A stretch of 45,415 nt of DNA from Polyangiaceae bacterium. Lineage in GTDB: Bacteria; Myxococcota_A; Polyangia; Polyangiales; Polyangiaceae. Location of the stretch: contig JADLAB010000439.1 in assembly GCA_020848455.1 (NCBI GenBank), positions 1 to 45,415 of the forward strand, read 5' to 3'. A program made the translations under genes and the position numbers. The notes beneath the pieces were generated by a model, which saw only the letters and a list, made by a program, of their open reading frames with translations, had not been told where the DNA came from and ran no database searches. Shown here one piece after another: positions 1-45,415 of the stretch (the stretch's first letter is position 1; each line of letters begins with the position of its first letter).

Positions 1-1
1 C

Positions 2-94
2 CGGTGGCTCTTCACGGTCGACCGTGCGCGCGAGAAGCTCGGCCGAGCGTATCCGCAGCTTGCCGACCGCCCGGCTCGCCGGGCTGCGGCGTAA
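2..94 (+). mobile_element. possible 3' end of a transposase gene (partial)
   Basis: Reading in from the left edge, this frame is open and ends at a TAA (92-94). It encodes 30 residues beginning RWLFTVDRAREKLGRAYPQL. The W-F-T-x-x-x-A-R-x-K-L-x-x-x-Y-P pattern resembles the C-terminal tail of IS630-type DDE transposases, as I remember that family. Immediately beyond it lies a truncated PAAR-like gene, which fits an insertion-sequence end. I could not identify a terminal inverted repeat or a target duplication. A chance open frame of this length is possible in GC-rich DNA, so this is a weak call. Confidence 0.3.
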
Positions 95-100
95 GATCAA

Positions 101-418
101 TCACGTCCTCTGTGGCGAGGTACTAGCTGCGGCGGCAGCAACAGTCCAGGCGAAGGCGCGCGCCGACCTAGCTCGCATGGTCTTTCTCCAAGGCAGCCCG
201 AGTGCCGTGGCCCGGTGGTCGTTCTTGGCGCGGCTGCCCTCGAGGGCGACGCTCTGGTTGTCGACGCAGGTCGTCTGCGAGAGCCCGTCCGTCAGCTTGC
301 CCTTGAACGGCGACGCAAGCGGCGTGGGGACGGGGCCGCCGGGGCTCGGCACCATCACGACATGGATGTCGCTGCCCACGACCTCGTCCCCTTCCTTGGC
401 TGCGGGTTGGCTCGGCAT
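101..418 (-). pseudogene. PAAR-like spike-tip protein, C-terminally truncated
   Basis: The first ~75 residues match PAAR-like proteins that cap type VI secretion or contractile-injection spikes: an AAKEGDEVVGSDIHVVMVPS start, then PGGPVPTPLASPFKGKL, and a glycine-serine turn near VALEGSRAKND. The usual second half, with repeated TVFINGKPAAR-type turns, is missing. From about position 190 down to the stop at 101 the protein becomes an Ala/Arg/Ser-rich tail unlike the family. The start overlaps the stop of the upstream gene by ATGA, so the two were translationally coupled. Truncation by the neighbouring mobile-element-like sequence at 2-94 is the simplest explanation. No secretion-system genes lie in the window, so the partner machinery is unknown. 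Confidence 0.55.
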
Positions 419-705
419 CACTTGCCTCCGCGGCGCTGGAGTAGCCAGTCGTGGAACTCGCGAAAGTAACTCGCCTCGAGCCGGCGCCAGGTCGCGGGCT
501 GCGGCGCCTCGAGCGCCTCGGCCACGACGTCGCAGAGATCCCGCGCGCGCACGATCTGCTCGACCTCCACCTTCGGGCACTTGCGCCGCCCGAAGGCGCC
601 AAGCTCGCCATCCGGCGTCGTCGCGAGCGCCGCGAGCAGGCGGCTCAGGCGTAGCGCATCGGGGCTGCCGCGGTCGACGGGAGTCTTGGTGGGGCTCGTG
701 GTCAT
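418..705 (-). CDS. small protein coupled to a PAAR-like gene, unknown function
   Basis: I do not recognise this 95-residue protein. The ATG at 705 has an AGGA about six bases upstream. The body (residues ~15-95) is predicted mostly helical, with Leu/Ala-rich segments and a basic middle (GRRKCPKVEV), ending in an aromatic stretch (SYFREFHDWLLQRRGGK). The stop overlaps the start of the PAAR-like gene (ATGA), so the pair forms a transcriptional unit. An adaptor or chaperone for the spike-tip protein is one possibility suggested only by context. There is no signal peptide or membrane segment. Codon use matches the surrounding genome, so this gene looks intact although its partner is broken. Confidence 0.45.
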   Translation of the reverse strand: MTTSPTKTPVDRGSPDALRLSRLLAALATTPDGELGAFGRRKCPKVEVEQIVRARDLCDVVAEALEAPQPATWRRLEASYFREFHDWLLQRRGGK

Positions 706-826
706 GGTTGTCCTGCGGAGGGTCGAGATCTCATCATGGATCTCGACACGGCGCATCGGCGAGTTGCGAGGTTTCGACCGTGGACGAGCGAACCCACCCA
801 CGGCAGGTGTCAACGAGGTCGGTCGG

Positions 827-1090
827 TCATGGAGTCGAGCCGCGCTGGCTCGGGCGCGCCCGCGGTGCTCTCCACTGGAACCATGGCTGCTGCTCGGCAG
901 CCGGGGCGGGCTCGCCCTCTGCGTGTACCGCGACGGCGACGGGGGGCCCGAACCGCAGCCCGAGCCCGAGCGACGGCCCCCCGGAGCCGCTGGCCGTCGC
1001 TGGCGTAGAGCTCGAGCGCGAGATCGAGCCGCGCGTACGCGTGTACGGCACGACGACGGCCGCGTCGCCCCGGTAGAGGTCCCACGTCGC
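827..1090 (-). pseudogene. possible frameshifted gene remnant
   Basis: Two overlapping minus-strand frames each look protein-like for only part of their length. One gives TWDLYRGDAAVVVPYTRTR and later LGLGLRFGPPVAVAVHAEGEPAP. The other gives ARLDLALELYASDGQRLRGAV in between. Joined by two frameshifts they would make one continuous, compositionally normal protein, which suggests a decayed gene. The family is not recognisable. The 5' side runs into the 52-bp palindromic repeats. This is a compositional argument only and could be wrong. Confidence 0.25.
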
Positions 1091-1091
1091 G

Positions 1092-1143
1092 CCTCCGCCA
1101 CAAACCGGGCAAGTTCGGCGAAGTAGGCCGACTTATGGCGGAG
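1092..1143. repeat. 52-bp palindromic repeat, copy 1
   Basis: It begins CCTCCGCCA and ends TGGCGGAG, so its ends pair. Inside, AAGTTCGGC and GCCGACTT can pair with a single bulge across a GAAGTAG loop. A second copy follows 64 bp further on. The structure is REP- or MITE-like and lies between decayed genes. Confidence 0.75.
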
Positions 1144-1155
1144 TCCGAGCCGTGC

Positions 1156-1207
1156 CCTCCGCCACAAACCGGGCAGGTTCGGCGAAGTAGGTCGACTCAT
1201 GGCGGAG
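1156..1207. repeat. 52-bp palindromic repeat, copy 2
   Basis: The same length and orientation as the copy at 1092-1143, with a few substitutions (for example AAGTTCGGC to AGGTTCGGC, and GCCGACTTAT to GTCGACTCAT). The terminal arms CCTCCGCCA and TGGCGGAGG are retained. The two copies are separated by a 12-bp unrelated spacer. Confidence 0.75.
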
Positions 1208-1314
1208 GCGGGGCAGGAGCTCGCCGTCACGCCCTGCGCGCCGTCGGGCAAGGCGGCCTCGGCCGCGGTTCGAAGCCCGCCCGCGCTCCCACCCCCACCC
1301 GCTCACGCCGCCGC

Positions 1315-1372
1315 GCCCGCACCCGCACCCGCACCCGCACCCGCACCCGCACCCGCACCCGCACCCGCACCC
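1315..1372. repeat. hexanucleotide (CCCGCA)n microsatellite
   Basis: About nine consecutive near-perfect copies of the hexamer, with related degenerate copies continuing to about 1430. The array is intergenic. The unit length is a multiple of three, so all frames stay open, but the peptides are simple dipeptide repeats and I do not treat them as genes. Confidence 0.85.
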
Positions 1373-1462
1373 GTTCCCAGCCCGCACCCGCACCCGCCCC
1401 CGCGCCCGCACTCGCACCCGCCGCGAGCCCTCCGCCGCGAGCCCTCCCCCACCAACCCCCGA

Positions 1463-1630
1463 GCCCGGGGTGAGGGGCGCTCGGCGCGGCGCGCCACGGG
1501 AGGGCCCCGATGTCGAGCGCGAGGACGCGGGCGATCGAGTGCGCAGGCGCAACCCACCGCCTGCCCGCGCCGCAGTGCGAGTTGGGGTTGGGGCCCGTGC
1601 CGCGCCGCGACGAGCGCCCCTCACTCCGGG
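1463..1630. repeat. long imperfect inverted repeat downstream of khpB
   Basis: The left arm at about 1463-1508 (it contains GGTGAGGGGCGCTCG, GCGCGGC and CACGGGAGGGCCCC) pairs imperfectly with the right arm at about 1590-1630 (GGGGCCCGTG, CCGCGCCGCGAC, GAGCGCCCCTCACT). About 80 bases lie between the arms. It sits just after the khpB stop, so it could end the cdsA-yidD-yidC-khpB transcript, but no T-run follows. Confidence 0.55.
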
Positions 1631-1643
1631 CGACCGACCGACC

Positions 1644-2288
1644 TCAGACCTCCGCGTCGGCCGTCTCGCGCACCGGGATGATCTGCACCCGGCGCGTGGC
1701 GCCCTTGCCCTCGCTCTTCGTGACGACGCCGGGGAACTTGGCGAGCGCCAGGTGCACGACGCGCCGATCCTGGGCGCTCATCGGCTCGAAGGTGATGATC
1801 TTGCCCTCGTCGACGGCCTGCTTGCCGAGGCGGCGCGCCATCGTGGCCAGCGCGTTCTCGCGCCGTGCCCGGTAGCCCGCCGCGTCGATGAGGATGTGGC
1901 GCCGGGGCATGCTCGGGCGGTTGATGACCCGGTTCGCGAGGAACTGGATCGACGCCAGCGTCTGACCCTTCTTGCCGATGAGCGTGTCGGCGTCGTCGCC
2001 GCTCACCTCGATGCGGATGTCGCCCGGCGGATCGGTCTCGTCGTTCTCCATGAGGTCGACCGTGCAGTCGAGACCCATGGCGGTGAGCACGTCGACCAGG
2101 AAGTCGAGCGCCTTGTCGGCGCGCCCGTCCTCGACGAAGGGCTCGGAGGGCAGCGCGGCGAGGGCGCGCGGCGCCTCCTCCGCGTGCTCGTCCCCACCGC
2201 CTCCCGCGGCGTCCGCGGCGTCGGTCGGCTTGTCGGCAGCGGCGCCGTCGTCTGCGCCTGCGAGGGTTTCATCCACGTTGCTGGACAC
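1644..2288 (-). CDS. khpB: KhpB/Jag RNA-binding protein (KH-R3H)
   Basis: A cytoplasmic RNA-binding protein of the KhpB (Jag/EloR) family, classically encoded just after yidC. After an acidic, low-complexity N-terminus (~1-55), the KH-like part spans about residues 60-135 and carries the GKKG loop (TLIGKKGQTLASIQFLANRV). The R3H part spans about 145-210, with the Arg-x-x-x-His signature in DRRVVHLAL. I chose the GTG at 2288 because GGAAAGGGAAAGAG lies directly upstream. An upstream ATG at 2315 would add nine residues without a better ribosome-binding site. The start lies inside the end of yidC (20-bp overlap), which indicates translational coupling. It is last in the cdsA-yidD-yidC-khpB block. 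Confidence 0.9.
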   Translation of the reverse strand: MSSNVDETLAGADDGAAADKPTDAADAAGGGGDEHAEEAPRALAALPSEPFVEDGRADKALDFLVDVLTAMGLDCTVDLMENDETDPPGDIRIEVSGDDADTLIGKKGQTLASIQFLANRVINRPSMPRRHILIDAAGYRARRENALATMARRLGKQAVDEGKIITFEPMSAQDRRVVHLALAKFPGVVTKSEGKGATRRVQIIPVRETADAEV

Positions 2289-4056
2289 GACTCTTTCCCT
2301 TTCCGAAAGGAGCACCCGGCTTCGGCGCGGGCGGCTCCGGAGTCTCGACGCGCGCGGCCTCGGCCTTCGCGGCGCGCGCCTTGTAGAACCTCTCGACCGC
2401 GAGCTGCTGCCCGATGCCGAGCCAGGTGTTCGTGAGGAAGTAGATCCCGAGCCCGGCCGGCAGGAACAGCATCATCACCGTGAAGATGCCGGGCATGAGG
2501 TAGCGCATCAGCTTCTGCTGCATGGGATCGCCCTGGGCGGGCATCAGCATCTGCTGGATGAAGCTCGAGATGCCGAGCAGGATCGGGATGACGAAGTACT
2601 TGCCGGGCTGAGACAGATCCGGGACGAGGAACTGAAACGGCGTGAAGGGCATGTGATAGAGCTCGACCGCCGTCTGCAGCGACGTGTAGAGCGCCCACCA
2701 CACCGGCATCTGCAAGAGCAGCGGCAGGCAGCCGAGCAAGGGATTGGTCACCTTGTTCTTGCGCCACAGCTCCTGGATCGCGAGCCCCTTCTGGGTCGGG
2801 TTGTCCTTGTACTTCGCGTTCAGCTCGTCCATCTCCGGCTTGAGCCGGCGCATGGCCATGCCGCTCTTGATCTGCGAGATGCTGAGCGGGAAGAGCAGCA
2901 GCTTCACCGTGATCGTGAGCAGGCAGATCGCCCAGCCCCACTGGCCGACCAGCCGGTAGAGGATGTGCAGGTACGAGACGAGCACCTTGCCGATGGCGCC
3001 GAAGGTGCCGAGGTCGAGCAGATCCGCGCCACCGAGCTGTCCGCCGCCGAGGGTCGCGAGCACCTCGCGCTCCTTGGGCCCGATGTAGGCCAGCACCTCG
3101 TAGCTCGTGGAGCTACCCTGGCCGAGCTCCTGCGCCGGGTACACGAGGCGCGCGCGGTAGGTGTGGCCGAAGTCCGGATCCTTGTCCTTCTCGCGGAAGT
3201 TGCTGCCCCACAGCTCCTCGATCAGGGCCTCGGCCGCCGGCACCGCGGGCCCGGCCACGGGGAAGAGCGCCTTCGAGAAGTAGGCACTGCTGACGGCCAC
3301 CCACTTCGCGTCGCCGGGCAGGCGGCGCCACTTCTCGTCGGTGAAGTCCTCGTCCGCGAAGCTCTTGGGCGCGAAGTCGCCGTCCCCGAAGCGCTTGATC
3401 TTCTCGCCGGCCCGCCCCTCGCTCTGCGTCAGGAACTCGCTCTGGCGGCCGAAGCTGCCCTTCGTCTCGGCCGCCGTGCGCCAGTCGGCCTGCTCGACGG
3501 AGAGCCGGTGGCGCTGCGCGTCCTTGGCGAGGTTCGTGACCTTGAGGGTCATCGCGATCTCGTAGGGGCGCTCGGTCGAGCTCAGCGTCTTCTCGAGCTC
3601 GGTCTTGTCGTCGCGATAGCGGAACACGCAACGCGTGTCGTCCGAGGCGCTCTCGTCGAGCTGCCAGTCGAGATCGTCGTAGGCGACCTGCTCGGTGTCG
3701 GCCGGGGCGCGCAGGTTCGTGCGCAGCGGCAGTCGACCCGGCCTCCAGGTCGTCACGATCTGCATCGGCTCCTTCGGACCGAGGGGACCGTGAGTCTGGT
3801 ACTTGGGTCCCTCGAGCCAGAGCTTCTTCAGGGAGGCGCCCTTGCTCGTCACCTCGGCGTTGAAGCGCGTGCCGACGAGCTCGCAGATCTGCTCTTCCTT
3901 CGGCTCCTCGGGCGCCGTCGTCTGGTCGTCGTGGGTGAGGGGCTGGCGGGCCGTCGGGTCGCCCTTGCCGCAGAGGGCGGGCATCCCGAAGGTCATGAAC
4001 AGAAAGACCGCGCCACCGATGAGCACCCAACGGAGCAAGCTGCCGCGCTGTTCCAT
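2269..4056 (-). CDS. yidC: membrane protein insertase YidC
   Basis: YidC inserts and folds inner-membrane proteins, alone or with SecYEG. The 595-residue length is near that of Gram-negative family members. The N-terminal transmembrane anchor is at ~9-27 (WVLIGGAVFLFMTFGMPAL). A large periplasmic beta-domain covers ~50-345. The conserved insertase domain runs over ~350-560 and includes the basic cytoplasmic hairpin (IKSGMAMRRLKPEMDELNAKY), the NPLLGCLPLLLQMPVWWALY helix and the FFLTNTWLG-type final helix. A basic C-terminal tail (GKGKSRVQQRG) fits ribosome binding. It lies downstream of yidD and overlaps khpB. The start ATG has only a weak ribosome-binding site, so a slightly different start is possible. 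Confidence 0.97.
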   Translation of the reverse strand: MEQRGSLLRWVLIGGAVFLFMTFGMPALCGKGDPTARQPLTHDDQTTAPEEPKEEQICELVGTRFNAEVTSKGASLKKLWLEGPKYQTHGPLGPKEPMQIVTTWRPGRLPLRTNLRAPADTEQVAYDDLDWQLDESASDDTRCVFRYRDDKTELEKTLSSTERPYEIAMTLKVTNLAKDAQRHRLSVEQADWRTAAETKGSFGRQSEFLTQSEGRAGEKIKRFGDGDFAPKSFADEDFTDEKWRRLPGDAKWVAVSSAYFSKALFPVAGPAVPAAEALIEELWGSNFREKDKDPDFGHTYRARLVYPAQELGQGSSTSYEVLAYIGPKEREVLATLGGGQLGGADLLDLGTFGAIGKVLVSYLHILYRLVGQWGWAICLLTITVKLLLFPLSISQIKSGMAMRRLKPEMDELNAKYKDNPTQKGLAIQELWRKNKVTNPLLGCLPLLLQMPVWWALYTSLQTAVELYHMPFTPFQFLVPDLSQPGKYFVIPILLGISSFIQQMLMPAQGDPMQQKLMRYLMPGIFTVMMLFLPAGLGIYFLTNTWLGIGQQLAVERFYKARAAKAEAARVETPEPPAPKPGAPFGKGKSRVQQRG

Positions 4057-4203
4057 GTCGAATCGAAGTGAGCCGTGGTGGCTGCGGTTGAGGATCCGTG
4101 GGGGTCGGGAGCGCGCGAGGGCGGGCGCTCGGATCGCCCCGCCCGGCGCGCCGGAGGGGACGAGGTTGGCCTTGCGGCGCGCTTGCCCTGCGACGCTTGG
4201 AGG

Positions 4204-4530
4204 TTAGTGCGTCGCGGGGCCGTCTTCTGGAACGGCGCCTGCCTCGTGCTCGTGAACGTTTGCGGGCAGCGCCGTGTGCGCGCGCGTGGCCTTCGACGGA
4301 GGGGGTGGGGGCGGTGGGTCGTAGCCGCCGGGGTGGAGGGGGTGACACTTACTCAGTCGCCTGAGCGAAAGCAAGCTCCCGCGCAGGGCGCCGTGGCTCC
4401 GCAGACACGCGACGGCGTAGTGCGAGCACGAGGGCTCGAAGCGGCACACGGGCCCGAAAATCGCCAGGATCAGCCGCGAGAGTGTCAGCTGGTAGAGCCG
4501 GACGAACGCGACGAGGAGGCGGGCGATCAT
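4204..4530 (-). CDS. yidD: membrane insertion factor YidD
   Basis: YidD is a small inner-membrane-associated protein that assists YidC-dependent insertion. The signature is clear: an amphipathic N-terminus ([20 protein letters not shown]), then the conserved [20 protein letters not shown] segment with its paired Cys, then [14 protein letters not shown]. At 108 residues it is slightly long, the extra length being a Pro-rich and charged tail. It sits between cdsA and yidC on the same strand. The normal upstream neighbour rnpA (RNase P protein) is not here. About 150 bases separate it from yidC; I saw no gene in that gap. Confidence 0.93.
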
Positions 4531-4588
4531 CGGAAGGTACCGGCAGGCCGACCCGAAGCGTGGCCCGCCCGGGCCCGGTGCGCAAGGC

Positions 4589-5440
4589 TCAGGGGCGGAA
4601 CCAGAGCACGTAGAGGAGCGTCGTCGGCGCCGTGAGCAGCACGGCGTCGATGCGGTCGAGCATGCCGCCGTGACCGGGGAAGAAGCCGCCCGAGTCCTTC
4701 ACGCCCACGGAACGCTTGAGCAGTGACTCGCCGAGATCACCCATCTGACCGAGGGCCGAGGCGATGCCGCCGACCACGAGGAGCTGCCACAGGGGCACGT
4801 CCGGGAGCAGCGTGAAGTGGCCGAGCGCGGCGCCTCCCACGGCGGCCGCGACGCCGCCGACGGCCCCCTCGATGGTCTTCTTCGGGCTCACCGCCTCGTA
4901 GAGCTTGCGCTTGCCGAGCAGGCGCCCCGCGAAGTACGCGCCCGTGTCGCTCAGCCAGGCCATGGCGAGACTGAAGAGCACGAAGCTCGACCCCTCGAGG
5001 CCCGGCTGGCGACGCAAGAGGGCCACCGCTCCGATGCCCGCGCCGAGGTAGAGCGGCCCGAAGGCCGCCCCGCACAGCCGCAGCGCCGCGGTGCGCATCT
5101 CGCCGAGCCGCGCGAGCGTGAGCAGGATCGCCAGCATGGGCGTCGCGAGGAGCACGCTCACGAGCGCCCGGTCGCCGAGCTCCTCGCGCCAGAAGAGCGC
5201 CGACACGACGGCCCAGGTCATCAGGATGCCGACGATGCGCGCGGGCCAGTCCCCGCCGTGGGTCATCGCGATGAGCTCGTGGGCGGACACGACCGCCACG
5301 AACAGCATGAACAGGAACCAGCCCCACGGCGGGCCCAGGAACAGGAGCACGAGCACGCCCGGGAGCGCGATGCCGGCGGTGACGAGGCGGAGGGTGAGGT
5401 TCGACGCGGCCAACGGTTCGACCCATAGGCCATCGGCCAC
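4589..5440 (-). CDS. cdsA: phosphatidate cytidylyltransferase CdsA
   Basis: CdsA makes CDP-diacylglycerol from phosphatidic acid and CTP at the inner membrane, the branch point of phospholipid synthesis. At 283 residues with about eight hydrophobic segments it is typical. The family signature near the C-terminus is present: [20 protein letters not shown] followed by [11 protein letters not shown], with the metal-binding Asp residues. An upstream [17 protein letters not shown] segment also matches the family. The GTG start at 5440 is preceded by GAGGTGA, which overlaps the stop of the methyltransferase gene six bases away. It lies directly upstream of yidD rather than beside uppS, dxr or bamA as in many proteobacteria. 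Confidence 0.95.
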
Positions 5441-5446
5441 GAGCCG

Positions 5447-7861
5447 TCACCTCTGCAGGCGACTCCCGGCGCGCTCGGCGTTGAGACGGAGCAGGCGGCC
5501 GAGCGCCTCGTCACCGGTGGCCGCGTCCCACTCGAGGCGCACGACGCCCTCGGGCCGCCGGCGGAAGTCGAGCACGGGCACGAGGTCGCCGAAGCCGTAG
5601 GCGTCGAGCACCACGCGGTCGAGCTCGGCCGCGAGGGCGCGGACCGCGGCGATGTCGGCCGAGCGCTCGGCGGGGTCGTGGAGGCGGTTGTAGCAGCGCG
5701 TCAGGCCCTCGCCCCGGGCGCGGCACACGGCGGCGCGCTGCGCCTCGAAGGCCCGCGCGACGGCGGCGAGGGCGGCGCCGTCCGCCGATGCGGGCGGCAA
5801 CGGGAAGGTCTCGAAGCAGTCGGTCGGGTTGTAGCGCAGGCCGTCGCCGAGCGTGGAGGCGAAGCTCCGGGCCCAGACGAGGTGCAGGCGCGAGCTCAGC
5901 ACGGCGAAGAGCGCGTCGTCGGCGTCGGGAAACACGACGAGCTGGTCGGAGAAGATCCGCGGCAGCGGGAGCCAGGCCGCCATGAGGTGCCGGGCGAGGC
6001 GCGGCACCACGAGGGCGCGCGTGCGGCCCGCGAGCGCGGCGCGGAGCTCGGGACGGTCGTTGGCGAAGCGCCACCACAGGCGCTTGTGCTGCCGGTCGAT
6101 GGGCGAGTCGCCGAGCCGGGCGCGCGCCGGCAGCACCTTCTGCCGGACGAGCGCGTACAGGCCCGGCCAGCGGCGCCGCACCTCCTCCTCGCTCGCGTCG
6201 CCGAAGAAGATGACGAAGCGCCGGGCCGCCTGCGTGGGCGAGGTCGAGACCTCCTCGCCGCCGAGGTACTCGAGCACGGCGTCGCGCGTCGCCGGCTCGG
6301 CGGCAGCGAGCCGCTCGAGCTCGGCGAGCGGGGTCGCCTCGGGGTTGTCGTCGTCGAAGGTGAAGCCCATCCCGCGGACGAAGCAGCCGATGAAGGCGCG
6401 CGCTCGGCTGTCCGCGAGACGGGCCGGATCGGCGTCCGCGCCGTGCGACGCGAGAAAGGCGGTGATGCGCGCGACCGAGCAGCCGTCGAGCTCGGCCCAG
6501 CCGGGGTCGAAGCCCTTGGCGACGTGGAGCAGGCTCACGACCACGGCGGCGGCACCGGGCCAGCGCACGCGGCGCTCGGCGGCGTAGACGACGCCGCCCG
6601 CCTCGCGCACGCGCAAGAGGCCCCCCACGCGCGTGTCGCCCTGCGCGATGCTGTTCGTGGTGACGAAGCCGAGCGTGCCGCCCGGGCAGAGGAGCGTGAA
6701 CGCGCGCCGCAGAAAATGCGCGGCGAGGTCGGTGTTGCGGCTCGCGTCGGGGTGCAGGGCGGCGAGCCAGTCGCGGTAGCTCCGGCCGAGGCTGGTCGAG
6801 ATGCGCTTGCCGCCGAGGAACGGCGGGTTGCCGACGATGCAGTCGAAGCCGGGCGCCGCGCGGGTGAGCACCTCGGGGAAGGCCTGCGCCCAGTCGAGCG
6901 GCGTGACCGGGAGCGTGCGCGAGCCGACGACGGCGCGGCGCGCGCGCGTGAGGCTCGGTCCCGCGCCCGCCCCGTAGGGCTGGCCCACGAGCGCATCGCC
7001 GTGGCGGAGCGCGTGCGCGAGGCGCGGCACGAGCGCCGCAGGCGCACCGGCGAAGAGCCAGAGGCAAGCGCGCGCGAGCGCGGCCACCGTCGCGTCGCAG
7101 TCGACCCCGTAGAGGCAGCGGGCCACGACCTCGCGGCGCGCGGCCGCGGCGAGCTCGGCGTCGGCCGCGACGGCGGAGGCCGTGCCGGTCCGCTGCCATG
7201 CCGCGGCGAGGGCCGCGGCGAGCTGCCGGCCGGCCTCGAGCAGGAACGCGCCGCTCCCCATCGCGGGGTCGCACACCGCGAGCGCGACGATGGCCTCCGG
7301 CGCCGGGCTCGGGCCGAGGCGGGCGAACAGCGGCCGCAAGGCCCGCTCGACGACGGGCGCCGTCAGCGCGCGCGGCGTGAAGTGCGTGCCGCTCCGGCGC
7401 CGCGCGTCGCCGGGCACGAGCGCGAAGCGACCGCCCGGGCCGGCGACGAGGGCGTGACCCCGGAGCTCCTCGTAGACGGCGCCGAGGTCCTCGAGCTCGA
7501 GCGCGCCGAGGTCGCGCGCGCCCGACAGGGCTGCGAGCGCCGTCCGCGCCAGCCCTCGATCGAGCCACGGGACGAGCCACGGCACCTCGGTCAGAGCAGC
7601 GAGCCCGAGGCGCGACGCGTCGCCCCGGCGAGCGGGCCCGCACGCCTGGGCAAGGACGAGCTCGCGCACGAGGCCGGCGACGAGCGCCTGTGCGACGACC
7701 TCGGCCCGGCCCCCGACCGCCTCGGCGCTCAGCACCTCGCACGACACGGCGCGACCGAGCGCCGAGAGCGCCTGGACCGCGGCCGCTCGCAGCTCGTCGC
7801 GGCTCGCGGCGGGCGGCGTCGCGCGGGCGCGAGCGCTCCTTCGGTCGGGACGCGTCGTCAC
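5447..7861 (-). CDS. solitary N6-adenine DNA methyltransferase (Eco57I/TaqI-like)
   Basis: An 804-residue class I S-adenosylmethionine-dependent DNA methyltransferase. A THFTPRALTAPVVERAL segment at ~160 leads into motif I (AVCDPAMGSGAFLLEAG, ~190-207). The catalytic motif IV is NPPF (~345, in CIVGNPPFLGGKR), typical of adenine-N6 enzymes. The C-terminal half (~480-760) contains TaqI-like target-recognition features (RLWWRFANDRPEL, FSDQLVVFPD, GLRYNPTDCFETFPLP). The N-terminal ~150 residues show no obvious PD-(D/E)xK nuclease motif, so a type IIG function cannot be claimed. There is no adjacent restriction, BREX or DISARM gene. The GTG start has GGTGAG upstream. It is co-oriented with, but 71 bases from, the end of the che operon and may be transcribed with cdsA. 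Confidence 0.85.
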   Translation of the reverse strand: MTTRPDRRSARARATPPAASRDELRAAAVQALSALGRAVSCEVLSAEAVGGRAEVVAQALVAGLVRELVLAQACGPARRGDASRLGLAALTEVPWLVPWLDRGLARTALAALSGARDLGALELEDLGAVYEELRGHALVAGPGGRFALVPGDARRRSGTHFTPRALTAPVVERALRPLFARLGPSPAPEAIVALAVCDPAMGSGAFLLEAGRQLAAALAAAWQRTGTASAVAADAELAAAARREVVARCLYGVDCDATVAALARACLWLFAGAPAALVPRLAHALRHGDALVGQPYGAGAGPSLTRARRAVVGSRTLPVTPLDWAQAFPEVLTRAAPGFDCIVGNPPFLGGKRISTSLGRSYRDWLAALHPDASRNTDLAAHFLRRAFTLLCPGGTLGFVTTNSIAQGDTRVGGLLRVREAGGVVYAAERRVRWPGAAAVVVSLLHVAKGFDPGWAELDGCSVARITAFLASHGADADPARLADSRARAFIGCFVRGMGFTFDDDNPEATPLAELERLAAAEPATRDAVLEYLGGEEVSTSPTQAARRFVIFFGDASEEEVRRRWPGLYALVRQKVLPARARLGDSPIDRQHKRLWWRFANDRPELRAALAGRTRALVVPRLARHLMAAWLPLPRIFSDQLVVFPDADDALFAVLSSRLHLVWARSFASTLGDGLRYNPTDCFETFPLPPASADGAALAAVARAFEAQRAAVCRARGEGLTRCYNRLHDPAERSADIAAVRALAAELDRVVLDAYGFGDLVPVLDFRRRPEGVVRLEWDAATGDEALGRLLRLNAERAGSRLQR

Positions 7862-7932
7862 GCGCTCACCCTAGCGCGAACCAGCGCCCCGCCCGACCCC
7901 CTCGGACGCGTGCTTCGCCCTTTCGGGTCCTT

Positions 7933-9753
7933 CTAGAAGTCCGGCTCGCAGAACAGGGCGTCGCCGCAGCGCCGCAGCGCCTCCTGCACCGCGGCCGCGT
8001 CCGGCGGCCGATCCGCGGGCGACTTCGCCATGAGCAGAGCGATGAGCGCGTTGACGGGCGCGGGGAGCAGCGGCGATTGCGGCACGGGAGCCGACAGGTG
8101 CCGCAGCGCGGTCTCGACCTCGTCGTCGCCGTCGTAGGGCGGCTCGCCGGTGACGAGGAAGTGCAGCGTCGCACCGAGACTGTAGATGTCGGTGCGCGCG
8201 TCGACGGCGCGCCCCTGGACCTGCTCGGGCGCCATGAAGGCCGGCGTCCCCACCACCACGCCCGCCCCCACTTGTCCGGCGCGCACCGCGATGCCGAAAT
8301 CCGCGACCTTCACGACGCCCTCGCTCCCGAACACGAGGTTGCTCGGCTTCACGTCGCAGTGGAAGATGCCGCGCTCGTGGGCGGCGCCGAGGCCGGCGGC
8401 GGCCGCGCCGAGCGCCTCGAGCGCCGCCGCGGGGGTCATGGGTCCCTGCCGCAGGACGAGCTCGTCGAGGTTCGGCCCCGGCAGGTGCTCCATCACGAAG
8501 AAGTGGCGGCCCTGATCGCTGCCGGCGAAGTAGATCTGCACCACGTTCGGGTGGTTGAGCCGGGCGACGGCGCGCGCCTCACCGAGGAAGCCGACGACCC
8601 AGTCCACGTTGCGGGCCACGTCGCTCTTCAGCACCTTGATCGCGACCTCGCGGCCGAGCCCGGGATCCCGGCCCATGTAGACGAGGCCCATGCCGCCCTC
8701 GGCGAGCAGCGGACCGACGCGGTAGCCCGCGAGGGTGCGCGGCATCGGCTCGGCGCGCGCCGAAGGCGGCGTCGGCTCGGTCGGGTACACGCTGTGCTCC
8801 GAGCGCTGCTCGAGGAGCGAGCGCGCCGCCTCGAGCACCGTCCGCGGCGCGAACGGCTTCGCCACGCTCACCATGCCGGGCCCGAGGTGCGGCGCGAGGT
8901 TGGCCGCCGCCGAGCACACGACGACGCGCACCTGGGGCTCGTCCGCACGGATGATGCGCACGGCGTCGAGACCGCTCATGATCGGCATGTTCACGTCGAG
9001 CACCAGCACGTCCGGTCGCAGCTTGCGGAACTGCTCGACGACCTCGCGCCCGTTGCGCGCCTCGCCGACGACCTCGAACTCGCTGCCCTCGAACTCCATC
9101 CGGATCGCCATGCGCACGACGGGGCTGTCGTCGGCGATGACGACGGTCCTCACGGGCGACCGGGCGCTCGGCGCCTCCGCCGCCACGGGCTCGAGGGCGC
9201 GGCCGGCGAAGGCGCCGATGCACACGCACCCGATCTCGTGCGCGACCACCAGCGTCGCCATCGGTTCCGGCGCCTCGCTCAGGAGCTCGCCCGGCCCGCG
9301 CAGCGCGACCGGGCTCGAGACCGACAGGCGCGCGTCCACCTCTGCCACCGCGCGACACGCCACCCGGTTCACGAGCTCGGTGAGCGCGCCCTCGATCCAC
9401 TCGGCGCGCGCGGCGGGCGCGTCGGGCAGGCGCGTGCGCGTCAGCGCGAAGGAGAACTTCTCGCCGAGCACGCGCCCGATGTCGGCGTCGAGCTCGAAGG
9501 CGAGGGCCACGACCGGCGCTGCAGCCGCCCCCTCCACGCCGATCGGCGCCGGCAGCTCGCAGCCGATCACGATGGTGAGGTCGGCCGCCGTGAGCCGCGC
9601 CGTGCGCTCGGGCCCCGTCACCGGCTCGGGGAGCATCACACCGAGCTCGACGAGCACGTCCGCGAGCGCGTCGGCCGCGACCGCGCACCAGCGCGCCAGA
9701 TCCGGAGCGCCGGGGCCCTTCGGCCCCTTGCCCCTCGGGCCATCGTCCGTCAT
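7933..9753 (-). CDS. CheX/CheC-like + receiver + Ser/Thr kinase fusion
   Basis: A 606-residue cytoplasmic protein with three modules. Residues ~15-190 resemble a CheX/CheC-type domain and carry the ExxN phosphatase motif once (E126, N129 in ALTELVNRVA). Residues ~203-315 form a complete receiver: acidic pair D208-D209, phosphoacceptor D253 (VLDVNMPIMSGLD), S281 and K299. Residues ~342-600 are a Hanks-type kinase with a glycine loop (AEGGMG), K373, E392, a catalytic loop at 465-472 reading HCDVKPSN (Cys where Arg is usual), DFG at 485 and an APE-like segment. It is the last gene of the che operon, 12 bases after cheB. I infer that CheA phosphorylates its receiver and so links the chemosensory pathway to Ser/Thr phosphorylation. 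The CheX assignment is the least certain part. Confidence 0.85.
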   Translation of the reverse strand: MTDDGPRGKGPKGPGAPDLARWCAVAADALADVLVELGVMLPEPVTGPERTARLTAADLTIVIGCELPAPIGVEGAAAAPVVALAFELDADIGRVLGEKFSFALTRTRLPDAPAARAEWIEGALTELVNRVACRAVAEVDARLSVSSPVALRGPGELLSEAPEPMATLVVAHEIGCVCIGAFAGRALEPVAAEAPSARSPVRTVVIADDSPVVRMAIRMEFEGSEFEVVGEARNGREVVEQFRKLRPDVLVLDVNMPIMSGLDAVRIIRADEPQVRVVVCSAAANLAPHLGPGMVSVAKPFAPRTVLEAARSLLEQRSEHSVYPTEPTPPSARAEPMPRTLAGYRVGPLLAEGGMGLVYMGRDPGLGREVAIKVLKSDVARNVDWVVGFLGEARAVARLNHPNVVQIYFAGSDQGRHFFVMEHLPGPNLDELVLRQGPMTPAAALEALGAAAAGLGAAHERGIFHCDVKPSNLVFGSEGVVKVADFGIAVRAGQVGAGVVVGTPAFMAPEQVQGRAVDARTDIYSLGATLHFLVTGEPPYDGDDEVETALRHLSAPVPQSPLLPAPVNALIALLMAKSPADRPPDAAAVQEALRRCGDALFCEPDF

Positions 9754-9765
9754 GAGGCTGCCCCG

Positions 9766-10800
9766 CTACTCGCTGCCTTGCGCATGTCCTCCCCCTGTGG
9801 CGGTCGACGCCGCACCGGCGAGCGCGACGAGCCGCGCGGCGATCTCGGCGGGCGCGGCGACCTCGTCGGCCGCACCGAGCTCCACGGCTGCCCGCGGCAT
9901 GCCGTAGACCGCACACGACGTCGCCTCCTGCGCGATCGTGTGGCCCCCCGACGCGCGCAGGGCCTTGAGGCCGCGCGCCCCGTCGCTGCCCATGCCGGTC
10001 AGGATGACTCCGACCCGCACGCGTTCCCGGCAGCGGGCGAGCGACTCGAACAGGACGTCGGCGGACGGCTTGTGGCCGCCGATCGCCGGGGCGTCGGTCA
10101 CGCGCAGCTGGCCGCCGTCCTCCACGCCGAGGTGCCGGTCGCAAGGCGCGACGTAGACGCACCCGGGGGCGAGCTGCTCGCCGTCCTCCGCGACCTTGAC
10201 CGGGCGACCGACGACGCCCCCGAGCCAGGCGACGAACTGGTCCAGGAACCCCTCGGTCATGTGCTGGACGACCACGATCGGCGCCACGAAGCTCCCGGGC
10301 AGCTCGCCCAGGATGCGCGCGAGCACCGGCGGCCCCCCGGTCGAGACCGCCACGGCCACGATGGCGCCGTCGACCGGCGCGCGCAGCACCGCGCCGCTCG
10401 CGCGCGGCACCTCGACCTCGGGCCGCGGCGCCCGGGCAGCGGTGGCGCGCAACGCCCGACACAGCTCGGCGCTGCCCCGCGGCCCGAGGTGGAGCCGCAC
10501 CACGTCGAGCGCGCCGGCCCGCGAGAGCGCGTGGATGGCCGCCGGCGACAGCTGTCCCTCGTCGAAGACGACGATCGGCGTACGCAGCTGCCGCTTCAGC
10601 TCCGCGACCACGCGCGCCGCCCCGTCGGGCAGGCTCGCGCCGACGAGAATGACGTCGGGCCGCGATTTCCGGGCGACGCGCAGCGCCTCCGCCCCGCCTC
10701 GGGCCACGGCGACGACGGCGAGATCGCGTTCGCCGTCGAGCGCGCGCTGCAGCGCCGCGCGCACGGGCTCGTAGTACTCGACGAGCAGGACGGCGATCAA
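9766..10800 (-). CDS. cheB: CheB-type methylesterase with degenerate receiver
   Basis: CheB removes methyl groups from, or deamidates, chemoreceptor glutamates. The catalytic domain (~145-335) has the full triad: Ser153 in AVSTGG, His180 in VVQHM and Asp273 in LTGMGSDG. The N-terminal ~110 residues have receiver-like spacing but lack the chemistry. The acidic cluster is replaced by VEYYEP, and the phosphoacceptor position reads VGASLP instead of LDVEMP. I see no conserved Lys. Phosphorylation-controlled activation therefore seems lost. I place the start at a TTG (10800) overlapping the cheA stop (TTGA), with GGAG nine bases upstream; no better start exists before the receiver sequence. The protein is 344 residues. 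Confidence 0.88.
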   Translation of the reverse strand: MIAVLLVEYYEPVRAALQRALDGERDLAVVAVARGGAEALRVARKSRPDVILVGASLPDGAARVVAELKRQLRTPIVVFDEGQLSPAAIHALSRAGALDVVRLHLGPRGSAELCRALRATAARAPRPEVEVPRASGAVLRAPVDGAIVAVAVSTGGPPVLARILGELPGSFVAPIVVVQHMTEGFLDQFVAWLGGVVGRPVKVAEDGEQLAPGCVYVAPCDRHLGVEDGGQLRVTDAPAIGGHKPSADVLFESLARCRERVRVGVILTGMGSDGARGLKALRASGGHTIAQEATSCAVYGMPRAAVELGAADEVAAPAEIAARLVALAGAASTATGGGHAQGSE

Positions 10801-13076
10801 GGCGTCGCACTCCGCCGCAGCAGCTGGTCGAGCAGGCTGCGCATGCTCTCGCGCACGAAGTCCTTCTTGATCACGTAGGCGTCGGCCCCGACCTCCACGC
10901 CCCGGAGCTGGTCGGCGGCCCCGTCGGCGGAGGTGAGCAGCACGACCGGCAGGTGCGCGAGCCGTGGGCTCGCGCGCACCGAGCGCGTCAGATCGAAGCC
11001 GTCCATGTTGGGCATGTTGGCGTCGGTGACGAGCACGTCGAAGGACTCGGCCTCGAGCGCACCGAGCGCCTGCAGCCCGTCCGCAGCCGTCACGACCCGA
11101 TAGCCGAGCGCGCCGAGCTCGCCGGCGACGAGCATCCGCGTCGTCACCGAGTCGTCGACCACGAGCGCGCGCCGAACGGTGGTGCGGCGCCGGGCGGGCT
11201 CGTCGCCGCCGAGCGCACCGGCCAGCCCCTCCGTCACGAGGCCCTCGAGGTCGAGCACGGGCGCGACCCTGCCGTCGTCGAGGACCGTGGCCCCGGCCAG
11301 CACGCCGATCGCGCGGAGCGGCCCCGGCAGGTCCTTCAGGATCATGGGCCGCTCGCCGAGGATCACGTCGACCGTCACGGCCAGGCGGCGGCGGCCCGCG
11401 GCGAGCACCACGACCTGCAGGGTGCCGCCGTCGCCGGGCCGGAGCGGCAGCTCCCGGCGATCGAGCAGCGCCGCGAGCGAGGCGAGTCGCACGGGCCCCG
11501 CCTCGATGTGCGCGGTCGGCACGCCGTGCAACGGCCGCACCTCCGCGACCGGCAAGCGCGCCACGCGCTCCACGCCGGCGAGCGGCAGCGCGTAGAGCTC
11601 GCCGCCGGCCGACACGACGAGCCCCCGTGTGGCGGCCACCGTCAGCGGCACGTCGAGCGTGAAGGTCGTCCCGGCGCCGGCCGCGGAGACGACCGTCACC
11701 TGCCCGCGCAGGCGCTCGACCGCGTCGCGCACCACGGAGAGCCCGACGCCCCGTCCGGCCGCCGCGGTGGCCTCGGTGCGCGTCGAGAACCCCTCGCGGA
11801 AGATGAGCTCGAGCACCGCCTCGTCGCCGAGATCCGCCGCCACCGCTTCGGACACGAGCTGCTCGCGCACCGCCCGCGCGCGCACCGCGCCCACGTCCAC
11901 CCCCCGCCCGTCGTCGCTCACCACGAGGGCGACCCGGTGGCCGCGCGACTCGGCCGCGAGCACGATGCGGCCGGCGCTGCTCTTGCCCGCGGCCTCGCGC
12001 TCGTGCGGCGCCTCGAGCCCGTGGGCGACCGCGTTGCGCAAGAGGTGCACGAGCGGCGCCTTCAAGCCCTCGAGCACGCGCTTGTCGAGGCGCACGTCGC
12101 CGCCGCGCAGCTCGACCTCGACGCGCTTGTCGAGCGCCCGCGCCCAGTCGCGACACGGGCGCGCCAGCGTCTCGAAGAGCGTGCTCGCGGGCAACATGCG
12201 CAGGGCGCGCAGCTCCTCGAGCAGCGTGCCGGCCGCGGTGGCGAGGCGCTCCGCGTCGGTCGAGACGTCCCACGCGCTCGCCCCGAGGCGCTGGTGGACG
12301 CGCCCGAGCTCGGCGGCGAGCGCCCCGTCGCCCGCGCGGTGACCCCGCTCGCCCGCCCGCACCTGCAGCAGCTGCTCGAGCTGCCCCTCGACCGCCGAGA
12401 TGCCGTCGATGCGGTGTCGCAGGCGCGCCACGCCGACCGCGAGGTCTTCGGCCTGAGCCAGCACCGCGTCGAGGCGCTCGGTCGACACGCGCAGCGCGCG
12501 CACCTCGAGCGCGCCGCCGGCGTCGCGCGGCTCCTGGGTGGCGCCGGCCCGCGCGGTGTCGGGCGGCGGCACCTCGGCGGCGCGGCTCGACGGCACGGCC
12601 TGCGCGGGCGCGCTCGCGGGGATGGCCCCCGACGACGCGGGCCCGGCCGCGCTCGACCCCACTCCAGTGGCGAGCGCCCCGAGCGCGCGGGTGGTGCGGA
12701 CGAGCTCCTCGAGCTCCGCCGCGGGCACGGGCTTGCCCTCCGCGGCGCGGCGCGTCCAGACGGGCACCACGTCGAGCGCTCCGAGCACACCGGACACGAG
12801 CGGGGACAGATCGGTGGGCGGCGCGCGCCCCACGGCGAGGACGGCGGTCTCGAGCTCGTGGATGAGGCCCGCGATCTCGCCGAGCCCGACGATGGCGGAC
12901 GAGCCCTTCAGGGTGTGCAGCGTGCCGCCGATCTCACCGAACAGACGCGCTCGGTCCCCGGGCGCCGCGGCGTCCTCGAGCGACATGAGGGCGCGCCCCA
13001 GGGTGCGGACGAGCTCGGCCGACTCGTCGCGGAAGACCCCGAGCAAGGCGGCGCGGCGGCGCTCGGCGATCGGCAT
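10797..13076 (-). CDS. cheA: hybrid histidine kinase CheA with C-terminal receiver
   Basis: A 759-residue hub kinase of the chemosensory system. The HPt domain (~8-115) has phosphorylatable H54 in LHTLKGSS. A Pro/Ala linker follows, with no recognisable CheY-binding P2 domain. The dimerisation and ATPase regions contain the N box (LVHLLRNAVAHG, ~343-353), G1 (VVSDDGRGVD, ~386) and G2 (GRGVGLSVV, ~441). A CheW-like regulatory domain spans ~480-620, and a complete receiver spans ~635-755 (DD at 641-642, phosphoacceptor D685 in VTDANMPNMDGF, late Lys in VIKKDF). The CheA-CheY arrangement is like FrzE and WspE, where the receiver often acts as a phosphate sink or output. It starts three bases after the MCP stop. 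Confidence 0.96.
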   Translation of the reverse strand: MPIAERRRAALLGVFRDESAELVRTLGRALMSLEDAAAPGDRARLFGEIGGTLHTLKGSSAIVGLGEIAGLIHELETAVLAVGRAPPTDLSPLVSGVLGALDVVPVWTRRAAEGKPVPAAELEELVRTTRALGALATGVGSSAAGPASSGAIPASAPAQAVPSSRAAEVPPPDTARAGATQEPRDAGGALEVRALRVSTERLDAVLAQAEDLAVGVARLRHRIDGISAVEGQLEQLLQVRAGERGHRAGDGALAAELGRVHQRLGASAWDVSTDAERLATAAGTLLEELRALRMLPASTLFETLARPCRDWARALDKRVEVELRGGDVRLDKRVLEGLKAPLVHLLRNAVAHGLEAPHEREAAGKSSAGRIVLAAESRGHRVALVVSDDGRGVDVGAVRARAVREQLVSEAVAADLGDEAVLELIFREGFSTRTEATAAAGRGVGLSVVRDAVERLRGQVTVVSAAGAGTTFTLDVPLTVAATRGLVVSAGGELYALPLAGVERVARLPVAEVRPLHGVPTAHIEAGPVRLASLAALLDRRELPLRPGDGGTLQVVVLAAGRRRLAVTVDVILGERPMILKDLPGPLRAIGVLAGATVLDDGRVAPVLDLEGLVTEGLAGALGGDEPARRRTTVRRALVVDDSVTTRMLVAGELGALGYRVVTAADGLQALGALEAESFDVLVTDANMPNMDGFDLTRSVRASPRLAHLPVVLLTSADGAADQLRGVEVGADAYVIKKDFVRESMRSLLDQLLRRSATP

Positions 13077-13079
13077 GGC

Positions 13080-14465
13080 TCAGAGGTCCTTCGCGATCGA
13101 GCCCATGCTCTCGGCGAGCGAGCGCAGCTCGCGCGCCGCGGTCTCGAGCTGCTTCGTGCCGACCACCGAGTCGCCGGTCGCCTGCGCGATGTTGCTCATG
13201 GCGCCTGCGACCTGATCGATGCCGATCGACTGCTGGCGCGCGGCGACGGCGATCTGCTTGGCGGCCTGCGACGAGTCGGAGATGGTGCCGGTCAGCTTGG
13301 CGATGCGGGCGCTCGCCGTGGTCGCGAGCTGCACCCCCTCCTCGACCTTGCGGCTGCCGTCCTCGGTGGTCTTGACCACGGAGCGGATCACCTTCTGGAT
13401 CTCGCCGAGGATGCCGCGGATCTGGGTCGTGGAGCGCTTGGAGTGCTCCGCGAGCTTGCGCATCTCGGCCGCCACGACCGCGAAGCCCTTGCCGAACTCG
13501 CCCGCCTTGGCCGCCTCGATCGAGGCGTTGAGCGCCAGCATGTTGGTCTGCTCCGCCAGCTCGTTCACCGTCGCGACGATGTCGCCGATGCGCGAGGCCT
13601 GCTCGGACCGCTGCACGACGCTCTCGGCGCTGCCCGTCACCTTCTCGCGCGTGGCGCTCGCCGCCTTGATGCTCTCCTCCATCGCCCCGACGCCCTCGAG
13701 GGCCACCGCCTCCGAGCGCTCGGCGAGGTCGATGACCGACTGGGCGTGCTCGGCGGCCTGCTGGGCCGCGTGGTTGATCTGCTTCAGCGTGCTGCTCGTC
13801 TCGCTCACCGCGGCGGACTGCTGCGAGAGGCTCGCGTTCTGCTCGCTCGCCGTCGCGAGTAGCTGCGAGACCACCGGTGTGAGCTGCGCGGTGGCGCCCT
13901 TGAACATCTTGAGCAGGCGCGTCTTCTCGGCGAGCCCGTCGATGTCGGAGAGATCGTGCAGCATGCAGAACAGGCCGACGACCTGCCGGATCGAGGTGCG
14001 CAGTGGGCCGGCGTTGAGCAGGAAGCGCACCTTCGCGCCGCGCCCCGTCACGAGCGTGCACCGGAGCGAGGCCGCCGCCGTGGCGCTGGTCACGCAGGCC
14101 TGGAGCGCGCCGAGGACCTCGGGCTCCTCGGTGCGGAGGAAGTCGGCGAGCGGCTGGCCCGCGAGCTCGGCGGGGGTGCGGGCACAGAGCTTGGCGAACG
14201 CCTCGTTGCAGAAGGTGAGCTTGAAGTGGGTGTCCGTGGTGAAGAACGGCTCCACGATGCCGTGCTTCACGCAGTTCGCGAAGGCGAGCTCGTTGCCGAG
14301 CAGCAGCACCTGCTTGTCGACGTTCGCGGCGTAGGTCTCGAGCGCCTGGATCTTGCTCCTCAGGGCGGCGACGTCCTCGACGACCGGCGCCTTCGGCGCG
14401 CGTGCACCGCCCCTCGGGGCGACCTTGCGCGGACGCCCTGCACGTGCAGCTTCCTTGTTCGACAT
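13080..14465 (-). CDS. soluble PAS-containing methyl-accepting chemotaxis protein
   Basis: A 461-residue chemoreceptor without membrane segments, so it probably senses in the cytoplasm. A basic N-terminus (~1-35) and a short coiled coil precede a PAS-like domain (~60-185: [20 protein letters not shown] through [11 protein letters not shown]). The MCP signalling domain (~200-455) carries the hairpin tip: [20 protein letters not shown], followed by [23 protein letters not shown]. The ATG at 14465 has a strong GGAGGAG upstream, and longer in-frame extensions run through the preceding gene. It lies between the two-CW gene and cheA. The ligand or cofactor is not evident. PAS domains can bind haem, flavin or small molecules, and I see no diagnostic residue. 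Confidence 0.93.
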
Positions 14466-14566
14466 GTCTCCTCCACGTATACCGGGCGCCGCGGCGCGGC
14501 ACCCCAAGGCGCTGGCCTGCGAGCCCGTCGCGGACAAGCCCGTGGCGCAGCGAGCCCGACGGGCTG

Positions 14567-14842
14567 CTAGATCTGGCCCGACATGACCTGCCGGTAGAAG
14601 TCGCACATCTGGCAGTTGCCGAGCTTCTCGGCGAAGGTGCCCTGCACCTCGCCGCCGCACAGCGTCCCGGCCACGAGCCAGCAGTCGCGCCCGTGGCCAT
14701 GCGCCGCCGGACAGGCACCGAGCTCCACCTCCTTGGCACCCCCGATCTCGCGCCCGCAGCGCTGGCGCTCCCAGCAGTTGGGCGCGGCAGGCGCCTGCCC
14801 TGCCCGGACACCACTCACGGACTTCTTCTGCTTCGTGGCCAT
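14567..14842 (-). CDS. two-CW domain Cys-rich small protein
   Basis: A 91-residue protein matching the two-CW type domain seen next to or fused with bacterial chemoreceptors. It has paired CW motifs ([14 protein letters not shown] and [17 protein letters not shown]) and a C-terminal [12 protein letters not shown], giving eight Cys in all. A basic, disordered leader covers residues ~1-22. The ATG at 14842 has AAGGAG five bases upstream, sitting on the stop of the preceding cheW. The Cys spacing suggests metal or redox sensing, for example an Fe-S cluster or zinc, but no function is established for this protein. Being encoded immediately upstream of the PAS receptor suggests that the two act together as a sensory unit. 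Confidence 0.75.
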
Positions 14843-14844
14843 GT

Positions 14845-15471
14845 TCACTCCTTCTCGTGCGGATCCTTGAGCGTCTCGTCGGATGGCGAGACCGCACCCG
14901 AGAGCCGGTGCTCGAGCAGCAGCGCGGCGAGGTCGACCAGGACCAGGCTGCCGTCGACGATGCCGGCGATGTGCGAGGCCCCGCCGACGGGCGGCGTGAC
15001 ACGGCTCGGAGCCACGTCCTCGATGCCCTCCACGGCCTCGACCAAGAGCCCTACCTCGTCGCCCGGTGCCCCCACGACGATCACCTTGGTGAGATCGGCG
15101 ATGCCGCTGCGCGACAGGCCGAGCAGGGCCCCGAGATCGACCAGGAGCAGCACCTCGCCCCGCCGGTTCGTGACCCCGGCGACGAACGGGCCGGCGCGCG
15201 GGATGCGCGTGACCGACGACAGCGGCAGGAGCTCGACCGCGAGCCCGGCGTCGAGCCCGTAGCGACCGCCGGCACAGCCCACGACGAGCACGCTGCGCAG
15301 CGCGGTCGCGGGCGCCGTGTCGGCCTCGGTGCCCTGGGCGAGCGCGCGTGCCCGCTCGCGCAGGATCTCGAGGACGCGCTCCTCGCTCGGGGCCGCGACG
15401 AGCGCCTGCTCGGCGTGGTCGAGCCGCCGGTGGATCTCGGCCCAGTCGACGCGCGCGCGGCTGGCCGTCAT
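14845..15471 (-). CDS. cheW: CheW-type coupling protein
   Basis: A 208-residue protein. Residues ~58-195 form a CheW-like double SH3 fold ([20 protein letters not shown], then [20 protein letters not shown] and [18 protein letters not shown]). An extra helical N-terminus (~1-55) is not typical of plain CheW. CheW bridges receptor and CheA in the signalling array. It starts by ATGA overlap with cheR, so the two are translationally coupled. It is one of two CheW-like genes in the operon. Two versions may serve different receptors or compete for CheA. Confidence 0.9.
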
Positions 15472-16919
15472 CGCGCGTCCCTCTCGCTCGCGAGGCGGCT
15501 CGTGATGATGCGCCGCAACCATTCCGCGGTGATCTCGTCGGAGCCCGGCAGCACGTCGCGGTCGGAGCGCTCGGCGAGCGCCTCGAGCGCGTTGAGCAGA
15601 AAACCGCGCGCCTCCGCGGCGCGCCCGTCGGCCGCGACGAGCTCCGCCATGCCGAACGACGCGAGCGCGAAGGACGGGTCGAAGTAGAGCGCGCGGCGCA
15701 GACTGGCGGCGGCCTCTGCGCGCCGGCCCTCGGCGCCTCGCAGGTGGCCGAGCAGGTAGTGCGCCGGCGCCGAGCTCGGCTCGAGCGCCACCCACTGCTC
15801 GGCCCAGCGCTCCGCGTCCGCCGCCGCACCGCGCGCCGCACCGGCCAGCGCCTCGCTGCGCACGCGCTCGAGGTCCGGCGGGGCGGCGGGCTCGGCCCTG
15901 GTCCGCGGCGCGCGCGGCGCGACGGGCGCGGGCCGCGCCGCCTCGCGGGCGGCACTGCGCGCGCTCGAGCTCGGCCGGTGCGCGGGCCGCACCTCGGCGC
16001 TGCGCGCCGCGCCGGTGCGCTCGGCCGGGCGCCGGAAGACCATCGTCGCGCCGCGCGCCGAGACCCGCTCGAGCCCGACGATGCGCGCGGGCAAGGGATC
16101 GGAAGGGCCGAAGAACGCGAAGCCCGCATCGTGCAAGCAGGTCGCGAGGCGCGCGACCACGCGCGCCACGACCTCGGCATCGAAGTAGATGAACACGTTC
16201 CGGCAGAACACGACGTCGAGCCCCCCCGTCCGCGCACCGGGATCGGGGTAGCCCGCCCCGGCGAGGTTGAGCGGCGCGAAGTGCACGAGGCGTCGGAGAT
16301 CCTCGCGCACGCGCCGGACGCCCCGGTCGCCGGCGACGAAGTAGCGGGCCCGCTCGATCGCGTCGACGCCACGCAGCGACCACGGGCCGTAGTCGGCCGC
16401 CCGCGCCTGGTCGAGGTAGCTCGCGTTGATGTCCGTACCGAGCACCTCGACGTTCCAGCCCGGATCGACGGACTCGTGAAGCGCGATGGCGAGCGAGTAG
16501 GCCTCCTCGCCGCCCGCACAGCCCGCGCTCCACGCTCGGAGCGTGCGGTCGGTGGACCCGCGGGCGCGGCGCTGACGTACGAGCTCGGGCACCACGCGCG
16601 CGCGCAGGTAGGCGAACTGCTCGGGCAACCTGAAGAAGTAGCTCTCGCGCACCGTGAGCTCGCCGACGAGGCGCGCGAGCTGCAGGGCGCCCGAGGGATG
16701 CTCGACGAGGCTCGCGAGGTGCTCGGGGGACGCGAGGCCGAGCTCGCTCACGCCGCTCCACACCGCGCGCACGAGATCCGGCCGGTTGTGGCTCCCGAAG
16801 GCGAGACCGCAATGGGCGGTCAACCGGGCGCCGATGCGCTCGAGCGTGGGCTCCGCGATCGCGCGCTCCCGGCCGGTACGCAGAGCGGCGCGCCCGAGCG
16901 GCTCTTCGGGGCCGCTCAT
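15468..16919 (-). CDS. cheR: CheR methyltransferase with TPR-like C-terminus
   Basis: A 483-residue protein. The N-terminal helical CheR domain is at ~20-95. The SAM-binding domain at ~95-300 shows the family motif AGCAGGEEAYSLAIAL, with VLGTDINASYLDQAR and DVVFCRNVFIYFD. After a Pro/Ala/Arg linker (~300-360) the C-terminal ~110 residues have TPR-like helices (AHYLLGHLRGAEGRRAEAAA, then LRRALYFDPSFALASF). This architecture resembles WspC and FrzF of alternative chemosensory systems. It should methylate receptor glutamates, such as those of the nearby PAS-MCP. The ATG overlaps the stop of the upstream cheW (ATGA), and its own stop overlaps the next cheW start. Confidence 0.95.
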   Translation of the reverse strand: MSGPEEPLGRAALRTGRERAIAEPTLERIGARLTAHCGLAFGSHNRPDLVRAVWSGVSELGLASPEHLASLVEHPSGALQLARLVGELTVRESYFFRLPEQFAYLRARVVPELVRQRRARGSTDRTLRAWSAGCAGGEEAYSLAIALHESVDPGWNVEVLGTDINASYLDQARAADYGPWSLRGVDAIERARYFVAGDRGVRRVREDLRRLVHFAPLNLAGAGYPDPGARTGGLDVVFCRNVFIYFDAEVVARVVARLATCLHDAGFAFFGPSDPLPARIVGLERVSARGATMVFRRPAERTGAARSAEVRPAHRPSSSARSAAREAARPAPVAPRAPRTRAEPAAPPDLERVRSEALAGAARGAAADAERWAEQWVALEPSSAPAHYLLGHLRGAEGRRAEAAASLRRALYFDPSFALASFGMAELVAADGRAAEARGFLLNALEALAERSDRDVLPGSDEITAEWLRRIITSRLASERDAR

Positions 16920-17644
16920 GAGCCTCGCGCCGGCCTCGGCGGCGGCGCCCTGCGGCGGGGCTTCTTCGGCTGCAGGGTGGGCGCGGCTCCACCCGCAGGG
17001 GGCGTGGCGGCCTCGACCGCGGCGCCTGCCGGGCTCGCGCCCTCCGCCTGCGACGCGGCGTCGGCTCCGCCCGCACGCGCCGCGGCGTCCGCCAGGCGCG
17101 CGTGCTCTTCGGGGGCGAGCAGCTGGTCGAGCGCGAGCACCAGCGTCAGCTCCCCGGCCGTGCGCAGCGTGCCGTCGACGACGCGCCGCCCGGCGAGCGA
17201 CTCCAGCGTCGGAAGCAGGTCGGCGCGGCGCTGGTAGGCGCCCGGCGCCACCTCCTCGAGGCCCTCGATGTCGTCCACCACGATCCCGAGCAGCCGCCCG
17301 CAGGCGAGCGCCACCACGATCTTCGAGTCGAGCCCCGGACGGCGCTGCGGCAGGCCGAGCTGCGGGGCCACATCGAGCAACGGCACCACCTGGCCCCGGT
17401 AGTCGATGACCCCGAGCACCGCCGGCGACCGCTCGGCAATGGGCGTCGGCGCGACCATCCGCACGGCCTCGACGACGCGGCCGAGGTCGGCGGCGAGGCG
17501 CGCACCGGCCACGCGGAACACGAGCAAGGCAGACGGCTCGACCTCCGGCGGCCGCGGCCCGCCGTCGCCGCGGGCGCGCGCGACCTCGCCGCGCAGGCGC
17601 TGGAGCTCCTGCTCCAAGGTTCCCATTCGCTCGGCAATCGACAT
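16916..17644 (-). CDS. cheW: CheW-like protein, first gene of the che operon
   Basis: A 242-residue protein with a short N-terminal coiled coil (~1-28: GTLEQELQRLRGEVARAR) and a CheW-like domain at ~35-180 (SALLVFRVAGARLAADLGRV, VLGVIDYRGQVVPLLDVAPQ, LTLVLALDQLLAPEE). The C-terminal ~60 residues are an Ala/Pro-rich then basic, disordered tail (PKKPRRRAPPPRP). I chose the ATG at 17644, which starts the coiled coil. Longer in-frame extensions toward 17764 are Arg-rich and run into the divergent promoter region. WspB- and WspD-like proteins occupy comparable operon positions. Confidence 0.87.
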   Translation of the reverse strand: MSIAERMGTLEQELQRLRGEVARARGDGGPRPPEVEPSALLVFRVAGARLAADLGRVVEAVRMVAPTPIAERSPAVLGVIDYRGQVVPLLDVAPQLGLPQRRPGLDSKIVVALACGRLLGIVVDDIEGLEEVAPGAYQRRADLLPTLESLAGRRVVDGTLRTAGELTLVLALDQLLAPEEHARLADAAARAGGADAASQAEGASPAGAAVEAATPPAGGAAPTLQPKKPRRRAPPPRPARGS

Positions 17645-17767
17645 CTCGCGGAGCCTCGAATCAGTAGACCCCGGGCGCGAACCATGCCGGCGCGCAGCCC
17701 GGGACATCCGAGGGGAATGCTGCCTCGCCACCCGACGTCGGCGCGAGGATTGCGCGCCAGTCATTCC

Positions 17768-17796
17768 TTGACCACACGGGATCCATCCAATAACAT
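17768..17796 (+). promoter_or_regulatory. sigma70-like promoter for the V4R-like gene
   Basis: TTGACC (17768-17773), a 17-base spacer and TAACAT (17791-17796), in the only AT-richer patch of the 223-bp divergent gap. Transcription would start near 17803, leaving a leader of about 65 nt before the GTG at 17868. A perfect ATCGATCGAT palindrome (17810-17819) sits at the presumed start point and could be an operator. Confidence 0.5.
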
Positions 17797-17867
17797 ACGA
17801 CGCTCCGGTATCGATCGATGGTCATTTCGCGCCCCGCTCGCGCGAAATCGTGCGAAAGGGAAGTGCC

Positions 17868-18461
17868 GTGCAGTTCAGGCCGTTCGAAGCGGGTGTGGAA
17901 GTCAATGGCCAGACCGTCTACGCCATCGTCGACGGCTTCAAGATGTTCAAGAGGATCCCGAGCCAGATCCTGCTCTCGGAGGGCATCGGCCAGCTGGGCG
18001 CCAACGACGTCGTCCAGATCGATCCCCTGGCCTGGTACTCCCAGGCAGCGTGGCTGCGCGCCTTCGAGCGCATCGCCAGGGAGGTCGGCACCATTCACCT
18101 CTACGCGATCGGCGCCAAGATCCCCGAAAACGCCAAGTTCCCGCCCAGCGTGACGGACATCGCGACCGCCATCCAGTCGATCGACGTCGCCTATCACATG
18201 AACCACCGCGCCGGTGGGCGCGTCCTCTTCGACCCCGCCACCGGGCGCATGTTCGAAGGCATCGGGCACTATGGTTTCGCGCAGCCCGGCCCGCGCCAGA
18301 TCGTGAGCCGCTGCGAGAACCCCTACCCCTGCGATTTCGACCGCGGCATCATCACGACGATGGCCCGCCGCTTCGAGAAGACCGTGCTCGTCGAGCACGA
18401 CGACTCGAAGCCCTGCCGGCAGCGCGGCGACGACAGTTGCACGTACATCGTCACCTGGTGA
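17868..18461 (+). CDS. V4R/haem-NO-binding-like sensor domain protein
   Basis: A 197-residue soluble protein. The C-terminal third has the pattern of V4R-like small-molecule-binding domains: MARRFEKTVLVEHDDSKPCR with Cys, then GDDSCTYIVTW. Two more Cys lie in SRCENPYPCDFDRG. The N-terminus (FEAGVEVNGQTVYAIVDGFK) is conserved-looking and lacks a signal peptide. It resembles single-domain proteins common in Myxococcota whose role is not known to me. I chose the GTG at 17868 because GAAAGGGAAG precedes it; a GTG at 17850 is an alternative. It is transcribed divergently from the che operon and convergently with the hydrogenase operon, so it might sense a signal for either. That is inference only. 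Confidence 0.7.
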   Translation: MQFRPFEAGVEVNGQTVYAIVDGFKMFKRIPSQILLSEGIGQLGANDVVQIDPLAWYSQAAWLRAFERIAREVGTIHLYAIGAKIPENAKFPPSVTDIATAIQSIDVAYHMNHRAGGRVLFDPATGRMFEGIGHYGFAQPGPRQIVSRCENPYPCDFDRGIITTMARRFEKTVLVEHDDSKPCRQRGDDSCTYIVTW

Positions 18462-18491
18462 CGCGCGCGGCGCCGCACGGCGCCGCGCGCG
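18462..18491. terminator. perfect 14-bp hairpin between convergent genes
   Basis: CGCGCGCGGCGCCG (18462-18475) pairs perfectly with CGGCGCCGCGCGCG (18478-18491) across a two-base centre. It begins at the stop of the V4R-like gene and lies 45 bases past the tusA stop, so it could serve transcripts from both sides. There is no T-run, which is common in this GC range. Confidence 0.6.
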
Positions 18492-18535
18492 CCCGAGCCC
18501 GCTGGTACGCTCGGCAGAGGACATGGCGGGCGGGC

Positions 18536-18766
18536 TCAGATGAGGATCTCCGCGACCTTCAGGCCGTCGGGCTGCTGACGCAGACTGACCAGCGTCTTCT
18601 CCCAGCGCTCGCACCAGGACTTCATCTCCTGCTCGAACTCCGGGCAGTCACCGGTGACCACGGCGGTGTCGCCGTCTTTCATGCGTTGCTGCAAGAGCAT
18701 GGTGGTGAGGCGCAGCTGGGGTCCGGGACAGCGGACGCCCTTCATGTCAATGGGGACGATGGACAC
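18536..18766 (-). CDS. tusA: TusA-family sulfur carrier protein
   Basis: A 76-residue TusA-like protein. The signature CPGP occurs at ~13-16 (MKGVRCPGPQLRL), where the first Cys carries persulfide sulfur. Two further Cys (GDCPEFEQEMKSWCERW) follow in the position of the family's acidic helix. TusA proteins pass sulfur in tRNA thiolation, cofactor synthesis or dissimilatory sulfur metabolism. The GTG start at 18766 has GAGGAGG five bases upstream and lies 20 bp inside the end of mvhD, so it belongs to the hydrogenase-HdrA operon. That context favours a role in sulfur-linked electron transfer over tRNA thiolation, but this is inference. Confidence 0.88.
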   Translation of the reverse strand: MSIVPIDMKGVRCPGPQLRLTTMLLQQRMKDGDTAVVTGDCPEFEQEMKSWCERWEKTLVSLRQQPDGLKVAEILI

Positions 18767-19199
18767 GGGTCCTCCTCTCGAGCCGCAGCGGTCCGAGGCG
18801 GCGGAGCGCGGCGACGAAGTCGTCGACGAGCTCGAGGTAGCGCGTGGACTCGGCGGCAGAGACGTGGTCGAAGCGGCAGCGCTCGGGCTCGACGCCGCAC
18901 TGGTCGAGCAGGCGCAGCAGAATGCGCTGCCGCTGGACGGCGCGGTAGTTCTGCTCCTTGTAATGGCAGCCGCCGGGGTGGCAGCCCATGATGAGCACGC
19001 CGTCGGCGCCCGCGCCGAAGGCCTCGAGCACCAGGCTCGGCTCGACGCGGCCGGTGCACATGAGCCGGATGGTGCGCAGCCCCGCGGGTACCGACGCGCG
19101 CGTCCCGCCGGCATTGTCGGCGCAGGCATAGGCGCAGTGCGTGCACAACAGGCCCAGCACCCGCGGCTCGAACGCTCGCCCCTCGACCGGCGCGCTCAT
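18747..19199 (-). CDS. mvhD: MvhD-type electron-transfer subunit
   Basis: A 150-residue iron-sulfur protein matching the delta subunit (MvhD/FrhD family) that links the hydrogenase to HdrA. The Cys-rich core is at ~19-80: LLCTHCAYACADNAGGTRAS, then IRLMCTGRVEPSLVLEAF, then GADGVLIMGCHPGGCHYKEQ. These fit the [2Fe-2S] ligand pattern of the family. The C-terminal helices (~85-140) are also typical. It overlaps the hdrA stop (ATGA) and the tusA start. In methanogens MvhD docks MvhAG on HdrA; the same electron path is expected here. Confidence 0.93.
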   Translation of the reverse strand: MSAPVEGRAFEPRVLGLLCTHCAYACADNAGGTRASVPAGLRTIRLMCTGRVEPSLVLEAFGAGADGVLIMGCHPGGCHYKEQNYRAVQRQRILLRLLDQCGVEPERCRFDHVSAAESTRYLELVDDFVAALRRLGPLRLERRTRVHRPH

Positions 19200-21145
19200 T
19201 GCAGCACCTCCCGGATCTCGCTCAGCAGCTGTGCGTGGGTGAAATGGGCGCCCGTGATCGCGGCCGCGGGACAGGCGGCGACGCAGGTCCCGCAGCCCGT
19301 GCAGAGCACGGGGTTCACCGACGCCCGGGCCGTCGCCTGGTCGAAGGCAATCGCCTTGTAGGGACACACCCCGACGCACACGTGGCAGCCCGAGCAGCGC
19401 ACGGCGTCCACGCTCGCCACGCAGGGATCGACCTCGATGGTCCGCCCGGGAACGGCCATGGCGAGCGCCTGTCCCGCGGCGGCCGCGCCGTGCGTGACGG
19501 AGGCGGCGACCCCCATCGGCGCCTGACAGGTGCCGGCGAGCATCACGCCGCGGATGCGGCTCGTCGCGTGGCCGGTCGAGGGACCGAGCGGGGCGAAGAA
19601 GCCGTGCCGATCGCGCCCCACGTCGAGCAGCCGCGCGAGCTCGGCATGACCCGGCCCCGGCGCCAGCGGCGGGCACAGGACCACGAGGTCGAAGGCGCCG
19701 CGCTCGGTCGCGTGCCCGCCCCAGGTGAGCTCGGCCGCGGCGTCGTCGCGGGCCGACACGGCGAGCGCCTCGGGACGCTCGTAGCGCCGGAACGACACGC
19801 GCGCGTGCGCCCGGGCGCGCTCGTAGAGCGCCCAGTCCTCGGGCCCCGGCAGGCACAGCTCGCGGTGCACGTGGGTGACCGTCGCCTCGGGCAGGCGCTC
19901 GGCGAGCGCGAGGCCGAGCTTCAGCGCCACGCCACAGCACACGACCGAGCAATAGTCGCAGTGGCCCGCCTGCATCGCGCCGGCGCAGTGCACGAGCGCG
20001 ATGCGGCGCGGCGGCGCCGCGAGGCGGCCGCGGAGCTGCCCCGCGGTCGGGCCGTCGGGGGAGAGCATGCGCTCGACCTCGAGGCTCGTGTGCACGCCGG
20101 AGAGCGTCCCCCAGCCGAGCGCCGGCAGGCGCCCGACGTCGTAGAGCGAGGCGCCCACGGCGAGGACGACGGCGCCCACCTTGCGCTCCAGCAACGCCGC
20201 AGCGTCGTCGTAGCGGATCGTGCCGGGCACGGGGCAGGCGACCTGGCACAGCGTGCAACTCTCGCCGTGCGACCGCAGGCAGGCCTGCGCGTCGAGCACG
20301 GGCACATTGGGCATGGCGCCGGGGAAGGCGAAGCCGATGGCGCGACGCGTACCGAGCTCCCCCAGGCGCGGGTCGGGCGCCACGGCGGGACACACGGGCA
20401 CGCAATCGCCGCAGCCGATGCAGCTCTCGGCGACGACGAAGCGCGGCCGGCGCGCGATGCCGAGCTCGAAGTTGCCGAGGTAGCCCTTCGCGCCCGCGAG
20501 CCGCGCGAGCAGGAGCACCTCGATGCGCGGGCTGTCGAGCACGCCCGTCACGAGCGGGTCCATGAGGCACGAGCCGCACTCCATGCCGGGGTGCACCTGG
20601 TCGAGGCGCACGGCGGCCCCACCGAGCGCCGGCCCCTGCTCGACGAGCACGACGTCGCGACCCGCCCCCGCCAGGGCGAGGGCCGCCGCGAGCCCGGCCG
20701 GGCCGCCGCCGATCACCGCCACGCGCGGATCGGTCTCCACGGCGAGGGGCAGCAGCGGGACCTGGAGCGCCGCCCGACGCACCGCGGCGCGCACGTACGC
20801 GATGGCCTTGTCCGTGGCGGCCTCGCGATCGGGCGTCACCCACGCGATTTGCTCGCGCACGTTGGTCATGGCGAGCAGGTAGGGGTTGAGGCCCGCATCC
20901 GCCATCACGCGCCGCAGCTTCGGCTCGAGCTCGCGCGGGGAAGAGGCCGCCACGACGACCCGCTCGGGCCGCTCGTCGACGAGCAGCTGCCGCATCGCCT
21001 TCACGCCCGCCGACGAGCAGGTGAGCTCGAGGGCGTGGAAGCTGGCGACCTCGGGCAGCGCGGCGATCGTGCGCGCGACGCGCTCGAGGTCGATGCGACC
21101 GCCGCCCATCTCGCCGCACTTGCAGTAGAAGACGGCCGTCCTCAC
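19196..21145 (-). CDS. hdrA: HdrA-like flavin and Fe-S disulfide reductase subunit
   Basis: A 649-residue cytoplasmic protein of the HdrA family. The N-terminal domain has the CKCG motif (~8-11) and the MTNVREQIAWVT segment. The FAD-binding loop VIGGGPAGLAAALALAG is at ~144-160. A [4Fe-4S] motif follows (C242, C245, C248, C252 in CIGCGDCVPVCP), then an unusual ESCTLCQVACPVPGT-type Cys cluster and the HdrA signature HCDYCSVVCCGVALKLG. Two C-terminal ferredoxin motifs begin at C584 and C615. HdrA in methanogens bifurcates electrons between heterodisulfide and ferredoxin. Here HdrB and HdrC are not encoded nearby. The GTG start overlaps the protease stop (GTGA) with GGGAGG upstream. Confidence 0.94.
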   Translation of the reverse strand: MRTAVFYCKCGEMGGGRIDLERVARTIAALPEVASFHALELTCSSAGVKAMRQLLVDERPERVVVAASSPRELEPKLRRVMADAGLNPYLLAMTNVREQIAWVTPDREAATDKAIAYVRAAVRRAALQVPLLPLAVETDPRVAVIGGGPAGLAAALALAGAGRDVVLVEQGPALGGAAVRLDQVHPGMECGSCLMDPLVTGVLDSPRIEVLLLARLAGAKGYLGNFELGIARRPRFVVAESCIGCGDCVPVCPAVAPDPRLGELGTRRAIGFAFPGAMPNVPVLDAQACLRSHGESCTLCQVACPVPGTIRYDDAAALLERKVGAVVLAVGASLYDVGRLPALGWGTLSGVHTSLEVERMLSPDGPTAGQLRGRLAAPPRRIALVHCAGAMQAGHCDYCSVVCCGVALKLGLALAERLPEATVTHVHRELCLPGPEDWALYERARAHARVSFRRYERPEALAVSARDDAAAELTWGGHATERGAFDLVVLCPPLAPGPGHAELARLLDVGRDRHGFFAPLGPSTGHATSRIRGVMLAGTCQAPMGVAASVTHGAAAAGQALAMAVPGRTIEVDPCVASVDAVRCSGCHVCVGVCPYKAIAFDQATARASVNPVLCTGCGTCVAACPAAAITGAHFTHAQLLSEIREVLQ

Positions 21146-21597
21146 GGGTCCCTCCCGCCGAGCAGGGCGAGCACGGCGGCCACGGCACGCGGCACGGCGC
21201 CCGCCACGGCCTCGCTGAGGTCGGTGCCGAAGGTCTCGAGATCGGCGCCGACGATGCCGAGCAGCGTGAGGTGCGCCGGCATGGGCAGACCGAGCTCGCG
21301 CGCGGTCGCGACGGCCACGGCGAGCCCGCCGTCGTGCGACAGCACGGTGCTCCGGATGGGCCCGTCCACGGGCAGCGCCACGAGCGCGCCCGGCGCGCCC
21401 TCGTCCGGGCCGACGGCGTCGATCACGACCGCGCACGCATGGCCCGAGATGCGCTCGACGACGTCGAGGCCTCCCGTCTGGAGCTCGTGCACGGTGACCT
21501 CGCTGCCGGTCGCCGCGCGCACGGCGCGCGCGACGCGCAGGCCCACGGCGTCGTCGCGGAGGTACGGGTTGCCGATGCCGACCACGACGCAGCTCAC
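21142..21597 (-). CDS. [NiFe]-hydrogenase maturation protease
   Basis: A 151-residue endopeptidase of the HyaD/HybD/FrcD family, which clips the C-terminal extension of the hydrogenase large subunit after nickel insertion. The family hallmarks are seen: VVVGIGNPYLRDDAVGLRVA near the N-terminus with the metal-binding Asp/Glu, HELQTGGLDVVERI, VVIDAVG and SHDGGLAVAVA. It lies directly after mvhA (GTGA overlap, GAGGTG ribosome-binding site), which fits a dedicated protease for that subunit. The GTG at 21597 gives the canonical short N-terminus; upstream extensions fall inside mvhA. No hypABCDEF genes are in the window, so the remaining maturation factors must be elsewhere. Confidence 0.93.
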   Translation of the reverse strand: MSCVVVGIGNPYLRDDAVGLRVARAVRAATGSEVTVHELQTGGLDVVERISGHACAVVIDAVGPDEGAPGALVALPVDGPIRSTVLSHDGGLAVAVATARELGLPMPAHLTLLGIVGADLETFGTDLSEAVAGAVPRAVAAVLALLGGRDP

Positions 21598-23054
21598 GGC
21601 ACACCTCGACGAACCGTGTGCAGGACCTCGCCCGCGGCGCTGCGCACCCGCACCTCGAGCGGCATCTGCCCCGGCAGGGCGTGGGTCGCGCACGACAGGC
21701 ACGGGTCGTAGAGGCGGAAGGCCATCTCGATGCGGTTGAGCAGGCCGGGCTCGATGCGCCCGCCGCGGATCAGGCGCTCTGCCGCGCGCTTGATGCTCAT
21801 CGCGATGGGCGCGTGGTTGTGGGTCGTGCCGACGACGAGGTCGACGTGTGTGAGGACGCCGCGCGCGTCGGCCTCGTAGCGGTGCAGGAGCGTGCCGCGC
21901 GGCGCCTCCACGGACCCGACCGCGGGGCCCGGTCGCGCCCCGCCGGCGGGCAACACGCGCACCTCGGGCGAGGTGATCTCCGGGTCGGTCGCGAGCTCGA
22001 GCATGCGCTCGGCCGCGTAGAGCAGCTCGACGAGGCGCGCCCAGTGGGTGGCGAGGCGGTGGTGCACCGGCCGCCCGCCGAAGAATGCGAAGAAGCGCTC
22101 GAAGTGCTGCTGCGCGAGCGGCGTTGCCATCCCGGTCGCGACGTTGAGGCGCGCGAGCGGCGTCGCGCAGTACACACCGCTCTCGACGCCGTCCACGAAG
22201 CCGCGCCAGCCGATCGCGCGCAGGTACGGGAACTTGAGGTAGCTCCAGGGCTCCGTGCGCTCGGCCACGTGCTGCGCGTAGTCGCGCGCCGGGAAGCGCA
22301 GGAGCTCCCGACCGTCGGGGTCGATGACCCGGATCGTACCGTCGTAGAAGTTGACCCGGCCGGCCGGGTCGACGGTGCCCATGTAGTAGGTGCGATGGTG
22401 GTAGAGGTCGGAGCCGAGCTCCGCACGCCAGGTCGGATCGTCGAGCACGAGCCCGCGGAAGAGCTCGAGCGTCGTCAGCGCGAAGGCCACGTTGGCGCGG
22501 GCGGCCGCCTCGACCTCGACCCGCACCGCCTCGGTCACGGCCTTGCTCCAGCCACCGGGCAGACCCGCAGCCGGGTGGATCCCTCGACCTCCGAGGCGCT
22601 CGATCACCTGGTGGCAGCGGGCCCGGGTGGCGATCACCTGCCGGCCGAGCTCCAGGCCCGCCTTGCGCACGACACCGAGCAGGTTGCGCTCGGCCGCGGG
22701 GGCGTCCGGCCCGACGATGAGATCCGGCCCGCCGAGCGCGTAGAAATGCGTGGTGTGATCGGCGACGAAGAAGGTGGCGTACACGAGCTCGCGGATCTTC
22801 AGCGCCGCGGGCGGCGGCGTGACGTCGAACGCCTTCACGGACGCCATGTGGTGGGCCTCGGGGCAGACGCCGCAGATGCGGTTCGTGATGACCGGCATCT
22901 CCTCGGCGAGCCGCCCGACGCAGAAGCTCTCGAAGCCGCGCAGCTCGGGCACCTGGAAGTACGCCTCGGCGACGTCCCCCTCGGCGTCGAGGAACAGATC
23001 GATCTTCCCGTGCCCCTCGAGCCGGGTGATGGGGTCGATGGTGACGCGCCTCAC
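21594..23054 (-). CDS. mvhA: group 3 [NiFe]-hydrogenase large subunit MvhA-like
   Basis: The 486-residue catalytic subunit. The nickel ligands are all present: the N-terminal motif RICGVCPEAHH (C61, C64) and the C-terminal motif DPCLSCATH (C452, C455). The N-terminus RVTIDPITRLEGHGKI is typical. Twenty-eight residues follow H458, a plausible extension for cleavage by the adjacent protease. DPCLSCATHALPGQMPLEVRV resembles cytoplasmic group 3c/3d enzymes. The missing signal peptide on either subunit agrees with a cytoplasmic enzyme. The gene starts at a GTG overlapping the small-subunit stop. With HdrA and MvhD encoded downstream, group 3c (Mvh-type, F420-independent) is the best assignment. 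Confidence 0.94.
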   Translation of the reverse strand: MRRVTIDPITRLEGHGKIDLFLDAEGDVAEAYFQVPELRGFESFCVGRLAEEMPVITNRICGVCPEAHHMASVKAFDVTPPPAALKIRELVYATFFVADHTTHFYALGGPDLIVGPDAPAAERNLLGVVRKAGLELGRQVIATRARCHQVIERLGGRGIHPAAGLPGGWSKAVTEAVRVEVEAAARANVAFALTTLELFRGLVLDDPTWRAELGSDLYHHRTYYMGTVDPAGRVNFYDGTIRVIDPDGRELLRFPARDYAQHVAERTEPWSYLKFPYLRAIGWRGFVDGVESGVYCATPLARLNVATGMATPLAQQHFERFFAFFGGRPVHHRLATHWARLVELLYAAERMLELATDPEITSPEVRVLPAGGARPGPAVGSVEAPRGTLLHRYEADARGVLTHVDLVVGTTHNHAPIAMSIKRAAERLIRGGRIEPGLLNRIEMAFRLYDPCLSCATHALPGQMPLEVRVRSAAGEVLHTVRRGVP

Positions 23055-24052
23055 GTGCGCCTCCCGCCGAGCAGCGAGGCCGCGAGGCTGAACTTGTAAC
23101 AGCTGCCCGCCCAGTCGGGCACGGCGTCGAGCGTCGCGTCGACCGCCGCCGCGATCTCCTTGTCGCTCCGGTCCCGGAGCGGCTCGATGTCGAGGATGGA
23201 ACCCACGGCACCCGCCATGGCGGCGCCCTGGTCCGGGACACCTTCGGGCGCACCGTAGCAGCCGATGCACGGCATCCCGACGCGGGTGCAGAGCGCGCCG
23301 CAACCGTCGCGCGTCGCCGGTCCCATGCACAGGATGCCCTGCTCGAGCAGGCAGCGCGTCGGCTCCGGGATGAGCTCGTGCACCCGACGCAGCCGCACGA
23401 TGGTCTTGTCCTCGCGGCGCAGGGCGCACTCGCGACACACCGCCGACTCGCCCGCCCCGAGGACGGCGCCGCGCGGCGGCGGCGGCTCGGTGAACATCTG
23501 CCCGAGGGCGCGCCACAACGTGTCCGGCTCGGGCGGACAGCCCGGGATGACGTAGTCGACGTCGACCACGTCGGCGAGCGGTAGCACGCGCGGGAGCAAG
23601 GTGGGCAGGTGCAGCTCGCCCTGCGGCACCGCGGCGCGCGCACGAGGCCGGGACGGCTCGGACATGCCGGCGTACACCGTGTCGAGCAGGCTCGCGGTCG
23701 GGCGCAGGTTCGCGAGCCCCGGCAGACAGCCCTCGTGCGCGCACGAGCCATACGCCACGAGCAGCTGCGACTTGCGGCGCAGGAGCTGCGCCATCTCGAC
23801 GTTCTCGTCGCTGCGCTGTGCGCCGTCGAGCAAGGTGAGCGCGAGCGCACCGTCCGGCAGCGCCTCGACGTCCTGCCGCTTCGTGTCGACGAGACACGGG
23901 CAGAAGAAGATCTCGAAGCGCGCGTCGAGCTCGAGGAGGCGCTCGTGCAGGTTGACGAAGGCGATCTCGCAGCCCCCGCAACCACTCGCCCAGTAGAGCG
24001 CGATGCGCGGACGCGACGTGGTTGCTTGCATGTCAGGACCCGGCGTGGCCAC
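23051..24052 (-). CDS. mvhG: [NiFe]-hydrogenase small subunit MvhG-like
   Basis: An iron-sulfur subunit that carries electrons from the active site to MvhD. The proximal cluster motif is CGGCE at ~23-27 (ALYWASGCGGCEIAFVNLHE), with GSCAHEGC (~102) and PGCPPEPDTLW (~175). The C-terminal third is Cys-rich (VCRECALRREDK, then CMGPATRDGCGALCTRVGMP, then CIGCYGAPEGV), which supplies the remaining cluster ligands. There is no Tat signal, so the enzyme is cytoplasmic. The start is either a GTG at 24052 (GAGGGTGGGAG upstream) or an ATG at 24031. I list the longer form, 333 residues, but the first seven residues are uncertain. It is the first gene of a six-gene operon with three 4-bp GTGA/ATGA-type overlaps. 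Confidence 0.93.
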   Translation of the reverse strand: MATPGPDMQATTSRPRIALYWASGCGGCEIAFVNLHERLLELDARFEIFFCPCLVDTKRQDVEALPDGALALTLLDGAQRSDENVEMAQLLRRKSQLLVAYGSCAHEGCLPGLANLRPTASLLDTVYAGMSEPSRPRARAAVPQGELHLPTLLPRVLPLADVVDVDYVIPGCPPEPDTLWRALGQMFTEPPPPRGAVLGAGESAVCRECALRREDKTIVRLRRVHELIPEPTRCLLEQGILCMGPATRDGCGALCTRVGMPCIGCYGAPEGVPDQGAAMAGAVGSILDIEPLRDRSDKEIAAAVDATLDAVPDWAGSCYKFSLAASLLGGRRT

Positions 24053-24146
24053 GGTCTCCCACCCTCAGAACAACCTCGTCATCTTGGTCCTCTCGGACTT
24101 CCTCCGCAACGCTCAATCCGGGGCCTTCGCTCTCATTCGTAGACCG

Positions 24147-24158
24147 CGTGTATACACG
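24147..24158. promoter_or_regulatory. perfect 12-bp palindrome upstream of mvhG
   Basis: CGTGTATACACG is perfectly symmetric, AT-centred in GC-rich DNA, and about 95 bp upstream of the mvhG start. It is a candidate operator for the hydrogenase operon. No regulator gene is adjacent that can be assigned to it. Confidence 0.35.
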
Positions 24159-24198
24159 GTGGCACGAGGACGCCCACGAGGCGCAGGTACGCGTGAGC

Positions 24199-24212
24199 GT
24201 GCGACTTCGCAC
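24199..24212. promoter_or_regulatory. GTGCGA-CT-TCGCAC palindrome
   Basis: A perfect 6-bp inverted repeat with a two-base centre, followed by a direct repeat of TTCGCACG. It lies about 150 bp upstream of mvhG and may be a regulatory site or part of a structured leader. No family is recognised. Confidence 0.3.
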
Positions 24213-24287
24213 GCCTTCGCACGACCTCACCTACCGTCACCGACCCGTGGTTGGGACGGTACCCGTTCGGCTCCGTGGAAGACGACA

Positions 24288-24452
24288 GGCTCCAGGCTCC
24301 AGGCTCCGGGCTCCAGGCATCGGGAGGGAGAGCGGGAGGCCACAGGGATCCACGCCGCGGCCTCTGGGCCTGAAGCCGGGAGCCCGAAGCCTGAAGCCAG
24401 AAGCCACGCCGCGGCCTCTGGGCCCGAAGCCCGAAGCCCGAAGCCCGAAGCC
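24288..24452. repeat. heptad-armed hairpin element A
   Basis: The left arm is four 7-bp units of GGCTCC(A/G) (24288-24315). A conserved core at 24325-24377 (AGGGAGAGCGGGAGGCCACA onward) follows. Then comes a right arm of NNNAGCC heptads (TGAAGCC, GGGAGCC, CGAAGCC and similar), a partial second copy of the core end, and four CGAAGCC units. The arms are reverse complements in type, so the element can fold. It lies 42 bp past the stop of the zinc-ribbon gene. Confidence 0.8.
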
Positions 24453-24493
24453 ACGCCCGCTGGAGCCGCCCGCCCGGAGGCGCGCGCTCGAGC

Positions 24494-24706
24494 CTAGCCG
24501 CTCTCGTTGCGCGACGTTCCCTCCGGGAACCCGAAGGTCACCGGGTCGGTCTTGGCGTCGTAGTCGCAGAACTGCTTGCGGTCGCCGCCCTCGACCACCT
24601 CGCGCTTCTTGCCGAAGCAGTACGGACACTCGAGGTGCTCCGCCGCCGACTTGCCGACGTGGTTTCGCACGCAGAAGACGCTGAGCTTGGCGCGTTCGTC
24701 GGACAT
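24494..24706 (-). CDS. small zinc-ribbon-like protein, unknown function
   Basis: A 70-residue soluble protein, not recognised as a named family. It contains a CPYC knuckle (HLECPYCFGKKREVVEGG) plus Cys at VFCVRNH and QFCDYDAKTDP, four or five Cys with spacing compatible with one zinc site. The C-terminus (TFGFPEGTSRNESG) is polar. The ATG at 24706 has GAGGAG eight bases upstream. It stands alone on the minus strand, divergent from the membrane protein gene at 24838, and heptad-armed repeat A follows its stop. A role in nucleic-acid or metal binding is possible but not supported by more than the Cys pattern. Confidence 0.6.
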   Translation of the reverse strand: MSDERAKLSVFCVRNHVGKSAAEHLECPYCFGKKREVVEGGDRKQFCDYDAKTDPVTFGFPEGTSRNESG

Positions 24707-24837
24707 GGCTCGACTCCTCTCGTCTCGCGTCTCGCGCGGCACGACCCCGATCAGCGTCGCGCCGCCGGCCGCCCGGGTCAACCGCTCCTCGGTGTCGTCT
24801 GTAAGCCGGGCGCCGCACGGCGCGTTTCGAGGACAAC

Positions 24838-25779
24838 ATGACCCCTTTCTTCGCCCGCAGCGCTCGCGCCTCGGCCCCGCTCGCACCGGCCCGCGCGCTC
24901 GCCCATCCGCTCTGGCTCGGTGGTCTCGCGCTCCTCGTCCTCAACGACCACGTCCTCAAGGGCTCGGGCGCGCTGCCGGGGCTCGTGACCGGCAAGCTGA
25001 GCGACGCGGCCGGCATGCTCGTCGCACCCGCCCTCGCCGCGCTCGTCGTGCGCGCGCGCGGCCGGCACGCGGTCGCGCTGTGCCACCTGGCCGTGCTCGT
25101 CGTCTTCGCGGCGATCAAGGTCTCGCGCCCCGCGGCCGACGCGGTCGAGGCGCTCGCCGGCGTGCTCGGGCTGCGCTGGCGCATCTGGGTCGATCCGAGC
25201 GATCTGCTCGTGGCCGTGCCCGCCCTCGCGGCGAGCCTGCGCTGGCTCGTGCCGGCGATGGAGCGACCGCTCGCCCTGCGCCGCTCCGCCCGCCGCCTCG
25301 GCGAGCTCGCCGGGACCACGGTGGGCCTGCTCGCGTGCATGGGCACGTCGCAGGTGCCACCCGAGGTGCCGCTCGAGCCCCCCCCGCCCCCGCCCCCGAC
25401 CCTGGCCCAGGCAGAGCCCGAGCCCGCGCTCGACGTCGCCCTCTTGCGCGGCGGCGTGTGGCAGAGCGGCGGGCCCGGCACCCCGACCGCCTATCGCTTC
25501 GAGGCCGACCGCTACGTCTACACGGCCGACCTGCAGACTCCCGAGACGGGGCGCTTCGAGCTCGTCGAGGCCAGCTCGACGCGGCTGCGGCTGCGGCTCT
25601 TCGAGCGCGCGCAGGGCCACGCGCCGCTGCCTGCCGTCGAGCTCGCGCTCGAGCTCGCACCCGACCGCCGGGCCTTCGCGGTCGCCGACAGCCGCGGCGT
25701 CGGCCGCGTGTTCCGGCTCGCGCCCGAGCCCGCCACGGTCGCGACCGACCCGAGCGCCGCCGCGCCGGCCCAGCCCTGA
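24838..25779 (+). CDS. predicted membrane protein, unknown function
   Basis: A 313-residue protein. The first half has about four hydrophobic segments (HPLWLGGLALLVLNDHVLK, then LPGLVTGKLSDAAGMLVAPA, then VALCHLAVLVVFAAIKV, then DLLVAVPALAASLRWL). The NDHVLK and GKLSDAAG stretches look conserved and recall uncharacterised Myxococcota proteins. A short Cys-containing segment (LLACMGTSQVPPE) and a proline run lead into a soluble C-terminal domain (~200-300) rich in beta-like alternating residues. Convergent with the beta-lactamase-fold gene, whose stop is 13 bases away. No enzyme motif was found. Confidence 0.7.
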   Translation: MTPFFARSARASAPLAPARALAHPLWLGGLALLVLNDHVLKGSGALPGLVTGKLSDAAGMLVAPALAALVVRARGRHAVALCHLAVLVVFAAIKVSRPAADAVEALAGVLGLRWRIWVDPSDLLVAVPALAASLRWLVPAMERPLALRRSARRLGELAGTTVGLLACMGTSQVPPEVPLEPPPPPPPTLAQAEPEPALDVALLRGGVWQSGGPGTPTAYRFEADRYVYTADLQTPETGRFELVEASSTRLRLRLFERAQGHAPLPAVELALELAPDRRAFAVADSRGVGRVFRLAPEPATVATDPSAAAPAQP

Positions 25780-25792
25780 GCCGCGCGCGCCC

Positions 25793-27211
25793 TCAGGAGC
25801 CGAAGACGGCCCGCGCGATCGCCGCTCCGACCGCCTTCAGGATCGGACGCGCGAGCTCATCGTACGCGTAGTCGTCGTCGTTCATGACGCCGTCGGGGTT
25901 GGCGTACACGGTGGCCGTCACGAAGAAGCCGCGGTGGCTCGTGCGGTCCTCGACGAACGCGTTGTCGAGGAGAAAGCCGTAGGCGCGCCCCGCCTTGCCG
26001 ACGTAGCGCACGCGCTCCGCCGGCACGACCTCGAGCACGCCCGGCGCGAGCGGGTGGTGGTCGTTCATGCGGGCCGAGCCCGGCAGGTGCGCCGTCATGG
26101 CGTCGACGAGCAGCTTGTGCTCCGACGGGTCGAGCCCGAGCGGCGCCGAGTCCGGGCGCTCGGGGAACAGGAGCGCGCGCTCGATGCGCTGCAGATCGGC
26201 GAGCGGCGCGTAGTTCTTCGCGGCGAAGCTCATGGGCGCGTCGACGCGCCGGCGCCCGTCGAGATAGGCCGTGCCGATCGACAGCTCGGGGGCGGGGGTC
26301 GGGGCGAGCACGAGATCGCTGTCGCGCGCGCGCACCTCGAAGCCCTTGCCGCGCGGGGGCGACAGGAGCACGCGCAGGGTCTGCTTCGAGCGCTCGGCGG
26401 GCGTGTCCATGCGGTGGTGGAAGCGCACGGCGGGAAAACCGAGCGCGGCCATGCGCTCGTTGAGCTCGCGGTGGCCGACGACGTCCCAGAAGCGGTTGTA
26501 GGACTCGTTGTCCGAGAACGTGAGGAGCTTGGCGAGCTCCTCGCCGACGTAGAGCTTCTTGTGCTTCTTCGGGGCGTCGGGGTCGTCGCCCGGCTTCGAT
26601 TCCCCCTCGCCCTTCTTCGAGTCCTCGTCGTCCACGTCGGGGTCGGGCGGCTCGCAGCCCGGGCGCTTCGACCGACAGCGGCGGATGCGGGTCCCCGGAG
26701 CGATGGGGCGCCCGGCGCGCTCGTCGAGCGCCCGCAAGGCGGCGACGGCCAGGAAGACCTTCACCGCGCTCGCGGGGTAGAAGTACTCGGCGTCGGCGCG
26801 GTAGCCGTGCGTGACCCAGGTGGCCGCGCCGGGCTCGACCACCGTGACGAGGATCTGCAGCCGCAGCTCGTGGGCGCGCGCGAGCCACTCCGCGAAGCGC
26901 GGATCCGAGGCGCGCAGGGCCCGCTCGACCCAGTCGTCCGCCTGAAGGACCGGCGCAGCGGAGCCGGCCGGCCCCGCGCTCGCCGCGACGTCCAGAGCGG
27001 GCGCTCCGTCGCTGCCCGCCGGTGGGGGCGGCGCGGGTGCGGCCGAGCCCGACGCTCCGGCGGCATGCGCCGAGCCCGCCGCGTCGCCGCACCCCGCGAG
27101 CCCGCAGCCGAGCGCGAGCGCGAGCGCGAGCGCGCCGAGCAGGTGCGAGCGCGGGCCGGAGCCATGCGCTCCGGCGCCGGTGGGCGAGCCAGTCCCACCC
27201 CACACGCGCAC
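25793..27211 (-). CDS. beta-lactamase-fold serine hydrolase lipoprotein
   Basis: A predicted lipoprotein with a hydrophobic stretch ending LGCGLAGC, the Cys being the lipidation site. The downstream domain has class A beta-lactamase/transpeptidase motifs: SxxK (YPASAVKVFLAV), SDN (LLTFSDNESYNRFW) and a KTG-like KAG (YVGKAGRAYGF). Between SxxK and SDN lies an unusual ~45-residue insert with two Cys and dense Asp/Lys/Glu runs (DVDDEDSKKGEGESKPGDD). The deacylating ExxxN motif is not obvious, so a peptidoglycan-acting or esterase role is as likely as antibiotic hydrolysis. I chose a GTG at 27211, but the ribosome-binding site is poor and the start could lie upstream (to 27307). Confidence 0.75.
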   Translation of the reverse strand: MRVWGGTGSPTGAGAHGSGPRSHLLGALALALALGCGLAGCGDAAGSAHAAGASGSAAPAPPPPAGSDGAPALDVAASAGPAGSAAPVLQADDWVERALRASDPRFAEWLARAHELRLQILVTVVEPGAATWVTHGYRADAEYFYPASAVKVFLAVAALRALDERAGRPIAPGTRIRRCRSKRPGCEPPDPDVDDEDSKKGEGESKPGDDPDAPKKHKKLYVGEELAKLLTFSDNESYNRFWDVVGHRELNERMAALGFPAVRFHHRMDTPAERSKQTLRVLLSPPRGKGFEVRARDSDLVLAPTPAPELSIGTAYLDGRRRVDAPMSFAAKNYAPLADLQRIERALLFPERPDSAPLGLDPSEHKLLVDAMTAHLPGSARMNDHHPLAPGVLEVVPAERVRYVGKAGRAYGFLLDNAFVEDRTSHRGFFVTATVYANPDGVMNDDDYAYDELARPILKAVGAAIARAVFGS

Positions 27212-27270
27212 GCCCCGTGGGGCTCGGTGGACAAAGCGACGAGCTACGATCACGGCGGCGCCTGCGCTCC

Positions 27271-27298
27271 TTGCTTGGCGGGGATGCCGGCTTATTCT
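27271..27298 (+). promoter_or_regulatory. sigma70-like promoter for secA
   Basis: TTGCTT (27271-27276), a 16-base spacer and TATTCT (27293-27298), about 80 bases before the secA ATG. It is the best -35/-10 pair in this gap. Confidence 0.4.
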
Positions 27299-27378
27299 AC
27301 AAGCCACCCCGTCCCGCCAGGCCCCGCCGCTGCCGAACCCCCCGGCGGCCCGACGCCCGCGGTGAGCCAGGCCCGTCT

Positions 27379-30390
<3,012 letters not shown>

Positions 30391-30408
30391 GCGGGTGCTG
30401 GCCCGTTC

Positions 30409-30426
30409 CGCGCCGGGCTCGGCGCG
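30409..30426. terminator. hairpin between convergent secA and terC
   Basis: CGCGCCG (30409-30415) and CGGCGCG (30420-30426) form a 7-bp stem with a GGCT loop, 18 bases past the secA stop and 31 bases from the terC stop. It could act on both transcripts. It has no T-run. Confidence 0.45.
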
Positions 30427-30457
30427 ACCCTGAGTCGCGCGGGCGCTCCGCCGTGGC

Positions 30458-31399
30458 CTATGCCGCGTCCGGCGCCGGGCGGCGGGTCTTCACGAGCGAC
30501 ACGGCGATCGACGTCGCGAGGATGCCGACGATGACGCCGAGCGAGGCGACGACCGGCAGCTTGTAGACGTCCATGAGGAGCATCTTCGCGCCGACGAAGA
30601 TCAAGACCGCCGCGAGCCCCACCTTCAGATACGCGAACTTGCCGACCGCGCCCGCGAGCAGGAAGTAGAGCGAGCGCAGGCCCAGGATGGCGAAGATGTT
30701 GGAGGTGAACACGATGAACGGGTCGGTCGTGATGGCGAAGATGGCCGGGATGGAGTCGACCGCGAACAGGACGTCCGTGACCTCCACCGCCACGAGCGCG
30801 AGAAAGAGCGGCGTCACCCAGCGGCGGCCGGCGCGGCGCACGACGAAGCGGTCGCCCTCCACGGTGCTCGTCACGGGCAGGACGCGGCGGAGCAGGCGCA
30901 CGAGCGGGTTCTTCTCCGGCTCCGGGGTCTTCTCGCGCTGGACGAGGAGCTTCACGCCGAGCACGGCCAGGAGCGCGCCGAACACGTACATCGCCCAGTG
31001 AAAGCGCTGCAGGAACGCGCCCCCTGCGAAGATGAACACGGCGCGCATCAGGAGCGCCCCGAGCACACCCCAGAAGAGCACGCGGTGCTGGTACTGGGTC
31101 GGGATGGCGAAGGTCGCGAAGATGACGACGAAGACGAAGATGTTGTCGACCGCGAGAGCCTTCTCGACCAGGTAGCCGGTCGTGAACTCGAGGGCGCGGT
31201 CGGGCCCGAACCACACGTAGACGCCCAGGTTGAACACGACGGCGAGCATCACCCAGACGGCGCTCCAGGCCGCCGCCTCCTTCACGCTCACGTCGTGAGC
31301 CTTGCGGTGGAAGACCCCGAGGTCGAGGGCGAGCATCGCGAGCACGAAGGCGATGAAGCCGCCCCACATGAGGGGCGAGCCGATGGTGGTGACGGGCAT
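30458..31399 (-). CDS. TerC-family integral membrane protein
   Basis: A 313-residue protein with about eight transmembrane segments. Family hallmarks include FVLAMLALDLGVFHRKAHDV at the start, the paired acidic membrane motifs EKALAVDNIFVFVVIF and ALVAVEVTDVLFAVDSIPAI, and FIVFTSNIFAILGLRSLYFL. TerC proteins are linked to tellurite resistance in some bacteria and to metal loading of exported proteins or Mn efflux in others; the exact role here is open. The ATG at 31399 has CAGGAG nine bases upstream. It follows the hibernation-factor-like gene by 57 bases on the same strand and may share its promoter. Confidence 0.92.
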   Translation of the reverse strand: MPVTTIGSPLMWGGFIAFVLAMLALDLGVFHRKAHDVSVKEAAAWSAVWVMLAVVFNLGVYVWFGPDRALEFTTGYLVEKALAVDNIFVFVVIFATFAIPTQYQHRVLFWGVLGALLMRAVFIFAGGAFLQRFHWAMYVFGALLAVLGVKLLVQREKTPEPEKNPLVRLLRRVLPVTSTVEGDRFVVRRAGRRWVTPLFLALVAVEVTDVLFAVDSIPAIFAITTDPFIVFTSNIFAILGLRSLYFLLAGAVGKFAYLKVGLAAVLIFVGAKMLLMDVYKLPVVASLGVIVGILATSIAVSLVKTRRPAPDAA

Positions 31400-31456
31400 G
31401 GTGGCGGTCTCCTGGAACTTACGACGGGTCGGTGGTGCGGGGCGTGCGCGGGTCGC

Positions 31457-31801
31457 TCACGAGACGCGGCGGAGCGGGCTCGCGAGGGGGCGTCGCTCGG
31501 CGCGCGCGCGCTCGAGACCGCGCCCCACGGCGCGCGCCCCGCGCCCGAGCGCGAGGCTCACGGCCGCGAAGGCGTCCTCGTGGCGACCGTCCACGGCGAG
31601 GGCGCCGATCCGGCGGCCGCTCACCGTCACCTGGCAGCGCTTGTCGACGCCGCCCCGCGGCCCGTTGACGTCCGCGATGCGCACTACGACGGCGTCCACC
31701 TCGCGGCCGAAGCGCGCGAGCTCGAGGTGCACGCGGCGCACGGCGTGCTCCTCGAGCGCGTCGTTTGCCGTGAGGCTGCGGAACCGGATCTCGATCTTCA
31801 T
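31457..31801 (-). CDS. short HPF/RaiA-like ribosome-associated protein
   Basis: A 114-residue protein with the fold pattern of the N-terminal domain of ribosome hibernation factors: MKIEIRFRSLTANDALEEHA, a beta-alpha start, then AVVVRIADVNGPRGGVDKRC, then VDGRHEDAFAAVSLALGR. It lacks the C-terminal dimerisation domain of long HPF, so it would be of the short (HPF/YfiA-like) type. The C-terminal ~30 residues are Arg-rich, which fits RNA contact. The ATG has GAGGAGG six bases upstream. It is divergent from the nhaR-like gene across a 121-bp gap that holds two palindromes. Confidence 0.75.
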   Translation of the reverse strand: MKIEIRFRSLTANDALEEHAVRRVHLELARFGREVDAVVVRIADVNGPRGGVDKRCQVTVSGRRIGALAVDGRHEDAFAAVSLALGRGARAVGRGLERARAERRPLASPLRRVS

Positions 31802-31861
31802 GTCGAACCTCCTCGGGCGCCGGCGCGGCGCCTCGTGACAGGTATCTAAGCCCTGGATGAC

Positions 31862-31880
31862 CTTTCGACCTTTACGAAAG
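31862..31880. promoter_or_regulatory. CTTTCG-N7-CGAAAG inverted repeat
   Basis: A perfect 6-bp inverted repeat with a 7-bp AT-rich spacer in the divergent raiA-like/nhaR gap. Its position and symmetry fit a LysR-type or other dimeric regulator site. Confidence 0.45.
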
Positions 31881-31893
31881 CCAGACGTGACGC

Positions 31894-31908
31894 GTCGTTA
31901 AAAACGAC
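31894..31908. promoter_or_regulatory. GTCGTT-AAA-AACGAC inverted repeat
   Basis: A perfect 6-bp inverted repeat with a 3-bp spacer, ending 14 bases before the nhaR-like ATG. At this position it could mediate autorepression of the regulator or overlap its promoter. Confidence 0.45.
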
Positions 31909-31922
31909 ATATCGTCTCGCCC

Positions 31923-32825
31923 ATGGAGTGGCTGAACTACCACCACCTGCTCTACTTCTGGGTCGTCGCGCGCGAGGGGGGCCTGGTCCCGGCCGGCAAG
32001 GTCCTGCGGCTCTCGCACCCCACGCTGAGCGCGCAGATCCACGCGCTCGAGGCCCGCCTCGGCGACAAGCTGTTCGTCAAGGTGGGGCGCAAGCTCGCGC
32101 TCACCGAGGCGGGGCGCGTGGCCTACCGCTACGCCGAGGAGATCTTCGGCCTCGGGCGCGAGATGCTCGACGCCCTGCGCGGCCGCGCGACCGGGCAGCC
32201 GGTGCGCCTCGACGTGGGCATCGTGGACGTCATGCCGAAGCTCGTCGTCCGGAGGCTGCTCGAGCCGGCGCTCGGCCTGCCCGAGGCCGTGAAGCTCGTC
32301 TGCCGCGAGGGCAGCCACGAGAAGCTCCTCGCGGAGCTCGGCCTGCACACCCTCGACATCGTGCTCGCCGACGCACCGGTGCCGCCGGGCAGCAGCGTGC
32401 GCGCCTACCACCACCTGCTCGGCGAGTGCGGCGTGTCCTTCTTCGCCACGAAGCCGCTCGCCGAGCGCCACCGGCGGCACTTCCCGCGCTCGCTCGACCG
32501 GGCGCCGATGCTCCTGCCGCTCGAGAGCCTCACCTTGCGCCGCGCGCTGAACCAGTGGTTCGACCAGCAGGGGCTGCGGCCCGAGGTCGTCGCCGAGTTC
32601 GAGGACAGCGCCCTCTTGAAGGTGTTCGGCGCCGAGGGGCGCGGTCTCTTCGCGGCGCCGACGGCCGTGGCGCGCGAGGTGATGGTGCAGTACGGGGTCG
32701 AGCTCGTCGGCCGCACCGACGAGGTGAAGGAGCGCTTCTACGCCATCTCGGTGGAGCGACGCCTGAAGAACCCCGCCGTCGTCGCCATCTCGCAGGCCGC
32801 GCGGCACGAGCTCTTCGCGTCGTGA
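31923..32825 (+). CDS. nhaR: LysR-type regulator, NhaR-like
   Basis: A 300-residue transcription factor. The N-terminal winged helix-turn-helix (~4-62) reads MEWLNYHHLLYFWVVAREGG, then LSHPTLSAQIHALEARLGDK, and matches NhaR more closely than the bulk of LysR proteins. The substrate-binding domain (~90-295) contains the NhaR-like GVSFFATKPLAERHRRHFPR and FAAPTAVAREVMVQYGVELVGRTDE segments. NhaR activates the sodium/proton antiporter gene nhaA in enterics; no antiporter is in this window, so its targets here are unknown. It is divergent from the hibernation-factor-like gene and may control that gene and terC. Confidence 0.88.
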   Translation: MEWLNYHHLLYFWVVAREGGLVPAGKVLRLSHPTLSAQIHALEARLGDKLFVKVGRKLALTEAGRVAYRYAEEIFGLGREMLDALRGRATGQPVRLDVGIVDVMPKLVVRRLLEPALGLPEAVKLVCREGSHEKLLAELGLHTLDIVLADAPVPPGSSVRAYHHLLGECGVSFFATKPLAERHRRHFPRSLDRAPMLLPLESLTLRRALNQWFDQQGLRPEVVAEFEDSALLKVFGAEGRGLFAAPTAVAREVMVQYGVELVGRTDEVKERFYAISVERRLKNPAVVAISQAARHELFAS

Positions 32826-32849
32826 GTCGCGCGGCGAAAGACCCTGATC

Positions 32850-32863
32850 CCGCGCAAGCGCGG
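32850..32863 (+). terminator. short hairpin after nhaR
   Basis: CCGCGC-AA-GCGCGG, a perfect 6-bp stem 25 bases after the nhaR stop. It is not followed by T residues. Confidence 0.35.
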
Positions 32864-32864
32864 C

Positions 32865-32985
32865 GGCTGCAGGCTGCAGGCTCCCGGCTTCAGGGGGGAA
32901 ATCCGTCCCGAGCCGACCTACGGTTGCTCACCGAGCGGGTGCGGGGTGCGGGGCTCTCCAGCCCTGGAGTCTCAAGCCGGGAGCC
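32865..32985. repeat. heptad-armed hairpin element C
   Basis: The left arm is GGCTGCA, GGCTGCA, GGCTCCC, GGCTTCA (32865-32892) and the right arm is TCAAGCC, GGGAGCC (32972-32985). AGGCTCCCGGCTT (32878-32890) and AAGCCGGGAGCCT (32974-32986) are perfect 13-bp inverted repeats. The loop contains a second palindrome, CTCCAG-CC-CTGGAG (32956-32969). It starts 40 bp after the nhaR stop and has a core unlike elements A and B. Confidence 0.65.
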
Positions 32986-33077
32986 TGTTGCCCGAGCGCA
33001 GGGCAAGAACCTTGCTGCCGAATTGGGGAAAGACCTTGCCGCCGGATCTCGGGCTCCGATAACGTGCGTTCGTCCCC

Positions 33078-35129
33078 ATGTCTGAGGAGATGATCGGCAA
33101 GCTCGTCGCCGGGAAGTGGGATCTCATCGAGCTCATCGGCGAGGGCGGCATGGGGGCCGTCTACGAGGCGCGTCACGCCACGACCGGCAAGCTCGTGGCG
33201 GTGAAGCTCATCCACTCGGAGTTCATCCGCAAGGACGACGTGCTGCTCGCGCGCTTCGAGCGCGAGGCCGAGGCCGCCGCGCGCGTCGCCACGCGCTACA
33301 TCGCCGAGCTCATCGAGACCGGGCACGACGACGCGACCGGGCAGCCGTACCTGGCGATCGAGCTCCTGCAGGGCGAGAGCCTGCTCGACACGATCACGCG
33401 CCTCGGGCCCCTGCCTCCCGAGCTCGTGGTGCGCATCGGCGCCCACGTGTGCATGGGCCTCGACAAGGCGCACTCGGCCGGCATCATCCACCGCGACATC
33501 AAGCCCGCGAACCTGTTCCTGGCACGCGTCGCCGGTGGCGAGGGCGACGAGATCGTGTGCAAATTGCTCGATTTCGGCGTGGCCAAGCTCAAGATGGAGC
33601 AGGCCGCGAGCACCGAGAACGTCTCGCTCACGCAGACGGGCAGCATGCTCGGCTCGCCGATGTACATGTCGCCCGAGCAGGCGCGCGGTCTCAAGACCAT
33701 CGACGGGCGCGCGGACCTCTGGTCGCTCGGCGTCGTGCTCTACCAGCTACTCTGCGGGCGCACGCCGTACCAGGACGTCGAGGGCCTGGGCGAGCTCATC
33801 ATCACCATCTGCTCGGAGGAGCCGAAGCCCCTCGGCACCCTGGCGCCCTGGGTCCCCGAGCCCATCGCGGCGGCGGTGCACGCGGCGCTCAAGCTCGCGA
33901 GCAAGGATCGCTACCAGTCGGCGGCCGAGATGCTCGAGGCCCTCGGCCGCTGCCTCGGCGGCGACGGCCACGACGAGTCGCTCTTCACGATCCGGCAAGG
34001 CATGGTGGTGGCCGCCAACCCTGCGAGCGTCGCGGCCGGCACGGGCCCCGCGGCCGCGGCGTCGGCGGGCAACGAGGAGCTCGAGGCGACCGTGGCGCTC
34101 GACCGGAACGCAGGCCCCGCGCCCGCACAGAAGCCCGCGCAGAAGCCCACCCCGGTGAAGCGGACGTTGCCCCTGCCCGCGATGAAGCCGGCCCCGGCAC
34201 CGGTCGGCGCCACGACCCCGCTCGAGGCCCTCCAGGGCGGCGGGACCCTCGCGCTCGACGCAGACGCCCTCGCGGCACTCGAGGCCGCCCCGCTCGCCCG
34301 GCCCGCCGCCGCGCCCGCACCGGGGCCGCGCGCCCTCGGCGGCGTCGGCGGCACGGCCGCGGACGACGGCGGCGGCGAGAACCTCTCGGCCACCATGGCC
34401 CTCGACGTGGACGAGCTGCCCGAGCCGCCCGCCCGCAAGGCCCCCGACGGGCCGCTCGCCACCATGATGCTCGACGACTCGCCGCTCGCGAGCCTCGGCA
34501 GCGGCGCAGACGCGCGCGCGAAGGACGGGCCGGACAAGCCCTCGCCCTTCGTAGGGCGCGCGGGCGCCGACCTCGGCGAAGCGACCGTCGAGCGCCGCCT
34601 GCCCGGCGCCTATCGGCGCACCGAGGGGCCGGCGACCGAGCGAAGCGGACGGAGCGGCAGCGCGAAGGCCGCCATCGCGATCGGCGTGGCGCTCGGCGTC
34701 GGCGGCGGTGCCGTGGCGATGATCCTCTTGCTCCGCAATCCCGCCGACCCGACGCCCGCGCCGCGCACGTCCGCGTCGGTCGTCGTCGCGACCGAGACCC
34801 CGAGTGGCCGCGAGACCGCGCCGAGCGCGAGCCCCTCCGCGGCCGAGACCGCGAGCGCGGCGCCGGGCACCTCGGCTTCGGGCGTCGCGTCCGCCGGCGC
34901 CCCCTCCGTCAAGCTCGCCGTCGCCCAGGCCATCGCGGGCATGAGCGCGACCATCGACGGCAAGAAGGCCGAGATCAAGGACGGCGCGCTCGAGCTCGTG
35001 GGCGCGCCCGGCGACAAGCACCTCGTGACCCTCAGCCTGCAGGGGCGCTCGAAGTCGTGGGAGGTCACCATCCGCGAGGGCGGCACCGAGCCGGCCACGA
35101 TCGGCCCGCTCCCGCCACCGCGGCCGTGA
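33078..35129 (+). CDS. membrane-anchored Hanks-type Ser/Thr protein kinase
   Basis: A 683-residue kinase. The catalytic domain at ~13-290 is complete: GEGGMG loop (21-26), K43, HRDIKPAN with H138-R139-D140, DFG (165-167), MYMSPEQARG activation segment and WSLGVVLYQLL. A long Ala/Pro-rich linker (~310-525) contains repeated short Leu-Asp motifs such as ATMALDVDELP and ATMMLDDSPL. A single transmembrane segment (~530-553, AAIAIGVALGVGGGAVAMIL) is followed by an extracytoplasmic PEGA-like beta domain (~610-683). The kinase domain faces the cytoplasm and the C-terminal domain could sense the envelope. It is adjacent to, and convergent with, a small protease gene. Confidence 0.95.
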   Translation: MSEEMIGKLVAGKWDLIELIGEGGMGAVYEARHATTGKLVAVKLIHSEFIRKDDVLLARFEREAEAAARVATRYIAELIETGHDDATGQPYLAIELLQGESLLDTITRLGPLPPELVVRIGAHVCMGLDKAHSAGIIHRDIKPANLFLARVAGGEGDEIVCKLLDFGVAKLKMEQAASTENVSLTQTGSMLGSPMYMSPEQARGLKTIDGRADLWSLGVVLYQLLCGRTPYQDVEGLGELIITICSEEPKPLGTLAPWVPEPIAAAVHAALKLASKDRYQSAAEMLEALGRCLGGDGHDESLFTIRQGMVVAANPASVAAGTGPAAAASAGNEELEATVALDRNAGPAPAQKPAQKPTPVKRTLPLPAMKPAPAPVGATTPLEALQGGGTLALDADALAALEAAPLARPAAAPAPGPRALGGVGGTAADDGGGENLSATMALDVDELPEPPARKAPDGPLATMMLDDSPLASLGSGADARAKDGPDKPSPFVGRAGADLGEATVERRLPGAYRRTEGPATERSGRSGSAKAAIAIGVALGVGGGAVAMILLLRNPADPTPAPRTSASVVVATETPSGRETAPSASPSAAETASAAPGTSASGVASAGAPSVKLAVAQAIAGMSATIDGKKAEIKDGALELVGAPGDKHLVTLSLQGRSKSWEVTIREGGTEPATIGPLPPPRP

Positions 35130-35151
35130 CGAGGGCGAGCGCGCGGCTCGT

Positions 35152-35832
35152 CTAGCGCGCGGCCGCTCGGGCGAGCGCCTGCCAGGTCGCCAGGAGCTGC
35201 CGCGCGACGGCGCGCATCTTGGCGCCCTGGCTCGCGTCGAACGCGATGAGCGCCGGGTCGTCGCGCTCGTAGCTCATGACGTTGTTCGGGACCGGGCTGT
35301 GCGGGTTGCCGAGCGCGTGGCCGAGCTCGTGCGCGAGCGTCGTCGGCATGGCCGCGGTGCTGAGGATGACGTAGCTCTTGCGCAGATCGCGCAGGAGGCG
35401 CCAGCGCACGCCCTGGCGCTCGAGACGCGGGTCGTCGACGTCGCGCAGCGTGCGCACCACGAACACCTGGAGCGCGCCGGGGGCGAGCTCGGCCGCGAGC
35501 GCATCGCGGTCGGCGGCAGTCTCGAGCCGCGCGAAGCGGGCCGCGAGCGCGCGGCGCCGCGGGGGCGCGAGGTGCACGCCGTGCGGCGCCAGCAGTCGCT
35601 CGGCCTGGGCGAGCTCCTCGGCGAGCCAGGCGTCGCTCGCGACCGGCACGCCGTCGAGCTCCGCCACGGCGAGATCGAGCGCGAGCGGCGCCAGCTCGGA
35701 CACGGCCGGGCGCGGCGCCGCCGCCGGCGGGGCCGGGGCGCTCGGCGCGGGCTGCGCCGAGGCCGTCGCCGCGAGCGCGACGAGCGCGGCCGCGAGGGCG
35801 ACGCGCGCTCGGGAGCCGGGCCGGGATCTCAC
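35152..35832 (-). CDS. small secreted metzincin-like metalloprotease
   Basis: A 226-residue protein. The N-terminus is a signal peptide (ARVALAAALVALAATASAQ) followed by a Pro/Ala linker. The catalytic zinc motif is HELGHALGNPHS, with H168, H172 and H178 and catalytic E169. A Met-turn-like NNVMSYE, with M186, follows eight residues after the last His. This HExxHxxGxxH plus Met-turn pattern defines metzincins. It is small for the clan and not assignable to a named family. The GTG at 35832 has GGAG just upstream; a longer start at 35868 is possible. It stands alone, with element B behind its start. Confidence 0.72.
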   Translation of the reverse strand: MRSRPGSRARVALAAALVALAATASAQPAPSAPAPPAAAPRPAVSELAPLALDLAVAELDGVPVASDAWLAEELAQAERLLAPHGVHLAPPRRRALAARFARLETAADRDALAAELAPGALQVFVVRTLRDVDDPRLERQGVRWRLLRDLRKSYVILSTAAMPTTLAHELGHALGNPHSPVPNNVMSYERDDPALIAFDASQGAKMRAVARQLLATWQALARAAAR

Positions 35833-35982
35833 GCTCCGAATATCGCGCAACCGGGCGCGGGCCGCCACCCGCCTGCAGCGGCCCTGGGACGCGGGCTCCA
35901 GGCGCCCGTGCTTCGAATCAGTTCCAGCACCGGGCTGCGCCCGGCCCGCGTCGCACGAAACGGTAGGCCGACACGGGCGACG

Positions 35983-36079
35983 GGCTCAAGGCTCCAGGCT
36001 TCGGCAGGGAGAGCGGGAGGCCACAGGGATCCACGCCGCGACCTCTGCGCCTGAAGCCCGAAGCCCGTAGCCTGAAGCC
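35983..36079. repeat. heptad-armed hairpin element B
   Basis: The left arm is GGCTCAA, GGCTCCA, GGCTTCG (35983-36003), then the 53-bp core (36006-36058) differing from element A at only two positions. The right arm is TGAAGCC, CGAAGCC, CGTAGCC, TGAAGCC (36052-36079), its first unit overlapping the core end. It begins 31 bp after the stop of the Cys-rich lipoprotein gene. Confidence 0.8.
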
Positions 36080-36109
36080 ACCGGCATCCTGGAACCGAGT
36101 TTCCTTCTT

Positions 36110-36619
36110 TCAGGGGTAGCAGAGGCCCTGACTCTCGAGCGCGCAGTCGACCGGGCACGCGTCGCAGAAGGCGCAGCGGGTGAGCCCCAGGTAGAGCGCC
36201 GCGCCCGTCGGGTGCGCGTTCGCGCAGTCGTCGGCGCACAGCTCGTCGAAGCACGACTCGAAGCACGTGAGCAGCGCCTGGCAGTCGGCGTCGCTCAGGC
36301 ACGTGTCGGCGTCCGGGGCGCAGGTGTACGCCGTCGAGCAGTTCGCGCAGGCGTAGCAGTCGCCCTGCAGATCGCAGCTGCTGCCGCCCGTGGTCGTGCT
36401 CGTCGTGGTCGACCACGTCGAGGTGGTCGTCGACCAGGTCGAGGTGGTGGTCGTCGTGGTCGTGGTCGTGGTCGTGGTGGTCGTGCCACCCGTGCCATTC
36501 AGCGACTGCGAGCCCTCGTCGACCCAGTCCCTGTCGGTGACGCCGTGGGCGCACCCGACCGCGAGCACGAGCACACACACGGCGGCCGAGCCGCACACCA
36601 CGCGAGCGCGATGGGCCAT
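36110..36619 (-). CDS. Cys-rich lipoprotein with Thr-rich linker
   Basis: A 169-residue surface protein, family not recognised. The signal peptide ends at a lipobox (VLVLAVGC, Cys at ~22). Residues ~42-80 are a linker of repeated Thr, Ser and Trp (GGTTTT then TSTWSTTTSTWSTTT) encoded by an imperfect GTC/GTG DNA repeat (36395-36490). The C-terminal domain (~82-169) has about 16 Cys in closely spaced pairs (CYACANCSTAYTCAPDADTC, then CQALLTCFESCFDELCADDC, then CAFCDACPVDCALE). This architecture is common in Myxococcota and fits a disulfide-stabilised cell-surface or secreted module. The ATG at 36619 has GGAGGAG upstream. Confidence 0.8.
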   Translation of the reverse strand: MAHRARVVCGSAAVCVLVLAVGCAHGVTDRDWVDEGSQSLNGTGGTTTTTTTTTTTTTTSTWSTTTSTWSTTTSTTTGGSSCDLQGDCYACANCSTAYTCAPDADTCLSDADCQALLTCFESCFDELCADDCANAHPTGAALYLGLTRCAFCDACPVDCALESQGLCYP

Positions 36620-36780
36620 GGTCTCCTCCCTGGCAACGGGTGAGGACGCGTGCAGCAAACGCCCCCGGCTCGGGAGCGAGGCGCGCGGCGGGGCCGCGCG
36701 AGCGCGTCTTCGTTCGGCCCTTCTTGTTGCCCCCGCGCGGGCGGGCGTTCAGCCCGGAACGGCTTTTTTCTCGGGCGCGC

Positions 36781-37446
36781 TCAGCGGCGCCGTGCGGCGA
36801 AGAACGCGGCCACGGCGGAGTAGCTCACGTCCTCGAGGCTGCCGAGAAAGTGGCAGGCGACGCTTCCCGCCGGGTCCACGAGCGAGTGCGCGGGGAGCTT
36901 CGTGCGGTCCGGAATCCCGATGGGGTCCACCCAGGCCCGGCGCAGCTCGAGGGGGAGCCAGTAGCTCGCGCGCAGGCCGGTGAGCGGCTGGGCCTCGAGG
37001 AAGGCGACGAGCTCTTCGCGCACGTCGTCGACGGACACGAAGGCGAGCTCGAGTGGCACGCCCTCGGCGACGAGCCGCTCCCGCCAGCCGAGGAGCAGCG
37101 GGATCTCGGCGTAGCAGGGCTTGCACCAGCTCGCCCAGAACACGACCCAGGTGAAGCTCCCGGCGCCGAAGCGGACGCGCCCCGGCAGGGCCTTGGCGTC
37201 CGGGGCGTACACCGTCTCGACGAGGCTGTCGGGCGCGAGCCCCGACGCCGGCTCGTGGCAGAACGGGCGACTCACGGGCGAGGTCGAGAGCGTCGGGGCG
37301 CCGGTCGCGACCGCTGCGTCGCGTGCGCCCGGCAGCATCGGGGTCGCGCTCGGCGCCGGCGGCGCGCCGTCGTCGCGGCAGCCTCCGAGCGACGCCGCGG
37401 CCGTGCCGAGCGCGCCGGCGAGCAGCGCGGCGAGGGATGCGCGCAT
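36781..37446 (-). CDS. TlpA-like thioredoxin-fold lipoprotein
   Basis: A 221-residue protein with a signal sequence and lipobox-like GGC (~20-22). The thioredoxin domain is at ~85-215, with the redox-active WCKPC motif in VVFWASWCKPCYAEIPLLLG. A GIPDRTKLPAHSLVDPAG strand segment provides the cis-Pro region. Such proteins reduce or isomerise disulfides outside the cytoplasm, for example in cytochrome c maturation. Here the neighbours are Cys-rich exported proteins, which are plausible substrates. It follows the gene at 37459 by 12 bases on the same strand, with GGAG upstream, so they are probably co-transcribed. Confidence 0.88.
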   Translation of the reverse strand: MRASLAALLAGALGTAAASLGGCRDDGAPPAPSATPMLPGARDAAVATGAPTLSTSPVSRPFCHEPASGLAPDSLVETVYAPDAKALPGRVRFGAGSFTWVVFWASWCKPCYAEIPLLLGWRERLVAEGVPLELAFVSVDDVREELVAFLEAQPLTGLRASYWLPLELRRAWVDPIGIPDRTKLPAHSLVDPAGSVACHFLGSLEDVSYSAVAAFFAARRR

Positions 37447-37458
37447 GGCCGGCTCCGG

Positions 37459-38325
37459 CTACGGCGCGCTCTTCAGGCGCCTGCGCACCACCTTGGCGTG
37501 GAGCTTGAGCTCGCTGTCCTGCACGGCGCCGCCCAGGCGCAGCTCCACCGGCCCGCCGCCCCCACGCGGCTGATAGCGCGCGATGCACGCGAACTCCGTG
37601 TCGGTGCTCTCGTAGGCGACCTGGAAGGGCTGGCTCGCGCGCAGGCCGAACTTCATGCAGCGCCAGCCCGGCGTGTCCCAGTCGGCGGCGCGCGACTGGT
37701 ACGGGAGCTCGGCGAGGCTCGCCGGCACCATGTCGCCGTCGGGGCAGAAGGGCGACGTCGACGTCGGCCCCGAGCCGTCGCCGAAGGTGAGCTTGCTCTT
37801 GCCGAACATCGCCGCGGCCGACTTCTGGCACGCCTTGAGCGTCTCGCGTGCGGCCGCATCCGCCGGCTCGTACTCCCAGATCTCGCGCGTCGCCTGCTTC
37901 TTGAAGAGCTCGACGCAGCGCTTGTGCTCGGCTGGCGACATGCCGCTCGGCACCTTCGCCACCACCTTCAGCGCCGCCTCGAGGGGCGGGCCGTCGTTCG
38001 CCTTGGCCCTCGGGTCGCCGTAGTAGAGCTCGTCGACGGCGACGCGTGCGGCCTTCATCCCGTCGTAGGTCTGCGGCTCGAGGAGGTTGCAGGCCCCGGA
38101 GAGCTCGCCGCGCTCCGACTCGCTCAGCTTGGGCGGCCCCTCGGGCTCCGGTCCGGCCTCGGAGTCGACCGCCGCGGGCGCGCCGCCGGTCGTCGCCGCG
38201 GCACTCGCGCTGGCCGTACCGTCGGTCGGGGTCTTGGGCGACGAGCCGCACGCAGACGCGCCCCACAGGACCGCAAGCGCGAGCGTGACGACGGTACCCG
38301 GGTGAAGTCGCGCGTGCAGGTGCAT
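37459..38325 (-). CDS. predicted lipoprotein, unknown function
   Basis: A 288-residue exported protein. The signal peptide (VVTLALAVLWGASAC) ends in a lipobox, followed by a low-complexity Ala/Thr/Gly/Pro linker to ~75. The folded part (~78-285) is polar and has four Cys (GACNLLEPQ, KRCVELF, CQKSAAAMF, GWRCMKFG), with a run SPFCPDGDMVPASLAELPYQ. I do not recognise a family. It lies directly upstream of the TlpA-like thioredoxin gene, so the two probably act together or are exported together. Confidence 0.75.
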   Translation of the reverse strand: MHLHARLHPGTVVTLALAVLWGASACGSSPKTPTDGTASASAAATTGGAPAAVDSEAGPEPEGPPKLSESERGELSGACNLLEPQTYDGMKAARVAVDELYYGDPRAKANDGPPLEAALKVVAKVPSGMSPAEHKRCVELFKKQATREIWEYEPADAAARETLKACQKSAAAMFGKSKLTFGDGSGPTSTSPFCPDGDMVPASLAELPYQSRAADWDTPGWRCMKFGLRASQPFQVAYESTDTEFACIARYQPRGGGGPVELRLGGAVQDSELKLHAKVVRRRLKSAP

Positions 38326-38520
38326 GCTCGCTTCGGTATCACGGTCGCCGTGCGGCGCCCACGGCGCCGGGGCTGCGCCGGCGGAGATGGCCCGCCAGGA
38401 CGCCCGACAGCAAGTTGCGGTTCATGGTCTTGCCGCGGCGACCTGCGGCTCGTCTTCACCCGCGTCGCAGCGGAAGGTCAGCGCCCCGACCAGCTCGGTC
38501 CTTCGCGCCGGATCAGGGGG

Positions 38521-38925
38521 TCAGCCGGCTCCGCCCGCGCCGCCGCTCCCGCCGCCGCCGGCACCGCAGCTCGGGCTCCCGCCCTGGGCCTGCCAGCTGT
38601 CGGCCCAGGCGCAGAGCTCCGTGCAGTCGGCCGCCTCGAGGCTCGTCGCCCTGGAGGAGCAGATCGCCGCGTCTTGACCGACCGTCTCGCCGGGGCAGGC
38701 GTAGACGGCGAAGCAACGCGCCACGCAGGCATCCTCGGACGGCGACCCGCAGGACACGAGCCGAGCGCACTCGGTGGTGCACAGGCTCGAGCACTCGCTC
38801 GCGGCCGGTGTGACATCGCAGTCACCCCCGGCTCCGCCACCACCCGCGTCGTCGCAGCCGGAGCTCCACGAAACGACGGGCAACACGAGCGCTCCGATGG
38901 CGAGGACGAGTCGCGAAGGCCGCAT
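38521..38925 (-). CDS. small Cys-rich lipoprotein, unknown function
   Basis: A 134-residue protein. The signal peptide (LVLAIGALVLPVVSWSSGC) has a lipobox-type end. A Gly-rich linker precedes a compact domain with about ten Cys (ECSSLCTTECARLVSCGSPS, then CVARCFAVYACPGETVG, then CTELCAWADSW) and a Gly-Ser tail. The Cys spacing is similar in style to the protein at 36110, suggesting a related surface-module family. The ribosome-binding site is weak (GAGCG). The ~195 bp on its 3' side contain no feature I can name. Confidence 0.7.
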   Translation of the reverse strand: MRPSRLVLAIGALVLPVVSWSSGCDDAGGGGAGGDCDVTPAASECSSLCTTECARLVSCGSPSEDACVARCFAVYACPGETVGQDAAICSSRATSLEAADCTELCAWADSWQAQGGSPSCGAGGGGSGGAGGAG

Positions 38926-38978
38926 GCGCTCGCGAGGTGCAACGGCCGTGCCGCTCGCGGCCCCGCGCCGGGACGGCC

Positions 38979-40433
38979 TCAGGGCGGCGGCGCCGCGACG
39001 TAGATCGCGTTCGTGTAGATCCACACGAAGGACTGCGACGCGAGCGAGGCGAAGCTCGACAGGTAGGGCGCGAGGTGCCGTGGGACCATGCGGATCTCGG
39101 CGCGGTACGCGCCCGGCTCGCTGGCGGTGTAGTGCACGCCGTCGCCCGGCTGGTCCGCCACGACCTGCCAGCCGCCGTCGGCGGCGCGCAGGATCCGCGC
39201 GGAGAGCTCCGGCGCCTCGACCGTGGGGTCGAGGTCGCGCACGGCCGGCAGCTCCACCACGAGCTCCGCGCCCGACGCCACCGTCTCGCCCATCTCGTGG
39301 ACCGCACCGCCGAGCTCGGCGCGAAAGTCGAAGCCCTCCGGGTAGCCGAGCATCTCGAACGCCCCCCAGAGCCGCTCGGCGCGCAGGGCCTCCTTCAGCG
39401 CGAGGTCGTCGAAGCCGCCCGCGCCGTCGTCGGCGACGAGCACGTGGTTCGAGAAGGAGCTCATCATGCGCCGGTAGCTGTCGAGCCGCTCGCCGTCGGG
39501 CAGGAGCTGCGGGAAGGAGTTGGCGTGGCAATCGGTGGCCATCACGGTGAGCCGCCGCACGCCGCGCGCGAGCACGCCTGCCCAGCGCTCGAGGTAGATC
39601 GGGTCCTCGTTGACGATCGGCAGCAGGATGAGGTCGGGGTGCGGCAAGAGCTCGGGGGTCTGGAGCTTGCCCGCGATCGCGAAGGCGCCGCCCGCGCCCG
39701 TGTAGACGTTGGCGTGCAGGTTGTACATCTCGAAGCCGTCGAGCGGGAGCGTCGCGAGCTCGTCCACGCTCCAGTCCTCGGTGTGCGAGACGAGCGCCAC
39801 CCCGCCGGCGGCCTGCAGGAGCAGGATGGCCTCGGGCGTCGCGGCGCCGTAGACGGCGTCGCGCTCGGCCTCGGTCGGCGCGACGTGGCGCTCGAGGCCG
39901 ACGGGCATGGTGCCCGTCTCGGTGCCCGCCGCGAGCAGGGCACGCGTCCCGTCGGGGCAGCCCGCCCAGCTCGCGACGGGCTCGCCCGCTCGCATCACGA
40001 GCTCGTCGCCGCGCTCGGCGCGGTAGAGCAGCGTCTCCGGGTACTCGGTCGAGCTGAAGGTGCTGCCGTGATCGGTGAGTAGCATGAAGTCGTGGCGGCT
40101 CTGGCACAGGCCGCGGCGGAAGGTGTCGAAGCAGGGCTCGTTGACGGCGCCCGTGGTCTCGTCCCGGGGCGAGCCGTCGCAGGCGTCGTGCGAGTAGACC
40201 GAGTGGGCGTGGATGATCCCGCGCCGCTCGAGCCAGCCACGCGCGCCGGGCTCGCGCGCCGTCGGGTACACGACGCCCGGATACCAGCCCTGCGGGCCCG
40301 TGGGACCGGGGGCCTCGGCCTCGCCGCCGCAGCCCGCGGCCGCGGTCAGCGCGAGCGCGAGCGGCGCGAGGTAGCGTGTGCGCGGGGCGGGGGCGCGCCG
40401 GGCGGCGGCAGGGGGACGCGGTAGGGTGCTCAT
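38979..40433 (-). CDS. PHP-like metal-dependent hydrolase lipoprotein
   Basis: A 484-residue exported protein with a signal peptide and lipobox (ALALTAAAGC, Cys at ~35). The PHP-type metal-binding pattern is visible: IIHAHSVYSHDACDG (HxH near the start), MLLTDHGS, ALVSHTEDW and MATDCHANSF near the C-terminal side of the domain. PHP proteins are phosphoesterases or related hydrolases; the substrate is unknown. A C-terminal ~120-residue beta-rich region follows. It starts at an ATG overlapping the Sel1-repeat gene stop (ATGA), so the two are translationally coupled. Confidence 0.8.
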   Translation of the reverse strand: MSTLPRPPAAARRAPAPRTRYLAPLALALTAAAGCGGEAEAPGPTGPQGWYPGVVYPTAREPGARGWLERRGIIHAHSVYSHDACDGSPRDETTGAVNEPCFDTFRRGLCQSRHDFMLLTDHGSTFSSTEYPETLLYRAERGDELVMRAGEPVASWAGCPDGTRALLAAGTETGTMPVGLERHVAPTEAERDAVYGAATPEAILLLQAAGGVALVSHTEDWSVDELATLPLDGFEMYNLHANVYTGAGGAFAIAGKLQTPELLPHPDLILLPIVNEDPIYLERWAGVLARGVRRLTVMATDCHANSFPQLLPDGERLDSYRRMMSSFSNHVLVADDGAGGFDDLALKEALRAERLWGAFEMLGYPEGFDFRAELGGAVHEMGETVASGAELVVELPAVRDLDPTVEAPELSARILRAADGGWQVVADQPGDGVHYTASEPGAYRAEIRMVPRHLAPYLSSFASLASQSFVWIYTNAIYVAAPPP

Positions 40434-41851
40434 GGTCGTGTTGGCGCGGCGCTCGTCAGCAGCTCGCAGCTCTCGGCGTCGCCCCCGCGACAGGCGCGCG
40501 CGAGCAGCGCGCGGCCGGCGCCGTCGTCCTTCGGGCCGCCGAGGCCGTCGAGGCGCATGCGCCCGAGCTTGCCGCACGAGGCTGCGAGGCCGGCGTCGCA
40601 CGCACGCGCGAAGAGCGTTGCCGCGCGCGCGGGGTCGGCGGGGATGGGCGGCCGGTTGACGAGCATGACGCCGAGCGAGTCGCACGACTCGACGAGCCCG
40701 CCCTCGCAGGTGCGCTCGAAGAGCGCCGCGGCGCGCACCGGATCGGCCGCCACGCCCCGCCCGTCCGCGAGGAGCTTGCCGAGGTTCGCGCACGCGTTCG
40801 CGTCGGCGTCCGCGCACGCGCGCTCGAGCAGCGCGGCGGCGCCGGGCGCGTCCGGCGCCCCGCCACGGCCCGCCGCGAGCATGTAGCCGAGGTTGCCGCA
40901 GGCCTCGGCCACCTTGGCGTCGCAGGCGCGCGCGAAGAGCGCGCGGGCGCGCACCGGGTCGGGCGCCCCACCCTCGCCGTGCTCGAGCAGGACGGCGAGC
41001 GCGTTGCAGCCGCGCGGCTCGGAGAGCGCGCAGGCCCGCTCGAGCGTCGTCACCGCGCGGGCGGCGTCGCGCGGGCGGCCGACGCCGCGCGCGAAGCTCC
41101 ACCCGAGGTCGACGCAGCCGGCGGCGAAGTCGCGGGCGCACAGCTCGGCGTCGAGATCGGCGGCGCGCACCGGGTCGGCGGCGACACCGTTGCCGTCGCG
41201 GTACGCGCTCGCGAGGGCCAGGCATCCGTGGCTCGCCCCTGCCTGGCAGGCGAGCTCGAACAAGTGCGCGGCCTGGGCCGGATCGGCCGGCACGCCGTGG
41301 CCGCTCTGCAGCTGCGTCCCGAGGTGGACGCAAGCGTCGGCGACGCCCGCCGCGCAGGCGCCGACGAGCAGGGGCGCGGCGCGCGCGGGGTCGGCGGGGA
41401 CGCCTTCGCCCCGGACGAGCAGCGCCCCGAGCAGGTAGCACGAGGGCGCGAAGTCGCGGGCGCAGGCGGCCTCGAGGAACGGGACGGCATCGGCGGCGCG
41501 CTTGCCCGGCAGGGCGCCCTGGAGCAGCAGCGCGGCGAGTCGATGACAGCTCTCGGCGTCGCCCCCGCGGCACGCGCCGAACTGCAGCTCCACGGTGGCC
41601 TGGCTCGACGCCTGGAGCGCCTCGCCGCCGGGGAGCGAGGGCGGCCTGCCCGGCTCGGACGGGGTGGGGGCGCCCGGCGACGCGGCCCCGGCCGCGGGGT
41701 CGCTCGCGTCGGACGCCACGTCGACGCCCGCGGCCGCCACGGGCAGAGAACTCGGCGCGCACGCCGCACCGGGCCCGAGCGCCGCGAGCGCGAGCCCGAG
41801 CGCCGCGAGCCACGGACGCGAGGCGCCGGCACGCGAGCCCATGCCCACCAT
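40430..41851 (-). CDS. Sel1-like repeat lipoprotein
   Basis: A 473-residue protein with a signal peptide ending in a lipobox (ALGPGAAC). Residues ~90-470 hold about ten tandem Sel1-like repeats of ~36 residues, each with a G(D/V)xxCxxLG-type helix start and a DPxRAAxLFxxAC segment. Cys recurs once or twice per repeat, an unusual extra that may form inter-repeat disulfides outside the cytoplasm. Sel1 repeats are protein-interaction scaffolds. The coupled downstream gene is the PHP-like lipoprotein, so the two probably act together at the cell surface. The start may be M4 (GSRAGASRPW) instead of M1. Confidence 0.87.
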   Translation of the reverse strand: MVGMGSRAGASRPWLAALGLALAALGPGAACAPSSLPVAAAGVDVASDASDPAAGAASPGAPTPSEPGRPPSLPGGEALQASSQATVELQFGACRGGDAESCHRLAALLLQGALPGKRAADAVPFLEAACARDFAPSCYLLGALLVRGEGVPADPARAAPLLVGACAAGVADACVHLGTQLQSGHGVPADPAQAAHLFELACQAGASHGCLALASAYRDGNGVAADPVRAADLDAELCARDFAAGCVDLGWSFARGVGRPRDAARAVTTLERACALSEPRGCNALAVLLEHGEGGAPDPVRARALFARACDAKVAEACGNLGYMLAAGRGGAPDAPGAAALLERACADADANACANLGKLLADGRGVAADPVRAAALFERTCEGGLVESCDSLGVMLVNRPPIPADPARAATLFARACDAGLAASCGKLGRMRLDGLGGPKDDGAGRALLARACRGGDAESCELLTSAAPTRP

Positions 41852-41924
41852 GGTGTCGTGTTTGCGGGCGCCCTGGAAGCCCCAACCGTACGAGCGGCGA
41901 CGCAGCCGTCGCCGCGCACGCCGA

Positions 41925-42995
<1,071 letters not shown>

Positions 42996-43173
42996 GTCCG
43001 CACCTCCGTGCCTGCGTGAACAAGGCGGCGCGAGCCTAGCGCGCACCCCGGCGCTTGGAAAGGAGCGCGACCCGGCACGCCGGCGCGCGCGGGCGGAAGC
43101 GCGCGCCGGCGGCGATTGACGAGCCGCCCGCCCCGGCCGATGTTCGGCCGGATCACAGCGGAAGGGTGGAGCC

Positions 43174-44118
43174 ATGGTGTGGTGGATCGTCGGCGGAGCG
43201 CTGCTCCTCGTGTGGGTCGCGATGAACCTGAAGACCTCGCGCTCCGACGGGACGTACCTCGGCGCCGTCCACCCGTACCGCCGCATGATGCAGTTTCTCA
43301 TGCCGACCCGAAACGAGTCGGTCGTCTACTTCGACGAGTACGTGAACGCCGAGCCGCTGCTCGAGTACCTCGCCGAGGCGCGCGGGCAGTTCCACGTCGA
43401 CGTGACCCACTGCGTCGTGGCCGCCTGCGGCATCGGGCTCGCCGAGGCGCCCAAGATGAACCGCTTCGTGGTCGGTCGCCGCCTCTACCAGAAGAAGGGC
43501 CGCTGGATCACCTTCAGCATGAAGCGCCGCCGCAAGGACAAGGACGCCAAGCTGTCCACGGTGAAGGTCGAGGTGCGGGACGGCGACTCCTTCCGGCAGC
43601 TCGTCGAGCGCATCGAGCAGAAGATCGGCGTCGAGCGCTCGGACACCGTGACCTACACGGACAAGGAGCTGAACCTCTTCCTCAACCTGCCGCGGCCCCT
43701 GCTCGGGCGCGGCGTCGGGCTGCTCCGGTGGCTCGACTACCACAACTTCTTGCCCGAGAGCTTCCTCGAGCCGGATCCCTTCTTCACGAGCATCTTCGTC
43801 GCCAACCTCGGCAGCGTCGACATGCGCGCCGGGTACCACCACCTCTACGAGTGGGGCACCTGCCCGCTCTTCGTCATGGTGGGCAAGGTCGAGGATCGAC
43901 CGGTCGTCGAGGGGGGCGCCGTCAAGGTCCAGAAGACCCTGCACCTGCGCTTCACCTACGACGAGCGCATCGACGACGGCATGAGCGCGAACGAGGGCAT
44001 CGTCGCGGTGCGGCGCGCGCTCGAGAGCCCGCGCCGCTACCTCGGTTGCCTCGACCCGGGCGGCTCGGACACCCACCCGCTCGGGCTGGCCGAGGCGGCA
44101 CCCGTCGACGAAGCGTGA
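43174..44118 (+). CDS. membrane-anchored acyltransferase homologue (E2-like), His to Glu
   Basis: A 314-residue protein resembling the catalytic domain of 2-oxo-acid dehydrogenase acyltransferases (E2) without lipoyl or E1/E3-binding domains. An N-terminal hydrophobic segment (~2-17, [17 protein letters not shown]) should anchor it. The catalytic motif normally reads D-H-R-x-x-D-G; here it is [16 protein letters not shown], with Glu in place of the catalytic His. Other fold markers ([24 protein letters not shown]-like [12 protein letters not shown]) are retained. The enzyme may be inactive for acetyl transfer or may use a different mechanism. It lies alone between the aldolase gene and the lipoprotein at 44240. 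Confidence 0.8.
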
Positions 44119-44239
44119 GCCCGACGCCGGCAACCGTTGCGCCTGGGCGGGAAGTGGTGCTTCAATGACTGCTGATCCGCGCCGGGCGCGACCCGTTGCG
44201 CCCACCGTCACCGCGTTCCTTGCTACCGAGGCGATGCAC

Positions 44240-44596
44240 ATGAAGATCTGGATGCTCGTGGGGCTGTTGGCATCGACGGTGGCGCTCGCCTGCGGCAGCA
44301 GCGACGAGACCACCGGCCCCGTGAACACGACCACGGGCACGGGCGCGACCGGCGGCGGCGGGAGCGGCGCGACCGGCGGCACCGGGGGTCAGGGAGCCAC
44401 GGGCGGTCAGGGCGGCCAGGCGCCGGCGGGCAGCCAGGCCGCGACCGAGATCGTGAACGGCGGGCAGGTCGCCGAGAGCGCCAACTACCGCATGGTCTTC
44501 ACGCTCGGCCAGTCGTCGCCGGCCCAGGACACGCACCAGTCTGCCGGGTACCGCCTGCAGGGCGGCATCATCGGCGCCAACGGGAGCCTGCCGTGA
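44240..44596 (+). CDS. Gly/Thr-rich lipoprotein coupled to collagen-like gene
   Basis: A 118-residue exported protein. The signal peptide ([16 protein letters not shown]) ends in a lipobox, followed by a Gly/Thr/Ala linker with repeated GATGG units (~30-65) and a small domain (~68-118) with aromatic residues ([20 protein letters not shown]). I do not recognise a family. The ATG at 44240 has GAGGCG nine bases upstream; an ATG at 44234 is an alternative. The stop overlaps the GTG of the next gene (GTGA), so the two are made together. It may anchor or precede the collagen-like protein at the surface. Confidence 0.7.
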
Positions 44597-45415
44597 GCCG
44601 GGCGAGCTGGGCCCGCCTGGTCGGCGGGGCCGTGGGGCTCGCCGCGACCGCATGGGGAACGACAGCGCTCGCTCAGGTGCCGCAGAGCATCACGCAGCAG
44701 GGGCGCCTCTACGACGGCAACGGGCAGCCGGTCACCGGCTCGCGCGACGTCGTGTTCGCGCTCTACAGCAGCGCGGGCGCGGCGAGCTCGATCTGGAGCG
44801 AGACGCACACCATCACCTTCGACGAGGGCTACTTCTCGGTGACCCTCGGCACGACCGACCCGCTCGACACGGCCGTGTTCGACGGCTCGGTGCGCTATCT
44901 CGGCATCAAGGTCGACACCGACCCCGAGATGACGCCGCGCGCGGCGGTGCACAGCGTGCCCTACGCGATCCTCGCGGGCGACGTGACGGGTGACATCCAC
45001 CCGAGCTCCATCACGGTCAACGGCACGACGGTCATCGACGACACGGGTGCCTGGGTGGGCCCGTCGAGCGGCCTCATCGGGCCCACGGGCCCGGCCGGTG
45101 CGGCCGGCGCCATCGGTCCCACGGGTCCCGCGGGGGCCGCGGGCGCCGCGGGCGCCGTAGGACCGACCGGACCGGCGGGCGCAAAGGGCGCGACCGGCGC
45201 CACGGGCGCAGTCGGACCGACGGGTCCTGCCGGTGCGAACGGTGCCACGGGCCCCCAGGGCGTTCAGGGCGTGGCAGGCGCGCTCGGTGCAACCGGAGCC
45301 ACGGGCGCGAACGGTTCGAACGGCGCCGTCGGACCGACCGGACCGCAGGGTCCCGCGGGCGCGAACGGCGCCGTCGGACCGACCGGACCCCAGGGCATCC
45401 AGGGCATCCAGGGCA
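44593..45415 (+). CDS. collagen-like (Gly-X-Y) surface protein, partial at the right edge
   Basis: The frame is open to the window end (274 codons seen). A signal peptide ([18 protein letters not shown]) is followed by a ~130-residue beta-type domain ([20 protein letters not shown], then [13 protein letters not shown]), typical of bacterial fibre and tail-tip proteins. Residues ~160-274 are collagen-like triplets: [19 protein letters not shown], then [19 protein letters not shown], and so on, with Thr and Ala in the Y position. Collagen-like triplets form trimeric fibres. The GTG at 44593 overlaps the upstream stop. The C-terminal domain lies outside the window, so length and function are unknown. 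Confidence 0.85.

Follow-up and report, generated by a model that had tools for sequence, protein, structure and literature searches.

The known outputs of bacterial chemosensory arrays are motors, second messengers, histidine kinases and transcription factors. The CheX phosphatases (Pfam PF13690), known for example from Borrelia burgdorferi and Thermotoga maritima, are dimeric proteins. The ExxN motif is needed for dephosphorylation of CheY~P (PMC3510030), and in Leptospirae CheC or CheX is found fused to CheA (PMC10782961). Arrays of the alternative cellular function (ACF) class are marked by three features: CheR carries a TPR, CheA is a hybrid and the response regulator is multidomain (PMC3447774, PMC10782961). 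Che6 of Myxococcus xanthus encodes CheW, CheR-TPR, CheW, a methyl-accepting chemotaxis protein (MCP), CheA-REC and CheB, in that order (PMC3945109). The Wsp system of Pseudomonas comprises WspE (CheA-REC), WspF (CheB), WspC (CheR-TPR) and WspR (REC-GGDEF). It is also of the ACF class, with a CheR-TPR and a multidomain output regulator (PMC3447774). A survey of the gene clusters of 132 CheR-TPR sequences listed outputs that include a PP2C phosphatase and cyclases, with no Ser/Thr kinase among them (PMC3447774).

Here we analysed a Polyangiaceae che operon whose final gene would supply a Ser/Thr kinase output. We put at about 0.6 the probability that its product is an output variant of ACF systems, in which CheA phosphorylates a receiver that controls a fused Ser/Thr kinase. 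The operon lies in the window, the whole 45,415-nucleotide stretch analysed, from a 9.2-Mb assembly in 742 contigs. The operon genes upstream of the fusion gene are all on the minus strand and mostly touch: cheW (16916-17764), cheR with a C-terminal TPR region (15468-16919; TPR matches individually weak), a further cheW (14845-15471), a gene for a Cys-rich two-CW domain protein of 91 residues (14567-14842; NCBIfam NF045718, 2e-22), an MCP gene (13080-14465), cheA (10797-13076) and cheB (9766-10800), all but the two-CW gene assigned by Pfam. The MCP, of 461 residues, contains PAS and has no obvious transmembrane segment, as judged from its start and hydropathy, and CheA consists of Hpt, HATPase and CheW domains with an intact C-terminal receiver and no P2. 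The two-CW gene aside, this is the gene order of M. xanthus Che6 (PMC3945109). The CheR-TPR and the hybrid CheA with C-terminal receiver are like those of Che6 and Wsp, and the cluster holds a multidomain response regulator in which a receiver is fused to a kinase. On gene content and order, the operon is of the ACF, Che6-like type. Upstream on the same strand, positions 19199-23981 encode an HdrA-like FAD/Fe-S protein and a NiFe-hydrogenase large-subunit-like protein.

The fusion gene (7933-9753, minus strand), last in the operon, opens with an ATG at 9753, 12 nt past the stop codon of cheB, and closes with a stop at 7935-7933. Its codon-position GC of 0.78/0.50/0.96 is typical for genes of this DNA. 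The 606-residue product has three parts: an N-terminal domain, tentatively CheX-like (residues 1-199; 9157-9753), a receiver (residues 201-316; 8806-9153) and a Hanks Ser/Thr kinase (residues 342-596; 7966-8730). Pfam matches to Response_reg (204-309, 6.1e-20) and Pkinase (345-585, 1.4e-41) are far beyond chance. The receiver has the complete residue set of a response regulator, with the acidic pair D208/D209, phospho-Asp D253, S281 in the T/S position and K299. The kinase is likewise complete (K373, E392, D467, K469, N472, DFG 485-487 and APE 508-510, with a G-loop present), and we rejected a pseudokinase reading because every catalytic residue is in place. The original prediction had described such a protein at the end of a che operon, leaving its strand unstated, with a fully equipped receiver, a kinase bearing HCD for HRD (residues 465-467) and the residues of an ExxN motif at E126 and N129, and in all of this it was accurate. 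Directly downstream (5450-7861, minus strand) lies a gene for an MmeI/Eco57I-like adenine methylase with a target-recognition domain.

Comparison with relatives revealed that the phospho-site acids of the CheB receiver are gone, with VEYYE at the site of the acidic pair and ILVGA at that of the phospho-Asp, while the catalytic motifs of the methylesterase are kept. The same degenerate receiver occurs in a sister genome of the same genus, and the CheB receivers of the aligned relatives retain the phospho-Asp. CheB is thus probably not under CheA control here, and the only receivers of the operon still open to phosphorylation would be the one in CheA itself and that of the fusion protein. The operon holds no other stand-alone output regulator, and the loss in CheB is predicted to leave the fusion protein as its only separate phosphorylatable regulator. 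CheA's own receiver could nevertheless be the real output. The fusion receiver would then act as a phosphate sink or scaffold, its kinase being constitutive or otherwise regulated and the true output lying in CheA's receiver or in a regulator encoded elsewhere. Intact CheA receivers have been proposed as sinks in other systems (PMC10782961), and the genome encodes dozens of other receiver proteins. We nonetheless regard this explanation as rather unlikely: an intact receiver is fused to a strongly constrained kinase at the operon's output position, and a CheB that has lost its phospho-site leaves less need of a sink.

That the position after cheB serves for output is indicated by the che neighbourhoods of the best CheA relatives. 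In four of these genomes cheB is followed by a gene for a REC-HisKA-HATPase protein, and in five others, four of genus g15 and one of genus g14 in the same family, by a gene whose product has a Ser/Thr kinase ahead of a receiver (STK-REC). With two kinds of signalling protein at the same place in relatives, we interpret the position as an output slot. The STK-REC proteins resemble the fusion protein in their operon position and in combining a Hanks kinase and a receiver in one polypeptide, but differ in having the kinase first and the receiver last, in containing no CheX-like part and in having Gln at the phospho-Asp position (VVCQ). Their kinases form a clade of their own (100/99) in a tree of 81 kinase domains, apart from the window kinase. 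Separate clades and opposite domain orders suggest that a Hanks kinase was probably recruited to this operon position at least twice. Three of the STK-REC genes, two in g15 and the one in g14, are preceded by a cheB encoding two receivers, and the CheB receivers of the STK-REC operons are intact; the dead receiver is thus CheB's in the fusion operon and the kinase's own in g14 and g15. CheA would accordingly be unable to drive the g14/g15 kinases by the route proposed here, and phosphotransfer from CheA does not appear to explain those proteins. Their unphosphorylatable receivers count against the main reading and fit the sink explanation above.

The same neighbourhoods bear on whether the fusion gene is merely a chance neighbour of the che operon that takes its signal from some unrelated histidine kinase. 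The genome is large with many signalling genes, and these genomes have a great many Ser/Thr kinases, which makes one beside a che operon less surprising than elsewhere and which we counted against the main reading. One such kinase, an ordinary HRD enzyme, is encoded elsewhere in the window (33078-35126, plus strand). Adjacent receiver and kinase genes also occur outside any che cluster: in G114 and G099 a kinase gene comes immediately after a gene for a single receiver (L178, 6977-8689, minus; L179, 6838-8598, plus), and we rejected both as candidate REC-kinase fusions, as each is a pair of unfused genes away from che genes. Against chance stand the 12-nt spacing to cheB, the same order in the sister genome and the kinase-receiver proteins in the equivalent position of two further genera, and we consider a chance neighbour very improbable.

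We then asked how the kinase might be controlled. Among 70 kinases, a set biased towards the best relatives of the fusion kinase together with others fetched, HRD was found in 61 and HCD in the fusion kinase only. Of the 60 kinases with a readable activation segment, the fusion kinase was also the only one without Ser, Thr or Tyr between the DFG and GTP motifs (IAVRAGQVGAGVVV). Both features set it outside the RD, loop-activated subtype, and non-RD kinases are usually independent of activation-loop phosphorylation. Autophosphorylation of this loop would be unable to switch the kinase on, so control should lie elsewhere, with the receiver as the obvious candidate; we infer that the receiver performs this role. 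A loop without a phosphorylation site could also belong to a kinase that is always on, as the sink explanation would have it.

The N-terminal domain is the least certain part of the protein. The original prediction took residues 1-195 to be CheX/CheC-like. ExxN in CheX register and a weak profile similarity favour the CheX half of this claim; residues 1-199 have no relevant Pfam match, and CheC is less likely than CheX and was rejected, with one ExxN motif present instead of two and CheX being the family of the neighbours. Residues 118-155 align to the CheX core with ExxN, S..P and G in register. A CheX profile built from 38 Myxococcota sequences scored 5.0 and 7.7 bits on the fusion protein and its sister ortholog, values equalled by about 5 and 2 of ~1320 unrelated segments. 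Targeted p values came to about 0.002-0.015. In tests other than the segment comparison, p was about 0.004-0.015 for the better profile, against about 0.035 when a smaller profile was used. The local profile score exceeded that of 250 of 250 decoys yet was matched by 2 of 150 shuffles. By itself the CheX similarity falls short of significance: the reversed sequence scored almost as high in one test, and a global profile comparison gave no separation from decoys. E-x-x-N by itself arose in 8.5% of shuffles of the domain, making the motif alone weak evidence, and ExxN with the downstream P..G pattern, picked after the match was seen, in 0.7%. PF13690 did not match residues 1-199 at E values up to 10, nor anything in the source genome.

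AlphaFold models, one for the full-length protein and one for residues 1-199, were too uncertain to rely on (pLDDT 37); these low-confidence models place ExxN on a long helix, and a PDB fold search with the model of residues 1-199 returned only noise. PDB sequence matches of the same residues were chance hydrolase matches, and tblastn and HMM searches for distant homologs gave weak matches, of which the top ones inspected were unrelated, among them a TPR protein, a PilM-like protein and a hybrid CheA.

Genomic context speaks for CheX. A CheX gene is the last che gene in the clusters of five genomes from the same family, order or class, and follows cheB/cheR in one of the relatives with a REC-HisKA-HATPase output (G092). 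In G183 (L196, 1310-3256, plus strand), a single open frame has a receiver-like stretch and then, at its C-terminal end, a CheX (PF13690, 1.8e-11), and this Pfam-grade CheX also has an Arg after the motif Asn (ELINRIAG), making the Arg of the fusion motif compatible with CheX. Like CheX phosphatases, then, the domain has ExxN followed by S..P...G and is of similar size; unlike them, it falls below any Pfam threshold, has Arg after Asn and is fused to a receiver and kinase. The CheX reading is plausible, and on balance we favour a CheX ancestry for the domain, with less confidence in a phosphatase activity in cis.

As CheX proteins are dimeric, a role in dimerisation is a serious alternative. 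The domain might be a lineage-specific dimerisation or docking module instead of a CheX phosphatase, leaving receiver and kinase as a CheA-controlled Ser/Thr kinase. Besides the missing Pfam match and the weak CheX similarity, the distribution of the domain agrees with this. The fusion has one ortholog, at 91% identity and with the same operon and gene order, in the sister genome (Myxococcales bacterium NC_groundwater_1660). By tblastn against 145 relatives and 379 genomes sampled across the phylum, the N-terminal domain was present in only these two orthologs, and an HMM search of 318 class genomes found no further homolog. A GTDB contig scan retrieved only distant kinases elsewhere, leaving two genomes, among those searched, that carry the architecture. 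Between the two orthologs dN/dS was 0.40 for the N-terminal core, 0.17 for the receiver and 0.09 for the kinase, which points to selection on each of the parts. It is weakest on the N-terminal one, and the status of this domain as the fastest-evolving part also fits a lineage-specific module. The CheX-register residues (ExxN, Pro and Gly), the similar length, a targeted CheX score above nearly all decoys and the terminal CheX genes of che operons nearby in the tree speak against a lineage-specific module, which we hold to be a real contender of less than even standing. No description of the three-domain layout turned up in the open-access papers searched, in keeping with the original prediction, which knew of no described system so arranged.

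Together, these observations suggest how the pathway might run. An array of the soluble PAS-MCP would control CheA, with the two-CW protein as a possible redox or metal co-sensor. From CheA, phosphate would go both to the receiver in CheA itself and to D253 in the fusion protein, where phosphorylation would relieve inhibition of the fused Ser/Thr kinase or dimerise it, and the kinase would then phosphorylate target proteins. The N-terminal domain, whose source was probably a CheX at the end of a che operon, might hydrolyse the D253 phosphate or dimerise, so that the signal would be reset by this domain or by self-hydrolysis of the receiver. The full version, a one-protein His-Asp to Ser/Thr converter in which an array-phosphorylated receiver gates a Hanks kinase allosterically and a CheX-type phosphatase resets it in cis, within a family that recruited Hanks kinases at least twice, is a tentative proposal, clearly less secure than the CheA-receiver-kinase route itself. 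The predicted end of the pathway in Ser/Thr phosphorylation gains from an intact receiver and kinase at the ACF output position, the lack of another stand-alone regulator and the second kinase-receiver protein in two genera, and it stands at the level of sequence comparison.

If correct, a chemosensory array with a Ser/Thr kinase as its direct output would bring the two main phosphosignalling currencies of bacteria together in a single polypeptide. The Hanks kinase would moreover have a defined activator upstream of it, and D253 would offer a genetic handle; to our knowledge, most bacterial Ser/Thr kinases have neither. Since a kinase is found twice at the same operon position, the link is open to comparative testing.

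Among known kinases, the best NCBIfam match of the fusion kinase is the PASTA kinase Stk1/PknB, below cut-off. It has the full catalytic core in common with PknB-family Hanks kinases, but no transmembrane or PASTA part, HCD instead of HRD and no activation-loop phospho-site. M. xanthus shares the operon order through Che6, but its Che6 MCP has other domains, its CheY table is without a REC-kinase and a CheX homolog is not reported. Wsp, with its hybrid CheA and two CheW proteins, is the best analog for the working of the pathway, and the pathway type, ACF, is already known. The Wsp output is a diguanylate cyclase without an extra N-terminal domain and the WspF receiver is phosphorylatable, whereas here the output would be a Ser/Thr kinase preceded by an N-terminal domain, and the CheB receiver has lost its phospho-site.
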